DNA from: Chloroherpetonaceae bacterium
GTDB taxonomy: Bacteria > Bacteroidota > Chlorobiia > Chlorobiales > Thermochlorobacteraceae
Length of the DNA: 64,000 bases
NCBI GenBank assembly: GCA_033763895.1
Contig: JANRJQ010000004.1
Span: 310,001-374,000, forward strand
Direction of reading: 5' to 3'
The notes under the pieces are model-generated. The model saw only the letters and a list, made by a program, of their open reading frames with translations. It did not search any database and was not told the origin of the DNA. Shown here piece after piece: positions 1-64,000 of this stretch (position 1 is the first letter of the stretch; the number at the start of each line of letters is the position of its first letter). The position numbers and the translations under genes are program-made.

Positions 1-66
1 CCTAAAGCCCCACAGGAAGCGAATGAACGACTTCAAAGATTAGTCTTGTTAGATGTAAAATTTTAA
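1..66 (+). CDS. C-terminal end of an unidentified protein (partial)
   Basis: Frame 1 is open from the window edge to a TAA at 64-66 and encodes 21 residues ending in LLDVKF. The composition looks protein-like (charged and leucine-rich), but it is too short to assign a family. The next gene is convergent on the other strand, which fits a forward gene ending here. A chance open frame of this length is possible. Confidence 0.4.
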   Translation, partial: PKAPQEANERLQRLVLLDVKF

Positions 67-159
67 AATAAATCGGGGGGAGGGGTTGCAGGAGGGAATA
101 AATGGAAAATGATAGCTCGAGAAAAGGGAGCCATCCAAATTTATCAGTATAAGCGTTGG

Positions 160-552
160 TTACTTTACCTCAGGCGTTAACCGAATCAATTCGAAAATTT
201 TTGTTCGAAGAAAATCCGGATCAACGGGCTTGTTGAAATAAGCCACAGCGCCAACATTGAGGCAATATTCTTGCAGAACAATGTCGTTAATCGAACTAAT
301 GACAATAATGGGGGGCAGCGTTGCACTCAAAGAGCGAATTCCTCGCATAAAATCGCCGCCGGAAGCATTTGGCATAAGCAAATCAAGCAATATGATATCG
401 AACTGCTCGCGTTTTATGGCACTTATGGCTTCTTCGCCGTCAAAAACATTGGTAATTTTAATTGGGTGACCCGAAAAAATGGCATCAACATAAAAATGAA
501 ATTCGGCTTCGTCGTCAACAACCAAAATATGTTTTTTGAATTCTTTTTGCAT
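160..552 (-). CDS. single-domain response regulator (CheY-like)
   Basis: A stand-alone receiver domain of 130 residues with no output domain. The acidic pocket is D13-D14, the phosphoacceptor is D57 (in LLDLLMP), the switch serine is S86, and the conserved lysine is K108 followed by P109. It should accept phosphate from a histidine kinase and act by protein-protein contact or as a phosphorelay intermediate. It starts with ATG 19 bases after the stop of the other response regulator, in the same direction, so the two are probably co-transcribed. No histidine kinase is visible in the window, so the input signal is unknown. Confidence 0.88.
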   Translation of the reverse strand: MQKEFKKHILVVDDEAEFHFYVDAIFSGHPIKITNVFDGEEAISAIKREQFDIILLDLLMPNASGGDFMRGIRSLSATLPPIIVISSINDIVLQEYCLNVGAVAYFNKPVDPDFLRTKIFELIRLTPEVK

Positions 553-571
553 ACGGTAGTCCTAAAGAGGA

Positions 572-1180
572 TTAGGGCTTAATAAAATTACCGGAGACAA
601 AGGACACATTTAGAAATTTGGCGCGTTTTGCGGCTTCCAAAGCTTCAAGTCCTGTAAGGCTTCCAAAATAAATTTGTTTCAGTTTTCCATCGTCATAAAG
701 CATTTCACCTGAGTTTTTTCCGTCATCCAAAATCAATTTACCGGTTGATTTCATCATCGTCATTTCGCCCATATAACTTGAAAGCGGACGCTGTTGAATC
801 GGATTTCCCTTTTCATCAAGATGAAGAATACCATAAATCGTTTTGCGAATTCGAGTTGGATCAGCGGGTTTTATGATATAATCAGAAACGCCAGCACTGA
901 GACACTTCATAATCAGATTAGTATCTGACATTGAACTTAGTACAACTACCGGTGGAATTTTGAACTTTGATTGAACAAGGGCTTTGATAAAATCAATTCC
1001 ATTCATCTCAGGCATTGACAAATCCGTAATAATGACATCATAGTCAATGGTTTCGAATTCCTTCATTGCTTCTTTGCCGTTGTAAACCGATTTGATCGTA
1101 ACCCACGAAGTCTGTAAAACCGATTGCACATAGAAATGGATATCTTGGTCGTCGTCTGCTAAAAGAAGCTTTCTAATCAT
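572..1180 (-). CDS. response regulator with C-terminal PATAN/DUF4388-like domain
   Basis: An N-terminal receiver domain (about residues 1-120) has acidic pocket D9-D10, phosphoacceptor D53 (in ITDLSMP) and lysine K104. A short tail from about residue 137 reads TGKLILDDG, then GEMLYDDGKLKQIYFGSLTG and EALEAA. This resembles the start of the DUF4388/PATAN fold found in regulators of surface behaviour and gene expression in several phyla. That domain call is moderately sure, as the tail is shorter than a full domain. The frame extends to a GTG at 1207; I prefer the ATG at 1180 because the receiver then begins at residue 2-3, as is usual. It is the first gene of the two-regulator unit. Confidence 0.82.
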   Translation of the reverse strand: MIRKLLLADDDQDIHFYVQSVLQTSWVTIKSVYNGKEAMKEFETIDYDVIITDLSMPEMNGIDFIKALVQSKFKIPPVVVLSSMSDTNLIMKCLSAGVSDYIIKPADPTRIRKTIYGILHLDEKGNPIQQRPLSSYMGEMTMMKSTGKLILDDGKNSGEMLYDDGKLKQIYFGSLTGLEALEAAKRAKFLNVSFVSGNFIKP

Positions 1181-1528
1181 GTGATTTGCGAAGAAATTGG
1201 ATTGCACTTAGAGGCAATGCTCATTATTAGTGATTGAATATACAAATCTATTTAAAGTGAAGCATTGAACTATTGACTAAAATAAGGAAAAAACATTGAT
1301 TTAATATTTCAGAGGTTTTGAGTCCGAACGTCTATGTATCAAATTCAGTTAAGAATGAATTAACGAATCAACTTCATTTATTTGTATGTCAGTTGTTCGG
1401 TAAAACCGATTATGCCTGAAATCAAACGCTTGGTTTTTCAGGTTAAATCACTTGGTCGCCTTTGACTTTTCGCCTAAATTAAGAACTTCAAAACCGGATT
1501 ACGGTTAATTACAGAGTACAGAAAAATT
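1181..1528. other. intergenic region between divergent regulators and dxr
   Basis: About 350 bases, AT-rich, with no credible gene. It must hold the promoters for the reverse regulator pair and for forward dxr. Two short inverted repeats are visible: TCGGT/ACCGA at 1397-1409 with a 3-base loop, and CCTGAAA/TTTCAGG at 1415-1442. On the reverse strand, 1243-1250 reads TAGATTTG, which fits the Bacteroidota -7 consensus TAnnTTTG, but I could not find a matching -33 element. No Shine-Dalgarno precedes dxr. Confidence 0.4.
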
Positions 1529-2704
1529 ATGAAACGAATCACCATTCTCGGCTCAACCGGGTCAATAGGAAGAAGTTCATTGGATGTTATTTCGCGATTT
1601 CCCGAAAAATTTCAGGTTCAATATTTAAGCGCTTATCGGAATTTGGAATTACTTTTAGAACAGGCCGACCAATTTCGCCCTAAAGGGATTGTCATAAGCG
1701 ATAGTTCGCTTCTGGGCTTACTTCAAGAGAAAATTTCATCTCTTCATCGTAAAAGTTACCGCCCCGAAATTCTTTGTGGTGAAGAAGGTACAGTTGAAAT
1801 CTGTACTCGCTCAGACACTGATTTTGTCATTGGCGGCTTGGTTGGGTTTGCAGGACTTCGACCAACGCTTGAAGCAATTAAGGCAGGAAAAAATATTGGG
1901 CTTGCCAATAAAGAGACACTTGTTGTTGCAGGTGAACTCATTATGTCGCTCGCAAAAGAAAAGAAGGTCTCCCTTCTTCCGATTGATAGTGAGCATTCCG
2001 CCATTTTTCAATGCCTTGTTGGAGAATCGAAAGAATCTATTGGTAAAATCATTTTGACCGCTTCCGGTGGCCCATTTCGAACGAAACCAAAAGAAGAATT
2101 TCATTCGATTACCGTTGCGGATGCGTTAAAACACCCCAATTGGAAAATGGGGCAAAAAATTACGATTGATTCTGCCACTCTTATGAATAAAGGGCTTGAA
2201 GTTATTGAAGCAAAATGGCTTTTTGATGTACCGCTTTCAAAAATTGAAGTTGTCGTTCATCCGCAATCCATCATTCATTCTATGGTAGAATTTTCTGATG
2301 GGAGCATTAAGGCCCAACTTGGAACTCCGGATATGAAAATTCCAATTCAATATGCTTTAAGCTTTCCAGAACGGTTTGCTGCCAATTATGAGCGGATTGA
2401 TTGGCGAATTCTTAAACGCCTTGATTTTGAATCTCCTGATACAACTCGATTTCGTTGCCTTGCTTTGGCTTATCAAGCCATTGAAAGCGGAGGTTCTTAT
2501 CCTGCAGTCTTAAATGCCGCCAATGAATCTGCGGTCGCTTTGTTTTTAGAAGAAAAGATTCCATTTATAAAAATTGCTGATTTAATTGAAGACTCTTTAA
2601 TGAATCATCAACAAGCACTTTGCAACAATTTGGATTCGCTTATCGAAATTGACTTAGAAACCCGCCGTCGGGTCACTGAACGCGCGAGTTACACGCTTGC
2701 ATAA
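1529..2704 (+). CDS. dxr: 1-deoxy-D-xylulose 5-phosphate reductoisomerase
   Basis: Converts 1-deoxy-D-xylulose 5-phosphate to 2-C-methyl-D-erythritol 4-phosphate with NADPH, the committed step of the MEP isoprenoid pathway, in the cytosol. The nucleotide-binding motif GSTGSIG is at residues 8-14. Metal ligands are D153 and E155 (in IDSEHSA) and E224 (in NKGLEVIEA), with K221 before it. The block VVHPQSIIHSMVEF follows at about 242-255. At 391 residues it is full length. It starts with ATG and leads into rseP after 62 bases. The dxr-rseP order is common in bacteria, so co-transcription is likely. No other MEP gene is in the window. Confidence 0.97.
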   Translation: MKRITILGSTGSIGRSSLDVISRFPEKFQVQYLSAYRNLELLLEQADQFRPKGIVISDSSLLGLLQEKISSLHRKSYRPEILCGEEGTVEICTRSDTDFVIGGLVGFAGLRPTLEAIKAGKNIGLANKETLVVAGELIMSLAKEKKVSLLPIDSEHSAIFQCLVGESKESIGKIILTASGGPFRTKPKEEFHSITVADALKHPNWKMGQKITIDSATLMNKGLEVIEAKWLFDVPLSKIEVVVHPQSIIHSMVEFSDGSIKAQLGTPDMKIPIQYALSFPERFAANYERIDWRILKRLDFESPDTTRFRCLALAYQAIESGGSYPAVLNAANESAVALFLEEKIPFIKIADLIEDSLMNHQQALCNNLDSLIEIDLETRRRVTERASYTLA

Positions 2705-2766
2705 GGCTTTTCATTATTCACTTTCGTTCGATACATTTTTTAATCACACTAATTCAACCTGTTCCT

Positions 2767-4083
2767 ATGGAAATTTTAAGTACCATTTTCTTTTTTCTTA
2801 TTGCCATTTTTGTTTTGGTTACGGTTCATGAATTCGGGCACTTTGCAGCTGCAAAACTATGCGGAATGCGTGTAGAGCGTTTTTTTATTGGATTTGATTT
2901 TTGGGATTTGAAAGTTTGGAGTGTACAGCGCGGCGAAACTGAATATGGTATTGGTGCGATTCCTCTTGGCGGATATGTAAAAATTTCCGGGATGGTCGAT
3001 GAAAGTATGGATACAGACTTTTCCAACAAACCGGCAGAACCTTGGGAATTTCGCGCAAAGCCGACTTGGCAAAAGCTCTTTGTACTTGTCGGTGGTGTTT
3101 TGATGAATATGATTCTCGCGCTTTTCATTTTTATAGGTATTGCACTGTTTTATGGAGACCCAAAAACACCTATTCGAAGCGGAGTATTTATACTTGAAAA
3201 CACTGTGTTTTCGGAGATGGGGCTTCAAACCGGAGATGAAATCAAAGCCATCAATGGAAAAAGTGTCAAGTATTGGGAAGAAGTGATGGACCCTTCAGCG
3301 CTTTCATCAAGCGAACTTACTTACACCGTGTTACGCAATGGGGAACTCCGCACTTTTGTTGCACCTGATAATATCTTATCCCGCCTATCAGAAAATCCCG
3401 GTGTAGGACTTGTTCCTTTGCTTCCACCAACAATTTCTGAAGTTGCAGAAGGAATGCCCGCAAAAGCAGCAGGACTGCAAAAAGGAGATGTGATTATTGG
3501 AATTAATGGGGAGAAGATTGCCAATTGGTCTCAAGTCCAATCCACCGTTGGGTCTAACGCAAATAAGCCTTTAACCCTTGATGTTAAAAGAGGTGAATCC
3601 CAAATACAATTAACCGTTACAGCAAATTCTGATGGAAGAATCGGTATCGCTTCGGATCAATCCCTTAGAAATCGTGAGTTTACCGAACTAAGTTTTTTTG
3701 GAGCCATTGGTTCAGGATTTGATCAAACCTTTAAAATGACTGCAACAACTGTCAAAGGTTTTTGGAAAATTTTAACGGGCAAAGAAGAACTCAGTAAATC
3801 CGTGGGCGGACCTGTCAAGATTGCAAAAATGGCAAACGACAGTGCTTCACAAGGCGCGGGAGTTTTTGTTTACTTTTTAGCATTGCTTTCAATTTCACTC
3901 GCTTTTATGAATATTCTCCCGCTTCCGGCTTTGGACGGTGGACAAATGGTGATGGTATCGATTGAAGGATTACTTCGCCGAGAGCTCTCTCTTAAGGTTA
4001 AAATCGCTGTACAACAAGCTGGAATGACAGTACTGTTAATTTTAATGGTGTTTATTCTCTATAATGATATTGCACATCCATAA
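2767..4083 (+). CDS. rseP: RIP site-2 protease RseP
   Basis: An inner-membrane zinc metalloprotease that cuts membrane-embedded substrates such as anti-sigma factors and signal-peptide remnants. The active-site HEFGH is at residues 21-25 inside the first membrane segment. The second conserved site LDGGQ is at 389-393, near the C-terminal membrane segment. Two PDZ domains lie between (about 137-200 and 215-285), the second with GLQKGDVIIGINGEKI. The length of 438 residues is normal for the family. It follows dxr and is followed after 5 bases by a small AtuA-C-like gene, so the three probably form one transcript. Its substrate here is unknown; no anti-sigma gene is adjacent. Confidence 0.96.
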   Translation: MEILSTIFFFLIAIFVLVTVHEFGHFAAAKLCGMRVERFFIGFDFWDLKVWSVQRGETEYGIGAIPLGGYVKISGMVDESMDTDFSNKPAEPWEFRAKPTWQKLFVLVGGVLMNMILALFIFIGIALFYGDPKTPIRSGVFILENTVFSEMGLQTGDEIKAINGKSVKYWEEVMDPSALSSSELTYTVLRNGELRTFVAPDNILSRLSENPGVGLVPLLPPTISEVAEGMPAKAAGLQKGDVIIGINGEKIANWSQVQSTVGSNANKPLTLDVKRGESQIQLTVTANSDGRIGIASDQSLRNREFTELSFFGAIGSGFDQTFKMTATTVKGFWKILTGKEELSKSVGGPVKIAKMANDSASQGAGVFVYFLALLSISLAFMNILPLPALDGGQMVMVSIEGLLRRELSLKVKIAVQQAGMTVLLILMVFILYNDIAHP

Positions 4084-4088
4084 TCACA

Positions 4089-4457
4089 ATGAAAATCCAA
4101 TTATTCAGTATTGCTCACGGAAGAAGCGGTGATAAAGGCGACACTGCAAATGTTGGGATTATTGCCCGCGACGACCGATTTTTTCCGCTTCTTAAAAATG
4201 AAGTAACCGCTGAACAGGTGAAACAACACTTCGGCAAAATGGTTGAAGGAAGAGTTGAGCGTTTTGAAATGGAAAACATCGGCGCTCTCAATTTTTTGTT
4301 ACACGGTGCTTTAGGTGGCGGGGGAACACGCTCTCTAAAATTGGATGCTCAAGGTAAAACTTTTGCTGCTGCGTTACTTCGAATGACAATTGAGGTAGAT
4401 GAATCTAAGTATCCCTTTCTTAATGATTCTTCGCTTGCTCAATATTTTAGCAACTAA
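4089..4457 (+). CDS. small AtuA C-terminal-like (ferredoxin-fold) protein
   Basis: A 122-residue protein with the signature GRSGDKGDTANVG at residues 11-23. A glycine-rich stretch (HGALGGGGTRSL) lies in the middle. This is what is normally the C-terminal domain of AtuA, a protein of acyclic terpene utilisation whose biochemistry is poorly defined. Here it stands alone with no AtuA N-terminal domain nearby. It starts 5 bases after rseP and is probably translated from the same message. Its function is unknown. There is no signal peptide or membrane segment, so it is likely cytosolic. Confidence 0.8.
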   Translation: MKIQLFSIAHGRSGDKGDTANVGIIARDDRFFPLLKNEVTAEQVKQHFGKMVEGRVERFEMENIGALNFLLHGALGGGGTRSLKLDAQGKTFAAALLRMTIEVDESKYPFLNDSSLAQYFSN

Positions 4458-4479
4458 CAACGCGATTTTTCAAATTTTT

Positions 4480-5739
4480 CTAAGCATTCTTAAATAGCGA
4501 AAGGGCTTTACCGTTCCACTCCGGGAAAATCGCTCTTGCTGATTTTGCATCACGGATTCCAAGGTGACGTTCCAACACTTCTCGATAGACGCTTCTGAAG
4601 TCAACCGTCACGGGTAAGTCTCTCCCTTCATCTAAATTTTCTTGAGCAAGTTCCGGAACACTTCCATATACTTTTCCGCCCATTACGGTAGAACCCAATA
4701 AGAAAAAGCACGAAGCTCTGCCGTGGTCAGTTCCGAACGAACCGTTTTCGCGAACTGTTCTGCCAAACTCGGTTGAAGTAAGCAAAATCACATCGTCATG
4801 AAAAGTTGCTATATCCATCCAAAAGGCATGAATTGATTTTGAGAGATCGGTTGCTGCACGGGCAAAGGCACCTCGCTCTGTACCTTGCTGAACATGCGTA
4901 TCCCATCCGCCGGATTCGGCAAACGCGATTTCAAGTCCCACATTGGATTTAATCAAAAAGGCGATTTGCTTTAAGGCATTTCCAAGCGGAGTGACCGGGT
5001 ATTCTGCACCGTTTTCGGGTTTGTAGTTTGAAACGCCCAATTCCCTTAACTTTTTGATGGCTTCGAATCCTTCTTCGGCTGTTCCTTTTAAGATTTCCGC
5101 CGTAGTCTTTTCATAAAGTGCTTCAAAGCCACTACTTGAACTCATGCCCATAAGTCCTTGACCACCGGCACTTACATTAAAATTCGCAAGGTTCGAAACG
5201 GCGAGCACGGGCGAATCCCCATAAAATACACGCGGCATTGCGCCAGTAATTGACACGCCTCGAAAGGGGGAGTCTGACTTAGGCAGTGATTTTAAGGTGC
5301 GGTTCAACCACCCATCTGGTGTGCCTTTTCTTCCGGGTGTTCCGTTCTCCATAAAATCTTGGGCATCGAAATGAGATCGTGTTTTATCTGGTGAGCCAAC
5401 ACCGTGTACAATTGCCAATTCCTTTTTTTCAAATAAAGGAGCCAATTCTCCCAATGATGGGTGAAGACCAAATCGTTCATTAAGTTCAATTAAGCCACCA
5501 TTCGAGCCAAGCTTCATTGATAAACGAGGTCTGAATTTCTGAAGATGTTTATCGGCATAAGGAGAAACCGCCATTAAACCATCCATTGCACCGCGCTGAA
5601 AAATGTGTACAAGCACTTTCTTTTTTTGAGATGAGAACATCCTTTTTTCAGAAGCGGCAAAGGTTGCATACGGAGCGAGAACAATGCCCGCCAAGGCAAG
5701 TGCTGAATGATGCAGAAAATCGCGTCTTGTCGTGCTCAT
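4480..5739 (-). CDS. DUF1501 family protein with Tat-type signal
   Basis: A 419-residue protein whose N-terminus reads TRRDFL followed by a hydrophobic stretch to about residue 29, a twin-arginine-type signal, suggesting export in folded form. Family hallmarks include QRGAMDGL, GGWDTH near the middle and EFGRTVRENG with DHG after it. The fold is related to sulfatase/alkaline-phosphatase-like enzymes, but no activity is established for DUF1501. The upstream co-directional gene, 50 bases away, is a DUF1800 protein. The two families occur together as a pair in many environmental bacteria, so a joint extracytoplasmic role is likely. Confidence 0.9.
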   Translation of the reverse strand: MSTTRRDFLHHSALALAGIVLAPYATFAASEKRMFSSQKKKVLVHIFQRGAMDGLMAVSPYADKHLQKFRPRLSMKLGSNGGLIELNERFGLHPSLGELAPLFEKKELAIVHGVGSPDKTRSHFDAQDFMENGTPGRKGTPDGWLNRTLKSLPKSDSPFRGVSITGAMPRVFYGDSPVLAVSNLANFNVSAGGQGLMGMSSSSGFEALYEKTTAEILKGTAEEGFEAIKKLRELGVSNYKPENGAEYPVTPLGNALKQIAFLIKSNVGLEIAFAESGGWDTHVQQGTERGAFARAATDLSKSIHAFWMDIATFHDDVILLTSTEFGRTVRENGSFGTDHGRASCFFLLGSTVMGGKVYGSVPELAQENLDEGRDLPVTVDFRSVYREVLERHLGIRDAKSARAIFPEWNGKALSLFKNA

Positions 5740-5789
5740 TGAATTAAAACTTTAATTGATTAGTGAATCGTTATCAAACTTGTGAACCG

Positions 5790-7880
5790 TTAACGCCTTT
5801 GAAACTCTGGAGACCCGATAATGAGGGCAAGAATTCGCGCGGTTTCTTCATAAGTCGAATTCATTATTGGTTTTGATTCTCCCCTTGGTTTTTTGTTTTT
5901 TTTCTCCATTGCTTTTTTCTTTTGGACTTCAAGGGTTTGCGATTCATCATCAGCATTGATTTTTTCAATTAGGGCGAATTCACGCATTTCATCTGAGATT
6001 TCTCCTGATGAACTCATTGAATCAGCAACTTGCATTGATTTGACGGGTTTCGGAATCTCCTCAGAATAGTTCTTTAGCTTCTCTTCAAAATCCGGTCTTG
6101 ATAAGATTGGAATTAAGAGTTTTATGGTTTCTTCTGTTTTTCGTGAAGGCAATAGCACTTCGGCATACTGACGGAGTGCAGCTTCAAGAGACTCCGGCTC
6201 TTTTCCTTCGGTGAAGGTTTCGTAATCAAGTGAAACGCCTCTGATTTTAGCCCTTGTGAGGTTGGTTGCAAAATTCATCCGGTTAATTAATGAGCCGCTA
6301 TTCACCCACGCTTCTGCTCGATCAGGGAAACCGGTTGGGGCAGAGTAAGCATAGATTTGTTGCCCCATTTGAGCAATCCATCGAAGGGTTGGAATTGGGT
6401 TTTTCAGTTCTGCACCGCTTCCACGAATCGCACTGACTGCATATTCAAAAGGGGATTTGATTTTGCTTTTCTTTTTTGCTTCCGCCCAAAATTCATCGGT
6501 TAGAAGGATGGCTCGAGTAAGTTCTTTCAAGTTTCCATTATTTTTTTCAAAGGATTTTGAAAGTGCAAGAATGGTTTCTTCAGATGGGTTATCGGAGATA
6601 AATCGAATTGCAAGTTTTTTTGCAATATGCTTTGCAGTTGATGGATGGTGGGCAAGCATCGTAAGTACTGCTTCACCTTCTTCAAGACCGCCGCCTTTTT
6701 CAAATTTTTTTCCAAGGATAACTTTTTCACCGGCATCGTGTGTATCTGAACGGAAAAGGAAATTTCCATCGCGAACAAAGCCAACATTTTTTCCTCGTTC
6801 AATTCTCCTTTCAATTTGCTCTGCGCGTTTTCCTAGTGGGTAAAGAGTCCAGCCCGTTAATGCTCTTGCAACTTCAACGACATCTTTTTGAGAATAACCG
6901 CCATCAACGCCAAGGGTATGCAATTCCATTAGTTCGCGAGCATAATTCTCATTAATGCCTCTTCTCGGGCGATTGTTTTTAACGATTTCCGGAAGTTTAG
7001 CTTCCAATTCTTCTTGAAATCGCCTTTGGTTTTCTAGCCCGGCTTCGATTTGGGGAAGAAACGCTTTCATTCGTGGGTTTCTTCGAATCTCGTTGACCTT
7101 ATACATCATAAGCGTTTCGGCACAATCAGGGGCGAGTGATTGTGCATTATCGAGATACAAAAGCATTGCCGGGTGTTTAGCGGTTGCAAATAGCATCGAT
7201 TGGAAGTCTTTCAGAACAAATGGGCGAATGGCTTCTCGTTCATAGTGATAGACATACCCACGGGCTTGGCCTTTTGTGTAAGAGACATTGAAATGATTAA
7301 ACCAAAAATCGGTGAGAACCTCGTGAAGTTGATTATTGGAATAAACTGCGCGAAAGAGTTTTTGGGCTGATAACTCTTCTAAGAGTTCGGTTTCTAATTT
7401 GTATCCGTTTTCTTTCGCGAAGGGAATAAGTTTTTCACGGAGTTTTTTTCGATCAATCTGAGCGACATCCTCTTCTTTTAGAATTCCCTTTTTGTAAGCT
7501 TCTCGAAGCAATTTCCCCAGTTGGACATATTGAACCGCAATTTCATCGACCTCCAATGAGAGAGACTTCATTTCGGATAGAACTGAATCAAGCCCTTTTG
7601 GTTCGGATTTAGGGTTCATTTGGGCTTCAAACCATTGATCAAGCCCAATTTTCAGCACTTCATCTACCTCATTTTTTCTGACACCGAAAGTAAATCGTGA
7701 AAGCAAATGCGCCGCGGCTTCCCGTTCTGTGATTCCTGCCTTTTGATAAGGAAATTCTGATTTTCGACTTGGGGTAATAAGGCCAACTTTTCTGCTCGAA
7801 AAATTTGGGTAATTTGAAGCCAAACTTTCTTTTGTTGCAAAAAAAGCAACGATAAATAAAAACAATGCTACAATTTTCAT
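5790..7880 (-). CDS. DUF1800 family protein, secreted
   Basis: A 696-residue protein with an N-terminal signal peptide (about residues 1-22, MKIVALFLFIVAFFA). Family blocks are HLLSRFTFGVRKNEV near the N-terminus, FWFNHFNVS, NENYARELMELHTLG and VARALTGWTLYP. A lysine- and glutamate-rich stretch near the C-terminus (AMEKKNKKPRGE) is probably a disordered insertion. The frame continues to a TTG at 7889. The ATG at 7880 gives a clean signal peptide and is preferred. It is followed by DUF1501 in the same direction. No enzymatic activity is known for the family. Confidence 0.9.
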   Translation of the reverse strand: MKIVALFLFIVAFFATKESLASNYPNFSSRKVGLITPSRKSEFPYQKAGITEREAAAHLLSRFTFGVRKNEVDEVLKIGLDQWFEAQMNPKSEPKGLDSVLSEMKSLSLEVDEIAVQYVQLGKLLREAYKKGILKEEDVAQIDRKKLREKLIPFAKENGYKLETELLEELSAQKLFRAVYSNNQLHEVLTDFWFNHFNVSYTKGQARGYVYHYEREAIRPFVLKDFQSMLFATAKHPAMLLYLDNAQSLAPDCAETLMMYKVNEIRRNPRMKAFLPQIEAGLENQRRFQEELEAKLPEIVKNNRPRRGINENYARELMELHTLGVDGGYSQKDVVEVARALTGWTLYPLGKRAEQIERRIERGKNVGFVRDGNFLFRSDTHDAGEKVILGKKFEKGGGLEEGEAVLTMLAHHPSTAKHIAKKLAIRFISDNPSEETILALSKSFEKNNGNLKELTRAILLTDEFWAEAKKKSKIKSPFEYAVSAIRGSGAELKNPIPTLRWIAQMGQQIYAYSAPTGFPDRAEAWVNSGSLINRMNFATNLTRAKIRGVSLDYETFTEGKEPESLEAALRQYAEVLLPSRKTEETIKLLIPILSRPDFEEKLKNYSEEIPKPVKSMQVADSMSSSGEISDEMREFALIEKINADDESQTLEVQKKKAMEKKNKKPRGESKPIMNSTYEETARILALIIGSPEFQRR

Positions 7881-7915
7881 AATGCTCAAATTTTTATTGG
7901 CGAGGTAACAAGTTT

Positions 7916-7959
7916 GAAGTAAGACGATTTAACTTGATTTTCGTTTAACTTCTTACTTC
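7916..7959. repeat. inverted repeat in the divergent promoter region
   Basis: GAAGTAAGA at 7916-7924 is mirrored by TCTTACTTC at 7951-7959, with a 26-base spacer and a T-run just after. It lies between the divergent DUF1800 gene and the MacA-like gene. The position suggests an operator or a 5' leader structure. A terminator is less likely because no gene reads into it from the left. Confidence 0.35.
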
Positions 7960-8092
7960 TTTTTTTTGTTGTAAAATTTACAGTGTTTTATCAAAAGGAA
8001 TCTGAACAATTAGCATCTAAATCTTGTAGTGAAGCTATATTTATGTGTTATAACAACCTTCTTCTCATTTAATTGAAATCACACCGAAATCA

Positions 8093-9499
8093 ATGTCAAA
8101 GAAAAAAACTTGGATTATTTGGGGAACCGTTTTGCTTGCCATTGCGGTATCCGTTTATTTCTTCATTTTTTCTAAACCGCTTCCAGAGGCACAAGCCGAG
8201 AATCCGGCGATGATTAAAAGAAATGTCAAACTTGAGCGCCAGAGGCTTAAGGTTGAGGTGACCGCAATGGGGACCATACAACCGATTTACAAGATTGACA
8301 TCAAATCGAAAGCAAGCGGTTCTGTGCTTTCGCTTCGATTACAGGAGGGTGACCGCGTTAAGAAAGGCGAAATTATCGCTACAATTGAAAAAACTGATGC
8401 TTTAGCAGCTTATAACCAAGCCAAAGCCGATGCTGATGTTGCAAAAGCAAATCTCAAACAGTTAGAAACAACCCTTTCGCGCAGGAAAAATTTGTTTGAA
8501 GGTAAACTTATCAGCGAGGAAGAAATGGAAACTGCTACACTCGAGTATGAAAGGGCCAAGGCGCAAGTGGTTCGTACACAAGCCTCGTTTGAGCAAGCTG
8601 AAATCAGGCTAAATGATTGTGTGGTTCGCAGCCCGGTTGAAGGAATCGTGCTTGATAAAGTGGTTGATGAAGGGCAAGTTATTATGGGGGGGTTGAATGC
8701 AGTTTCGGGCGGCACGACCATTGTTACAATTGCCGATATGCAGAAGGTTTATATTATAGCAAATATCGATGAAGTCGATATTGGACGGGTAAGAATTGGA
8801 CAGCAAGCGCAAATCATTGCTGATGCTTTCCCGAATCAACGATTTGTAGGCAGGGTATTAAGAATTGACCCTTTAGCAAAAGTTGAGCAAAATGTTACAC
8901 GCTTTCCGGTGGTCATTGAAGTTCCCAACCCAGATTATCGGTTACTTGCAGGGATGAATGCCACCGTTACGATTGTTATTACCGATCGAGAAAATGCACT
9001 TGTAATTCCTATTGAAGTGCTTCGAGAAGCCGGCGAAGGGCGAATGGGCGCTGCTGGTGGAGCTGCCAGCGGCGGAGTTCCTCCTACTGCTAACGGAGGC
9101 GGATGGGAACGACGTGGCTCTCGTGAAGGAGGCGATACCGTCAAAATCAGTGATGAGGAACGCGAAAAACGTCGTGCGAGAATGATGGCCTTTCGATCTA
9201 AAATGGAAGAATTTCGATCGGATTCTTCACTTAAGAATGCAGGAATTGTACCTCAAATGCGCCTTGCTTCAATCAAAGACACGGCATCGGGGGAGTTTAG
9301 ACCGGTACCGATTATTATTGGTTCTAGCAATGCTGAATTTGCAGAAGTTCTCTTTGGCGCGAAAGATGGAGACGAGGTTCAAATCACGACCTTTTCTCGA
9401 GCATTGATGGAAGGAAGAATGTTCCAAGAAAGAATGCGTCAATCTTCCGGCTTTGGCGGTGCACCATCTGGCGGTGGCGGCGGACGGCGTAACAATTAA
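8093..9499 (+). CDS. MacA-like periplasmic adaptor (membrane fusion protein)
   Basis: A 468-residue adaptor for a MacB-type ABC exporter. It has an N-terminal membrane anchor (about 7-27) and a lipoyl/barrel half-motif (KASGSVLSLRLQEGDRVKKG). A helical hairpin of about 70 residues (98-170) and the second half (VRSPVEGIVLDKVVDEGQVI) follow. Beta-barrel and membrane-proximal segments come next. An insertion of roughly 75 residues at about 318-390, rich in Gly and then charged residues, interrupts the membrane-proximal part, and the tail ends in a Gly/Arg run. It starts with ATG and precedes the permease gene by 15 bases, so the two are an operon. The exported substrate is unknown. Confidence 0.9.
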   Translation: MSKKKTWIIWGTVLLAIAVSVYFFIFSKPLPEAQAENPAMIKRNVKLERQRLKVEVTAMGTIQPIYKIDIKSKASGSVLSLRLQEGDRVKKGEIIATIEKTDALAAYNQAKADADVAKANLKQLETTLSRRKNLFEGKLISEEEMETATLEYERAKAQVVRTQASFEQAEIRLNDCVVRSPVEGIVLDKVVDEGQVIMGGLNAVSGGTTIVTIADMQKVYIIANIDEVDIGRVRIGQQAQIIADAFPNQRFVGRVLRIDPLAKVEQNVTRFPVVIEVPNPDYRLLAGMNATVTIVITDRENALVIPIEVLREAGEGRMGAAGGAASGGVPPTANGGGWERRGSREGGDTVKISDEEREKRRARMMAFRSKMEEFRSDSSLKNAGIVPQMRLASIKDTASGEFRPVPIIIGSSNAEFAEVLFGAKDGDEVQITTFSRALMEGRMFQERMRQSSGFGGAPSGGGGGRRNN

Positions 9500-9514
9500 C
9501 TGGAAACACACTCA

Positions 9515-10732
9515 ATGAATATTTCTGAAAGTTTTTCAAGCGCCGTTTCTTCGCTGAAAGTTAATGTACTTCGTTCGGTTCTGACGATGCTGGGAATCAT
9601 TATAGGCGTTGCAGCGGTCATTACCACCGTTGCGCTCGGCGAAGGGGCACAGCGAAGCGTCAAAGAAAATCTGCAAAAACTCGGCTCAAATTTGCTCTTT
9701 ATTCGACCGGGAAATCAACGGTTTGGTGGGGTTGTTATTTCAACATCAAGCGGTATTTCCTTAACCGAAGCAGATGCAAAAGAGATTCGGGCTAAGTCTA
9801 AAATCGTTGAATCGCTTTCACCGGAGGCGAGGCGAGGTGTTCAGGCGAAATATGGCAATAAAAATTGGAGTACAACCGCTATTGGGGTTTACTCTGAGTA
9901 TGAAACAGTTCGCAATGCCACTTTAGGTTCCGGACGATATTTTGATAAAAATGAATATGATGCAATGGCGACTGTTTGCGTTGTAGGACCAACTATTGTT
10001 CAAAATCTTTTTGCTGCAACTGATAATCCCATCGGAAAAAAAATCCGATTAAACAACATTGAGTTTCAAATTATTGGGGTTTTAGAAGAAAAAGGTCAGA
10101 GCGGATTTCAAAACAATGACGACCAAATCCTTATTCCACTCACCACTGCTCAAAAGCGACTTATTGGGGCAACTTGGGTTTCGGGAATCACGCTAAAGAT
10201 TACCTCAGAAAATAAAATGGATGAAGCGGTGGTTGAAGTTGAGCAGATTTTGCGGCGAATGCACCGCCTTTCTGAAAAGCAAGACAATGACTTTACCATT
10301 AGAAATCAGAGCGATATCATTTCTGCATTCTCAGAGACCTCGAAGATTATGTCCTTTCTTTTGGCAGGGTCTGCCATTGTCTCGTTAATTGTGGGAGGGA
10401 TTGGTATCATGAATATTATGCTCGTGAGTGTTACCGAGCGAACTCGCGAAATTGGCATTCGAAAAGCAATCGGCGCCAAGCGATTGGATATTTTACTTCA
10501 ATTCTTAATTGAATCTACCTTGCTTTCCATATTTGGAGGGGTCATTGGGGTGCTTTTAGGGATTGGCGTATCTGAACTTCTGAATGCAAATTCTACCTTT
10601 AAAACATTTGTGCCGATTGAATCCGTTCTTATCAGTGTTGCCTTTAGTGGATTGGTGGGGATTTTCTTTGGTCTTTACCCTGCAAGAAAAGCCGCGGCTT
10701 CCAATACAATTGAAGCCTTGCGTTACGAATAA
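9515..10732 (+). CDS. MacB-like ABC exporter permease (FtsX family)
   Basis: A 405-residue inner-membrane protein. It has one N-terminal membrane segment (about 20-42, TMLGIIIGVAAVI) and a large periplasmic MacB_PCD domain (about 45-265). A C-terminal FtsX domain has three membrane segments and carries VGGIGIMNIMLVSVTERTRE, then EIGIRKAIGA. This is the topology of MacB without its N-terminal ATPase. The ATPase must be a separate protein, but none is encoded on either side. It works with the upstream adaptor to move something out of the periplasm. A bidirectional-type terminator follows at 10805. Confidence 0.92.
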   Translation: MNISESFSSAVSSLKVNVLRSVLTMLGIIIGVAAVITTVALGEGAQRSVKENLQKLGSNLLFIRPGNQRFGGVVISTSSGISLTEADAKEIRAKSKIVESLSPEARRGVQAKYGNKNWSTTAIGVYSEYETVRNATLGSGRYFDKNEYDAMATVCVVGPTIVQNLFAATDNPIGKKIRLNNIEFQIIGVLEEKGQSGFQNNDDQILIPLTTAQKRLIGATWVSGITLKITSENKMDEAVVEVEQILRRMHRLSEKQDNDFTIRNQSDIISAFSETSKIMSFLLAGSAIVSLIVGGIGIMNIMLVSVTERTREIGIRKAIGAKRLDILLQFLIESTLLSIFGGVIGVLLGIGVSELLNANSTFKTFVPIESVLISVAFSGLVGIFFGLYPARKAAASNTIEALRYE

Positions 10733-10804
10733 AACTTCAAGAATTCGATTTTTATCGGAGTCTAAAAACTAAGTCGGTACCTATCGATTTGTTTCAAATG
10801 GCTA

Positions 10805-10842
10805 GAAACAAAGAATCCCGCTCACGCGGGATTCTTTGTTTC
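10805..10842. terminator. bidirectional terminator hairpin
   Basis: A perfect 17-base inverted repeat (GAAACAAAGAATCCCGC at 10805-10821, complement at 10826-10842) with a TCAC loop. The outer stem is A-rich on the left and T-rich on the right, giving U-tracts in both directions. It sits between convergent genes, the MacB-like permease and the PpiD-like foldase, and can end transcripts from both sides. Confidence 0.85.
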
Positions 10843-10875
10843 TTAATGGCAGTTGGCCGTTAATCGAGAAGTTGC

Positions 10876-12990
10876 TTAGTTATAAAACGCTTCGCGGTTA
10901 TCTTCGATTTCTGCTTTCTTCTTCATTCCTTCCACCCAAGCGCGCATGACTTGTTCTTTCTTTTCGCGTAAAATCTGTTTCATTAATGCTTCTTTCTGTG
11001 AATTGAATTCCTCTTCGGTTCCGTCAATTTTTTCTGAAAGGACAGCAACAGCGACACCGCGTTGAACTTCAACAGGTGCGGTCATTTTTCCAACAGCGGT
11101 TTCGGATAAAACACCCACAAGCGCATTTTCACGACCAAGACCCGGAATCATACCCGAATTATACATCACTTGTCCGGTTGTTTGAACGGTTAACCCTTGG
11201 TCTAAAGTAGCAAGTTTATCGATATCACCGCCGGCCTTTTGAATGAATCCTTTTGCCATCTCGCGGAGTTCGGCAATTTTTTTCTCTTTTCGAACCTTTT
11301 CTTTGATTTCATTTTGAAGCGATTCATCCAACGGGCGGTAACCTTCATCGTTTATTCCCGTAACTTTTACAACGGTAAATCCGTCTTTAACCTCAATAAC
11401 TTTGCTTATTTCACCTTCTTTTGCAGCGAAAGCAAATCGTGAAACGGATGGGCTAAAGCCAAGAAGAAAAATGAATCCATTTTTTTGAAATGAACCCGTT
11501 TCTCTTACTTCTAACTTTCTATTCTCTGCTTCCTTTTCAAACCCTTCTTCGGTTGCAAAATATTGGTAATCACTTGCTGCGCGTCGTTGCCTTTCCAAAG
11601 TTGTGGCACTTGCAGTGATTTTTCGGCTCAGTTCAACAGCTTTCACTTCACGATCTTCTTTACCAGTAAGCTTAATGATATGAATTCCGAATTGCGATTG
11701 AACCGGTGCTGAAACTTCACCAACTTTTAATTTATAGGAAGCTTCTTCAAAAGGTTTGACCATTCGACCTTTCCCAAACCAGCCCAAGTCGCCGCCTCTT
11801 GCACCCGATCCCGGGTCTTCAGAAAACATTTGAGCAAGACTATCAAATTTTGCTCCGGCTTTGATTTTGGCAATTAGCTTTTTTGCTTCTTCAATGGTTT
11901 TCATAGTGTCTGACTTTGACTCACCTTGAGGCTTAAGCAGAATATGAGAAGCACGAATGGTTGGTTCAGGGCGTGTTTCGACGCCGGTAATCTTAATGAG
12001 TTTCATTGTTCCCAATTCTTCAATAGGGCCAATCACTTTCCCCTTTTCAATCGTTGGGGAATAAAGCAATGCTTGTTGCTCTTCGGTAAGTGATTCAATG
12101 GCATAATTTTTACCTGCACCGATTGGACTATCGCTATTGATTGCGATAAAATCGGTATCGTTAGGAGCGCTCGCAAATTCAGGAATCAAACGTTGCAATT
12201 CCTCACGAATCTTTAGGGTGTCTTCGGCAGTTGCGGAATTTGAAAACAATACGAATTTGGCCGTCCGGCTTGGCTCCTGTTTGTATTCTTCTTTGTGTTC
12301 ACGATAATACGCTGAAATTTCACTTTCAGAGACTTCAAAAGTGCTATCAGGCTTTAACCTACTGAAATCGAATAATACATATTTTGCCGAAAGCTTTTCC
12401 GTTTGCTTTTTGAATCGATTCCGAGCTTCTTCTTCAGAAACAAAAACTGCTTCCGATAAAGTGCGTTGAAATTTTTCATACATTTTTTCGCGGCTAATGT
12501 ATTCTTCAACTTGAACCCAAGCGGCTTTATTTCTTTTATCGGAAATCGCGCTTTGAAGCTTTTCTCTATCAATCAGACCTGTTGCGGGATCGCGAAATTG
12601 CTGTGCAATAACCTCTGGAGGGTTAGGGCTGTATATGGCTTCAACGATTTCTTTATCAGTTACTTCAATTCCAAGTTTTTTGTATTCGACTTCAAGCAAG
12701 TTTTGCATGATGATGTTTTCCCAAGCTTGCTCTCGAATTCTTCCGTCCATTTGTTCATCAATTTCCATCCCTTGCATTTGCTGGCGGTAGTTATCGAGCA
12801 TCACGCGGTAAGCACGGTCGTACTCAGCGAAAAGCACCGGTTTACCATTGACTCTTCCTGCTTCGTTTCTACGACCACCGGAAGAACTGTAATTCATACC
12901 CCATTCAAAGATGATGGTAATAAGAAAAGCGCCAACTAGCACATACAGAACGATGTGCATGTTATCGCGCATTTTAGACATAATTGGCAT
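10876..12990 (-). CDS. PpiD/SurA-like peptidyl-prolyl isomerase, membrane-anchored
   Basis: A 704-residue periplasmic foldase with an N-terminal membrane anchor (about residues 12-31) and a SurA-N-like helical region (about 40-190). A parvulin PpiC domain at about 345-442 carries IRASHILLKPQG, EDPGSGARGGDLGWFGKG and FGIHIIKL. A second, degenerate parvulin-like segment follows. The layout (anchor, SurA-N, PpiC, long C-terminus) matches PpiD-type chaperones that help outer-membrane and secreted proteins fold. The frame extends to a TTG at 13038; the ATG at 12990 places the anchor close to the N-terminus, as in the family. It is transcribed alone and ends at the hairpin at 10805-10842. Confidence 0.9.
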   Translation of the reverse strand: MPIMSKMRDNMHIVLYVLVGAFLITIIFEWGMNYSSSGGRRNEAGRVNGKPVLFAEYDRAYRVMLDNYRQQMQGMEIDEQMDGRIREQAWENIIMQNLLEVEYKKLGIEVTDKEIVEAIYSPNPPEVIAQQFRDPATGLIDREKLQSAISDKRNKAAWVQVEEYISREKMYEKFQRTLSEAVFVSEEEARNRFKKQTEKLSAKYVLFDFSRLKPDSTFEVSESEISAYYREHKEEYKQEPSRTAKFVLFSNSATAEDTLKIREELQRLIPEFASAPNDTDFIAINSDSPIGAGKNYAIESLTEEQQALLYSPTIEKGKVIGPIEELGTMKLIKITGVETRPEPTIRASHILLKPQGESKSDTMKTIEEAKKLIAKIKAGAKFDSLAQMFSEDPGSGARGGDLGWFGKGRMVKPFEEASYKLKVGEVSAPVQSQFGIHIIKLTGKEDREVKAVELSRKITASATTLERQRRAASDYQYFATEEGFEKEAENRKLEVRETGSFQKNGFIFLLGFSPSVSRFAFAAKEGEISKVIEVKDGFTVVKVTGINDEGYRPLDESLQNEIKEKVRKEKKIAELREMAKGFIQKAGGDIDKLATLDQGLTVQTTGQVMYNSGMIPGLGRENALVGVLSETAVGKMTAPVEVQRGVAVAVLSEKIDGTEEEFNSQKEALMKQILREKKEQVMRAWVEGMKKKAEIEDNREAFYN

Positions 12991-13217
12991 ACTTGCTCGT
13001 GAATGATAATGTGTTATTTTTGCCCGCTTCTTTTTCAAATAAAAAACTGGTTCAGTTATAAAAAAGTGAACCTAAATAAAGAAAAGAAGTAGCGGATTTC
13101 GCTTAAAGTATTAAAAAACAATTTTTTGAAAATGAGCGGCAAATATACGACGGTGACCCTCATCCTCAAAGGGTAAATTCTTGATTGGTGTTGCCAATTT
13201 TTTTGTGGATAGCAAGA

Positions 13218-14372
13218 ATGGACATGACAAATTTATTAGACAATCTTTCATTTCGTGATTGGTGGTTACTTCTTACTTCAGTTACGATCGGGGTATTTGT
13301 TTTTCAATCCCTCGTTTTTTTATTCGGTCTTTTTCGTTTACCGAAACAAGTTCAGCTATCGCAAGGGGCATTACCATTTGTTTCTGTGGTGATTGCCGCA
13401 CGAAACGAAGAGCAAAATATTGGCCGAACCTTACAATCCCTTTCAAAATTAGATTATCCGAAAACCCACTATGAAATCATTGTTGTTGATGGAGCATCGG
13501 TTGACCGAACGGCAGAAATTGTAAAAGAACATGCCTTATTAAATCCGGTTATCAGATTGATTCCGGTCGATTTAACCAGACCCTTAAAGGGAAAAGCCAA
13601 TGCGATTGACCAAGCGATTGATGTTGCTCGTGGAGAAATTATCATGATGACGGATGCCGATTGCGAGGTTGAACCGACTTGGATTTCAACTGCTGTTAAG
13701 CATTTTACAGAGCCGATTGGCCTTGTCTGCGGCGTGACATTGCCGAAGGGGTACAATTTCTTTTCTAAAATTCAGGCAATTGACTGGGCTTACATTCTTG
13801 GAACAAGTTCCGCTTTAGCATCTCTTGGTGTACCGATTGGCGGAATCGGAAACAACTTTAACTTCCGCAAGCAAACCTATCAAGAAATTGGCGGGTATCG
13901 AAATATTAAATTTAGTGTTACGGAAGATTTTATGCTTTTTCAAACCATTGCACGTTCACGGTGGAAAATCGCATTTCCGGCACTCAAAGAAATGCACAAT
14001 GTGACAGAGCCGATGCCAACGATTGAGGAGTTATATATTCAAAAAAAGCGCTGGACACTTGGTGCTTTAGATGCAAGCTTTGGGCAATCCCTTTATGCAA
14101 CGTTAATGTTTATGGTTCATGCATTAACCTTAATCTCTGTTTTTATACTGCCGGCTTCAGTTTGGGCGCCAATGATGGGCATTAAAATACTCGCAGATGC
14201 AATTATCATCACTCCCGTTATGATGCGATTTGAAAAATTGAAATACTTTATTGCATACCCAGCTTTTCAGATCTACTTTTATTTTTATGTTCTTCTTGTT
14301 CCTTTCATTCTCCTTTTTAGTAGAGAAGTGGTTTGGAAAGGAATTACCTATCAGGTTTCAACTAAAACATAA
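13218..14372 (+). CDS. membrane glycosyltransferase, family 2
   Basis: A 384-residue processive-type GT2 enzyme. One membrane segment near residues 17-40 precedes the GT-A domain, which contains SVVIAARNEEQN, the DxD pair D146/D148, the ED at 236-237 and the QKKRW motif at 275-279. Three membrane segments follow at the C-terminus. It transfers a sugar from a nucleotide donor at the inner membrane; donor and acceptor cannot be told from sequence. The frame opens at a TTG at 13185, but the ATG at 13218 is preferred. The stop is 5 bases before the WG-repeat lipoprotein gene. Confidence 0.88.
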   Translation: MDMTNLLDNLSFRDWWLLLTSVTIGVFVFQSLVFLFGLFRLPKQVQLSQGALPFVSVVIAARNEEQNIGRTLQSLSKLDYPKTHYEIIVVDGASVDRTAEIVKEHALLNPVIRLIPVDLTRPLKGKANAIDQAIDVARGEIIMMTDADCEVEPTWISTAVKHFTEPIGLVCGVTLPKGYNFFSKIQAIDWAYILGTSSALASLGVPIGGIGNNFNFRKQTYQEIGGYRNIKFSVTEDFMLFQTIARSRWKIAFPALKEMHNVTEPMPTIEELYIQKKRWTLGALDASFGQSLYATLMFMVHALTLISVFILPASVWAPMMGIKILADAIIITPVMMRFEKLKYFIAYPAFQIYFYFYVLLVPFILLFSREVVWKGITYQVSTKT

Positions 14373-14377
14373 CCCAA

Positions 14378-15391
14378 ATGTCACGATTCACCCGAATTTT
14401 CATCATTGTTTTACTGGGATTGAATTCTCTTATTTTCAGTTCTTGTTCAGGTGGAAACAACGCACAAGGCCCGCTTTTTGTCATAAGTGAAAAGGGGAAA
14501 TTCGGCTTTATGGATTCAACAGGAAAAATCATCATTCCTTGTGAATATGAGGACGCAAGAGAATTTGCAGATGATTTGGCATTGGTTCGAGTTCGAGGTC
14601 TTTATGGGTATATCTCTTCAAGCGGCTCTGTGAAAATCGATTTTAAATACATGTCAGCGTGGAGTTTTAGCGAGGGTTTCGCGCAGGTTCAATCGGGCGT
14701 TAAGCGTAAGTTCTTGAATACCGAAGGCGATGATGTGTTTCGAAATTTATATGACAATGCGCGAAGCTTTAAAGAAGGAATGGCTGCGGTGGAATCGAAT
14801 TCGAAATGGGGATTTATTAATAAAGACGGGTTACTCTTAATTAAACCGAATTTTGATTATGTCTCTTCCTTTTATCAAGGTCTTGCGGTTGCAATGAAAG
14901 ACGGAAAATTTGGGTTTATTGATAAATCAGGAAATGCTGCATTACCTTTTCAGTATGAGGATGCCAACGATTTCAGTTCCGATTCCTTAGCAGCGGTAAA
15001 GCGCGGAAATTCGTGGGGGATTATCGACCGCGGTGGTAAGATGATTTTCGACCCAATCTATAAAAATGCGTTAGGCATGACCGATGGTTTAGCGGCAGTT
15101 CAATTTGCTCCGTCATTTACCGATTCCTCTTCACTTTGGGGATATATCGATCCTAAAGCAAATGTTATCATCGAGGGACAATTTGAACAAGTCTCTCTAT
15201 TTTCTGAAGGCTTAGCCGCGGTAAGAAAAGGAAATAAATGGGGTTATATTACACCGAGCGGCAACTTCGCGATTTCTCCTCAATTTGACTTTGCAGAACC
15301 ATTTAGGGGGGGCTATGCAAAAGTGATGGATGGCGGAAAATTGGGATATGTCCGTAAAGATGGTTCATTTTTACGCGAGCCCCAGCGATGA
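14378..15391 (+). CDS. WG-repeat lipoprotein
   Basis: A 337-residue lipoprotein with signal peptide and lipobox ending at C23 (LIFSSC). The rest is about eight WG-type repeats of 35-45 residues. Each has a turn such as GKFGFMDSTGKIIIP, SKWGFINKDG, GKFGFIDKSG or NKWGYITPSG, followed by a SFSEGFA-like segment. Such repeats form beta-propeller-like or solenoid folds in surface and cytosolic proteins; their partners are usually unknown. It is sandwiched between a glycosyltransferase and a cation exporter in a tight forward run, which suggests co-transcription without giving a function. Confidence 0.9.
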   Translation: MSRFTRIFIIVLLGLNSLIFSSCSGGNNAQGPLFVISEKGKFGFMDSTGKIIIPCEYEDAREFADDLALVRVRGLYGYISSSGSVKIDFKYMSAWSFSEGFAQVQSGVKRKFLNTEGDDVFRNLYDNARSFKEGMAAVESNSKWGFINKDGLLLIKPNFDYVSSFYQGLAVAMKDGKFGFIDKSGNAALPFQYEDANDFSSDSLAAVKRGNSWGIIDRGGKMIFDPIYKNALGMTDGLAAVQFAPSFTDSSSLWGYIDPKANVIIEGQFEQVSLFSEGLAAVRKGNKWGYITPSGNFAISPQFDFAEPFRGGYAKVMDGGKLGYVRKDGSFLREPQR

Positions 15392-15401
15392 TCAATAAAA
15401 T

Positions 15402-16382
15402 ATGGAACACAACCACAGGATTTACGAAGAAAAGCTTGCGCAAACGAAAACTGCCGATAAGGGCATTAAGTGGGCTTGGCTGATTACATTTGGCATTTTT
15501 TTTATTGAACTTTTTGGCGGTATAATTTCTGGAAGTTTAGCTCTTTTAGCTGATGCCGCTCATATGGCTGTCGACGTTCTGGCATTGGGCATCGGTTACT
15601 TTGCCGTATGGATCACCCGAAAACCCGCGACTCCACGCCGTACTTACGGTTTTTACCGGGTTGAGATACTTGCTGCACTCTTAAATGGAATTCTACTCAT
15701 ACTCATTTCTTTAGCGGTTGCATACGAGGCATTTGAACGCTTTTTTTCGGGCGTACAAATCAACTCTTTGCAAATGTTTGGGTTTGGCTTTCTTGGATTA
15801 ATTGCAAATATCTTTAGTGCTTTGGTTCTCCATAAAGAAAAAGATAGCTCTGTTAATCTAAAAGCGGCATACCTACATGTCTTAGGCGATTTGGCAGGTT
15901 CCGTGGGCGTGATATCCGGAGCACTTTTAATTTATGCCACGGGCTCAGTTTGGATTGACCCGTTTATTAGCCTTTTTATCACGCTCCTAATCATTCGAAG
16001 TGCGTGGCGAGTTGTAACCGAATCAATTGATGTCCTTTTGGAATCAGCACCAATTGGTGTAAAGTGTGAAGAGGTGGAAGCGCATTTGCGCGCTCAAGAT
16101 CGAGTAGTTGATTTGCATGATCTTCATATTTGGACAATAACTTCGGGTGTAAATGCGCTGAGTTGCCATATAGTTATCAATAATTATGAATGCAGCGAAT
16201 CCCTCATTCTTAGCTTAAATCACTCGCTCAAAGATCGGTTTAATATTGATCATGTCACGATTCAACTTGAAAATGCAGAGGTTCGGCAAAAGATTGATCA
16301 CCTCACAATTCAAGAAGTCGTTGCAAACCGTGGGAAGAAAAATTCCACACCACATCATATACATCATCATCACACACATTAA
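15402..16382 (+). CDS. CDF-family zinc/cation efflux protein
   Basis: A 326-residue cation diffusion facilitator with six membrane segments. Metal-site residues follow the zinc-type pattern: H54 and D58 in the second membrane segment (DAAHMAVD) and H159 and D163 in the fifth (HVLGD), with D51 nearby. The cytosolic C-terminal domain (about 210-295) contains HDLHIWTI. The protein ends in a histidine-rich tail (HHIHHHHTH) that may bind metal. It exports zinc or a similar divalent ion from the cytosol in exchange for protons. It lies 10 bases after the WG-repeat gene and 12 before the GDPD gene. Confidence 0.94.
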   Translation: MEHNHRIYEEKLAQTKTADKGIKWAWLITFGIFFIELFGGIISGSLALLADAAHMAVDVLALGIGYFAVWITRKPATPRRTYGFYRVEILAALLNGILLILISLAVAYEAFERFFSGVQINSLQMFGFGFLGLIANIFSALVLHKEKDSSVNLKAAYLHVLGDLAGSVGVISGALLIYATGSVWIDPFISLFITLLIIRSAWRVVTESIDVLLESAPIGVKCEEVEAHLRAQDRVVDLHDLHIWTITSGVNALSCHIVINNYECSESLILSLNHSLKDRFNIDHVTIQLENAEVRQKIDHLTIQEVVANRGKKNSTPHHIHHHHTH

Positions 16383-16394
16383 CCTTCCCATTTT

Positions 16395-17396
16395 ATGAGT
16401 CAATCTCTGAAGAATTCGATTGATACGATATTCATTCGCTTATACATCATTCTCTTTCGTGCAATTCTATTTTCTCCTTTTTTAATTTCAACTCTTATTT
16501 TTGAATCGTGTACGATGATGAATCAAAAACCTCAAGTAAAAGTTGATTTTCAAGGTCACCGCGGGGCGAGAGGGTTGTTACCTGAAAATACAATTCCGGC
16601 ATTTCTCAAGTGTCTTGATTATGGATTGACCACTTTGGAATTGGATGTTGTGGTTTCAAAGGATACCCAAATTGTTGTTTCTCATGAAGGGTGGTTTTCT
16701 TCTGAAATTTGCAGTCTTCCAAATGGCGATTCCGTTTTAAAGGAAGACGAAGAAAAGTTTTTAATCTATTCAATTCCTTATTCGGAAGTCAAAAAATTTG
16801 ATTGTGGAAAACGCGGTCATCCCCGCTTTCCGGAGCAGCAAGCCAAACCTTCAGTCAAGCCTTTGCTTGCTGAAGTTATTCAAGCCTCAGATGCTTATGC
16901 AGCTTACCTTAATCTTTCGCAGCCAATTTATAATATTGAATTAAAATCGGAGCCCGGGAGAGACGGTGTGTTACAACCTGAGCCTGACATGTTTGCACAA
17001 TTTGTTTACGCTGAACTCCTGCGCTTGGAAGTTCAAAACCGAGTGATTATTCAATCTTTTGATCCACGCGTTCTGAACAGCATGCATAAAATCGATAGCA
17101 CCCTTACTTATGCACTCTTGGTTGAAACAGAATTGAGCGTTGAAGAAAACTTGAAGTCACTTTCTTTTCAACCTAAAATATATTCTCCTTATTTCAAACT
17201 CGTGACCCCAGAATTGCGCCAAACATTAAAATCGAAAGGAATTCAGTTGGTTGTTTGGACAGTCAATGAACTCAGCGATATGAATGCAATGATTGCACTC
17301 GGTGTTGATGGCATTATCACAGACTATCCCAATCGAGCATCACAAGTTAAGATTGCTCTCGATTCGCTTCAAAAATTAAATCATAAAACGAATTAA
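16395..17396 (+). CDS. glycerophosphodiester phosphodiesterase lipoprotein
   Basis: Hydrolyses glycerophosphodiesters to glycerol 3-phosphate and an alcohol. The GDPD barrel begins at GHRGARG with H55 and R56. Metal and catalytic residues E82 and D84 (in LELDVV) and H97 (in VVSHEG) are present. The second half contains YNIELKSEPG and ends with VDGIITDYPNR. The hydrophobic N-terminus ends in a lipobox-like LIFESC with C39, so the enzyme is probably a periplasm-facing lipoprotein. At 333 residues it is complete. It closes the forward run that begins with the glycosyltransferase. Confidence 0.92.
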   Translation: MSQSLKNSIDTIFIRLYIILFRAILFSPFLISTLIFESCTMMNQKPQVKVDFQGHRGARGLLPENTIPAFLKCLDYGLTTLELDVVVSKDTQIVVSHEGWFSSEICSLPNGDSVLKEDEEKFLIYSIPYSEVKKFDCGKRGHPRFPEQQAKPSVKPLLAEVIQASDAYAAYLNLSQPIYNIELKSEPGRDGVLQPEPDMFAQFVYAELLRLEVQNRVIIQSFDPRVLNSMHKIDSTLTYALLVETELSVEENLKSLSFQPKIYSPYFKLVTPELRQTLKSKGIQLVVWTVNELSDMNAMIALGVDGIITDYPNRASQVKIALDSLQKLNHKTN

Positions 17397-17532
17397 TTAA
17401 TTGCGGAGAAGCAAATTTTAATTGAATTGGGTTTAAAAATTCGACTTCCCCGCTTATCTTCTTTAGCATCACCGCTATGAATTGTGGCTCGCTTCGTGCC
17501 CTTCGATTTTTGTTACGCAATCACACACATCA

Positions 17533-18960
17533 ATGAATTTTAACAAATACGATAAAGGTCCATTTTACGATGAGATGTTTCTGGCTGGTGGAGAAACTCG
17601 CCCGTGTTATGATTATATCAAGTCTCAATTAGAGTTACTCGGCACCGATGAACTGATGAGACGAAAGTATGCAGCCGAACGTTATTTGCTTAATCTCGGA
17701 ATTACGTTCAATGTTTACGGGTCTTCTGGAGGCACCGAACAAATTTTTCCATTTGACCTCATTCCTCGTTTGATTGAACATCATGAGTGGGTAACCCTTG
17801 ATAAAGGATTAAAGCAGCGGATAACCGCATTAAATCTTTTTATCAATGATGTTTATCATGAACGTCACATTGTGCGAGATGGCATAATCCCTAACGATAT
17901 TCTTGAGTCAAGCAAAGGGTATTTACCGCAATGCAATGGTTTGAAGCCACCAAAAGGAATTTGGTGTCATATTACCGGAACCGACCTTGTTCGTGATGGC
18001 GACGGGAAGTTTTATGTTTTAGAAGATAATCTTCGCTGCCCTTCAGGGGTATCGTATGTTATTGCAAATCGGGAGGTCATGAAACGAACGCTCCCCGAGG
18101 CATTTGAGAAATTGGGTGTATTTCCTGTAGTGGATTACCCAATGCATTTGCTTGAAATGCTTCAATCCGTTACAAATAAAACCACACCGGTTGTGGCCGT
18201 GCTGACTCCGGGGATATATAACTCTGCTTACTTCGAACATTCATTTCTTGCACAGCAAATGGGGGTTGAATTGGTTGTAGGTACAGACTTATTTGTTAGA
18301 GATTATCAAGTTTATATGCGCACCACCAAAGGTCCTGAGAAAGTGGATGTTATTTATCGCAGAATTGATGACACTTTTATCGACCCTCTTGCCTTCCGCC
18401 CCGATTCGTTGCTTGGTATTCCGGGTATTTTTGAGGCTTATAAAAAAGGAAATGTGACTTTTGTTAATGCGCCGGGTACCGGCGTAGCCGATGATAAAGT
18501 GATTTATGCGTATGTACCACGAATTATCAAGTATTATTTAGGGGAAGAAGCCATTATCCCGAATGTCCCAACTTATATGTGTTGGCAAGACGATGAACGA
18601 AATTATGTTCTCCAAAATTTGAATAAACTTGTTGTCAAAACGGCAAATGAATCCGGCGGTTATGGAATGCTTATTGGTCCTCATGCCAGTGAAAATGATC
18701 GAGAGGAATTCAAACATCGAATCGCATCGAACCCGAGAAATTACATTGCCCAGCCAACCATATCACTTTCTCGAGTTCCAACCATTGTTGAGAATGAATT
18801 TGAAGGAAGGCATGTTGATTTCAGACCATACATTTTGTATGGAGAGAAAATTTATGTTTTACCCGGCGGGCTCACAAGGGTTGCGCTTAAAAAAGGATCT
18901 TTGGTCGTCAATTCGTCGCAAGGTGGCGGCAGCAAGGATACTTGGGTGCTTTCAAAATAG
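17533..18960 (+). CDS. circularly permuted ATP-grasp type 2 protein
   Basis: A 475-residue member of the CP_ATPgrasp_2 family (formerly DUF404/DUF407). Hallmarks are [65 protein letters not shown] and [10 protein letters not shown]. The fold binds ATP and likely forms an amide bond, with product unknown. In many bacteria it is encoded beside an alpha-E domain protein and a transglutaminase-like protease; neither is adjacent here. The frame opens at a TTG at 17482; the ATG at 17533 starts the usual N-terminus and is preferred. The following gene is convergent, 6 bases away. Confidence 0.92.
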
Positions 18961-18966
18961 CACCAG

Positions 18967-19731
18967 CTAAGGGGTTGCAATAAGTCCATCAACTTCGCTT
19001 ACGGATACTTTTCTCCACTCTGCGATTTGAGACATAATTAAATGCCTGACTTGGTCTCTTAAATCGGTGGCATCCTTTTCAGTCAGTCCTTTGGTTTCAA
19101 TTGGCGTGAGAACCTTTAATCGAATATTATCGGCTCTTCCAAACTTGATTGAATGTTTTGGCAAACAGTTGCTTGAGCCATCAACCGCTAAAGGAAGAAT
19201 TGGTAATTGATGCTCAATGGCTAATCGAAATGCGCCATCTGCAAATTTATGAACTCTGGAATCGGGCGAACGAGTTCCCTCAGGAAAGAACATCACCGAG
19301 CAATGCTTTTTCAGGTAAAATGCCGCTTTGGGTAATACATCAGCGCGGCTTTGTTTATTTTTTCGATCAACCGGAATATCTCCTGCAAGCTTTAACATCC
19401 ATCCAAAAATTGGGGCTCGAAAAAGTTCTATTTTCGCAACCCACTTCATCTCCCAAGGCAAATTTGAAATAAGGGGGATATCTGCAAAAGATTGATGATT
19501 ACTGACAACGATAAATGGATTTCGAGGATTGTTGATTTTCACTCCGCTGATTGTTAGTTTCCAAGCAGGGTTTACTTTACAAATTAGTACTCCAATTAGA
19601 CGAAAGAAGCGGCCGGTGCGATAATGCGCGGCATCTCGATCAAACAAACGAACCAAAGCCAATAAGGGAAGCCATATCAATACGGCTACGGTACAAGCCA
19701 ACCAAACGAAAATAGACTGAAGTACTAACAT
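18967..19731 (-). CDS. plsC: 1-acyl-sn-glycerol-3-phosphate acyltransferase
   Basis: Acylates lysophosphatidic acid at the sn-2 position to make phosphatidic acid at the inner membrane. It has an N-terminal hydrophobic segment (about 3-25), the catalytic NHQSFAD motif with H79 and D84, and the substrate motif FPEGTR at 149-154. The protein is 254 residues from the ATG at 19731. The frame extends to a TTG at 19809, which would add 26 residues before the membrane segment; family length favours the ATG. It lies 85 bases after hppA on the same strand and may share its transcript. Confidence 0.9.
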   Translation of the reverse strand: MLVLQSIFVWLACTVAVLIWLPLLALVRLFDRDAAHYRTGRFFRLIGVLICKVNPAWKLTISGVKINNPRNPFIVVSNHQSFADIPLISNLPWEMKWVAKIELFRAPIFGWMLKLAGDIPVDRKNKQSRADVLPKAAFYLKKHCSVMFFPEGTRSPDSRVHKFADGAFRLAIEHQLPILPLAVDGSSNCLPKHSIKFGRADNIRLKVLTPIETKGLTEKDATDLRDQVRHLIMSQIAEWRKVSVSEVDGLIATP

Positions 19732-19816
19732 GAATAAGAATTTTTCGGGGCTTAAAATACAAGGAAAAAAGAGTGACCGCAAACGCGTTTCGTTTACGGC
19801 CTCATCCAAAAAAAGT

Positions 19817-22018
19817 TCAAATAAATAGCGGTGCTAATACAAGCGTAATAGTCGAAAGTAATTTAATGAGTACGTGAAGTGAAGGCCCTGCCGTATCCTT
19901 GAATGGATCTCCAACCGTATCGCCGACAACAGCTGCTTTATGCGCGTCTGAGCGCTTTCGATGAACATGCCCCGTTGAATCTTTGAATTGACCGGATTCT
20001 ATATATTTCTTAGCATTATCCCAAGCACCTCCGGCATTGTTTAAAAACATTGCCATCAATATCCCCGTGATGGTACCAATCATTAACATCCCCGCCACCA
20101 CTTCAGCGCCTGTTGCACCAGTTGATTGCTTTCCTCCGGCTTCATAAACAAATTTAAATATGACTCCTACAATAATTGGCGCCACAACCACAAGCAGCCC
20201 GGGCTTAACCATTTCACGAAGCGCCGAAGCGGTTACAATATCAACACAACTTTTATAATTGGGTTTGAAATCGGGAGGAAAAATAATGTTCCCTTCTGCA
20301 TCACGATTTAAGGCTTTGAATTGTTCCCGAACTTCCGCAATAATCGCTTGTGCTGCTTTTCCAACAGCAATTACAGAATATGCACTAAATAGAAAAACAA
20401 CCATCGCCCCAAGAAGCCCTCCGATAAAGACCTCCGGTTTGGCAAGGTTCACCGATTCCAATTGTAACCCGTAGTTGCGAAGTTCATCGAGATAGGCACT
20501 GAATAAAAGAAATGCTGCAAGTGCCGCCGACCCTACGGCATAGCCTTTGGTGAGTGCTTTGGTGGTGTTTCCCATTGAATCAAGCCGATCGGTTTTCTTG
20601 CGAACGCTTTCAGGTTGTTCGGACATTTCAACAATTCCGCCGGCATTATCCGTAATGGGACCGAAATTATCCATTGCAAGAATGTAAGCCGCCGTTGCAA
20701 GCATTCCCATTGTTGCGGCCGCTGTTCCGAATAAGCCCGCATGTTCAAGCCCGGATTGCGCACCCAAATAGTATGAGCTCATGATTGCAATCGAAATTCC
20801 GATAACAGGAAGTGCCGTGGATTCTAAACCTACCGAAATTCCCGAGATGATATTCGTTGCCGGGCCGGTCAACGATGCTGTAGCAATTGATTGCACTGGC
20901 CTGTAGCGATACTCTGTATAGTATTGGGTTAAGAAGACAAAGGCGAGAGAGGTGAGAAGCCCTATAATTCCACAAAGAAAAAAGTTAAGCCAAAATATCC
21001 CTAAAATCAATTTTGCTGCAACAAACATTCCTAAAGCAGAACCGGCCATTGAAACATAATAGCCTCGGTTCAACGCATTCATTGGATCTTCTTTTCCATC
21101 TGTTCGCACCACAAGCACCCCAAAGATTGATGCGAGCATTCCTGCGGCAGTCATGATAAGTGGAAAAAGCAAAATGCCGATTGGTGAAATGCCACTCGCC
21201 AGAAAAGTTGCTTCGTTGGCTTTAAAGAGCGCAGCTGCCAAAATCATTGCCCCAATATTTTCAGCGGCCGTGGATTCAAAAAGATCTGCACCGCGCCCGG
21301 CACAATCGCCGACATTATCGCCCACTAAATCTGCAATCACCGCAGGGTTTCTTGGGTCATCTTCAGGAATTCCGGCTTCGACTTTTCCTACCAAATCGGC
21401 GCCAACATCTGCGGCCTTTGTATAAATCCCTCCTCCAAGCTGAGCGAAGAGCGCCACAAAACTCGCCCCAAACCCATAACCTGCCATCAGAAGCGGAATA
21501 TCTAATTCACTTTCAGTGACTCCAAGTGATTTCATTCCGACAAACAGACCGACAACCCCTGCAATGGAAAGAATGACGACAAAAAAACCTGAAATCGCAC
21601 CGCCACGTAATGCCACTTGCAAGGCATCGTTGAGGGAATGAATTGCTGCGGCTGCCGTTCTGATATTGGTTCGAATTGCAACCCACATTCCGATATAGCC
21701 GGCAAGAACCGAACTTGCAGCACCTAAAATAAAGGATAGCATTGTCCAGATTGCCATTGCTTGAGGTGAAGCAACATCATGTGAGGTTGGGGTTCTTACA
21801 AAAGCATATAATATGTAAATCAAGGCAGCAAGAGCTACTGCCAAATATGCTATCGTTCTGTTTTGACGAGCTAAAAATGCCTCAGCACCTTCACGAATTG
21901 CATCAGAGATGTTTCGCATTGCATCGTTTCCGGTTTCTTTACCGAGTACGATTTTCATCAAAAAGAGCGCAAATAAAAAGGCGATGACGCTCGCGCCAAA
22001 GATAAAACTGACTTCCAT
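19817..22018 (-). CDS. hppA: membrane proton-pumping pyrophosphatase, K+-independent type
   Basis: Couples hydrolysis of cytosolic pyrophosphate to proton export through about 16 membrane segments. The substrate-binding signature DVGADLVGKVE is at 204-214 and DNVGDCAGRGADLFE at 234-248. The stretch NTTKALTKGYAVG at 484-496 has lysine at K487 right after NTT. K+-independent enzymes such as that of Rhodospirillum rubrum have lysine there, while K+-dependent ones have alanine, so this should be the K+-independent proton-pumping class. At 733 residues it is complete. It follows thyX by 122 bases on the same strand. Confidence 0.95.
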   Translation of the reverse strand: MEVSFIFGASVIAFLFALFLMKIVLGKETGNDAMRNISDAIREGAEAFLARQNRTIAYLAVALAALIYILYAFVRTPTSHDVASPQAMAIWTMLSFILGAASSVLAGYIGMWVAIRTNIRTAAAAIHSLNDALQVALRGGAISGFFVVILSIAGVVGLFVGMKSLGVTESELDIPLLMAGYGFGASFVALFAQLGGGIYTKAADVGADLVGKVEAGIPEDDPRNPAVIADLVGDNVGDCAGRGADLFESTAAENIGAMILAAALFKANEATFLASGISPIGILLFPLIMTAAGMLASIFGVLVVRTDGKEDPMNALNRGYYVSMAGSALGMFVAAKLILGIFWLNFFLCGIIGLLTSLAFVFLTQYYTEYRYRPVQSIATASLTGPATNIISGISVGLESTALPVIGISIAIMSSYYLGAQSGLEHAGLFGTAAATMGMLATAAYILAMDNFGPITDNAGGIVEMSEQPESVRKKTDRLDSMGNTTKALTKGYAVGSAALAAFLLFSAYLDELRNYGLQLESVNLAKPEVFIGGLLGAMVVFLFSAYSVIAVGKAAQAIIAEVREQFKALNRDAEGNIIFPPDFKPNYKSCVDIVTASALREMVKPGLLVVVAPIIVGVIFKFVYEAGGKQSTGATGAEVVAGMLMIGTITGILMAMFLNNAGGAWDNAKKYIESGQFKDSTGHVHRKRSDAHKAAVVGDTVGDPFKDTAGPSLHVLIKLLSTITLVLAPLFI

Positions 22019-22140
22019 TGGTGTTTTGATTAATGTTGACTTTTGTTCTGGTACTATTTCAAAAGTCGAAATTGTTTCAAGTTTAATAAAAGTAGAGGCT
22101 TAATTGAAACTTAAAAATGAATTCTTATTCAGATTTTTTC

Positions 22141-22788
22141 TCACCATTGAAGCGCTTCAGAAAGGATGGGAAATTCTTTTTTGAAAATATCCCGAATTGA
22201 TAGCGCTATATCGCGATGTTCTTTCTGTGTAGCAGGGTCGCAGCGAACCTCGAGATAATGAATCCAACTTCTAACAGACCCTTTCATATAAAGCTTAGTT
22301 GAGGTATTGAGAGGAAGAAAAACCCGTGCCGATTCCTTCGCAATTCCTTTTTCTAAAGCTTCTTCATACCGCTGATAACCCAAATCCCAAATTTCTTGTT
22401 GTGTCTTTCGAAACCACGCTTTTGTCTCCGAATCAATGTCATCCAAAGAATTTTGCCGATTCTTTGCATCTTGTCTTCTTGCCTCATAAGTTTCAAACGC
22501 TGTCGCTTTTGAATAGCGTTGACTAAACTCCTGAAAACAAAAACTACGGTGACGAAGAATTTGCGGCGCAATGGCTCTCGTTGTGGTAATTTCGACGGTC
22601 ATATCGACCATCTCAAAAATGCTCCAATGCTTATTTCGAATGCAATAAGAAAGCAGTTTTGCATAGTCTGGGTTTTCTTGATTGGGGCTTGAAACACGTG
22701 CACAATAGGCGATAAGACCTTCGGGCGAAAGCGCCGTGCCATCAATTTCTAAGAAAGGTTTGGTAACTGATATTAAACGAACCTGCAT
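22141..22788 (-). CDS. thyX: flavin-dependent thymidylate synthase
   Basis: Makes dTMP from dUMP using FAD, NADPH and methylene-tetrahydrofolate. The ThyX signature [14 protein letters not shown] is at residues 79-92, matching RHRxxSxxxxSxRY with substitutions allowed in the middle. The C-terminal [16 protein letters not shown] is also typical. At 215 residues it is normal length. Its ATG follows the stop of the T9SS-sorted BNR-like gene by one base, so it is probably translationally coupled to it. No thyA is in the window. Confidence 0.95.
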
Positions 22789-22789
22789 A

Positions 22790-24403
22790 TCAATCGATAA
22801 TTAAAATTTTTCCGCGAGATGCGTTCCCTCCCGCAATATCAACTTGGTAAAAATAAACCCCATTGGCAACTCTTGCCCCATTCTCTGTTCTCCCATCCCA
22901 AGTGACTTCTGCATCTGCATTTGACTCGCTGGTTGAGTAAATCGTTTTGACTTTTTTCATTGAAAAGTCAAGGATATGTATCGTTGCTGAAGTACTGTTT
23001 CCTTGATTAAAGCGAATTCGGATGAGCCTATCTAATCGAGGGGAAAATGGATTTGGATACGCATATGTGGCTGTCTTGGAAGAAGTCGGGATGTTGGCTC
23101 GTGTGATACTCCAGTTTTGCCCACCGTCAAGACTATAACCGGTTCCGTCGGTAGTGCCAACCCAAATAGATGAAAGTGAATTCGGCGTTCTTGGTACAGA
23201 TAACACACTTTGAAACTCTGACTTAGGCTTTGTGAAAATTTTGGGGTTGGTTTGATCTCTCAAAACTCGCTGATTAATCCACGTTGCGCCGCCATTATAG
23301 GAAATGAATAGTCCATTGGTTCCGGTTGCAAACACCGTATCACCTTTGAAAGCGAAGTCGTAAATGCGTTCACCAATGAGGGCATTGCTCCAAGTAAGCC
23401 CGTCGTCACGCGTCCACGATACGCCAAATCTTTCGGTATTGCTTTGACCTTGCCAAGTGGCCGCCCATATCGCTCGAGAAAATGATGGTGTTGCAGGTTG
23501 TTCTTTTAACGCAATAATCCAATTTCCGGTGATTCCTCCACCTGAAATCTCCGTTGAATTTCTCGTGAACTTTTCCCAAGAAGGATACAGCGAATCAGCC
23601 TCTCGGGTTCGACAAATTCCATCAACCGTGCCAACCCAAACATCCCCATTTTGAGCTTGAAGTACTGAAAATCCCAAAAAAGTTAAATCGCCATCTTCAC
23701 CTCTTCGTGGTTCTAATTTGGTGCGAACTGTATCTGTTGGCGAAAGTCTTCGAAAACCAGTTGGAGGTAACATCATTCGCTGCCACTTTTGACCATTATT
23801 TTGTGTTCTTCGAATCCCGCCCGACCAAGTCGCGACCCACACTGTTCCGGGCTTTAATCCGATGGCAATATCATAAATGATGTTCTGCTCGGGGACGATT
23901 ATTGGTAGTGCGCTCACTTGATTAATACCATAAGGCTCAAGGGTGTCAGTTTGTTTATCGAGTGGCTGCGGTAAAACGGTCCATTCGGTTCCCCCATTCA
24001 TGCTATAAATCAACCCATCGCCGGCTCGGGTCACGCCGTCCTTTTCTGAAATTTTTGATGAAGAAGCCCAAACACGGTTTGCGAGCACATCAACAGTTTG
24101 AATTCCTTCAAGATTAAAATTTTGAGCAGAAGTAGTAAAAGAAATGTTTCTGAAAAAAGGTGATTGAGACCATATTCCATTTGCAGTTTTGAGTCCACTT
24201 CGTGTAACAAACCAAATTTTTCCTTCACTTGTATCAAAGGCCATTGAAAACACGGAATTCGATCCGATGCTCCCTTCAAAGCTTTCGGAAAGCAGTAATT
24301 TTTCAAATCCTATTTTTGGGACACCTTGCGCGAGCGTTTGAATTGTGAAACACACGATCGAACCCAAAGTGAAGAAGCGACGCAATATTGAAGAATTAAT
24401 CAT
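22790..24403 (-). CDS. T9SS-sorted BNR/sialidase-like repeat protein
   Basis: A 537-residue secreted protein with an N-terminal signal peptide (about 1-26, ending at LAQ). The central region carries several BNR or Asp-box-like repeats (SxDxGxTW forms: [29 protein letters not shown]-like, [20 protein letters not shown]), so a beta-propeller is likely. No sialidase catalytic set is recognisable. The C-terminal about 90 residues ([12 protein letters not shown] to KILIID) form a T9SS type A/FlgD-Ig-like sorting domain. It is therefore expected on the cell surface or outside. It follows a lipoprotein and a PorV-like gene in the same operon. Confidence 0.85.
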
Positions 24404-24411
24404 ACCGAGAG

Positions 24412-25224
24412 TTACCGCACAAAGGTGATAGAACGTTGAATAATATTGCTTTTGGCACCGCTTTTATCAATTGCTTGATAAGAAAATGTTCGTGTGACGG
24501 AAGTGTTATCACTATTAATTTGAAGTGTTGCAGTAAAAACACTATCGGCAGCAGAGAAATCGCCACTTTGCCCATTGCGATCTCCGTCGTTCAAAAGTGA
24601 AAAAGTAATCTGTGGATTATCTAAGCGCGTGGCAAGAATCTCACGAATATCTGCAATCCCATTTGTATCAGTGGCTACTGCTGTAATTTGAAACACGCGC
24701 CGCCCTTCCGTTGGGGTTGGAATAAAAACCGTATCAGGAGAATTGACTTGAATGAGGACAGGTAAATAATTTATTCTTGCTCGTAAATTTACACTTCCAC
24801 GAGAATTTGAAAAACTAATTCCCTTTGATGAAAATGCCGATGCGACAAGCAAATAGCGTCCGGTTTGGCTTTTTGTCAATAGCACTGAAACTTCACCGGA
24901 AGCCCCTTTTCTGGATGATGAGAGCACGAGCGAAGAGGTTGCCAACACATCATCACCATCTTCTGAAATCAACGAGACCGTAATTGCCTCTGTTTCCAGA
25001 TTGGTTTCAACTGATACTTGAAAATCTACGCGAACCCTGCCACGACTATCAGGAACAAGTGAATCAAGATCTACATCGTTGGGTGTAAAGGAAAATTTCT
25101 GAATAGATGGTGCGAGTGCCAAACCTGAATCTTCACTAATTGGAACAGGCGTGCAAGCCTCTATCAATAAAGCAAGAGAAATCAAAAACAAAACCCACGC
25201 TTTCCTAAATAACAATCTCATCAT
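24412..25224 (-). CDS. lipoprotein of unknown function, Ig-like
   Basis: A 270-residue lipoprotein with lipobox at IEAC, lipidated C24. The mature part is beta-rich and looks like two tandem Ig/CARDB-like sandwiches. The second contains VTATDTNGIADIRE-like text and the acidic loop DGDRNGQSGDFSAADSVF, as in choice-of-anchor and chitobiase-like C-terminal domains. I do not recognise a family. Its start codon overlaps the stop of the PorV-like gene (TAATG), and the T9SS-sorted gene follows after 8 bases, so the three are one translational unit. Confidence 0.75.
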   Translation of the reverse strand: MMRLLFRKAWVLFLISLALLIEACTPVPISEDSGLALAPSIQKFSFTPNDVDLDSLVPDSRGRVRVDFQVSVETNLETEAITVSLISEDGDDVLATSSLVLSSSRKGASGEVSVLLTKSQTGRYLLVASAFSSKGISFSNSRGSVNLRARINYLPVLIQVNSPDTVFIPTPTEGRRVFQITAVATDTNGIADIREILATRLDNPQITFSLLNDGDRNGQSGDFSAADSVFTATLQINSDNTSVTRTFSYQAIDKSGAKSNIIQRSITFVR

Positions 25225-26300
25225 TAGAATTTTGCTCCCAAAGAAATAAAATTCGTTCCAAATCCAATGACCGGTTCAATCACAAAGGTGTAGTCTAAAG
25301 TGAGCATCGCCTTTTCAATCGGAAACGAAAATGAAAAACCTGCGGAGGGGCGTGCAAGTTCAAGGAAGTTGCTTCCTGAAATTGAAAGCTGATCGGCTCC
25401 GACTCTTATTGTGAAGGATTCGCTAATCCCAATAACCGCTCCAATCCTGATGAAACGGCTGCTTTGACTTTCTTCTATCGTCACAAACTCTTCGGTCGGA
25501 ATCCCGTTTTGCAATCCGCTCACTGGTGTTTTGCGTTCAAGATTCCATTTCTGCTCTTCAAATTCGCCGGTGATTCGAATAAAATCAAACCCTCCAATTT
25601 GATTTGTACCATAGCTAAATCCCAGTCTCAGTTGAATGGGAATGTTATCTGTCGTTTGTGTCCCATCAAGCCCATAAATTGTTGAAGAATCCCATTTGTA
25701 CTTCGCATTTAAATTTGAGAGAGACGCACCAAGGGTAAACGCCTGTGTTTCGGTGTTGATTAATCGATAAACAGCCCCTATATCAAACCCTAAAGAAAAC
25801 GCGTTTGGCAATTCTTGATAGAGTGATGAAAGGTAACCTCGTATGTTAAAACCCAAAGCTAGTTTTTCTGAAAAGCGATTTGCAAAAGAAACCATCAATA
25901 AGTTTTCCGAAACCGAAATCATTCCTTGTTCAGCCCCATCACTATTTCGTGTGTCTATATTTCCTACCCCCGAGTTAATGAATGAAATCGATAGCCCTGC
26001 GGTTGGACCCGCCTTTGTTGAAAATGAAAGAAAATTCAGTGAGCGATCCATTGCAAGCAACCCAAACGAAATCCCTCCTTGCAACCGAGAATTGTAAGCC
26101 ACAACGGCCGGATTATAATACCCTTGAGATTCACCTTCATCGATGATTGCAACTCCGGTGTTCCCTGCTGCAATGTTTTTTGCACTAAAGCCGAGCCTCG
26201 AAAAAGCTGCTGCAGCACCGGCGGTTTGACCACTTAATTCCAATTGAAAAAGAAGGGCAATAAAAGTGATGATGAGTATCCTTTTAGGAAGAATTGACAT
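25224..26300 (-). CDS. PorV/PorQ-family outer-membrane protein
   Basis: A 358-residue protein with signal peptide (about 1-24) followed by amphipathic beta-strands ending in FISLGAKF, a typical barrel end. The start of the mature part, SRLGFSAKNIAAGNTGVA followed by YYNPA, is the PorV/PorQ family hallmark. PorV is the T9SS outer-membrane shuttle that receives cargo after export; other members have undefined roles. Its neighbours are a lipoprotein and a T9SS-sorted protein, which fits a cargo-linked role. It begins an operon that reads into thyX. Confidence 0.85.
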   Translation of the reverse strand: MSILPKRILIITFIALLFQLELSGQTAGAAAAFSRLGFSAKNIAAGNTGVAIIDEGESQGYYNPAVVAYNSRLQGGISFGLLAMDRSLNFLSFSTKAGPTAGLSISFINSGVGNIDTRNSDGAEQGMISVSENLLMVSFANRFSEKLALGFNIRGYLSSLYQELPNAFSLGFDIGAVYRLINTETQAFTLGASLSNLNAKYKWDSSTIYGLDGTQTTDNIPIQLRLGFSYGTNQIGGFDFIRITGEFEEQKWNLERKTPVSGLQNGIPTEEFVTIEESQSSRFIRIGAVIGISESFTIRVGADQLSISGSNFLELARPSAGFSFSFPIEKAMLTLDYTFVIEPVIGFGTNFISLGAKF

Positions 26301-26511
26301 TCGATTGGATTTGATTAATACAAATAGGGCGCAAGTTTAGGAATTTTTTCTCGGTAAAAAAGGGGTCATGAAGGAATAAAAAATTTTTTTCACCTCACGC
26401 TCTTTTGATCCCTTTTATGTAAGGTTGTTCATTTTAGAAGAGAAGTTCGCACCTCTGTGAAAAAAAAATTGCAAATTGCAGGTTCTAAATCATTAATGAG
26501 ATACGCAATCA

Positions 26512-27978
26512 ATGTCTTATCCCGAAATTTCGATTTACAATACCTTATCAAGAAAAAAAGAACGCTTCACTTCGCAAGTAGAGGGTTTTATTTCGATGTA
26601 TGTCTGTGGCCCTACGGTTTATGGTCACTCACATATCGGCCACGCCAAAAGCTACATTTCATTTGATGTAATGGTTCGCTTATTTCGTGAGGTAGGTTAT
26701 CGGGTTCGATATGTACAAAATATTACTGATGTCGGTCATTTAACCGACAATGCCGATGAAGGTGAAGATAAAATTGCCGCAAAAGCACGGGCTGAAAAAT
26801 TAGAACCCATTGAAATCGCACAGGCTTACACGCGTTCCTACTTTGACGATATGGATGCATTAGGCGTGCTCAGGGCGGATATCGCCCCTACTGCAGCAGG
26901 CCATATTCCAGAGCAAATAGATTTAATCACCTCCTTGATTGAAAAAGGACATGCGTATGAAGTCAATGGCTCCGTTTATTTTGATGTGACTTCATTTGCC
27001 GGTTATGGAAAGCTATCTGGCCGTGTCAATCAAGAAGATTTAGAGAGTGGCACTCGCGTTGCGGTGAAATCAGAAAAAAAGAACCCGTCAGACTTTGCTC
27101 TTTGGAAAAAGGCCGATACCAGCCATATCATGCGGTGGAATTCACCGTGGGGCGTGGGATTTCCGGGATGGCATATTGAGTGCTCGGCAATGTCAATGCG
27201 ATACCTTGGAGAAACTATTGATATTCACGGCGGAGGACTTGAAAATCAATTCCCGCATCATGAATGTGAAATTGCCCAATCGGAAGCGGCAACAGGCAAG
27301 CCTTTTGTTCGGTATTGGATTCACAACAATATGGTAACAGTGGCCGGTCAAAAAATGGGAAAATCTTTAGGGAATTTTACTACCATCAAAGATGCGCTTG
27401 CAAAAATTCAACCCCTCGCGCTTCGATTTTTTGTTTTACAATCTCATTACCGCTCAACACTTGACTTTACTGACGAGGCGCTCTTTGCCTCTAAAGCCGG
27501 ATATGAAAAGCTCCTTGATACCTATATGCGACTTCTCACCAGCTCTTCAACAGACCGCTCCGAAAACCTTCCCGATGATTTCATCGTGATTGCAGAGCGT
27601 GAAATTATGGACGCTCTTTGCGATGACTTTAATACGCCCGGTGCAATTGCTTCGTTATTTGATTTCTCACGAGAACTTAACCGCCGAATTGCCGAAGGAT
27701 TACTCACACAAAATGAAAAGAACCGTTCAGTCGCTCTTTTTGAAAAATATGGTGGGAGAGTTCTTGGAATTATCCCTTCAGAAGTGTCCTCTCAGAGTTC
27801 AGGTCGAAACGCATCTCAGGAAACCTTAACCAAAGTAATGGCTCTTGTTTTGGACTTAAGAAAAGAAGTTCGAGCGAAAAAAGATTTTGCCACAAGCGAT
27901 TTCATCCGAGATCGATTAAAAGAAGCCGGAATCGAGGTGAAGGATACAAAGTCTGGTACTGAATGGAAGCTTTCTTAA
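26512..27978 (+). CDS. cysS: cysteinyl-tRNA synthetase
   Basis: Charges tRNA-Cys. It is a class I enzyme with HIGH at residues 41-44 and KMGKS at 281-285, a frequent variant of KMSKS in this enzyme. Zinc ligands include C32 and C224 (in WHIECSAM), with H249 and E251 in the following FPHHECE. At 488 residues it is full length, with a C-terminal anticodon-binding helical domain. The upstream 211 bases are shared with the divergent PorV-like gene. The next gene is convergent, 2 bases away. Confidence 0.97.
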   Translation: MSYPEISIYNTLSRKKERFTSQVEGFISMYVCGPTVYGHSHIGHAKSYISFDVMVRLFREVGYRVRYVQNITDVGHLTDNADEGEDKIAAKARAEKLEPIEIAQAYTRSYFDDMDALGVLRADIAPTAAGHIPEQIDLITSLIEKGHAYEVNGSVYFDVTSFAGYGKLSGRVNQEDLESGTRVAVKSEKKNPSDFALWKKADTSHIMRWNSPWGVGFPGWHIECSAMSMRYLGETIDIHGGGLENQFPHHECEIAQSEAATGKPFVRYWIHNNMVTVAGQKMGKSLGNFTTIKDALAKIQPLALRFFVLQSHYRSTLDFTDEALFASKAGYEKLLDTYMRLLTSSSTDRSENLPDDFIVIAEREIMDALCDDFNTPGAIASLFDFSRELNRRIAEGLLTQNEKNRSVALFEKYGGRVLGIIPSEVSSQSSGRNASQETLTKVMALVLDLRKEVRAKKDFATSDFIRDRLKEAGIEVKDTKSGTEWKLS

Positions 27979-27980
27979 CA

Positions 27981-30401
27981 TTATGATTTTGAGTTCGCTT
28001 CTAAAATATTTAGACTGGTGAACATCAGAAATAAGAAGAACATCGAAACTGTTAAAATGGGTAACCAAAGGATGATTCGAAAAGGCTCAATTTCGTAGAA
28101 AGCATTAATGAGATTAGCGGGGAAGAATTTCCACGGAAGATGTATCAAGCTAAAATAGAGTGCGAAAAGCACCATCCCAATTGAAATGATACTCCATCGT
28201 TTTTCCGGAATTGCATTCAAACAGATGTAATAAAAATTCCCGATGCAAATAATGGCGTAAGTACTCACCATAATCATTTTCTCTTCAATTGGACTCAGGT
28301 CAAAAAAATGTTTCCCTACTTCAAGAGCACAAAACCCACTCCCTAAGAGCGCCACCAAGGAAACACTAATAAACTTAAAAAGCCTTTCAAAAAATGTACC
28401 TAATTCAATTTCATTCTTATTGAAGAGCGTAATAAAGTAAACCGGAATCGCAACACCTAAAACGCTCACCAACCCTGACCGTCGCGGCGTAAGTGGAAAT
28501 ATTGTCCCGAATAAAAGAGTCATGATTTCTAAACAAAGCACCAACAGGTTTTTTGTAAGGTATAATTGAGAAATTGAGAGAACCGTGCTCATAATGACTT
28601 TACCTTCTTTGAAGATGCTTGGCAGTATTGAAAACTTGTTGTTCAAAAGAACAATATCCGCGATTTCCTTTGTAATGCTGCTGCCGGATTCCATCGCAAT
28701 TCCCAGCGTTGCTTCCTTTACCGCCGGTACATCATTGACCCCATCGCCAATCATCACCGTTCTTTCGCTATGATTGAGTTGCCGAATAATTCGCTTTTTC
28801 TGTTCAGGGCTTAGCCGCGCAAACACAACCTTTTCTTTCACTACCTTCTTGAATTCATCTTCATCGATTTTATCCAATTCATTCCCTGTTATTACTTTGT
28901 CATTTTCAACCACCCAATTGGCTTCCTTTAGGGTTCCTAATATAGAGCCAGCATGATCCCCCGAAAGCAATTTCAATTGAATCTTGTTTTGAGCAAAAAG
29001 CTCAAGTGCTTCTTTTGTATCATGACGCAATGCATTGTGTAAAGTGATAATGGCTAATGGGATAAACTCGATTTGATTAGATTTGAAAACCTCTTCAAAC
29101 TCCATTGTTTCAGGTAAAAGAACCGCGATAATGCTTCTTGAATTTTGTGAAGGGCTATTTTTTAGGGCTTCTTCTATTCTTTCACGCACCGTGAGTGTTG
29201 ATTTACCGGCAATCATTTCAGTAGCCCCTAAAATGAGCTTAAATGGCTTTCCTAAAGCTTCAAACGAAATGCCGGAATACTTTCGCACAGAATTGAAGGG
29301 TATTTCATCGAATTTTCTTGATTGATGAAACGAGAGTTTTTTGAGCGCTTCTAAAGTTGGGTTCGACTCTGAAAATAAACTTGCCCCGGTACCAATTACT
29401 TTTTCGACTTCTTCATCGGAGTACTCTTTTGAAATATTGAATAACGATTCTATCGAAAGTTCATTTTCAGTCAAGGTTCCTGTTTTATCAAAACAAACGG
29501 TTGTTACGGTTGAGAAGGATTCAATCGCGTTGAGCTTCTGAACCACAGCACCCAACTTCATAATTTGATAAACACCTTTTGCAAAGACCACTGTCGCAAA
29601 AAAAACTAACCCTTCAGGAAGCAACGTAATCACCACTGTTGCGACACGCCGAATAAACTCGATATCATTTAAGCTTCCATAATAATTTCTTATGATAAGT
29701 TCAAAGAGTGTAAGCAACACAGCCAATGCAAAAGACCAAACAAAAATGGCATCTATTTTCATTTGCAATGGGGTTCTTTGAAACTTGTATTCCTTTGCTA
29801 ATGAAGAGATTTTATTCGCGTAGGATTCATCACCAATACTTGCAGCTTCGTAGAAGCCGGTTCCTGACACCGCAAAACTTCCTGAGAAAATACTCGCCCC
29901 AATTTCTTTTTCAACCACATGATTCTCTCCGCTTAATAAAGATTCATCCATTTCCAATCTGGATGATTGAATCAGTGGACCGTCAACAACAGCAAATTCA
30001 CCTCGTTGAATCTTTAATACATCACCTTGAACGATTTCCGAATGTTCAATTTCATACGCCTTTCCTTCTCTGATAACAGTAACCTTTCTCTCAACAAGTA
30101 TTCTTGCCCTCTCTAATATTCTTCTGGTTCTTAACTCTTGGACAATCGCGATGATTGTATTTGCAAAAACAACAATTAATATTCCAATACTATCTAAAAC
30201 AAGTCTAAAATCATTGGTTGCGAAATAAACACTCGTTAAAACACCGATGATAATCAGATTGATGATGTTGAAAATATTTAAAGCATTTTCAAGAATAATT
30301 TCGGTAGTGGGTTTGAGATGCTGGGCTTTCGAATGATTGGTTTTTCCTTCTTTCGTCCGTTTCTTGACTTCTTCTAAACTAATCCCAACTGGGTAATTCA
30401 T
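27981..30401 (-). CDS. cation-transporting P-type ATPase, CtpE-like
   Basis: An 806-residue P-type ATPase. Phosphorylation site DKTGTLT has D305. The fourth membrane segment reads LLPEGLVFFATVVFAKGV, with PEGL at about 262-265. The hinge MIGDGVNDVPA is present. The actuator loop reads SGEN where most have TGES; the catalytic glutamate is kept. The PEGL segment and overall form resemble CtpE, the calcium importer of mycobacteria, so Ca2+ is a reasonable guess only. The frame extends to a TTG at 30410; ATG at 30401 is preferred. It stands alone. Confidence 0.87.
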   Translation of the reverse strand: MNYPVGISLEEVKKRTKEGKTNHSKAQHLKPTTEIILENALNIFNIINLIIIGVLTSVYFATNDFRLVLDSIGILIVVFANTIIAIVQELRTRRILERARILVERKVTVIREGKAYEIEHSEIVQGDVLKIQRGEFAVVDGPLIQSSRLEMDESLLSGENHVVEKEIGASIFSGSFAVSGTGFYEAASIGDESYANKISSLAKEYKFQRTPLQMKIDAIFVWSFALAVLLTLFELIIRNYYGSLNDIEFIRRVATVVITLLPEGLVFFATVVFAKGVYQIMKLGAVVQKLNAIESFSTVTTVCFDKTGTLTENELSIESLFNISKEYSDEEVEKVIGTGASLFSESNPTLEALKKLSFHQSRKFDEIPFNSVRKYSGISFEALGKPFKLILGATEMIAGKSTLTVRERIEEALKNSPSQNSRSIIAVLLPETMEFEEVFKSNQIEFIPLAIITLHNALRHDTKEALELFAQNKIQLKLLSGDHAGSILGTLKEANWVVENDKVITGNELDKIDEDEFKKVVKEKVVFARLSPEQKKRIIRQLNHSERTVMIGDGVNDVPAVKEATLGIAMESGSSITKEIADIVLLNNKFSILPSIFKEGKVIMSTVLSISQLYLTKNLLVLCLEIMTLLFGTIFPLTPRRSGLVSVLGVAIPVYFITLFNKNEIELGTFFERLFKFISVSLVALLGSGFCALEVGKHFFDLSPIEEKMIMVSTYAIICIGNFYYICLNAIPEKRWSIISIGMVLFALYFSLIHLPWKFFPANLINAFYEIEPFRIILWLPILTVSMFFLFLMFTSLNILEANSKS

Positions 30402-30539
30402 ACTGAACAATTATGTTGAAATATTCTTTAATTTAACAGGCTCATTAATAATTGGAAACGAAGGGAGAAAGTCATAACGCAATGGTAATATCAGAGTTCG
30501 TAAATTTATAAGACTTGATAACCAACCAGTTCAACTCTT

Positions 30540-31160
30540 ATGGTGTTTATCCAGAATTTCTTTTACTTCCTTCTCTTCATCTTGATTTATCGTCTTCTCC
30601 GCTATTTTACGACTTCCCTTTTTGTTAAACTCGGCCTATACACCTACTATTCGCCTCGTTTTTTTACTGTCCCACTTGGGTTCAGAATGCTCGAGATTCA
30701 TTTAGGCTCTTCTTATGATTTCTTCAATTCATCGAAGTTTCTTTCTGTTCGGCAAACACTTGGTTTTGTAGCGTTGGGATTAAAGAATTTTTGTTTAAAA
30801 GCAAAAGAGAACAACACATCCCCCGATACAAAACTGAAAGGGATTGTATATTATTTCAATGCAAATTCTCTCAATCAATTTGGATTTAAAACACGGCCCT
30901 TGAAATTCTATGAGTGTATTCTTTTCAGCCTCAATTATCTCGAACTATGTTTGCTATACAGCATCGTGAAAAAAAGATTTTCATTGATTCCCCTTACAAC
31001 CGTTAAGGTAGCCTATTCTACAGCCGGTGAGATCATGAAATTTTATCCGACTTATGAAAAATATTCCGAATTGCTCACTAATTCTTCAAAACCCACGCCT
31101 TCTGTAAACGAAGATAAAGAATACCTTCAACGCCTTCCGTCAAAGTCAATTGCAGCTTAA
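30540..31160 (+). CDS. membrane-associated protein of unknown function
   Basis: A 206-residue protein I do not recognise. One strongly hydrophobic segment spans about residues 3-20 (IQNFFYFLLFILIYRLL), followed by an aromatic and basic stretch. A second weakly hydrophobic segment lies at about 127-145. The C-terminus is polar. The start ATG at 30540 is the only reasonable one. It is divergent from the P-type ATPase gene and is followed at once by a terminator hairpin, which supports it being a real transcript. Function cannot be inferred. Confidence 0.6.
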   Translation: MVFIQNFFYFLLFILIYRLLRYFTTSLFVKLGLYTYYSPRFFTVPLGFRMLEIHLGSSYDFFNSSKFLSVRQTLGFVALGLKNFCLKAKENNTSPDTKLKGIVYYFNANSLNQFGFKTRPLKFYECILFSLNYLELCLLYSIVKKRFSLIPLTTVKVAYSTAGEIMKFYPTYEKYSELLTNSSKPTPSVNEDKEYLQRLPSKSIAA

Positions 31161-31163
31161 AAA

Positions 31164-31189
31164 AGAAAGCCCGATTTCTCGGGCTTTCT
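31164..31189. terminator. bidirectional terminator hairpin
   Basis: An 11-base perfect stem (AGAAAGCCCGA at 31164-31174 with complement at 31179-31189) and a TTTC loop, preceded by A-rich sequence. It lies between convergent genes, the orphan membrane protein and the nuclease lipoprotein. Confidence 0.8.
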
Positions 31190-31209
31190 ATACTTACAGT
31201 AATCGTATT

Positions 31210-32958
31210 TTAGAGTGTAGGTCCGTTATCGACTTTTGATTCAAGCACCGCTTGAATGGTTGGCGATACACGTGACATGATATCAACGCCTGAAGCTTGT
31301 TCAATGGCATCCACAGTTGTTCGGTAAGTTCCCCAACTGTTGTTTCTAATTCCTTGCGAATTCGGCATATCCACGGCTATCACTCGTGTCGAGTTGGTTA
31401 CACGCGTTGCATCATCGCCGCTTGCGGCAGGGATCACAATTATGACTTTCCATACGCGATTAGGAACGGTTACGCGTCCTCCATCAATGGTGGTTTTAAA
31501 TCCTGATGAACCTGTTCCACCCGTGCCATACTGACCCATAATGACATAACATTCATTTCCTTGGGCAACTAATGTCCGTGTATAATTTTCCAAATTTGCC
31601 CAAGGGCCTTGATTATTATCCGGCGATTGAGGAATCATGTTGGTCATTAAAAACGTTGCTGAATTATTGGCCGTTGTGCTGGTACGATCGGCTGAAGGGC
31701 AATTGTGACCACGGTCGAATCCAGAACCGCTATAGCTATTTCCTCCAACTTGATACCATCCCGTCGGCAAAGTTGCATCGTTGCGAAAATCATCTTGACG
31801 TTGAGCCGACCCCAACCAAGTGTTATCGACATGCCAAGCAACCCAATTCGGAATTCCCTTATCGCGATGATAAGAAAGCGTGTATTGCGATTTTACCATC
31901 AAATAATTGGTTGGCGTAGAGGTGGTTGTTGAAGCATTGGATGGATTGCCCATATAAAGATGGACACTGCTGGGCAATGGCGGAAGAGTCCAACCACCAC
32001 CTGAAGTGGAAAGGCTTACGGATAAAGAATACCCGCTGCTTGCACTTGATCCACTATAAGAATTGACATAGACATAGTAAGTACCTGACGTTGACAGTGT
32101 GCTTGAAATGGATTCACGTGTACCTGTTCCAAGTTCAGAACGAGAAATCACTGAGCCGGAAGCATTCAAAAGATAAAGATCATAATCAACAGTTGAAGGA
32201 ACGGTGAGCGAAATGGAAACAGATTGACCGCTATTTCCGGTAAAGCGGAAGTAGTCAACATCACTCGCTGAGGAAATGAATCCGGTGAAGGTTGTTGGTA
32301 AAGTGAGGCTTTGTGCTTGTGAAGTTGAATTATTTGGTTCAATTTCTCCGCCGGAACCGCTTCCGCCGCCGCTTGAATAATCGGTAATGGTGATATCATC
32401 GATATTGATTCTCGCAGAGCCTCCAGAGACTTTTCTAATTTCAAAACGGACTGTGCCACTAATATTGGCCGTAAAAGTTGCCGTAGATAAAGTCGTTGAT
32501 GATGTAGCAACCGTTGAACCAACTTTCACCCAAGAGGTTCCGCTGTTTGTTGAAGCCCATAATTCCCAAGAGCTATTGGCATCTGATCCATACTTTGCAT
32601 GTTTGATGCTTACAGTTCCGGCACCACTTATGCGGTCGAAGGTCATCCGAACAATTCCTGAATTGACGATTCTCACTGAACGCGTCCCGGCAAAGCGATC
32701 GCTCGTGCTTGTGCCTATTAAAGCGTCGGTCAGTAGCCAAACCCCTGAGGTCAATGTGACATTACCTGAAGCGTAAGAGGTTTTTGAACCATTTTCAAAA
32801 CCTTCCGTAACCGTTCCCGTTGTCAAAGCATTGGTTGAAATCCCATTTTCTAAACCCGGGCTAACGGAGTCAACGGGTGCAAGCGTGTTATCCGAACACG
32901 ACGCAATTAAAAAAGCCATTAAGCAGGCAAGTGCTATTTTTGTTATACGTTTGAACAT
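31210..32958 (-). CDS. secreted DNA/RNA non-specific nuclease lipoprotein with PPC domain
   Basis: A 582-residue lipoprotein (C21, lipobox LIASC). Domains in order: an unnamed beta-sandwich (about 48-193, GVWLLTDALIG to INIDDITITD), a short Ser/Gly linker, and a PPC (bacterial pre-peptidase C-terminal) domain (about 205-316) beginning EPNNS. The C-terminal part (about 330-582) is the NUC1-type nuclease with DRGH at 415-418, H418 being the general base, and the metal region NMIPQSPDNNQGPWANLE. It would degrade DNA and RNA outside the cell or at the outer membrane. A small reverse frame of doubtful reality lies upstream. Confidence 0.92.
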   Translation of the reverse strand: MFKRITKIALACLMAFLIASCSDNTLAPVDSVSPGLENGISTNALTTGTVTEGFENGSKTSYASGNVTLTSGVWLLTDALIGTSTSDRFAGTRSVRIVNSGIVRMTFDRISGAGTVSIKHAKYGSDANSSWELWASTNSGTSWVKVGSTVATSSTTLSTATFTANISGTVRFEIRKVSGGSARINIDDITITDYSSGGGSGSGGEIEPNNSTSQAQSLTLPTTFTGFISSASDVDYFRFTGNSGQSVSISLTVPSTVDYDLYLLNASGSVISRSELGTGTRESISSTLSTSGTYYVYVNSYSGSSASSGYSLSVSLSTSGGGWTLPPLPSSVHLYMGNPSNASTTTSTPTNYLMVKSQYTLSYHRDKGIPNWVAWHVDNTWLGSAQRQDDFRNDATLPTGWYQVGGNSYSGSGFDRGHNCPSADRTSTTANNSATFLMTNMIPQSPDNNQGPWANLENYTRTLVAQGNECYVIMGQYGTGGTGSSGFKTTIDGGRVTVPNRVWKVIIVIPAASGDDATRVTNSTRVIAVDMPNSQGIRNNSWGTYRTTVDAIEQASGVDIMSRVSPTIQAVLESKVDNGPTL

Positions 32959-32977
32959 ATTTGTATTGAGTTTACTG

Positions 32978-33259
32978 TTAGAATTGAAAAAGAAGAAAAG
33001 AAAATGGTAGAATGAAAGGAAGAGAGCCGCTCAAAAGAAGAGCGAAAAGCGGTGCCATAGCAGATTTATAGCTTCTGCTGAAAATGCCTTGAATCGCAAG
33101 GATGAAATAAATTGATAAGATTAAGAGAAGAAACGGTATTCTTCTTGTAACAACTGTTGATAGTTTGTATGATGCTTTCGCGCGGAGAGCGCGTTCGGTC
33201 GAAGCATAGCCCCTGATGAGAATCAAAATCATTCCCATCAAACGGGAATGCTTAGACAT
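32978..33259 (-). CDS. possible small membrane protein
   Basis: A 93-residue open frame starting with ATG, 19 bases upstream of the nuclease gene. It contains a hydrophobic stretch at about residues 43-60 (FLLLILSIYFILAIQGIF) and a hydrophobic C-terminus. No family is recognisable, and the codon pattern is not convincing. It may be a real small membrane protein translated with the nuclease, or simply untranslated leader. Confidence 0.3.
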   Translation of the reverse strand: MSKHSRLMGMILILIRGYASTERALRAKASYKLSTVVTRRIPFLLLILSIYFILAIQGIFSRSYKSAMAPLFALLLSGSLPFILPFSFLLFQF

Positions 33260-33442
33260 CTCTTACTATTTTAATTGTCATTTGGTTGGAAAGATTTTAC
33301 TTACAAAAGCGTGCAAACATACATGCTCTACGTTACTATATCATTAAGAAACGCTTGCTATTGAAACATTTTCGAATTCCTGTATAACGGCAATTTTATT
33401 TTTGAGTGATTTGAGCGATTTTCTTTTAACGAAGAAATTTCC

Positions 33443-33458
33443 TGTGATTTATATCACG
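33443..33458. promoter_or_regulatory. CRP/FNR-type palindrome
   Basis: TGTGA-TTTATA-TCACG matches the TGTGA-N6-TCACA consensus of CRP-family regulators at 9 of 10 conserved positions. It is about 184 bases upstream of the small frame and about 485 upstream of the nuclease gene. No CRP/FNR gene is in the window, so the binding protein is unknown and a chance match is possible. Confidence 0.4.
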
Positions 33459-33521
33459 ACTGAAAGTGGGCGTATGTGTTGCTTTTAATACTAGAAATGA
33501 GAGTAACCGTTTTCTTTGACT

Positions 33522-33564
33522 CTCACTAAGGATCTCCTTTAATTTTTTCAAACACCTTAGTGAG
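33522..33564. repeat. inverted repeat downstream of nuoN
   Basis: CTCACTAAGG at 33522-33531 is mirrored by CCTTAGTGAG at 33555-33564, with a 23-base spacer. It lies 101 bases past the nuoN stop on the transcribed strand, so it could end the nuo transcript. The long spacer and lack of a T-run make it a weak terminator; an operator is an alternative. Confidence 0.35.
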
Positions 33565-33664
33565 CGACGCTAATTATTGATTCAAAAAGGTTTGGAATGG
33601 AAGTTTATGATGAGAGCAACGAATAAAATGAGCGGGTAGGGGTTCAAAAAAAGGAAGAATATCG

Positions 33665-35110
33665 TTAGTTATAAACAGCCAACTTAACAGCAGCATCGGT
33701 TAGTTGAATTGCCCAACTTGGAAATACACCGAGTACAACCAAAACAACCGCGACCAAAACAATAGCGACATTTGGGTAGAAAATCTTATTTGAAGAAACA
33801 CTTAAACTATCCATCATATACATCGCGACAATGATTTTCAAGTAATAATAGGCTGAAACAGCACTCGTTAAAACACCAACAACGGCAAGCCAAATATTTC
33901 CTGTTTCGACAAGTGAACTAAAAATTAAATACTTACCTACAAATCCTGCAAGCGGGGGAATTCCGGCTAAACTGAGCATAAAAACGGCCATCACAGCAGC
34001 AAATATTGGATGCTCCTTCGAAAGTCCTATAAATCCATCTTTGGTTGGCTCCTTTCCTAATGATTCCAAAACGCCAACGACGCCGAAAGCACCAATATTC
34101 ATTAATGTGTAAATGAACAGATAAAATAAAATTCCACTAAACGAATCATTTGTACCCGCAACAATTCCCGCCAATAAATACCCGGCATGAGCAATTGATG
34201 AATATGCGAGCATACGCTTCAAATTTGGCTGTACCAACGCTGCAAAATTTCCTACAATCATTGTCAGTGCCGAAACAATTGCAATTGACTTCGTCCAACG
34301 CTCATTGCCATTTAGAAGCGGCGCCACATGAAGGATGATTGAAATCAAGGAAACAAATGCAGCCGACTTCGCCCCCGTGGACATAAATGCCGATGATGGT
34401 GTTGGTGTTCCTTCATAAACATCAGGTGTCCATTGATGAAATGGCACCGCTGAAACCTTAAACAAAAAGCCAACAACCAAAAGTGTAAATCCAACCCAAA
34501 AAAGACTCATATTATCTCCTGCAAACGACGAGATTACAATTGACTTCAAAATTTTGTGAAACATCAGCTCGCCGGTTGCACCATAAATCAACGCAATGCC
34601 ATAGAGAAAAATCGCTGAAGCGAATGAACCTAAAAGAAAGTACTTCATCGCAGCTTCATTTGATCGCTGATCTTTTCTGAGCATCCCAGCAAGCACATAC
34701 AAAGAGAGCGACATCATCTCAAGGCCAATAAACAAAATGGCCATATTTGCAGCAGTTCCCATTAACATCATTCCAACAACTGCAATAAATACAATGATGT
34801 AAAATTCTCCATAGTTGATTTTTTTCTCACTTGCGTATTGCTCTGAAGTCAGAACGACAAGCAATCCAGAGAGTGCGAAGAGCGTAATAACGAAATTACT
34901 GAACAGACCAGTCCGTATCATTTCAGAAAAAGCGTAAGAAGCTTCCATCGAACCCGAAAAGCTAATTCCAATAACGGTAGTAAATCCAAAAACCGTAAGC
35001 CATTTTGTGACTTCGGGTTTATGTGTTGCCGCTTCCATTACAATGATTAAAACTGACCAAAGGGTAGCAAATACCAATGGCAATCCGAGATAAAAATCCA
35101 TTGCCGTCAT
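33665..35110 (-). CDS. nuoN: NADH-quinone oxidoreductase subunit N
   Basis: An antiporter-like proton-pumping membrane subunit of complex I, with about 14 membrane segments. The conserved glutamate E131 (in GLEMMSL) and lysine K218 (in LFKVSAVPFHQW) of the proton channel are present, along with FHQWTPDVYEG. At 481 residues it is full length. It starts 33 bases after nuoM on the same strand and ends the pair. The other complex I subunits are not in the window. Confidence 0.95.
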   Translation of the reverse strand: MTAMDFYLGLPLVFATLWSVLIIVMEAATHKPEVTKWLTVFGFTTVIGISFSGSMEASYAFSEMIRTGLFSNFVITLFALSGLLVVLTSEQYASEKKINYGEFYIIVFIAVVGMMLMGTAANMAILFIGLEMMSLSLYVLAGMLRKDQRSNEAAMKYFLLGSFASAIFLYGIALIYGATGELMFHKILKSIVISSFAGDNMSLFWVGFTLLVVGFLFKVSAVPFHQWTPDVYEGTPTPSSAFMSTGAKSAAFVSLISIILHVAPLLNGNERWTKSIAIVSALTMIVGNFAALVQPNLKRMLAYSSIAHAGYLLAGIVAGTNDSFSGILFYLFIYTLMNIGAFGVVGVLESLGKEPTKDGFIGLSKEHPIFAAVMAVFMLSLAGIPPLAGFVGKYLIFSSLVETGNIWLAVVGVLTSAVSAYYYLKIIVAMYMMDSLSVSSNKIFYPNVAIVLVAVVLVVLGVFPSWAIQLTDAAVKLAVYN

Positions 35111-35143
35111 AGGCTTAATACTTCACACTTGATTGAAAAAAAG

Positions 35144-36679
35144 TTATTGAGCTTTCGTAGGTGATTGAAGGGTTAACTGCGCTTTTGACACCTTAGACAC
35201 AATTTCGTGTGTCGTTTCAGCTGAAAATTTCAGAAACGGCTTTGGATAAACCCCAATCCAAATAATCAATAGAGTTAAAATTGATGCCAATGCCATTTCT
35301 CTTGGCGTGAGATCTGCAAATTTTTTTTCCCAATCGCCATTAAGCTCTCCATAAAAAATTTTCTTTATTGGGCGTAACATATAAGCGGCCGAAAGGATGA
35401 CCCCAAGTGCTGCAAGAACCGAAAAAACCCCAGACTTCGTAGCAATAGAATAAAACGACCCCGTTAAAATCAAAAATTCGCCGATAAATCCATTCAAGCC
35501 GGGAAGACCAATTGAGGAAAGTGATGCCAATAAAAAAAAGAGTGAAAGAAACGGCGCACTTTTCTTAAGCCCACCATATTCATCCAACTGAAGACTTCCA
35601 CCCCGCAATTGAATCATTGATGCTAAATAAAGTAAAAGGGCTGTTGAAAGACCGTGATTCATCATTTGCAATATTGCACCCTGAAGCGAAACCTCAGTTA
35701 AAGCAAATATGCCTAACAATAAGAACCCAAGGTGACTGATTGAGGAATAGGCTATCACTAATCTAAGGTCAGTTTCACGAAGTGCAATAATTGCCCCATA
35801 AAGAATTCCAAACACTGCAAACCCTGCAATCAACGGGGCATATTCTAAAGAGGCAGAAGGGAAAAGACCAATATTAAATCGTACAAGAGCATAAGTCGCC
35901 ATCTTGAGCAAAACGCCCGCCACGACAGCCCCAATCGGCGAATTGCGATACACTTCCGGGAGCCACGTATGAAATGGAATCATCGGCGCTTTTACCAAAA
36001 AACTAATCGCAAAGAGCCAAAAAAGAATTGATTCTGTTTCAATTGTTATTGAAATGCCTTGTAATTTTCGGTAATCGGTTGTAAAAATTCCCTCGTTCTG
36101 TAACCCTCCCAAGTAGCCTAGATAAATAATGCCAATGAGCATTAAAAGTGAAGAGGTTAGCATGAAAAGAATAAACTGTAAAGCCGTTTTTTCTCTTTTA
36201 TCATTTCCCCAAATTCCAATTAAGAAATACATCGGGATAAGCATTGCCTCCCAAAACATGTAAAAAAGAAAAAGATCTAATGAAGCAAAAATTCCTAAGA
36301 CTGCTGTTTCTAAAAAAAGCAGAAAGAAAAAAAACTCTCGGGGCTTGTCTTTTCCTTCCTCCCAACTGCCAAGAATAACCAACGGGAATACAATGGTTGA
36401 AAATAAAAAAAGGAGCATTGAAGACCCATCTAAACCAATAAGGTATTTGATATCTGTTCGTTCGCCAAGCCAATGATAAAGTCCTTCATCAACAAATTGA
36501 AAACCTCCGGCGGGTTCAAAGGCAATAACCAAAATTAGGGTCATAACCAATGGCACCAATGAAATCATCAAAGCGACGAATCTCGCTGAACTGTTTTTCT
36601 GATTTTTTGGTAATAAGAATAGAAGCAAGGATAGGAAAAGCGGTGCAGCAATTATCTGCGAAAGCAAAAAACGACTCAT
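35144..36679 (-). CDS. nuoM: NADH-quinone oxidoreductase subunit M
   Basis: A complex I proton-pumping subunit with about 14 membrane segments. The proton-channel glutamate is E144 (in MFWEAMLIPMY) and the lysine K230 is in LVKAPMIPFHTWLP. At 511 residues it is complete. It is first of the nuoM-nuoN pair. The start is ATG at 36679, and 137 bases separate it from the divergent SDR gene, so the pair has its own promoter. Confidence 0.95.
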   Translation of the reverse strand: MSRFLLSQIIAAPLFLSLLLFLLPKNQKNSSARFVALMISLVPLVMTLILVIAFEPAGGFQFVDEGLYHWLGERTDIKYLIGLDGSSMLLFLFSTIVFPLVILGSWEEGKDKPREFFFFLLFLETAVLGIFASLDLFLFYMFWEAMLIPMYFLIGIWGNDKREKTALQFILFMLTSSLLMLIGIIYLGYLGGLQNEGIFTTDYRKLQGISITIETESILFWLFAISFLVKAPMIPFHTWLPEVYRNSPIGAVVAGVLLKMATYALVRFNIGLFPSASLEYAPLIAGFAVFGILYGAIIALRETDLRLVIAYSSISHLGFLLLGIFALTEVSLQGAILQMMNHGLSTALLLYLASMIQLRGGSLQLDEYGGLKKSAPFLSLFFLLASLSSIGLPGLNGFIGEFLILTGSFYSIATKSGVFSVLAALGVILSAAYMLRPIKKIFYGELNGDWEKKFADLTPREMALASILTLLIIWIGVYPKPFLKFSAETTHEIVSKVSKAQLTLQSPTKAQ

Positions 36680-36816
36680 TACTAAAGCGGTTAAAACCGT
36701 TTGAAATACTTTGATGTGAGATTTTGGATTAACTTTCCAAAATTATCTGCAAACTTACAAAATGAGACCTGAACTGAAAAGTTATATATCCATAAAAACC
36801 AATTCCATCAATTTAT

Positions 36817-37530
36817 ATGTGCATCCTAATCACCGGGGCCGGAAAAGGCATAGGTAAAGCCATCGCCATTGAATTTGCCAAAAAGCTTCAACCAAACCGC
36901 GAAACAAAGCTATTTCTGACTTCAAGAACGGAATCAGATCTTATCTCTGTAAAAAAAATATGCGAAAGTTATGGCGCAGAAGTAGATTATTTGGTTTCCG
37001 ACCTTTCGACAACCAATGCCGCTAAAGCCACATTTAATATAGCCATAAACCGCTTTCAACAAATTAATTGCCTTGTTAATAATGCGGGTGTTGGAAGATT
37101 TAAATCTTTATTTGAACTTACTGAAGACGATTATAACTTCACAATGGATACAAATCTCAAAGCGACTTTTTTTCTAACTCAACTTGTTTTTCAATCAATG
37201 CAAAGCGCAAAAAATGGTCATATCTTTTTTATTACTTCCATTGCCGCAGAAAAACCATTCGAGCAAAGCGCTTTGTATTGCATGTCGAAGTTTGGTCAAA
37301 AAGGGTTTGTGGAAGTATTAAGACTCTACGCGCAAAAATGTAATGTCAGAATAACAAACGTAATGCCCGGCGCTGTATTTACCCCGATGTGGGGCGAAGA
37401 AGGCATAAGAAATGAACAACGAATGATGATGCCGGAAGATATTGCAGAACCCATTGTTCAAGCCTATTATCTTCCAACCCGAACAAGCATTGAAGAAATC
37501 GTACTTCGACCTATCGCCGGAGATTTATAA
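36817..37530 (+). CDS. short-chain dehydrogenase/reductase
   Basis: A classical SDR of 237 residues with nucleotide motif TGAGKGIG at 6-13, NNAG at 88-91, catalytic S141 and the Y154-x3-K158 pair (YCMSK). The form is close to sepiapterin-reductase-like and 3-ketoacyl-reductase-like members. The substrate cannot be decided, and NADPH is likely. It stands alone, divergent from nuoM, with the convergent MalG-like gene 48 bases downstream. Confidence 0.9.
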   Translation: MCILITGAGKGIGKAIAIEFAKKLQPNRETKLFLTSRTESDLISVKKICESYGAEVDYLVSDLSTTNAAKATFNIAINRFQQINCLVNNAGVGRFKSLFELTEDDYNFTMDTNLKATFFLTQLVFQSMQSAKNGHIFFITSIAAEKPFEQSALYCMSKFGQKGFVEVLRLYAQKCNVRITNVMPGAVFTPMWGEEGIRNEQRMMMPEDIAEPIVQAYYLPTRTSIEEIVLRPIAGDL

Positions 37531-37578
37531 AAATAGCCGCTTTGACTTAGTGCCTATTTAACCTAACGAAAATGATTT

Positions 37579-38430
37579 TTATTCTTTCACACCACCCATT
37601 GTTAATCCGCTTACTAAAAAGCGCGACAACGCAATGAATAAAATCACTACCGGGATACTAACCACTATCGCCCCCGCAGAATACATTCCCCACGCTACTT
37701 CCAAATCACTTTGAAATGATTTTAATCCCATTGGCAGTGTAAAAAGACTTGGGTCTTGAACTAGCACTGCCGCAACGAGATATTCACTCCAAGCCGACAT
37801 AAATGAAAACAATGCCGTTATCACTAAAGCAGGTTGCGCAAGCGGAAACACAATTTTCCAAAAGGTTTGTATTTCAGAACATCCGTCAATTCGTGCCGAT
37901 TCTTCAAGGCTTCTTGGAATTGTATCATAAAAGCCTTTCATCTGCCAAATGCAAAAAGGTAGCGCTGTTGCCGAATAAGCCACGATAAGCCCAGCATACG
38001 AATCATAAATCCCAAGCTGAATCAGCATAATAAAAAGGGGCAACAGGAGCATTGTCACAGGAAACATTTGAGTCGCAATCAAAATAATCATCCCCGAATC
38101 TCGCCCCCAAAATTTATAACGGCTGAACGCATAGCCTGCCGTTGATGCCAAAGCTACGCTGACCAAAGTAACCGTGAAACTTACAAGCATGCTATTCAGC
38201 ATCCATTTTGCAAATGGATGATCTCTAAATATGGCGATGTAACTATTGAAAGTTGCACCATCAGGTATAATCTCTAAAGAAGTTGAAAGTAATTTGTCTC
38301 CGGGCCTCAGTGAAATGGTAATCACTTGAAGGATCGGAAAAATTGAAAACAAACTAAATAGAATTAATACCGCATAAATGCCAACTTTACCAGCAGTTGA
38401 CACATCCCGAGGATTTTTTACTGTTGCCAT
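37579..38430 (-). CDS. ABC sugar importer permease, MalG-like
   Basis: A 283-residue inner-membrane permease with six membrane segments. The cytoplasmic EAA loop reads EESARIDGCSEIQTFWKI, then VFPLAQPAL, where the ATPase docks. The family is CUT1/MalG, which carries oligosaccharides such as maltodextrins. The frame extends to a TTG at 38487 inside the MalF-like gene; the ATG at 38430, one base after that gene's stop, gives family length and is preferred. It is last of the seven-gene reverse-strand run. No ATPase gene follows. Confidence 0.92.
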   Translation of the reverse strand: MATVKNPRDVSTAGKVGIYAVLILFSLFSIFPILQVITISLRPGDKLLSTSLEIIPDGATFNSYIAIFRDHPFAKWMLNSMLVSFTVTLVSVALASTAGYAFSRYKFWGRDSGMIILIATQMFPVTMLLLPLFIMLIQLGIYDSYAGLIVAYSATALPFCIWQMKGFYDTIPRSLEESARIDGCSEIQTFWKIVFPLAQPALVITALFSFMSAWSEYLVAAVLVQDPSLFTLPMGLKSFQSDLEVAWGMYSAGAIVVSIPVVILFIALSRFLVSGLTMGGVKE

Positions 38431-38431
38431 A

Positions 38432-39373
38432 TCAATAGACGCTTTGCGTGGCTTTTGTCTTGTGAATAAAATTCCATCCAAAAGCAAAAAGAATCGAGAA
38501 GATAATCAGTGAAAACGCTGCTGCATATCCGATTCTGAAATAATTCAAACCGACTTTATAAACCCAGCTAACAAGAATGTGTGTTTGATCGGAAGGCTCT
38601 CCACCGTTGCTAACTAACCACACCACATTAAAGTTGTTAAATGTCCAAATCGTACCCAAGGTGATTGCGGGAATCATCACGGGCTTGAGAAGGGGAATGG
38701 TAATATTGACCAATTTATCGTACCAATTTGCTCCGTCAATGTCAGCAGCTTCATATAAAGCATCAGGGATTGACTGCAAGCCACCCAATGCAACGATCAT
38801 CATAAAAGGAAACCCAAGCCAAATATTGGTGATCAGAGCAGCAGAAAAAGCACCCCATTCTGTATTTAACCATTGCACCGGTTCTAATCCGAATTGTACA
38901 AGAATTAGATTAACAGCGCCATATTCAGAATTAAATAAACCACGCCAATTTAGTGCAGTGATATACTGAGGAACTGCCCAAGGGAGAATTAAGATGACTC
39001 TAAACCATTCTTTTCCTTTGATGTTTTTATTAAGCAAAATGGCAAGAAAAACCCCAATCGTCACATGAAAAAACAGGTTAACGATCGTCCATAATATCGT
39101 TTTACCAAAAAACCAAAAGAATTTTGGATCCGTGAAAACGTTGATATAATTATCTAATCCTTTGAAACTCCAATCTCTGAAGTGCTCAAGGTTCATATTA
39201 CTGAAACTAACGAGCACATTATAGATAAATGGATAAAGGACAATTAAAGCCATTACAAAAAGCGACGGCGCTGCGTAGATATACGGAGTCCAATGAATTT
39301 TCTTAACCGATTGCATGAAGTCTCCTTTACTCGGCTCAGCAGAATTTTGAACTTGCGATATCGATTTTTCCAT
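38432..39373 (-). CDS. ABC sugar importer permease, MalF-like
   Basis: A 313-residue permease with six membrane segments. The EAA loop reads YEAADIDGANWYDKLVNI, then TIPLLKP. It is of the CUT1 type and partners the MalG-like protein. The first about 25 residues are polar and probably cytosolic. It starts with ATG 45 bases after the solute-binding lipoprotein gene. The substrate is inferred to be an oligosaccharide from the family and neighbouring carbohydrate-active genes. Confidence 0.93.
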   Translation of the reverse strand: MEKSISQVQNSAEPSKGDFMQSVKKIHWTPYIYAAPSLFVMALIVLYPFIYNVLVSFSNMNLEHFRDWSFKGLDNYINVFTDPKFFWFFGKTILWTIVNLFFHVTIGVFLAILLNKNIKGKEWFRVILILPWAVPQYITALNWRGLFNSEYGAVNLILVQFGLEPVQWLNTEWGAFSAALITNIWLGFPFMMIVALGGLQSIPDALYEAADIDGANWYDKLVNITIPLLKPVMIPAITLGTIWTFNNFNVVWLVSNGGEPSDQTHILVSWVYKVGLNYFRIGYAAAFSLIIFSILFAFGWNFIHKTKATQSVY

Positions 39374-39418
39374 TTTTCTAAACCGAATAATTGTTAATGC
39401 TTTTCATTTGCTTCATTT

Positions 39419-40675
39419 CTATTGCTTCATTTCTTTAATCAGCTTTTGAGCCAGCTCCTGCATCTCTTTCGCCGCTTGCTCAGGCGTTTTGCTTCCATTC
39501 AGTACCGCTTGATAAGAGGGTCGCATTGAATCCCAAATCACTCTCATTTCGCTGACTACCGGCATCGCTCGGCCAACGAGGATTTGATCCATTGAGCCTC
39601 TTAAATTGTCATCGGCAAATGAAGCCATCTGTGCATAAGCTTCTTTTCTTGAAGGGATTGTTCCAACAGCTTTTGTGAATTCAAGCTCTACTTCAGGGCT
39701 GCATAAGAATTTTAATAAGTCAACAGTGGCTCGAAGTTTTTCGCCGCGTGTATTGATATTGATGCTATAGCCTCGAGGCGATACCATCGGGGCGGGATAA
39801 AGTCCTGTTTCTTCATTGAGCGGAATGCGCGCGATTCCAAAATTCATTCCGGCATTTTTGTAAGTTGCCCACGACCACGGGCCGTTAATAATCATAGCTG
39901 CACGGCCTTCCTTGAAGAGCGCATTAGCGGTTTGATAGTCACAGTCTGTTGGAATAATTTTATGCTTATCGCGAAGGTCAACGATAAGTTGTGCAGCCTT
40001 AACGGTTGCTTCTGTATTTAAGGTGGGTTCAAATTTTTCATTCATCACACCGCCACCAAAACTTCCTACAAATGGAATAAAGAAATAGGGTTCGGTGTAA
40101 TTCCACACAAGCCCGTAATTTCCGTCTTTGGTTAATTTTTTCCCCATCTCAATCATTTCTCCAATTGTCTTTGGCGGTACAGGAATAATGTCTTTGTTGT
40201 AAACCAAGCAAAGATGGTTGCCTACTTGATCGGCAATTTGATAAAGATGTTCGTTGAGATAAGTATTCGCGGGGAAAGGTTCAGTTATAAAACTGTCTAA
40301 AAATTCTTGTTCAAGCTTAACGCCATCGGGGAGTGAATCCATTTGGTGGATAATTTCTAACTGTGTGAACGGTCCTACCATATCAGAAGGCCCATACACC
40401 AACTCAGCCCCGCTACCACCCAGCGCGGCAATCATAAAGTTCGATCGAATCGGTTCTGTTTCGTAAAAAAGTTCGCGAAAAACATATCCTTTTTCTGCCC
40501 ATTGTTTTCCAATAGGGTCTTCTTTTGCAAATTTTTCTAAAGCAACATCCAAAACTTTCCTTTCTCCGGGCTGCATTTGAGTCCAGATAGAGATAATTTT
40601 TTCCCTATTGGATGAGCACCCACAAAGTGAAAGACACCAAAAAGTGATAATTAAAAAAATTCTGTACAGAGTCAT
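39419..40675 (-). CDS. ABC sugar-binding lipoprotein, MalE-like
   Basis: A 418-residue periplasm-facing lipoprotein, lipobox LCGC with C20. The mature protein is a type 1 extracellular solute-binding protein (SBP_bac_1) with PFVGSFGGGVMNEKFE-like text, AAMIINGPWSW and KFLCSPE near the C-terminus. It captures the sugar for the MalF/MalG permeases. The frame extends to an ATG at 40720, but that codon lies in the loop of an inverted repeat and would bury the signal peptide behind 15 residues; ATG at 40675 is preferred. Confidence 0.92.
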   Translation of the reverse strand: MTLYRIFLIITFWCLSLCGCSSNREKIISIWTQMQPGERKVLDVALEKFAKEDPIGKQWAEKGYVFRELFYETEPIRSNFMIAALGGSGAELVYGPSDMVGPFTQLEIIHQMDSLPDGVKLEQEFLDSFITEPFPANTYLNEHLYQIADQVGNHLCLVYNKDIIPVPPKTIGEMIEMGKKLTKDGNYGLVWNYTEPYFFIPFVGSFGGGVMNEKFEPTLNTEATVKAAQLIVDLRDKHKIIPTDCDYQTANALFKEGRAAMIINGPWSWATYKNAGMNFGIARIPLNEETGLYPAPMVSPRGYSININTRGEKLRATVDLLKFLCSPEVELEFTKAVGTIPSRKEAYAQMASFADDNLRGSMDQILVGRAMPVVSEMRVIWDSMRPSYQAVLNGSKTPEQAAKEMQELAQKLIKEMKQ

Positions 40676-40697
40676 TGGTAGGTGATTTAAATCGGAA

Positions 40698-40744
40698 AGT
40701 CCGAGTGAAACGGGTAACATTTTAATTTCCGTAACACTCGGACT
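40698..40744. repeat. stem-loop between the surface-protein and importer genes
   Basis: A 10-base perfect inverted repeat (AGTCCGAGTG at 40698-40707 and CACTCGGACT at 40735-40744) encloses a second 4-base pairing (ACGG at 40710-40713, CCGT at 40729-40732). It lies in the message between the T9SS-sorted protein gene (stop at 40782) and the MalE-like start (40675). No T-run follows on the transcribed strand, so partial termination, mRNA processing or 3'-end protection are all possible. Confidence 0.6.
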
Positions 40745-40781
40745 AACCTAAGTCTTTACAAAACGAAGAAACTTGACTGGA

Positions 40782-42359
40782 TTACTTAACCAGAGTCATC
40801 TTCATTGTCTTGTTGAACGAACCTGCTTGTAAACGATAGAAATATACACCGCTTGACATGTTGATTGCGTTGAAATTTTGGGTATAAGTACCAGCATTGA
40901 GTCTGGTATTGACCAATGTAGCAACTTTTTGACCTAAAATATTGAAGACTTCCAAACGAACATCGCTTGCTGCCGGAACAGAGAACTTAATCGATGTGCT
41001 TGGGTTGAATGGATTTGGATAGTTTTGGCTGAGTTCAAAGTTTTCAACTTTACGTTCATTTCCAACTGAAAGTCCGCCATCACCTTGACCAAAAATACCA
41101 ATAACGGTGTAGGTGTTTCCTGTAACTGTTGTGGCATTGTTAAAGTTGGCAATTTTGTTAACGCCAAATCCTGCTTCATTGTCCAAAATTCCGTTGCTTG
41201 GAGCAGGATTTCCAAAAATTCCGTTATAGAATACTGAATATTTGAAAGGACCAACCGTTAAGAAATTAACAGGGATAGTAACTTCATAAAAACCTGCACC
41301 AAATGTTGAACTCGGAACCATTTGTTCAAATCGTTTATCACTAAAGTTTGTAGCTGTAATACTAGATCTCAAAGTTGCTGTATCCCAACCGGGCCAAGAG
41401 CCAAAAACACCTTCTCCAGCGAGGTAAATACCATAAGGAATCCCATTAAGATTTCCAGTAAGTGCGCCTGCTGCACGGAGTGAGTCAATGCTGACATTGT
41501 TTAGGTCGCGTCTGCCGTTGGTGTTACAAACAAAACGAACAGTGAAACTCTTTGGTGTTTTAAATCCAATGTTGGTTGGAAGACCATCACCTGCACTGCC
41601 AACAACTAATTCAGTTGTCTCTGTGCCAAGACTAAAAGTGCTGTTGCTTCCTTGTCCCCAGCCACCGTCAAGAAACGGATTTGGGTTGCGGGTTGTATAG
41701 CCTTTAAATTTCCATTGGACTGTAGAATTTGGTGCCCCTGTAATTTGATAGACTCTTGAATAGGCCGGACCCAATCCTTCGATTGAAAGCGGTGCCGGTG
41801 TACCTGTCCACCCATTGAAAGAACCTGTTGCACCAATGCTATCGCCTAATGACTCATTAAACCCTGCATTTAAGAGTTCAGTCATATCCGCACGGAATTT
41901 AACTGGGCGTGTGATGTTTGCAACTCCAACTGAAGGATCATCATTCCAATATCTTGTTACTGAAATGGTATTCGCTACTGTGGTATCGGCTGCATTTTCT
42001 GCGAAATTAACCGTTCTGTCATTTCCATCTTCATAATTGATGGTTGTTCCTCTTACCCAAACGAATTTATAGGTAATAGTTTTGATATTTACTGCACCAA
42101 GTGCTGTTGCAGTAGGCCCGTAAAGTGAGTCGTTTGGGCTTGTGCTTCTGATACCACCGAGTCTATTTGCAGCTACCGGATTTCCAAGGCCAGATGCACC
42201 AGAAAAGATGAGTGCATATACGGTATCGGTTGTTGCAACAGTTCCCGCTTGAAGAAGTCTGCGCATATTAGCCGTAAACCGAACGGTATCTTGCTGCGCG
42301 AAAATTGTTGGCGCTGCTACCATAAGTGCAACCAACAAGGTTAATATTTTTTTGTACAT
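40782..42359 (-). CDS. T9SS-sorted protein with carbohydrate-binding-like repeats
   Basis: A 525-residue secreted protein with signal peptide (about 1-21, ending at FAQ). Three similar units each open with a strand such as VRFTANMRRLLQAG, VKFRADMTELLNAG or VRFVCNTNG. They include motifs like GATGSFNGWTG and GEGVFGSWPGWDT that recall starch-binding CBM folds. The C-terminal 80 residues (NYPNPFNPSTSI to KMTLVK) are a T9SS type A sorting domain. It is expected on the cell surface and probably binds an alpha-glucan or related glycan. It lies between the PorV-like gene and the MalE-like gene. Confidence 0.82.
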   Translation of the reverse strand: MYKKILTLLVALMVAAPTIFAQQDTVRFTANMRRLLQAGTVATTDTVYALIFSGASGLGNPVAANRLGGIRSTSPNDSLYGPTATALGAVNIKTITYKFVWVRGTTINYEDGNDRTVNFAENAADTTVANTISVTRYWNDDPSVGVANITRPVKFRADMTELLNAGFNESLGDSIGATGSFNGWTGTPAPLSIEGLGPAYSRVYQITGAPNSTVQWKFKGYTTRNPNPFLDGGWGQGSNSTFSLGTETTELVVGSAGDGLPTNIGFKTPKSFTVRFVCNTNGRRDLNNVSIDSLRAAGALTGNLNGIPYGIYLAGEGVFGSWPGWDTATLRSSITATNFSDKRFEQMVPSSTFGAGFYEVTIPVNFLTVGPFKYSVFYNGIFGNPAPSNGILDNEAGFGVNKIANFNNATTVTGNTYTVIGIFGQGDGGLSVGNERKVENFELSQNYPNPFNPSTSIKFSVPAASDVRLEVFNILGQKVATLVNTRLNAGTYTQNFNAINMSSGVYFYRLQAGSFNKTMKMTLVK

Positions 42360-42431
42360 ATTTGCTCCAAATAGATGATTAATTTATTTAATAAAGGTAT
42401 GGTTATAAAGAAAGAACATATTGCTTTGATG

Positions 42432-42455
42432 CTTAAACCAAATTGAAGGTTTAAG
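42432..42455. repeat. short stem-loop between PorV-like and T9SS-sorted genes
   Basis: CTTAAACC at 42432-42439 pairs with GGTTTAAG at 42448-42455 around an 8-base loop. It sits in the message 18 bases after the end of the PorV-like gene and 73 before the next start. The short AT-rich stem has no T-run, so it may tune expression rather than end transcription. Confidence 0.4.
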
Positions 42456-42472
42456 TGTCATTGCGGAAAAAA

Positions 42473-43513
42473 TTAAAACTCCATTCCAATGGCAAACCAC
42501 TGTGGTGCGTTTAGCCTTCCATAAGTTTGGTAAGTATAGTCAAATCGTATTGCAAAACCGTTTAATTCGTACCTTATACCGGCACCAACTGTTAACCCTT
42601 TTTCGGATTCTTCTTCAAACAGTGCATTATATCCAGCCCGAAGGAAAAGAATATTTTTCCAAGCGTATTCCGTACCGAAACTTAAACTTTGTGCGTTATC
42701 ATTTGGGATATTGGTATCCATTACCAAAGTCCACCTTGTGGCATCATTTCGAATAAGGTCATAAGCTGTACCAATTCTGAAATTGAGCGGCAAATCAAAG
42801 CCATCAGTTACTAACCGTGCTGGCACATTAGAATTAACACCGCTTTCGCTTCCTCCAGTTTGATCATAATTTACGGTCAACCCTTCGCCTTCTAATCTCA
42901 TTTTTGATCCGAAATTAGTGACACTTGCCCCTAAACGAAGACCATTTGGTAATAAACCGGTATCAAACAAGAATCCCACATCAATCGCAATTCCTTGCGC
43001 AGAAGTTCGGTAAATGGTTTGGTTTATCAACTTTGCCGAAATCCCAATTGAAAATTGGTCTGTGAGTTCTTTTGCCCAAGTAATTTGAGCGACTAAATCT
43101 GAAGCGCCAAACTGTTCTCCTGTGCCATCTTCAAGGTCAATGGTTGTAACTTCCATTTTTCCATAATCGAGGGATGTCACAAAAACACCAAAAGTTCCAA
43201 AACCGCCGGCAGGTAAACTCGCCCCGGCTGAATTAATTGAAGTGTTTACGAGCCATTGGCTATGGTTAAATCCGACTTGAACGCGGTCGATTTTCGCAAT
43301 CCCGGCAGGATTCCAATAAAGTGCCGAAATGTCGTCGGATTGAGCGGCAAAAGCGCCACCCATCGCTATCGAGCGAGCACCAATGCCAATCCCTAAAAAT
43401 TGCGCAGCGGTTGTGCCAAATTTTGATTGAGCAATAAGTGGCGCATTTGTAATCCAAATCCCTGTAATGAGAAGGACGACCCAGAAGTTTGTAATCCGTT
43501 TTTTCATAATCAT
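42473..43513 (-). CDS. PorV/PorQ-family outer-membrane protein
   Basis: A 346-residue protein with signal peptide (about 1-28) and the family hallmark FLGIGIGARSIAMGGAFAA followed by YWNPAGIA. The remainder is amphipathic beta-strands ending in FAIGMEF. It is probably an outer-membrane barrel related to the T9SS shuttle PorV. It lies between two T9SS-sorted protein genes in the seven-gene unit, so a role in attaching or guiding those proteins is reasonable. It differs from the PorV-like protein at 25224-26300. Confidence 0.87.
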   Translation of the reverse strand: MIMKKRITNFWVVLLITGIWITNAPLIAQSKFGTTAAQFLGIGIGARSIAMGGAFAAQSDDISALYWNPAGIAKIDRVQVGFNHSQWLVNTSINSAGASLPAGGFGTFGVFVTSLDYGKMEVTTIDLEDGTGEQFGASDLVAQITWAKELTDQFSIGISAKLINQTIYRTSAQGIAIDVGFLFDTGLLPNGLRLGASVTNFGSKMRLEGEGLTVNYDQTGGSESGVNSNVPARLVTDGFDLPLNFRIGTAYDLIRNDATRWTLVMDTNIPNDNAQSLSFGTEYAWKNILFLRAGYNALFEEESEKGLTVGAGIRYELNGFAIRFDYTYQTYGRLNAPQWFAIGMEF

Positions 43514-43543
43514 AATCCTTATTCTGCTTCTGTACTAATTGGT

Positions 43544-46500
43544 TTATTTGATTACGGCAAACTTGCCGGTCTTTGTCCCAACACCGGGCGCATCTACATG
43601 ATAGAGATACACACCATAAGCGATATCTAAATTTTCAGAACTTTTTAAGTCCCATTCAACTAAAGAAGTTGGATAATTAAAAGTACCTAAACCAGAAGAT
43701 TCTCGATCTCTTTGCCCAAAGAGTTCATTAGAAGGGTCATCTGCTTTAAGAGTTCGTATTAATTCACCTCTAATTGTATAAATTCTAATTGTTGATTTTA
43801 ATGGGACGTTTTTGAAAAACAACTTCCTAGAGGATCTGCCTCTTGAATCTTTTCCAATTAAATTTGTTTCTGCAGTATTCGTAACTATGTATGGATTTGG
43901 GAAAACGCGAATATTTTCTAGATTATTTTTTATTCTTTCTTGGTCTTGAACTAGAGGTTCAATATTTAAAGTAAACTTATCTCCATTTAAAAATGGTTTA
44001 TTCAGTTTAATAAGTATCGTATCACCATTTTCTGGAACTGTATATCTGGTGGCACTTGCAATTTGAATTCTCCAAGAAAATAGAGTATCCAATACTGGTC
44101 TTTTTCCATTTTGGTCTAAATCGAGTTCCAAGATTGATAAATTGATAGCTGCTTTTCCAATTAAACCACGGTCTGGACCTCCTAAATTTCTATCTAAAAT
44201 AAATCTCTTCTTCTTTTTATTTGTTAGGTCATAAATGAAGAAATTCGTTGAATAGGAAGGAACTAAAATGGGATTGTTGTTTACTAAAACAGTAGCTGAA
44301 TCACTTGAACTTCCTGTTTGAATGATTAATGCATAGTCAGCTGGAGCTTTTATTGACAATCCTTTGATTGAAGATAATAATGGTTCCGAAGTCATTGAAG
44401 TAACGACTGCCACTGTATCACCATTGTTAATTCTACCATAGGGTCTAGGATTTTTAAATCTCCATATTGCTGTGTCAAGGTTTGTTTGAGGAGGGTTTTT
44501 TACAGTAAAATAAACTCCCAATTTATTGACAACTTCAGTTTCATCACTTGCCCTATAAACAAATTTACCCTCTTGATCCTTTTCGTAAGAGGAAATCTCA
44601 TACATAGGTCTCACAAAGCGTGTTCTTACATAACCACTTCGATGTAAAATAGTATCAATTGAGTTTGCATCTGCTTTATCAATAATTCTAAAATAACTTG
44701 TAAATGGACCTTTACTTTCTATAGGATCATTAATATCCTTAAGACCATTATTATTATTGTCCAAGGTATCGCTTGATGTGTCAACAAATTCTAATTCAAT
44801 CTTTTTTGGCCTGTTAAACTTTCGATTGTTTAGTACAGTGTATTCCACACTTCCATTCCCTTTGTTATTTAACGCTGGAGTTAATCCTCCTTTAGAATTA
44901 TTTGGATCATTGATACCACTTTCTACCGGAGAGGGGACAACGGAAACTGCGTTTGGAGGCAATCGCAACACACCCCTGCTGTCAAAAAAACCTTTAATAG
45001 CATTTTCTGAAGGAAATATTGCAGCATTATAGTCTGGTCTGTTTAATGAATCGAGAGGAATAAAACCTCTTGAGTAATTTGCAACTGCATAATAATAAGT
45101 TTTTCCATTTTGCACATCGGTATCCGTTAATGTATGAACTAATCCAGTTTCATTTCCCCTATAAAAACTAACTCCTCTAGCTTGATTTAATAGAGAACTG
45201 CCAACCATAGGAAAATAACCAAGTATTCCATTAATTTTGTCGAATTGTGCAATAGGAACTGTCCTAAATCCAATTTCACCCTGTCCACCTGAGATTAATC
45301 TTGAATCGTTAAATGAAGGGTCTGTGCTTTTGTATATTTTATAACCTTCAAACGTAAAAGCATCTTCATACAATGTGGTATCAGTCGGACTTTTTGCAAG
45401 CTTTCTGTTGATAAACCTATCAAAGTAGGTTTCACCTTCGCTAGTCCAATACAACGTTACTTTTTTATCACCCGGTACTGCACTCAAAAGCGGAGAAGGC
45501 AAGGGAGGACCTGTAAAACGGTAATTGTTATTATAAATTTCTTGAACTATATCAATATTCCTAAGTAATTCTTGTGCATTATCTCCATAAACAACAGATA
45601 CTGAAAAGCGTTCTATTTGACCTCTCTTTAATGGAAAATACCCTGTTCCATAGGTGTAATCCCCGTCTTTAGGAGTTACATCCAATGAATCAAATAATCC
45701 GGGGGTAGTAATTCTCCATAAATCATCAGAATTCCCCATTCTTGGTTGGCCAGAAAGGTCAAATTTGTAACTTGACAACCCGATTTGATCAGATTCTCTT
45801 ATGTCTGTCGCATCAAATTGAGATTCACCTGCTGTTGGTCTCCCGTCTGATTCACCTAAATCTTGAGATGAAGGCGAACCGTCGGAACCTAAGTCATCTA
45901 AAAAAGTCCAATCTCCATTGTTATCAATACCATCATCTCTCCTTTCGTCTATCATAGGAAAACGCAAAGGATCTAATAAATTTTCACCATTTATTGCAAG
46001 TTGTATATAGTTAACAAATCTTAATGGAGGTAATTCTTTAGGAACTGATCTTCCGGGATTTAATAAATCTGCCTCGAACTGAATTCTGCGAAAATGTAAT
46101 CTATAATCCTCATCGATAATCCCATTCAAATTATCATCTATAAGATTTGAAGAAACTTCTTTTAAAGTATCCCCAACACCAACTTGAAAAATAATTCCCT
46201 GTGACTCCAACAAAATTTTTCCTGATTGAGGTATCTGATAAGCTGCTCTTTTAGGTACGACGATAAATTGATTATAACCTGCGCTTACCATTTCCGGGGT
46301 ACGAATTAAAGTATCTTTTATTGTAATTACGAAATCCCCTGCTTTTAATACCCTAATTGCATTTTCTCCTCTAGCTCTAAAACTTGAATTGTCGATTGAA
46401 TATTCAAACTCATAAAAATCATAACCAGTATTCGAAATTTGACCAACTGGAATTGACTTAAATTGATCTGGGATTCCTTTATTTGATACGCTGTAAGGAC

Positions 46501-47668
46501 CTTGACTAATTGCATTCCAATCATCATCGTTGTCAATCCCATCAAACGGATTTCCGGGACTTTCTAAAAAAGCTACACCAACTAAACCAACATTTCCAAC
46601 CCAATTACTTTCCCTAATATTTGAAGGATTATAGGTATAAGTAACAGATCTTCTTTGGTCAAAAACGGATACATTTGATGGAGCACCAGCCTGTCCACCA
46701 ACTGCAGTACCTACTACAGTTCCAAACACTACTTTGTTATAATCATAATCACTAATGTTTTTAACATCATAAACTAAAAAAATATTGTCTTGAGCTAAAA
46801 AACTTGACCATTGCAATCCGCGGGCCTTTACTTGAAGTCCAACACCGAATCTATTCGGTTCATCAGACCGAGGTTGAAATCCAAACTCTTCAAACCATCT
46901 TTTATCAGTGGCATCATCAAACACAAAGTAACTTTCTTGATCTGCATTAAATACATTTCTCCCAAAATATCCATTCCATTCTGCTTTTCCGGTTGCAGGG
47001 TCAATCCAAGTAGGTTGATCTGGCCATTGATTTGGCCAAGTAGAAGGATCCGTACTAATTGCAGGGGACTCCCCAATTGGATTAAAAAAACCGGTAATTG
47101 GTTGTAAACCTTCAAATTGACCATTTACAATTCTATATCCTCCACTTCTTGGACCTTGTTGGGTTGTCACATACTTAGCCCTTATTACCACTTCTACGGC
47201 TGGTTTTGAATCGACAAGAATATTTTTGATTGAAATTAGATTAGGGTTATTTCGAGGTACCACAACATTTGTTCTATTATCTCTTAATCTTGTGCCCCTA
47301 GTAGTGTCGGATGCATTATCTGAAGAGCCCAAAATGATTGTGTCTTTAAATTCTCTTTCAATCCCAAAGAGTGTTTGTAAATCATATATGTATTCATTTT
47401 GCTGTTCTTTCCAAGCGAGGGATGGTAAAAGAGGAGCAACATAAGTACGACTTCCAACCAACCCATCATTTTGGAACTTTGTTAATACCCGATTTCCATT
47501 ATGAAACCCGACTCTTCTAAAAGCTCTCCCACTTGGTAAGTTTGTTGGTACATTCCCTGATTGCGCAAAAATATCAATTGGTGTAAATGTAACTATAAAT
47601 AAAACCACTAATTGGATTGATCTTGAAACTAAGTAATCTTTAAATAATTGAATAAACTTCATAAACAT
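43544..47668 (-). CDS. very large T9SS-sorted surface protein of unknown function
   Basis: A 1374-residue secreted protein with signal peptide (about 1-36, ending at FAQ) and a C-terminal T9SS-type sorting segment (VFPNPYIVT to GKFAVIK). I do not recognise the bulk. A fibronectin III-like segment contains VTLYWTSEGETYFDRF and EGYKIYKSTDP. Four acidic loops of the D-x-D/N-x-N-G type recall calcium-binding TSP3/dockerin-like loops (DGIDNDDDW, DDNLNGIIDED, DGIDNNGDW, LDNNNNGLKDIND). The frame extends to TTG at 47683; ATG at 47668 is preferred. The gene is AT-richer than its neighbours. It lies directly after the TonB-dependent receptor, where SusD would sit in a Sus locus. Confidence 0.85.
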   Translation of the reverse strand: MFMKFIQLFKDYLVSRSIQLVVLFIVTFTPIDIFAQSGNVPTNLPSGRAFRRVGFHNGNRVLTKFQNDGLVGSRTYVAPLLPSLAWKEQQNEYIYDLQTLFGIEREFKDTIILGSSDNASDTTRGTRLRDNRTNVVVPRNNPNLISIKNILVDSKPAVEVVIRAKYVTTQQGPRSGGYRIVNGQFEGLQPITGFFNPIGESPAISTDPSTWPNQWPDQPTWIDPATGKAEWNGYFGRNVFNADQESYFVFDDATDKRWFEEFGFQPRSDEPNRFGVGLQVKARGLQWSSFLAQDNIFLVYDVKNISDYDYNKVVFGTVVGTAVGGQAGAPSNVSVFDQRRSVTYTYNPSNIRESNWVGNVGLVGVAFLESPGNPFDGIDNDDDWNAISQGPYSVSNKGIPDQFKSIPVGQISNTGYDFYEFEYSIDNSSFRARGENAIRVLKAGDFVITIKDTLIRTPEMVSAGYNQFIVVPKRAAYQIPQSGKILLESQGIIFQVGVGDTLKEVSSNLIDDNLNGIIDEDYRLHFRRIQFEADLLNPGRSVPKELPPLRFVNYIQLAINGENLLDPLRFPMIDERRDDGIDNNGDWTFLDDLGSDGSPSSQDLGESDGRPTAGESQFDATDIRESDQIGLSSYKFDLSGQPRMGNSDDLWRITTPGLFDSLDVTPKDGDYTYGTGYFPLKRGQIERFSVSVVYGDNAQELLRNIDIVQEIYNNNYRFTGPPLPSPLLSAVPGDKKVTLYWTSEGETYFDRFINRKLAKSPTDTTLYEDAFTFEGYKIYKSTDPSFNDSRLISGGQGEIGFRTVPIAQFDKINGILGYFPMVGSSLLNQARGVSFYRGNETGLVHTLTDTDVQNGKTYYYAVANYSRGFIPLDSLNRPDYNAAIFPSENAIKGFFDSRGVLRLPPNAVSVVPSPVESGINDPNNSKGGLTPALNNKGNGSVEYTVLNNRKFNRPKKIELEFVDTSSDTLDNNNNGLKDINDPIESKGPFTSYFRIIDKADANSIDTILHRSGYVRTRFVRPMYEISSYEKDQEGKFVYRASDETEVVNKLGVYFTVKNPPQTNLDTAIWRFKNPRPYGRINNGDTVAVVTSMTSEPLLSSIKGLSIKAPADYALIIQTGSSSDSATVLVNNNPILVPSYSTNFFIYDLTNKKKKRFILDRNLGGPDRGLIGKAAINLSILELDLDQNGKRPVLDTLFSWRIQIASATRYTVPENGDTILIKLNKPFLNGDKFTLNIEPLVQDQERIKNNLENIRVFPNPYIVTNTAETNLIGKDSRGRSSRKLFFKNVPLKSTIRIYTIRGELIRTLKADDPSNELFGQRDRESSGLGTFNYPTSLVEWDLKSSENLDIAYGVYLYHVDAPGVGTKTGKFAVIK

Positions 47669-47705
47669 AATTTGATAATTCAAAAAGAATTAATGGTTAA
47701 TGAAT

Positions 47706-50700
47706 TTAGAAAAATATGCTTAAACCAGTTAAAATCTGTCTAGGTGCTGAAAATAATTGGGGTTGATTTAAATATTGGGATGAACTGTTAATTGACGATT
47801 CAACTGAAACATTTCTCAGTATTAAATCTGGAGTTAATTGAGCAAATGGATAATTTCCTGTTTGATTCTCTGCATCAAGCACATTATAAACTTGGAAAAA
47901 AACTCCAAAACTAGTGTCTCCAAATTTAAAGTTTTTTTGAGCTCTGAAATCTAAAGTAAAAGTTGTTTCTCTTCTTAGTGTATTCGTTACAATCTCTCCC
48001 CTACTACCTCGTGTCAAAATTTCAAATGGAGCATTTAAATCAGGAGTAAATGGAAACCCACTACCATAACGACCTATTGTACTAAATTCCCACCCATCAA
48101 TCTGAAATATGCCAGTAACATTGAAGGTATGTCTTTGATCCCAATCCAGAGTAATTAATTGGGTTGGTAATGGTGAATTTGAGGACAAAGCAACGGCGGC
48201 AGAAGCAGGGTCTGAAGCATTGCCTTGTGCTATTTGAAAAGTATAATCTAAAGAAAGGTTAAAATTTTGTGACAATCGCTTATTAATTCCAATTACTATT
48301 CCTCTTACTAAAGCGTAATCTGTATTTACAAATTGCGTATACGACCCTCTATCAAAGTACTCCCTAAGGAACGCACTTCCATTTAAGTTTCGAATATCAT
48401 TAAAGTAGAGTGCTACATCAACACCAATATCTTCGCCGAACTGCTGTTGAAGTCCAACCTCGCCCTTAATTGTTTTTTGTGGTTTTAAATCAGCATTCCC
48501 ATAAGGTCCACTGATAGCAGCACTAGGGTCTCTTCTGAAGAATGGATTTCGATATAAAAATTCAAAATTGGGGATTTGGAACACATGACCGTAGAAAAAC
48601 CTCAAAATTCCTTTATCTGTAATCGGAAAAGCGACTCCAAGGCGTGGACTAAATTGCCATTTTACAGTTGCAGATCTGAAATTGTCTGATAAGAGCCTTT
48701 GCCCATTTTCAACATAAATTGGTAACACATTTCTTGTGTAAGGAATGATGTTTCCATTGGCGTCTTTTGGGAGATTTTCAGGTCTTAATGGATCATAAGG
48801 AGAGGGATCACTCGGGTCGATGGGCACAGTTCCGTCTGGGCTAAAAAGATCAAAACGAACACCGAGATTTACAATAAAGTTATTGATTTCAAATTTGTTT
48901 TGAATGTAGGCAGCAAACTCCATTGGTCTTCGTGTGTATTCATCATAACCTGCCTCACCAAGTTCCGCGCGCCTTATTGCAGGGATTCCTGAAAATAAAG
49001 ATGACTCATCAAGAAACAATGGTGTACGTTGTAAATCTAATGTATGTAATTTGACATCGAGCCCCATCTTTACAAGATTGTTGTTGTCAACTTGCGACGA
49101 GATATCACCTTTAATATTTATAGTTTGCGTTGAACGGCGGAAGTGATCAGTTCCTAATCCAGTCAACAAAAATTCAAGTCCAAATTGAGCTTGACCCGGA
49201 GAAAAACTTCCTCCCACAGTCTGATCATTAATTCCGGCCATTAAATATCTTTGGTCAAGCGGATCTTCATAGAGATAACTTTGCTCTTTTGAATACAAAT
49301 AAGAGACACCAATGTTATAAAAAGTAGAGCTGGATAGTGTGTGAGTAGCATTAACAATGCCGGTGTATGAAGTTCTAAAGTTTTGTGGGATTCCGAATGG
49401 GGAAAGGCTTCTTCCGAAGTCAAAATTTTGAAACTTTTCATCAGTTACCATCAATTGCCCTGATACCTTAAAGGAGCCTGAGGGTCGCCAAGTGAGTTTA
49501 GACATACCGGAAAACTTGCGATAAGGATTCATAACAACGAAATCACCGTTTCCTGTTGCATAAGGCTTAAAATCGTCATTCGATGGACGAAGAGCTTCAT
49601 AAACCCTTATTCCTTCTGTGAAATCGTTAAAGTTTATTGGAACTGCAAAATAGCTATCACCACTCGGGTTAATGGTTTGAGGAAATCTAGTTCTAAACTG
49701 TTCTATTAAATCAATAAAATTCTCATTTGAAAATTCACCCGGCAGAATTCCAATAAAGCCACCGATTTGGTTATTGGTAAAAATAGAAGCCGGCAAAATA
49801 TCACCTGCTTGGTAAACATTTCTACCATAAAAGCGACCTTCATCTTCATACGACCGAGCATTAAGGAAGAAGGTCAATTCATCTCCAAATCCGGGGATTG
49901 CACCGCTTAAGCTGCCTTGAAAATCGCGCACACCGAGCCGGGCAAAATTATTGACATTTTGAAAGGTTTCAGTTCTTGGGGTTGCATAGCCTCCCAAAAA
50001 CGATTGGAATGATCCGCTGAGCTTAGAACCCCCTTCTTTGGTTACAATATTTACTACAGCAGAAAGTGCTTGCCCATATTCCGCGTTGTATCCTCCGGTT
50101 AAGAGTTCTAATTCTTGAATCGCTTGACCTTCAACACCGATATTATTGACACCACGGCTTTGATTTCCGTCATAGACATCATTCACTGAAAATCCATCAA
50201 CGATATACATTGCTTCACCACGGCGACCGCCACGGAACGTTCCGCCAACGGCACCACCTTGAAGTTCGAGCACTTGGCTTGGATTTTGAATTGGAAGGGA
50301 TTGAATTTCTTCTGAACCAACAGCCGCCCGGGTAGCGGTCATATCTTTAATTACAACCGGCCGTTCAGCCGTAATAACCACTTCTTCTGTGGTGACTTCG
50401 GTTGTCGAAAGCTTAAAATCTGCTCTGGCTGTTAAATCTATACTAACTTTAAGTCCAGAGATAGATTTTGGTTGGTAGCCAACATAAGATGCAGTTACCG
50501 TGTAGGCACCGGGCGGGATATTAAGGATGGTGTAATTACCTTCAACATCTGAGCGAGCCCCAAATTTTGTTCCTTCCAAACGGACTGTTGCACCAATTAA
50601 AGGATCCCCGGTTGTAGCATCGATTATAGTACCTGCTATTTTTCCCGTAGTTCCTAATACAGACTTTTTGTCTTCTGCCTGCAACACTCCTGTTCCAACA

Positions 50701-50783
50701 CACAATGCAAAAAGAAGGAAAAGGATGTTGTGAAGTCGGTGTGCAACAGTAATTGCCCTTTGGCTTTGTAACAATGACATCAT
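47706..50783 (-). CDS. TonB-dependent receptor with carboxypeptidase-regulatory-like domain
   Basis: A 1025-residue outer-membrane transporter. After the signal peptide a carboxypeptidase-regulatory-like domain (GKIAGTIIDATTGDPLIGATV to NIPPGAYTVTASYVGY) precedes the plug, with GEAMYIVDGFSVNDVYDG. The barrel ends in TGLSIFF. It imports a ligand using TonB energy. The layout is like SusC but no SusD follows; the next gene encodes the 1374-residue T9SS-sorted protein. The frame extends to GTG at 50816; ATG at 50783 (MMSLLQSQ) gives a plausible signal peptide and is preferred. It is the first gene of the unit. Confidence 0.92.
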   Translation of the reverse strand: MMSLLQSQRAITVAHRLHNILFLLFALCVGTGVLQAEDKKSVLGTTGKIAGTIIDATTGDPLIGATVRLEGTKFGARSDVEGNYTILNIPPGAYTVTASYVGYQPKSISGLKVSIDLTARADFKLSTTEVTTEEVVITAERPVVIKDMTATRAAVGSEEIQSLPIQNPSQVLELQGGAVGGTFRGGRRGEAMYIVDGFSVNDVYDGNQSRGVNNIGVEGQAIQELELLTGGYNAEYGQALSAVVNIVTKEGGSKLSGSFQSFLGGYATPRTETFQNVNNFARLGVRDFQGSLSGAIPGFGDELTFFLNARSYEDEGRFYGRNVYQAGDILPASIFTNNQIGGFIGILPGEFSNENFIDLIEQFRTRFPQTINPSGDSYFAVPINFNDFTEGIRVYEALRPSNDDFKPYATGNGDFVVMNPYRKFSGMSKLTWRPSGSFKVSGQLMVTDEKFQNFDFGRSLSPFGIPQNFRTSYTGIVNATHTLSSSTFYNIGVSYLYSKEQSYLYEDPLDQRYLMAGINDQTVGGSFSPGQAQFGLEFLLTGLGTDHFRRSTQTINIKGDISSQVDNNNLVKMGLDVKLHTLDLQRTPLFLDESSLFSGIPAIRRAELGEAGYDEYTRRPMEFAAYIQNKFEINNFIVNLGVRFDLFSPDGTVPIDPSDPSPYDPLRPENLPKDANGNIIPYTRNVLPIYVENGQRLLSDNFRSATVKWQFSPRLGVAFPITDKGILRFFYGHVFQIPNFEFLYRNPFFRRDPSAAISGPYGNADLKPQKTIKGEVGLQQQFGEDIGVDVALYFNDIRNLNGSAFLREYFDRGSYTQFVNTDYALVRGIVIGINKRLSQNFNLSLDYTFQIAQGNASDPASAAVALSSNSPLPTQLITLDWDQRHTFNVTGIFQIDGWEFSTIGRYGSGFPFTPDLNAPFEILTRGSRGEIVTNTLRRETTFTLDFRAQKNFKFGDTSFGVFFQVYNVLDAENQTGNYPFAQLTPDLILRNVSVESSINSSSQYLNQPQLFSAPRQILTGLSIFF

Positions 50784-51535
50784 AACAATACAAAAGAAAA
50801 AGTTCCACAAAGGCACATAGCTTTGAGCACCGATGTGTTATGGTTTAGAGCAAAAGATTTGATAAAAAATAGGGAAAGCAAAAAAGAAGGAAGTAACGAA
50901 AACCGTTTTTCACTCGGTTTCTTTGACTTGATCAGATATGATAGATTTTTTGAGCCTGAAGGAAGGAGAAATACTGAAAAAGGTAATTGAAAAGATAGAA
51001 ATAGCGATTGAATCTTGAGTGCTACCTGTGAATAAAAAAATGTTGGAATACGGCTGAACTGAGGCTGATAAATCAGAGTATTTAGGAGAGTATTTAGAGT
51101 ATCAAACTCATTAAAACGGGTAAAACTCACTGTCATAAAAATTTACTGCTTAATCATCCAAGAAATTAAACTTGGAACTTTCTCGTAAAAAAGCATCCAT
51201 TGGATAGATGCATTTCATTCTTACTAAGGAACGCTAAAGGTAAAATGAACTCCAGAGTGAAACTAAACCACATTTCGGGTGAACCCAATTAAGACCGTTT
51301 ATGCTTCATCTCGAGTCTTGTGAAAGTAATACAATTTCTTAACACAAAAAAAACATTTCAGAAAAAAACATACATGACCTATGAAACTCACTTCTTACTC
51401 TATAATTGAATCGGCTTACTTTTTTCAAGTTACTTTCACCCTCCGAGATAATGAAAAGAATTGAATAAGTCAATACTTCATTCTTGATATTGAACTTCAT
51501 TTATCAAAATTCTGAAATAAGATTCTTGATACGCA
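50784..51535. other. long upstream region of the TonB-dependent receptor operon
   Basis: About 750 bases between the end of the solute-binding gene (51536) and the receptor start (50783), both on the reverse strand. A frame of 118 codons at 50780-51136 looks like chance AT-rich sequence. I see no gene or known riboswitch. The length suggests that the operon promoter and regulatory sites lie here. No maltose-type regulator gene is in the window. Confidence 0.5.
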
Positions 51536-52588
51536 TTAATCGACTTTGTTTCGAATAACACTTTGCCAATGCTCCATCCAGATTTTTTGCTCTTCTGCCG
51601 TTACTTCATGTTTTATAGGCATTCTTTTATAGTTCAGTTTGGTTAGCCAAGGGACATTTTGGTTATTTATCTTTCTGGAAGGGATACGATAGAACTTTTC
51701 CATTTGTAGCACGAGAGAAGAATCAGAAGTAACATAATCGTAGAATTTTTTTGCATCGTTCAAGTTGTTACTTCCTTTTACAAGAGCGATTCCTTCGATT
51801 GCAAAAGCTGTACCTGATTCAGGAATCACAAAACCAAAGGGGAGTTTATTTTGTTGATATTGCAAGAGTGCATCCGTCACGTTCCATAGAGTTAAAGGTG
51901 CTTCACCTCTTGATATTTTCAAATACATTTGTGTCGGGTCGGCCGCATATCCTCTTGTGTTCTTATGAAGTCTCTCAAGCCAGTAATAACCTGAGTCTAA
52001 TGATCCGGTTCTATCCATTTCTTTTTGAATCATCAAAGAAAAAATAATTCTCATTGTGCCTGATTGAATTGGATCACGGATGATAATTTTTCCTTTCCAT
52101 TTTGGATTCAGCAATTCATCCCATTCTTTTGGCACTTCAGTTGATGAAATTAGATTTTGATTAAACATGATGCATTCTGGAGTGATGAAAGTCGGCATCC
52201 ACGCAAATTTTTCTGATCGATCAGGGAGTGAAATTTCATTGCTCCAAGCGGGCTCATACGGTTCTAAAAGTGATTCCTTTTCTGCCATTTGAAAGAGCTC
52301 TTTTGGCCCTCCCCACCATACATCTGCTTGTGGCCTTTGCTTTTCGGAGCGAATTCTATCAAAAGCTGCTTGCGAACCCATATCAAGCCAAACGACATCA
52401 ATGGTAGGGTTCTCGGCTTCAAACCGCTTTTCAATTTCACTCAGCATTTCCTTTCCGTGTGGAGAATAGACTACGATTTTTCTCTTCGCGTTTTCTTTTG
52501 GGTTGCACGCGTAAAGCATCTGCAGAAGCAATAGGCATATTAAGTAGGGTATTATTTTGGAAATAAAGAAGCGGTTATGATTCATCAT
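51536..52588 (-). CDS. ABC solute-binding lipoprotein, AfuA/iron- or polyamine-type
   Basis: A 350-residue lipoprotein (lipobox LYAC, C28). The mature protein is a type 2 periplasmic binding protein of the Fbp/AfuA form, with VVYSPHGKEML, DVWWGGP, PKWKGKIIIRDP and RIPSRK. Such proteins bind ferric iron, phosphosugars or polyamines; the ligand here is unknown. No permease or ATPase accompanies it. Its start ATG overlaps the stop of the upstream lptC gene by 4 bases (ATGA), so the two are translationally coupled. Confidence 0.85.
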   Translation of the reverse strand: MMNHNRFFISKIIPYLICLLLLQMLYACNPKENAKRKIVVYSPHGKEMLSEIEKRFEAENPTIDVVWLDMGSQAAFDRIRSEKQRPQADVWWGGPKELFQMAEKESLLEPYEPAWSNEISLPDRSEKFAWMPTFITPECIMFNQNLISSTEVPKEWDELLNPKWKGKIIIRDPIQSGTMRIIFSLMIQKEMDRTGSLDSGYYWLERLHKNTRGYAADPTQMYLKISRGEAPLTLWNVTDALLQYQQNKLPFGFVIPESGTAFAIEGIALVKGSNNLNDAKKFYDYVTSDSSLVLQMEKFYRIPSRKINNQNVPWLTKLNYKRMPIKHEVTAEEQKIWMEHWQSVIRNKVD

Positions 52589-53175
52589 TCGATTTTTGCC
52601 TTCTGTGATTGTTTGGTTTCATTTACGAGTACCTCTCCGCTTACCTTAAAGATGCGATAATTTTTCAGCCCTTGATCGCTTTCAAAACCATAGCCAGTGA
52701 TTATTTCTGTTGGTTTTTGAATTTTGACAAATGAATTGGATCGAATCATTTTATCGGCAGCATCCCAAAGAAGTGAATCTGTGGTGATTATGGTATTTTC
52801 TGTTGATATCACAACCACACTATCGTAGGCAAGCATATTGTTATTGACATACACGAGCCCCTTTTTGGAAGTTAAAACGGAAGTGACTTCTCCTGTCCCG
52901 TTTAAGAAATTTACTTTTACCCCGAGTTCAATTTGCTTTTCGAGTTGGCCGTTTCGAGGGTATTGTGCGATGTAACCTGCATTAAGGACTGCGCGAACAA
53001 ATCCGGAATCGCTAAAAGAAACAACAGCATTCCACGTTTGTTGAACCGGATAATTATCACTTTCGTAGGTGGCATCTATTTTTGGAGGTTCGGGTTTTGA
53101 CTGACAACCAAAATGAAGAATCGAAACAGAAATTAAAATCCATTTCCAAAAGGGCTTCACACGATTCTCCATCAT
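52585..53175 (-). CDS. lptC: LPS export protein LptC (lipoprotein form)
   Basis: A 196-residue LptC-like protein that bridges the inner-membrane LPS extractor and the periplasmic LptA. The N-terminus carries a lipobox (FGC, C24) instead of only a membrane segment. Typical beta-jellyroll text includes VSTENTIITTDSLLWDA-like strands and TGYGFESDQGLKNYRI near the C-terminus. It is placed 3 bases after a GH13 gene and overlaps the next solute-binding gene. Other lpt genes are not nearby, which is unusual. Confidence 0.85.
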   Translation of the reverse strand: MMENRVKPFWKWILISVSILHFGCQSKPEPPKIDATYESDNYPVQQTWNAVVSFSDSGFVRAVLNAGYIAQYPRNGQLEKQIELGVKVNFLNGTGEVTSVLTSKKGLVYVNNNMLAYDSVVVISTENTIITTDSLLWDAADKMIRSNSFVKIQKPTEIITGYGFESDQGLKNYRIFKVSGEVLVNETKQSQKAKIE

Positions 53176-53178
53176 AAA

Positions 53179-55224
53179 TTATACTCTCTTCAAAATCACG
53201 CCTGTTTTTGGTGGTAAAAAAATCACAACACCGCTTGAAGTTTTCCCTTGAATGACTCTTTTTTGAATAGAACTTTTTTTGGTTTGCTTCACATTCATTT
53301 TTCCCACCTTCACATTGGTTTGGTAAGATAGCTCAACCTCAATGTTGTTAATCATATCCCACCATTTTCCATCAACATTAATAATTACTTTTTCCGTGAT
53401 ATCACCGTTATTGATTGCAACAATGAAGTGTTCATCGTCACTTTCCGAATTTCCGCTTAGGCGTCTTTCAAAGGCAAATATTTTTTTTGCGTCATCTTTA
53501 AGAATGGTTCTGTAAGAACCAAACTGAAGCGCCGGAGAATGGTTTCGAATTGAAATCAGGCTCTTATACCAAAGCAGAAGATTATTATCGGGCTTGACTT
53601 TATCGGGAGTACGGGTTGAGCCGTCGGGGTTGAATTTTTCGGGTTTATAGGCAATATCATCCCAAATCATCGGCTTTCGGTCACAAGGGTCATTGGCTCC
53701 CCACATTCCAACTTCATCGCCATAATAAATCATCGGAGCGCCAATATAAGTCATTTGAAAAAGCGCAATCAGTTTTTGAATTATAATTTCATCGTTGTTG
53801 GGTTTGCGAACTTTGAAGGCTTTATTACTGCCTTTCGAGAGTTCAAAATATTTCCCGAAATCTCGATAGTTTCCAATATCTCGGTTTACAATTTGTGTTG
53901 CGAGACGAGCGGCATCATGACTATCCATAAGGTTTTGCATACCGTAAGCGACCTCTTCCGGAAAAGATTCTCGAAGTTGTTTCAACTTTTTATCGAACTC
54001 ACTCACTGAAATTCGAAAGGGCTTTGAGATGAAGAAGTCAAAAACTGAAAATGCAAAATTGTAATTCATCACCGCATCAAATTCATCACCCAAGAGGTAA
54101 GGCTTTTGGGCCTCGGGAGTATCAATGACTTCTGCTGTGAGGTAGGCTTCGGGGTTAATGCTTTTCACAAACCCCCGCCACCGTTTCCAAAAAGGATGTC
54201 CAACACAAAAAGCAACGTCCAATCGCCAGCCATCAATACCATTTGCACGATTGCCGTTTGGCGACATCCAGCGCTCGGTTGATGCATAGATATATTGTTT
54301 TAGAGACTCGGGGTAATCCCCATCGATTTCATTGAGTTCTGGGAGTTCTTTAACGCCAAACCATCCGGTATAATCAAATCCTTTTCCATTGGAATCGCCA
54401 AAATTCTTGATGATAAACCAATCCTTGAATCGAGAATTTTCACGGTTGATTTTGACATCCTTAAAAGCAAAACTTCGAATGCCAAGATGATTAAAAACGC
54501 CATCAAAAATGATGCGAATCCCCTTTTGATGGGCTTCTTCTATCAATTTAAGCGCTAATTTATCGGCCTCTGTCCAAACCCAAGTGGTTGGATCGTCAGG
54601 GGTTTCGGAGTTCATAAGTTCGCGGTCACGACTTGGTGATGGTCCAAAGTTCGGGTCAATATGGTGATAGAGCATTCCATCATACTTGTGGGAAGAGGGG
54701 GCTTCAAATATTGGATTCAAATAAATGGCGGTTATCCCTAAGTCTTTTAAGTAATCGAGTTTATCAATGATTCCTTGTAAATCACCTCCGTACCTACGGC
54801 GTTGAATATTGAACCAAATGTTCTTACCATTCTTTTTTTCATATGGTTGAAGTTCGTACCAATCACTTCCCCAAGGATGGATTTGCCACGGCGAAAGCGT
54901 ATCATGCGGGTATGCTCCGCTGAGAGTTGAAAGTGTTGGGTCATTGGTGGGGTCTCCATTTCGAAACCGCTCAGGGAAGATTTGATACCAAATTGCGCTT
55001 TTTGCCCATTTTGGAATTGAACCCGAAAGACCATTGCGTTTACTTTCCGAAGTTTCTAAAGACTGTGAAGAAAGTGGAAGTGGCGAAAAAAAATAAACAA
55101 AAAGAAAAATCGAAAATAAAATCGATTGTTTTGATTTTATTCTTAATTGATGGCTTTGCAACTGTAGAGGAACCTTCTTAAAACTGCCTCTGATATGATG
55201 TTGAATGAGGTTCAAAAAAAACAT
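53179..55224 (-). CDS. secreted GH13 alpha-amylase-family glycosidase
   Basis: A 681-residue GH13 enzyme acting on alpha-1,4-glucans or maltodextrins. Conserved region I is DGVFNH at 241-246, region II has nucleophile D336 (in GWRLDVAF), region III the acid E365 (in TAEVID), and region IV H436-D437. The opening SAIWYQIFPERFRNGDP and HKYDGMLYHHIDP match neopullulanase-like members. An N-terminal hydrophobic segment (about 35-55) predicts export. There is no T9SS sorting domain. The frame extends to TTG at 55239; ATG at 55224 is preferred. lptC follows after 3 bases. Confidence 0.9.
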   Translation of the reverse strand: MFFLNLIQHHIRGSFKKVPLQLQSHQLRIKSKQSILFSIFLFVYFFSPLPLSSQSLETSESKRNGLSGSIPKWAKSAIWYQIFPERFRNGDPTNDPTLSTLSGAYPHDTLSPWQIHPWGSDWYELQPYEKKNGKNIWFNIQRRRYGGDLQGIIDKLDYLKDLGITAIYLNPIFEAPSSHKYDGMLYHHIDPNFGPSPSRDRELMNSETPDDPTTWVWTEADKLALKLIEEAHQKGIRIIFDGVFNHLGIRSFAFKDVKINRENSRFKDWFIIKNFGDSNGKGFDYTGWFGVKELPELNEIDGDYPESLKQYIYASTERWMSPNGNRANGIDGWRLDVAFCVGHPFWKRWRGFVKSINPEAYLTAEVIDTPEAQKPYLLGDEFDAVMNYNFAFSVFDFFISKPFRISVSEFDKKLKQLRESFPEEVAYGMQNLMDSHDAARLATQIVNRDIGNYRDFGKYFELSKGSNKAFKVRKPNNDEIIIQKLIALFQMTYIGAPMIYYGDEVGMWGANDPCDRKPMIWDDIAYKPEKFNPDGSTRTPDKVKPDNNLLLWYKSLISIRNHSPALQFGSYRTILKDDAKKIFAFERRLSGNSESDDEHFIVAINNGDITEKVIINVDGKWWDMINNIEVELSYQTNVKVGKMNVKQTKKSSIQKRVIQGKTSSGVVIFLPPKTGVILKRV

Positions 55225-55356
55225 AAATGATAAATACAATGAAATCTGAATAATGCATTTTGAGGTTTGGATATAAGGCTGTTGCTTTATAAATCTAAGA
55301 AGGTTTTATCATTTTCCTACCATTTGCAAAAAGTTTTCAATTGCTGAATCAAGGGT

Positions 55357-56040
55357 ATGCGCCGAATATTTTTCATTATGCTTTCGCTTTTTATCTTTAT
55401 TGGGTTGGTTCTAAGCATCTCGCTTGTTTCAGTCTATCGTGCAGCTACCTATTATCATCAATTTTATCAACTAAATGAACCGCCGTCTTTTTCTACGACA
55501 TTGGTTTTGGGTCATAAGCTTGAGCACGATTTACCCAGCGATATTTTGCTTTCAAGACTTGATAAAGCATTTGACCTTTACCGTAACGATTATACAGAGC
55601 GCATTATTGTTTCAGGAGGAATTTTAGGAGAAAATCAAAAATCTGAAGCAGAAGTCATGAAGGCAATTCTCGTTGAAAAAGGTGTACCAGAAGAAAATAT
55701 TTTTATGGAAGCCCGTGCTTCAAGTACCATCGAAAACTTTCAATTTTCAAGAGTTATTTTGGATAGTCTAAAAGAACAACAGGTAATTCTTGTAACAAGT
55801 GAATTTCACGTTTTCCGCGCCCAACTGATTGCTGATAATAATGGGATTTATGCAGTACCTGTTCCAAGCAACAGTCCTGACGAAGGGCTATTTCAATTGC
55901 TGCGCGAATCAATATTATCCGTTTTCTATCTTTCAATTCAACAGTGGGGAATCGATGAACACCCAAACCCGATACACCCTTCATTCAAGCCAGAAAAAGA
56001 AATGATGGCAATGCAAAAGTTCATTAAAACACAGCACTGA
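55357..56040 (+). CDS. YdcF/ElyC/SanA-like DUF218 protein
   Basis: A 227-residue protein with an N-terminal membrane segment (about 5-26). The DUF218 fold contains TTLVLGHKL, DILLSRLDKAFDLY, IIVSGGILG, SEAEVMK, EARASSTIENFQFSR and LVTSEFHVFRA. Members take part in envelope functions such as undecaprenyl-carrier recycling, but the reaction is not settled. It is divergent from the GH13 gene and overlaps the convergent TonB-receptor gene at its 3' end by 17 bases. Confidence 0.9.
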   Translation: MRRIFFIMLSLFIFIGLVLSISLVSVYRAATYYHQFYQLNEPPSFSTTLVLGHKLEHDLPSDILLSRLDKAFDLYRNDYTERIIVSGGILGENQKSEAEVMKAILVEKGVPEENIFMEARASSTIENFQFSRVILDSLKEQQVILVTSEFHVFRAQLIADNNGIYAVPVPSNSPDEGLFQLLRESILSVFYLSIQQWGIDEHPNPIHPSFKPEKEMMAMQKFIKTQH

Positions 56041-58633
56041 TTCCGAATGTGGGAACAATCGGTAACATGCCGGTTTCTGTCCGGATTGGCTCCGGACGCG
56101 CACCAATTGGAACATCAATCTGCTCCGGTGCACGATTCCGATAACCGATTACATTGGTTTGATTATAGAGATTAATGATATCGAGGTAAAACTGCCACGA
56201 TGCTCCCCAAAATTCAGTTGAATAAGTGATTCGAACATCAAGCCTTTGATAAGTGGGTAATCGCCCTTGATTAAGATTTTCCTCGCCTCCAAATTGAATG
56301 TTAAAAAGCACACGTCTTCCGGCTTCTAATTGGTCAACATCAATACTGACCGCACCGAGGCTATCCACAAGTAACCGCGGCTGAATTCCAAGGGGATTTG
56401 TGATTGGAAACCCAGAACCAAATCGCCATCGTGCACCGATGTTCCAAGATTCGTTAAATCGATAATCGGAAACGACATTAATGGTATGGCGCTGATCAAA
56501 ATTAAATGGTATGGTGATTGCATCGCGATTTCGATTTGCAAAAGCCAATGAATAAGTAATCCATCCACTGAATTTGTCGTCGCCCGATTTCTTTCGCTTT
56601 GCAAGCATAAATTCAATTCCATAAGCGGCCCCAACGCCGTCATTCACAGGAGTGGGAGAAAGTTGAAACCCTGCCGTTGAATCAATTCTCCAGTTTCGTT
56701 CGTCGTAGGCATTTCCTCCTAAGAAGGTGGCTGAATAAACTTGGGACGGTGTTTTTGTTTGAACCAAAAGCTGGCTTAAATCTTTGTAATAAATCTCCGA
56801 CTTAAATTGCCATTTGTCATCAAGCCAATGATCAATACCTAACACATAATGAACGGCCTGCTCGGCACGGAGTGAGCGAATGAAATCATTGGTTTGAGAG
56901 AGATCAAAAAATTGATTTTGATCAATCAACTTTTCATAACCCGGTGATTGGAAGTATAGCCCCCAAGCGCCTCGCAGGGTTGTGGCTTCGCTGATTGAAT
57001 AAGAAAAATTAAAGCGAGGAGAGAGGTAAAATCGGTTATTGATTTCGTAATAATCAAGTCGAATACCGGGTTGAATGTAGAGCCTTTCAGGAATCACTTC
57101 CCAACGGTCTTGAATGTATGCATTGCTTCTGAAGTAAGTTCGAGCTTGAATGAGGGTGGTATCGAAGGGCAACGCTCCAACTCTCCCATTGGATTGAATA
57201 GCACGAAAGATGGCACGAAGCCGCTCATTGGCCGAAATAAAAAAGGAAAGTTTGGTGGTAAGAACATCAAGTCCAACTCCTGATTCGATAAAATGGCGAT
57301 TGGATCGAATTGATATTTCATCACGAAAAGAGGTTTTGATGAAATTAAAACTTGAATTTGATTCAAGGGATTGATTGGCGAGTGAATTTGGATTGACAAA
57401 AGTGCAATCTTCAAGGCTGCGGTAGAAATCGCCGCGGTAATTGAAGCGATCGACAAACACTCCGCCAAAAGAGGTTTCGCCGGTATTGCTGTACCAAGAC
57501 ACGACAAATCGGTTAAAGACATTTTCATTGGGCCGATAGTGCCACGATGCACCCAAGGTATTATTATCCGTTTGATTTGTCACCGCTGAACTATCCGGTC
57601 GCTCGTTGGTTCTTGCCGCGGTAATCACATTTACGGCATCGCGGCTTAAGAGGGTCGTGAATTGAAGGCGATGTTCATCATTGATTTGGAAAGCAATCTT
57701 TGACTGGAAATCGGTAAAATTCGGGAAGGCCGTTTCTCTGTCAACCAATCCGGTACTTTTTAGAATCGGCCCTACTATGAGATCATAATATGTCCTTCGT
57801 GCTGAAACAATCCAAGACCCATTCAGGCCAAATGGCGCTTTACCTTCAGAAACGATGTTTGCATCAGTCACATTGGCGTTGATGAGTGAGGTAAAGCCGA
57901 CATCTCTTGTTCCATCTCGATTTGTGACGTCCAAGACAGCAGAAAGGCGATCGCCGTAACGAGCAGGAAAGCCGCCGGTAATTAGATTGACATCAGAGAT
58001 GGTTTCTGGATTGAACATACTGATTGTCCCATAAAGCCGGTACGGATTAAAAACCTCGATGTCGTCGATAAGCATAAGGTTTTGATCCGGGCCGGAGCCA
58101 CGAACAATCAATTGAGACGAGAAGTCATTTTGAGCGAGAACTCCGGGTACCGATTGAAGGGTTCGGAGCAAATCTTCAACTCCGCCGGCAATGGCTTTGA
58201 TCTCACGGGGTTTGAGTTTGTAAACGCTTGTTCGAACATCTTCTTTCTTTTGCCTTTCTTCATCAGCCACAACTTGAATTTCGGCTGTGGTAACATCACT
58301 TTCTTTTAATTCAAAGTTGCGTGTGACATTTTCGTCTTTGACTTCAATCAGAAATTCCGCTTTTTCATAACCAATGATTGTTGCGGAGATGATATAACTT
58401 CCACTCGGAATCCCTGTCATCAAATAAGTCCCGTCGTTTTTGGTAATTGCCCCGTACTGCGTTTTTTCCAATCGGATTACAACACCGGAAATCGGCTCCT
58501 TGGATTCAGTACTCAAAACCTTTCCTCTCAAAGTGAAATATGCTTCTTGACCAAAGGAAGTAACAGGGTAAATAGCAAGAAGAAATGCTACCGTAGCGGA
58601 GAAGAAAAACTTAAATCGCTTCACACTGAACAT
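56024..58633 (-). CDS. TonB-dependent receptor with carboxypeptidase-regulatory-like domain
   Basis: An 869-residue outer-membrane receptor. After the signal peptide (about 1-29) comes a carboxypeptidase-regulatory-like domain (FTLRGKVLSTESKEPISGVV to SGSYIISATIIGYEKAEF). The plug follows with GVEDLLRTLQSVPG and QNLMLIDDIEVFNPYRLYG. The barrel ends in FGISAVF. The ligand is unknown. Its gene is divergent from the T9SS-sorted GH13 amylase at 58850 with 216 bases between, so co-regulation is likely and a glucan breakdown product is a reasonable guess. Confidence 0.92.
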   Translation of the reverse strand: MFSVKRFKFFFSATVAFLLAIYPVTSFGQEAYFTLRGKVLSTESKEPISGVVIRLEKTQYGAITKNDGTYLMTGIPSGSYIISATIIGYEKAEFLIEVKDENVTRNFELKESDVTTAEIQVVADEERQKKEDVRTSVYKLKPREIKAIAGGVEDLLRTLQSVPGVLAQNDFSSQLIVRGSGPDQNLMLIDDIEVFNPYRLYGTISMFNPETISDVNLITGGFPARYGDRLSAVLDVTNRDGTRDVGFTSLINANVTDANIVSEGKAPFGLNGSWIVSARRTYYDLIVGPILKSTGLVDRETAFPNFTDFQSKIAFQINDEHRLQFTTLLSRDAVNVITAARTNERPDSSAVTNQTDNNTLGASWHYRPNENVFNRFVVSWYSNTGETSFGGVFVDRFNYRGDFYRSLEDCTFVNPNSLANQSLESNSSFNFIKTSFRDEISIRSNRHFIESGVGLDVLTTKLSFFISANERLRAIFRAIQSNGRVGALPFDTTLIQARTYFRSNAYIQDRWEVIPERLYIQPGIRLDYYEINNRFYLSPRFNFSYSISEATTLRGAWGLYFQSPGYEKLIDQNQFFDLSQTNDFIRSLRAEQAVHYVLGIDHWLDDKWQFKSEIYYKDLSQLLVQTKTPSQVYSATFLGGNAYDERNWRIDSTAGFQLSPTPVNDGVGAAYGIEFMLAKRKKSGDDKFSGWITYSLAFANRNRDAITIPFNFDQRHTINVVSDYRFNESWNIGARWRFGSGFPITNPLGIQPRLLVDSLGAVSIDVDQLEAGRRVLFNIQFGGEENLNQGRLPTYQRLDVRITYSTEFWGASWQFYLDIINLYNQTNVIGYRNRAPEQIDVPIGARPEPIRTETGMLPIVPTFGISAVF

Positions 58634-58849
58634 GAATTATTTGGGTATTCGAAATCAACGCGGACTTGTAGTTGAACATTTCTAAAATACAACGGTTTGA
58701 TTAGCCAAATAGGACAAAAGACTTCCGAAAAAATCGGTAAAAGTTGCCCTTAAAGTCACACGCCTTTAAACGGCATTATTATATATTCGTTTCCTATCAA
58801 AATTTTCTTTAACATTTCTTGGCTGTACAATCCAAATTAATTCCGAACA
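58634..58849. promoter_or_regulatory. shared divergent control region
   Basis: 216 bases separate the TonB-dependent receptor (reverse) from the GH13 amylase (forward). It is AT-rich toward the amylase and includes TATTATATAT near 58780-58790, a candidate forward promoter core. I see no strong palindromic operator. Exact promoters are uncertain. Confidence 0.4.
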
Positions 58850-61726
58850 ATGATGAAGTTCCTTCGTTCCATTTTGAGTTTCTTGATGCTTTCGCTTGCT
58901 TTGCCGCTTTATGCTCAAGATTCTATCTCCGTTTATTTCCATTATCAACCTACGGCAACAGCTTTGAGGGCATTTCTACCGGGCGAATTCAACGGCTGGG
59001 GGCCAAATACTGCCGGAAGAATTGCAACGAACGCTGTATCGAAAATGGACGACCCTGATTTTTTTGTTCCATTCTACTCAAAAACTTTACGGTTACGAGA
59101 AGGCGGAGGAACAGGGTCAACCCCACAAGGAACCGGTTACCAATACAAAATGCATGAGCAGTATAATGGCGATGGGTCAAATTGGGCGTGGTTTAGTGAT
59201 CCGGCAAATCCTCTCCGATTTAGCAACGATCAGAATTCTGTCGTTATTGTCCGCCATCCAATGATATTCCAACTTGAACCGGGAAATAATAAGGTGATTC
59301 AAGGAACGGATACTTATTTGGCGGCAACTCTTGCAGCTCGTAACAATGACCGCATCAATATTGACAGCTCTAAGATTTTCTTGAATGGGGTTGATTTGGG
59401 TTCGCTTCGCCCTTACTATGATTCGACAAAACAATTTTTTTATGTTTCATCACTTTCAAGCAGTTTTTCGGGGCGCACACTTCTTAATGGCACAAATAAA
59501 CTTTTGGTGAGAGCGGTTACTTTTAGCGGTGCTGTTCGTGAAGACTCTTCTACTTTTTCTGCAATCGTTGCCACACCAGTTGATGAACCGCGTCCTGCCG
59601 GCATTGTTGAAGGTATCAATTATATCAATTCCACCACCGTCACACTTTGCCTCTTTGCACCATACAAAAAATTTGTTCATGCCATCGGCGATTTTAATAA
59701 TTGGGAAGTTCAGCCGAGTTTTCTTATGAAAAGAGATTCATTAAAAGCGGACAGCGTTTTTTATTGGATTACACTTACAGGTTTGACACCGGGTCAAGAG
59801 TATGCATTTCAATATTTGGTGGATGGTAATTTGAGAATTGCAGATCCTTACACCGAAAAAATTCTCGATCCATTTGATGATCAATTTATTCCTTCTGCCA
59901 CTTACCCAAATTTAAAGGCTTACCCATCAGGAAAAACATCCTTTCAAGTTTCAGTTTTCCAAACCAATCAAACGCCATATCAATGGAATGTGCCGAATTT
60001 TCAACGTCCCGATAAGCGCGACTTGGTGATTTATGAAATGCTTGTTCGTGACTTTATTTCTGCACGAAACTTTCAAACCTTGATTGATACCTTAGGTTAC
60101 CTTCAGCGCTTAGGGGTGAATTGTATTGAATTGATGCCAATCAATGAATTCGAAGGCAATAGCAGTTGGGGCTATAACCCGTCTTTCTTTTTTGCAGCGG
60201 ATAAATACTACGGTACCAAAAATAACTTGAAGAGATTTATCGATACCTGCCACGCAAGGGGCATTGCCGTTGTGGTGGATATGGTGCTGAATCATCAATT
60301 TGGACAGTCACCTTTGGTGCGGCTTTATTCTTCAGGCGACTACGGTCCACCTACCGATGACAATCTTTGGTTTAACCGCATCGCACGCCATCCCTTTAAT
60401 GTTGGCTACGATATGAATCACGAAAGCAAATTCACACGCGCTTTTGTAAAACGCGTCAATGATTTTTGGCTGAATGAATTTAAGATCGATGGATTCCGAT
60501 TTGACTTATCAAAAGGATTCACGCAAGTCAATTCAGGAAGCAATGTTGGGCTTTGGGGACAATACGATGCATCGCGAATCGCGATATGGAAGCGTATTTA
60601 TAATGAGATTCAAGCCACAGCGCCGGGGGCTTATGTGATTTTGGAACATCTTTCTGAAAATCAAGAAGAAACCGAGCTCGCCAATTTTGGGCTGATGTTT
60701 TGGGGCAAGTTGGTTAATAATTACAACGAATCCACAATGGGTTATCACGAAAACAATAAATCTGATTTGAATTGGGGTTACTTTGCCAATCGCGGTTGGT
60801 CACAAAATAATTTAGTGACGATTATTGAGGATCACGATGAAGAGCGGTTAATGGTTAAGAATATCAAATTCGGTGCGCAAAATCTATCCGTTGGTTACAG
60901 CACGAGGAATCTCAATACTTCACTCGATCGCATCAAAGCCGCAGGTGCGTTTTTCTTCACAATTCCCGGCCCAAAGATGTTTTGGCAATTCGGTGAACTT
61001 GGTTATGACTTTTCTATCAATTATCCCACTGATACCGAGAATTCACGCCTTGCAGAGAAACCAATTCGGTGGGACTACTTCAATAATGTTGCTCGCCAAA
61101 ATCTTTACAAAACCTACGCTGCTTTGATTAAACTGAAGAAGGAAAACCTTGCTTTTCGTGAAGGCACGGCTTCAATGTCAACTTCAGGCGGAATGAAGCG
61201 AATCAAGATTACTCATAACGAGATGAATGTCACGGTGATTGGTAATTTCCTTGTGAATACAAGTACAATTCAACCGCTTTTTCACAATGCGGGTGTATGG
61301 TATAATTATATGAAAGGCGATAGCATTGTCGTTTCAAACACAGATACCATCATGACATTGCAGGCCGGAGAATTTAGAATCTATACCTCGAAAAAATTAC
61401 CAACACCGGATCAAGGAATTGATGTGGCATTGAGTGTCGGTTTGGATTCTCGTGCAATACCACGTGCGTTTGCACTTGAGCAAAATTATCCGAACCCATT
61501 CAACCCCTCGACATCAATTCGCTATTCGATTCCGACCGCTGGAGAAGTTAGCCTGAAAGTCTTCGATATTTTGGGAAGAGAAATTTCCACATTAGCCACA
61601 GGACGCCACGATGCAGGAACATTTCAAGTCAATTTTAATGCGGCATCACTTTCCACGGGGGTTTATTTCTACCGCCTTACTTCGGGTTCGTTTTCTCAAA
61701 CACGAAAAATGTTATTGGTGAAATAA
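58850..61726 (+). CDS. T9SS-sorted GH13 alpha-amylase-family enzyme
   Basis: A 958-residue secreted glycosidase. Signal peptide about 1-22 (ending YAQ). Two E-set/CBM48-like parts (about 25-130 with PGEFNGWGPN, and 255-340 with GDFNNWEVQPS) precede the GH13 barrel. Region I is DMVLNH at 477-482, nucleophile D552 (in GFRFDLSKG), acid E599 (in ILEHLSEN), and H662-D663 in IIEDHDEER. The form recalls branching/debranching-like GH13 with CBM48. The final 80 residues (NYPNPFNPSTSI to KMLLVK) are a T9SS type A sorting domain, closely like that of the protein at 40782. A terminator follows. Confidence 0.93.
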   Translation: MMKFLRSILSFLMLSLALPLYAQDSISVYFHYQPTATALRAFLPGEFNGWGPNTAGRIATNAVSKMDDPDFFVPFYSKTLRLREGGGTGSTPQGTGYQYKMHEQYNGDGSNWAWFSDPANPLRFSNDQNSVVIVRHPMIFQLEPGNNKVIQGTDTYLAATLAARNNDRINIDSSKIFLNGVDLGSLRPYYDSTKQFFYVSSLSSSFSGRTLLNGTNKLLVRAVTFSGAVREDSSTFSAIVATPVDEPRPAGIVEGINYINSTTVTLCLFAPYKKFVHAIGDFNNWEVQPSFLMKRDSLKADSVFYWITLTGLTPGQEYAFQYLVDGNLRIADPYTEKILDPFDDQFIPSATYPNLKAYPSGKTSFQVSVFQTNQTPYQWNVPNFQRPDKRDLVIYEMLVRDFISARNFQTLIDTLGYLQRLGVNCIELMPINEFEGNSSWGYNPSFFFAADKYYGTKNNLKRFIDTCHARGIAVVVDMVLNHQFGQSPLVRLYSSGDYGPPTDDNLWFNRIARHPFNVGYDMNHESKFTRAFVKRVNDFWLNEFKIDGFRFDLSKGFTQVNSGSNVGLWGQYDASRIAIWKRIYNEIQATAPGAYVILEHLSENQEETELANFGLMFWGKLVNNYNESTMGYHENNKSDLNWGYFANRGWSQNNLVTIIEDHDEERLMVKNIKFGAQNLSVGYSTRNLNTSLDRIKAAGAFFFTIPGPKMFWQFGELGYDFSINYPTDTENSRLAEKPIRWDYFNNVARQNLYKTYAALIKLKKENLAFREGTASMSTSGGMKRIKITHNEMNVTVIGNFLVNTSTIQPLFHNAGVWYNYMKGDSIVVSNTDTIMTLQAGEFRIYTSKKLPTPDQGIDVALSVGLDSRAIPRAFALEQNYPNPFNPSTSIRYSIPTAGEVSLKVFDILGREISTLATGRHDAGTFQVNFNAASLSTGVYFYRLTSGSFSQTRKMLLVK

Positions 61727-61749
61727 GACATTCAATGATTTCTTTTAAG

Positions 61750-61778
61750 CCCTGCAAGCTACCCTTGCAGGGTTTTTT
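61750..61778 (+). terminator. Rho-independent terminator after the GH13 gene
   Basis: A 9-base stem (CCCTGCAAG at 61750-61758 with complement at 61764-61772), 5-base loop, and a run of six T at 61773-61778. It ends the amylase transcript before hemF. Confidence 0.9.
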
Positions 61779-61844
61779 ATTTTTGATACGTTTGTAGAAT
61801 TTTTTCGTTTTGGTTTTCAATTAATACTTCAGGATTTTTTTCGA

Positions 61845-62750
61845 ATGTTTAAACATCGGGTTCAAGCCTATTTAGAAGGTCTTCAAAATCATATCACATC
61901 TACTTTTGAAGCGGCTGATGGAAAGGCTCGATTTCAGGAAGAATCGTGGGTACATAAAAACGGCGGCGGCGGAAAAACCCGTGTCATTGAAAATGGCGCT
62001 GTTTTTGAAAAAGGCGGGGTTAATTTTTCGGCCGTTTCTGGTGTTTTACCACAAAAGATGGCAGATAAAATGAGAACATCGGCCACCCCTTTTTTTGCAA
62101 CGGGTGTTTCTGTCGTGATTCATCCGTTCAGCCCAATGATTCCAACGGTTCATTGTAATTTTCGATATTTTGAACAGTATGATGATAATGGCAATGTCAC
62201 GACTTCTTGGTTCGGTGGTGGTGCTGATTTAACACCATATTATCCCTTCTTGGAAGATGTTCAGCACTTTCACCGCATTTTGAAATTGGCTTGTGACCCG
62301 TATGGCGAATCGTTATACTCGACTTATAAATCTCATTGCGATGACTATTTTTATCTTCCTCATCGTAAAGAAACGCGTGGCGTTGGGGGAATATTCTTCG
62401 ACTATTTGAAAGAAAATCCCGAACAAACCTTTCAATTTATTCAATCGTGTGGAAATGCCTTTTCAGAGGCTTACCTGCCGATTGTTGAAAAAAGACAGCA
62501 TGAACCATTTGGAGATTCGGAAAAGCATTTCCAATTTTTGCGCCGTGGAAGGTATGTGGAGTTTAACTTGGTGTATGACCGAGGCACCCTTTTTGGACTG
62601 GAAACAGAGGGACGAACTGAATCGATTTTAATGTCTTTACCACCATTTGCCGCTTGGGGTTATAATTATTCGCCGGCTGTAGGGTCGCGAGAAGCTATTT
62701 TGTATAAATTTCTAAAACCACACGATTGGTTAAATATCAATGATATTTGA
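61845..62750 (+). CDS. hemF: oxygen-dependent coproporphyrinogen III oxidase
   Basis: Oxidatively decarboxylates coproporphyrinogen III to protoporphyrinogen IX with O2, in heme (or chlorophyll) synthesis. Family blocks are VVIHPFSPMIPTVHCNFR with H93 and H103, WFGGGADLTPYY with D128, KSHCDDYFYLPHR with H164, and GRYVEFNLVYDRGT, then FGLETEGRTESILMS. At 301 residues it is complete. It starts with ATG at 61845 and is followed 11 bases later by batD. It shows that the cell makes tetrapyrroles when oxygen is present. Confidence 0.97.
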   Translation: MFKHRVQAYLEGLQNHITSTFEAADGKARFQEESWVHKNGGGGKTRVIENGAVFEKGGVNFSAVSGVLPQKMADKMRTSATPFFATGVSVVIHPFSPMIPTVHCNFRYFEQYDDNGNVTTSWFGGGADLTPYYPFLEDVQHFHRILKLACDPYGESLYSTYKSHCDDYFYLPHRKETRGVGGIFFDYLKENPEQTFQFIQSCGNAFSEAYLPIVEKRQHEPFGDSEKHFQFLRRGRYVEFNLVYDRGTLFGLETEGRTESILMSLPPFAAWGYNYSPAVGSREAILYKFLKPHDWLNINDI

Positions 62751-62761
62751 ACTTTTAATTG

Positions 62762-64000
62762 ATGACTCACGAAATCATGATTCACCATCGCTTTGATATC
62801 GCCTCTATTCGAGCCTCAATTCTGTTGCTCATTTTTTTATCGTTACCAAACTTGCTATATGCACAGGTTAGTGTAAAGGCAACTGTTGATAATCCGAATC
62901 TTGTTTTAGGTGAACCGTTCAGTTACACTGTTGAAGTTCAAGGGAATGCGAATTTTAATGAGGTTCAATTAGGGAAAACGCAAGTCTTCGAAGTGATGCA
63001 AGGTCGCGTTTCGCAATCCTCGAGCTTTAGCATCGTTAACGGGCGGGTTTCACAATCAAAGTCGCTTTCATATCTCCTTATCCCAAGAAAGGAAGGGAGA
63101 CAAACCATCCCTGCAGCTACGGTCGATATCGGCGGCACAACATACACCAGCAACTCAATTGATGTTGTGGTTTCTAAAGGCGCTGCTCAAGCTCCGGCTC
63201 AAAACAAAGGCGGAAAGGGGAACGAGCCGACTTTAGCCGCTGATCAAGCTTTTATTAGGCCCTTGGTAAGTAAAACAAAACTTTTTGTTGGCGAAGCCGC
63301 GCTAGTGACTTACAAATTATATTTTAGAATCAACATCATTAAGTATGAACAAACGCAAGACATCAAGCCTGATGGTTTTTGGATTGAAAAATTTGATTTA
63401 GGAAACAACTCACCAAGTACCACAGAGTATTACAACGGCGCAGTTTATCGCGTAGCAGTGATAAATAAAATGATTGTATTTCCAACGCGAGCCGGAGCTC
63501 TTGAAATTTCTCCTTATTCTGCAACCTGTGAAGTTTTGCAACGTGATTTGAATTTTAACCGTGGGGTTGTACCTCAAAATTTATTCCAGTTCTTTAATTC
63601 AATGGGTTCAACTTCCACAATCCCGATTAAAGTGTACTCACCCTCAATAAAATTTACAGTATCGCCGACGCCTGAGCCAAAACCGCTTTCTTTTAACGGC
63701 GCGGTTGGGAAGTACAATTTCACCGCTACTATGAGCAAAACTCAAGTCAAAGTTGGTGAACCGGTGACATTCAAAATTGCCATCGAAGGGGAAGGAAATA
63801 TCCCCACTTTAAGCGATATCGCGATTCCCTTTCCTTCTTCATTCGAAGCCTACCCGCCCGATGTTAAACAAAAGAAAGAAACTACTACGGGCTCCCTAAT
63901 TGGATCTCGAACACAAGAAGTTGTGGTGGTTCCTCGCTCTGAAGGTCATTTTGATTTGGGTGAGCTCGAATTTTCTTACTTCAATCCTTCAAAGAAAAGT
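62762..64000 (+). CDS. batD: BatD-family protein (partial, runs off the window)
   Basis: The frame is open from ATG at 62762 to the window edge, giving 413 codons. A signal peptide (ending near LLYAQ) is followed by tandem Ig-like domains with NPNLVLGEPFSYTVEVQG, RVSQSKSLSYLLIPRKEG, FNGAVGKYNFTATMSK and LSDIAIPFPSSFEAYPP, all typical of BatD. BatD belongs to the Bat (Bacteroides aerotolerance) set, usually with BatA, BatB, BatC and BatE and a MoxR ATPase; those would lie outside the window. Its exact role in oxidative stress or envelope integrity is not settled. Confidence 0.93.
   Translation, partial: MTHEIMIHHRFDIASIRASILLLIFLSLPNLLYAQVSVKATVDNPNLVLGEPFSYTVEVQGNANFNEVQLGKTQVFEVMQGRVSQSSSFSIVNGRVSQSKSLSYLLIPRKEGRQTIPAATVDIGGTTYTSNSIDVVVSKGAAQAPAQNKGGKGNEPTLAADQAFIRPLVSKTKLFVGEAALVTYKLYFRINIIKYEQTQDIKPDGFWIEKFDLGNNSPSTTEYYNGAVYRVAVINKMIVFPTRAGALEISPYSATCEVLQRDLNFNRGVVPQNLFQFFNSMGSTSTIPIKVYSPSIKFTVSPTPEPKPLSFNGAVGKYNFTATMSKTQVKVGEPVTFKIAIEGEGNIPTLSDIAIPFPSSFEAYPPDVKQKKETTTGSLIGSRTQEVVVVPRSEGHFDLGELEFSYFNPSKKS

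Follow-up and report, generated by a model that had tools for sequence, protein, structure and literature searches.

The 1374-residue protein studied here is the middle member of a conserved gene triplet, in which it follows a TonB-dependent receptor and precedes an outer-membrane barrel of the PorV/PorQ family. On balance, we favour the view that this giant protein serves a TonB importer as the subunit for binding or capping at the cell surface, with its own barrel holding it in place. The triplet probably forms a starch-sugar importer in which a protein secreted by the type IX secretion system (T9SS) takes the role that belongs to the SusD lipoprotein in gut bacteria. All coordinates refer to the window, that is, the whole stretch of 64,000 nucleotides analysed (Table 1).

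The giant protein and its domains

The giant was confirmed as a real gene, encoded by an intact open reading frame on the minus strand whose length is counted from an ATG (an alternative upstream TTG start gives 1379 residues). Its signal peptide ended at A35-Q36, the glutamine being kept in 93% of homologs, and no lipobox was seen in the translation, which has A-Q without cysteine at this point. Predicted structures of the giant were confident and beta-rich, with a pLDDT of 89.3 and a pTM of 0.90 in the AF2 model of residues 37-725. Foldseek searches of the PDB with the whole model and with the N-terminal model returned nothing at E<=1e-3. Below significance, the N-terminal model tilted toward carbohydrate-active enzymes (dextran dextrinase, cyclic glucan synthase, GH38, GH94, GH149, PL26, LacZ, and mutarotases), a hint only. 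Fibronectin III (FnIII) chains were frequent among the weak matches of the giant, and strands of the expected type appeared in the model at about residues 728-866; the FnIII-like segment proposed from the sequence is thus plausible by its modelled strands, but Pfam fn3 found no match in the giant.

That most of the protein resembles nothing known, as the sequence-only reading had put it, was borne out by Pfam, NCBIfam and PDB searches, profile search included, none of which gave a family match. Matches to DUF6502 and spumavirus Gag were dropped as chance; only those to PorZ/PorU at the C-terminal domain (CTD) recurred. Relatives were present in 150 of 393 genomes and 92 of 175 genera of the phylum, and together with them the giant makes up a large family of surface proteins that has no name and for which Pfam and NCBIfam have no family model. 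Two relatives, L013 and L058, shared its N-terminal region but carried an ordinary T9SS tail and had no adjacent receptor, which indicates that the N-terminal domain also works elsewhere.

Four D-x-D/N-x-N-G loops had been listed for the giant. All of them were found at the positions given, but only two (DDNLNG and DNNNNG) fitted the strict D-x-[DN]-x-N-G motif, the others being DGIDND/NxD variants; a further strict match, absent from that list, occurred at residue 1183, giving three in the giant vs. 0.1 expected from shuffles. In an alignment of the giant with 74 homologs, D-x-D/N-x-D/N-G-x-x-D loops (EF-hand/TSP3-like) were conserved at loop 1 (D376 92%, D379 96%, D381 92%, and D383 91%), loop 2 (D511 97% and D519 85%) and loop 3 (D582 100%) but not at loop 4, which was confined to close relatives of the same class. 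These putative calcium loops may hold structural calcium.

Table 1. Features of the giant protein, its gene neighbours and the surrounding glucan region, with positions in the window.
Feature	Position	Strand	Basis
TonB-dependent receptor, triplet gene 1	47706..50783	-	PF00593, CarbopepD_reg_2
Giant surface protein	43544..47668	-	Intact ORF; 1374 aa; no known family
Giant, signal peptide region, residues 1-36	47561..47668	-	Translation; A35-Q36 conserved
Giant, N-terminal beta domain, residues 37-725	45494..47560	-	AF2 model
Giant, acidic loop 1, residues 374-386 (PFDGIDNDDDWNA)	46511..46549	-	Family-wide
Giant, acidic loop 2, residues 509-521 (LIDDNLNGIIDED)	46106..46144	-	Family-wide
Giant, acidic loop 3, residues 577-587 (RDDGIDNNGDW)	45908..45940	-	Family-wide
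Giant, FnIII-like segment, about residues 726-870	45059..45493	-	Model strands; weak Foldseek FnIII matches
Giant, acidic loop 4, residues 968-981 (TLDNNNNGLKDIND)	44726..44767	-	Relatives of same class only
Giant, C-terminal domain, about residues 1250-1374	43547..43921	-	T9SS-type CTD, separate class
PorV/PorQ-family outer-membrane barrel, triplet gene 3	42473..43513	-	NF033709
T9SS type A secreted protein	40782..42359	-	Por_Secre_tail E 1.4e-10; homologs
MalE-like periplasmic binding protein	39419..40720	-	NF007011 E 3.9e-43, below equivalog cut-off
MalF-like permease	38432..39373	-	NF008232 E 9.8e-49, below equivalog cut-off
MalG-like permease	37579..38487	-	NF008231 E 1.4e-48, below equivalog cut-off
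GH13 alpha-amylase-family enzyme	53179..55239	-	PF00128 E 3.8e-56
Second TonB receptor in glucan region	56024..58633	-	Plug E 7e-12
T9SS-tailed GH13/CBM48 enzyme	58850..61726	+	PF00128 E 8e-19, Por_Secre_tail, CBM_48

Conservation and inheritance of the triplet

The giant gene began 37 bp after the receptor gene, in agreement with its earlier placement directly behind a TonB receptor, and Pfam recognised the receptor domains (PF00593, E 2e-21; CarbopepD_reg_2, E 8e-20). The barrel matched NF033709 (E 6.5e-63; 213 bits vs. a cut-off of 90), scored below the PorV, PorQ, and PorV2 equivalog cut-offs, and also gave a Pfam match to FadL/Toluene_X (E 2e-11). Homologs never found beside a TonB receptor gene had been named as an outcome that would speak against partnership with the receptor, and the opposite was obtained: a TonB receptor adjoined the giant in 60 of 60 distant loci, 58 of which kept the order receptor, giant, PorV/PorQ-family barrel, and in a second clade both adjacency and order held in 17 of 17 loci. 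Intergenic gaps within triplets were typically <30 bp. Apparent exceptions (L127, L128, L133, L151, L154, L010, and L051) proved to be antisense-ORF artefacts of the gene caller; what looked like a receptor fusion in L151 (1581 aa) most probably reflects an N-terminus called too long and was left aside. In an unselected set drawn from eight complete genomes, a PorV-family gene directly followed 53 of 70 CTD-bearing relatives (0.13% expected by chance), and in G313 one barrel was common to several tandem giants.

Tree distances among the three proteins correlated at 0.85-0.92, with the highest value for receptor and giant (r = 0.92), and in four genomes with two triplet types all three proteins split identically. 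As judged from these trees, the triplet genes are inherited as a unit; the fixed order of the genes might be due to nothing more than shared regulation. The large, beta-rich, multidomain architecture of the giant, with its FnIII-like part and acidic loops, would also suit a surface enzyme or a structural protein of the S-layer or adhesin kind whose place beside the receptor is historical. We regard this as very unlikely, given that no enzyme family matched the giant and that a stand-alone structural protein would hardly be expected to keep this position across roughly half the genera sampled or to be co-inherited with the receptor.

A somewhat stronger contender, which we still consider unlikely, is that giant and barrel make up a separate surface unit, either a scaffold or a platform on which the secreted amylase and the starch binder dock, and that the receptor is co-regulated with them but stays outside the import complex. 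The pairing of CTD and barrel was indeed the tightest rule seen, T9SS-tailed glycan binders occurred downstream of the triplet in 48 of 54 cases, and the ordinary-tailed L013 and L058 sit away from receptors. Against it, each of the 77 distant loci examined had the receptor directly next to the giant, and the tree correlation of these two proteins exceeded that of the other pairs.

The C-terminal domain and type IX secretion

The giant combines a signal peptide with a C-terminal sorting domain, the features of a T9SS substrate, the latter recognised through weak matches to the PorZ, PorU, and Por_Secre_tail models (nearest, weakly, PorZ/PorU) and containing the motifs VPNPY...GxR...WDL...GKFAxIK. 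The models of ordinary type A tails (TIGR04183/PF18962) found no match in the giant of the window and gave sub-threshold scores in several relatives, and profiles separated the CTDs of the giants from ordinary type A tails. The T9SS sorting end noted in the earlier reading is therefore real but of a non-standard class rather than the ordinary type A one. The genome of the window organism encodes the translocon SprA (1302 bits) and also PorU (923 bits). SprA was present in all 150 giant-bearing genomes, and within the class of the window organism giants occurred in nine of 10 SprA-positive genomes and in none of 76 SprA-negative ones.

The CTDs of PorZ and PorU remain on PorQ and PorV (PMC10202324). 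It has been suggested in print that cognate PorV-like barrels shield T9SS CTDs from cleavage. By the importer reading, the giant would be synthesised with a Sec signal peptide and use the T9SS (SprA) to pass the outer membrane; its CTD would then bind its own PorV/PorQ-family barrel, resulting in surface retention instead of cleavage by the PorU sortase and attachment to LPS. The FadL/Toluene_X match might alternatively suggest that the barrel itself is the channel, a FadL-type relative served by the giant, and that the TonB receptor imports something else. This is the least probable of the explanations weighed here, since NCBIfam assigns the barrel to the PorV/PorQ family, whose characterised members deal with cargo of the T9SS (PMC10202324), and the downstream genes suggest polar glucans, not hydrophobic substrates.

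The alpha-glucan locus and comparison with known importers

Gene content (amylases, MalEFG) identifies the locus in the window as an alpha-glucan locus. Genes downstream of distant triplets encoded CBM20, CBM48, and CBM53 modules, with CBM20 in 30 of 54. The T9SS type A protein encoded after the barrel is related to such CBM20-bearing proteins; its own CBM20 score was below threshold, so that the claim of starch binding rests on its homologs. The T9SS-tailed GH13/CBM48 enzyme is presumably located at the cell surface.

Maltodextrin is the most likely substrate at this locus. According to the importer reading, starch would be cut by the surface amylase and held by the T9SS protein related to starch binders, the oligosaccharide would be taken up by the receptor together with the giant, and the MalEFG-type ABC transporter would finish its import. 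The beta domain (residues 37-725) would lie over or beside the receptor encoded by the neighbouring gene, bind or cap the substrate, and perhaps move as a lid, in a physical complex analogous to SusD on SusC or BtuG on BtuB. Receptor adjacency, the correlated trees and the glucan context fit the surface lid or binding partner in SusD's role that the sequence-only reading had put forward; the cognate barrel had been missed there.

A search of open-licence papers found no description of the triplet. As in SusC-SusD of Bacteroides, a TonB receptor is accompanied by a large surface partner encoded next to it, with GH13 enzymes and starch-binding proteins in the locus, and by analogy both systems probably have oligosaccharide capture and import as a common job. 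The giant, known from predicted models, is nevertheless beta-rich whereas SusD has a helical TPR fold; it carries a T9SS-type CTD in place of a lipid anchor, is larger (1374 vs. about 550 residues), and includes a PorV-family barrel in its gene set. SusD models of Pfam and NCBIfam matched neither the giant nor 15 relatives, and the receptor scored far below the cut-off of the SusC/RagA model TIGR04056 (64.7 vs. 368 bits). Membership in SusD/RagB was ruled out by fold, missing lipobox and sequence, the one trait in common being a gene beside that of a TonB receptor. The genome of the window organism also carries an ordinary SusC-SusD pair.

Folds other than SusD can partner TonB receptors, as the stable BtuB-BtuG complex of Bacteroides shows (PMC10404256); BtuG differs from the giant in being a lipoprotein for vitamin B12, without a T9SS domain or a PorV-like barrel. 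PorU-PorV and PorZ-PorQ of the T9SS attachment complex resemble the arrangement proposed for the giant in that T9SS cargo docks by an uncleaved CTD on a PorV/PorQ-family barrel (PMC10202324), but PorU and PorZ process other cargo, whereas the giant has the domain of neither and goes with a TonB receptor. In the PorP/SprF system a PorV-like barrel likewise serves specific T9SS substrates, those with type B CTDs (PMC10202324); the CTD type differs, gliding adhesins are among the substrates and there is no TonB receptor. Tentatively, and with less confidence than for the role as importer subunit, we propose a further architecture of TonB nutrient importers parallel to SusCD, whose cap would be a T9SS cargo never set free: its uncleaved CTD would stay docked on a dedicated PorV-family barrel, turning a secretion shuttle into a permanent transporter subunit.

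TonB importers with surface partners were already known, but the partner described here bears a type IX secretion domain and is accompanied by a PorV-like barrel of its own. The triplet module is widespread: 92 of the 175 genera sampled in the phylum have it, with several copies per genome. If the importer reading is true, the phylum would possess a second route of glycan uptake beside SusCD, around half the PorV/PorQ-family paralogs of the counted genomes would gain a function, and the triplet would allow a direct test of the published idea that cognate barrels protect CTDs.

The locus and its alpha-glucan context

The 1374-aa giant is encoded by an intact ORF and belongs to a same-strand run with short gaps that also includes genes for a TonB-dependent receptor and a PorV/PorQ-family outer-membrane barrel (with the giant, the triplet), a T9SS type A protein and MalE-, MalF- and MalG-like proteins. 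Given this run and the GH13 and TonB receptor genes close to it, the region reads as an alpha-glucan utilisation locus, a context that did not enter the sequence-only reading.

Genes of the run containing the giant and genes close to it (window positions)
Feature	Position	Strand	Context
MalG-like permease	37579-38487	-	run
MalF-like permease	38432-39373	-	run
MalE-like binding protein	39419-40720	-	run
T9SS type A protein	40782-42359	-	run
PorV/PorQ-family barrel	42473-43513	-	run
Giant	43544-47668	-	run
TonB receptor	47706-50783	-	run
GH13 enzyme	53179-55239		close to the run
Another TonB receptor	56024-58633		close to the run
T9SS-tailed GH13/CBM48 enzyme	58850-61726	opposite to giant	close to the run

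Genes directly downstream of 54 triplets encoded a T9SS tail (48), CBM20 (30), CBM48 (12) or CBM53 (8), and upstream genes of 47 triplets included PPIC-type isomerases (19), LacI regulators (8) and GH13 (2); the isomerases, of PPIC/SurA type and found at distant triplets, may act as chaperones for the module's barrels. The downstream T9SS protein of the window is a homolog of the triplet-downstream group (best E with a distant member 2e-40), its own CBM20 score being below threshold. Maltodextrin is the likely substrate at this locus, judging from the two GH13 genes and the MalEFG-like transporter.

Conservation and distribution of the triplet

The adjacency of giant and TonB receptor, on which the sequence-only reading had relied, was general: the receptor was in the set at all 60 loci surveyed in distant relatives (one locus per genome). 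The order was receptor-giant-barrel in 58 and receptor-barrel-giant in one (L121), and in L153 the contig ended before the barrel. A second clade, matching the profile mainly over its C-terminal part, presented the receptor-giant-barrel order in 17/17 loci.

An unselected count, avoiding the picking of top hits, covered all 70 proteins with the C-terminal T9SS-type domain (CTD) of the giants in eight complete genomes. A PorV-family gene was next, on the same strand and at <=600 bp, for 53 of them (0.13% chance at a random position), and lay within 12 kb for 12 more; direct partners of CTD-bearing proteins made up 53 of the 112 PorV-family genes of these genomes. The exceptions were distinct types, namely relatives of ~700 aa, with the barrel gene 6.6-8 kb downstream, and tandem arrays in genome G313. 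Locus L014 of the window's own genome is a case of a distant downstream barrel, with a receptor gene also in between. The G313 arrays (G313:C1:2537305-2548704 and 1742484-1755259) hold four CTD-bearing relatives each and apparently one PorV-family gene in common.

Over 67 triplets, tree-distance correlations were 0.92 (receptor-giant), 0.89 (receptor-barrel) and 0.85 (giant-barrel) vs. permutation maxima of 0.31 or less, with a contribution of species signal. In four genomes with two triplets, both types parted identically in receptor, giant and barrel. Gene trees thus indicate inheritance of the triplet as a unit.

Giant relatives occurred in 150 of 393 genomes and 92 of 175 genera (profile search of evenly sampled phylum genomes, E<=1e-20), and single genomes yielded as many as 46 first-look candidates; named relatives came from one Melioribacteraceae MAG, Bacteroidetes MAGs and one Candidatus Neomarinimicrobiota MAG. 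Two proteins (L013:7250-10009 and L058:1445-3925) combined the N-terminal conserved region of the giant with an ordinary type A tail, with no adjoining receptor. The G083 giant (L046:7300-11134) and the G307 receptor (L114) were each split into two ORFs, by sequencing error or decay.

A C-terminal domain class linked to T9SS

The T9SS-like end of the giant was found as proposed. The CTDs of 16 giants served to build a profile, which was scored on 55 giants (one locus shared with the build set): the median was 155 bits, against <=12.8 for the ordinary-tail profile. Conversely, the median for 67 ordinary-tail proteins was 123 under the ordinary-tail profile, and the profile of the giants gave <=21. 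By these profile scores, the CTD is a class separate from ordinary T9SS tails. Its nearest curated models, weakly, were PorZ and PorU. The CTD of PorU remains on PorV and that of PorZ on PorQ, both uncleaved, and protection of CTDs by cognate PorV-like barrels has been suggested (2023 review, PMC10202324). Such docking is the proposed way of holding the giant on its barrel.

A second possible CTD-barrel pair lies at 22790-26300 of the window: the CTD of a 537-aa protein matched PorZ/PorU models (2e-9), and the same strand carries a PorV-family gene (25224-26300) at a distance of two genes. The own genome also encodes a PorU-like 1891-aa CTD protein (L162:2501-9315), directly followed by a PorV-like gene.

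In the class, SprA was present in 10/86 genomes, and giants in 9/10 SprA-positive and 0/76 SprA-negative genomes; among the sampled phylum genomes, 312 had SprA, and these included every one of the 150 with giants (lists matched by eye; neither count is phylogenetically independent). The own genome encodes PorU, and its best PorV-family match is likely a canonical PorV. Both SprA and PorU are present there beside an ordinary SusC-SusD pair (loci L063:1296-6148, L060 and L155). Chlorobiota have been stated to lack SusCD and SprA (PMC12611786), to which this genome is an exception if its class corresponds to Chlorobia.

Structure and proposed role of the giant

The giant carries a signal peptide and, as the sequence-only reading had supposed, falls outside known families, with no match in Pfam, NCBIfam or PDB, profile searches included. 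Its four acidic loops had been correctly positioned; two fit D-x-[DN]-x-N-G strictly and the other two are DGIDND/NxD variants. Strict motifs numbered 3 vs. 0.1 expected in shuffled sequence. Loops 1, 2 and 3 were among the best-conserved sites across 74 homologs, loop 4 being confined to relatives from the same class; the loops may hold structural calcium. The proposed FnIII-like segment is plausible.

AF2 models built on 70 sequences were confident and beta-rich for residues 37-1236 (pLDDT 83.6, pTM 0.78) and 37-725 (pLDDT 89.3, pTM 0.90). Neither had a significant match in the PDB; the weak, non-significant top list of the N-terminal model consisted mostly of carbohydrate-active enzymes, which is a hint only. 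Many of these enzymes contain a mutarotase-like beta-super-sandwich. A SusD fold was rejected, the helical TPR fold of SusD being incompatible with the beta-rich model.

Receptor, giant and barrel would form one complex, in which the CTD may stay uncleaved and the beta domain would bind glucan and cap the receptor. In function the module is likened to SusCD, although the giant lacks features that define SusD, and to BtuBG. A search of open-licence papers found no publication describing the triplet. Other copies have other neighbours: a GH2 gene beside L053 and, at L012, the second complete triplet of the own genome (giant 44% identical to that of the window), a T9SS-tailed protein and an MFS gene by Pfam, the latter judged by eye a FucP-type sugar transporter, together with a gene that resembles galT by eye. 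The module is therefore probably general, the substrate being particular to each copy.
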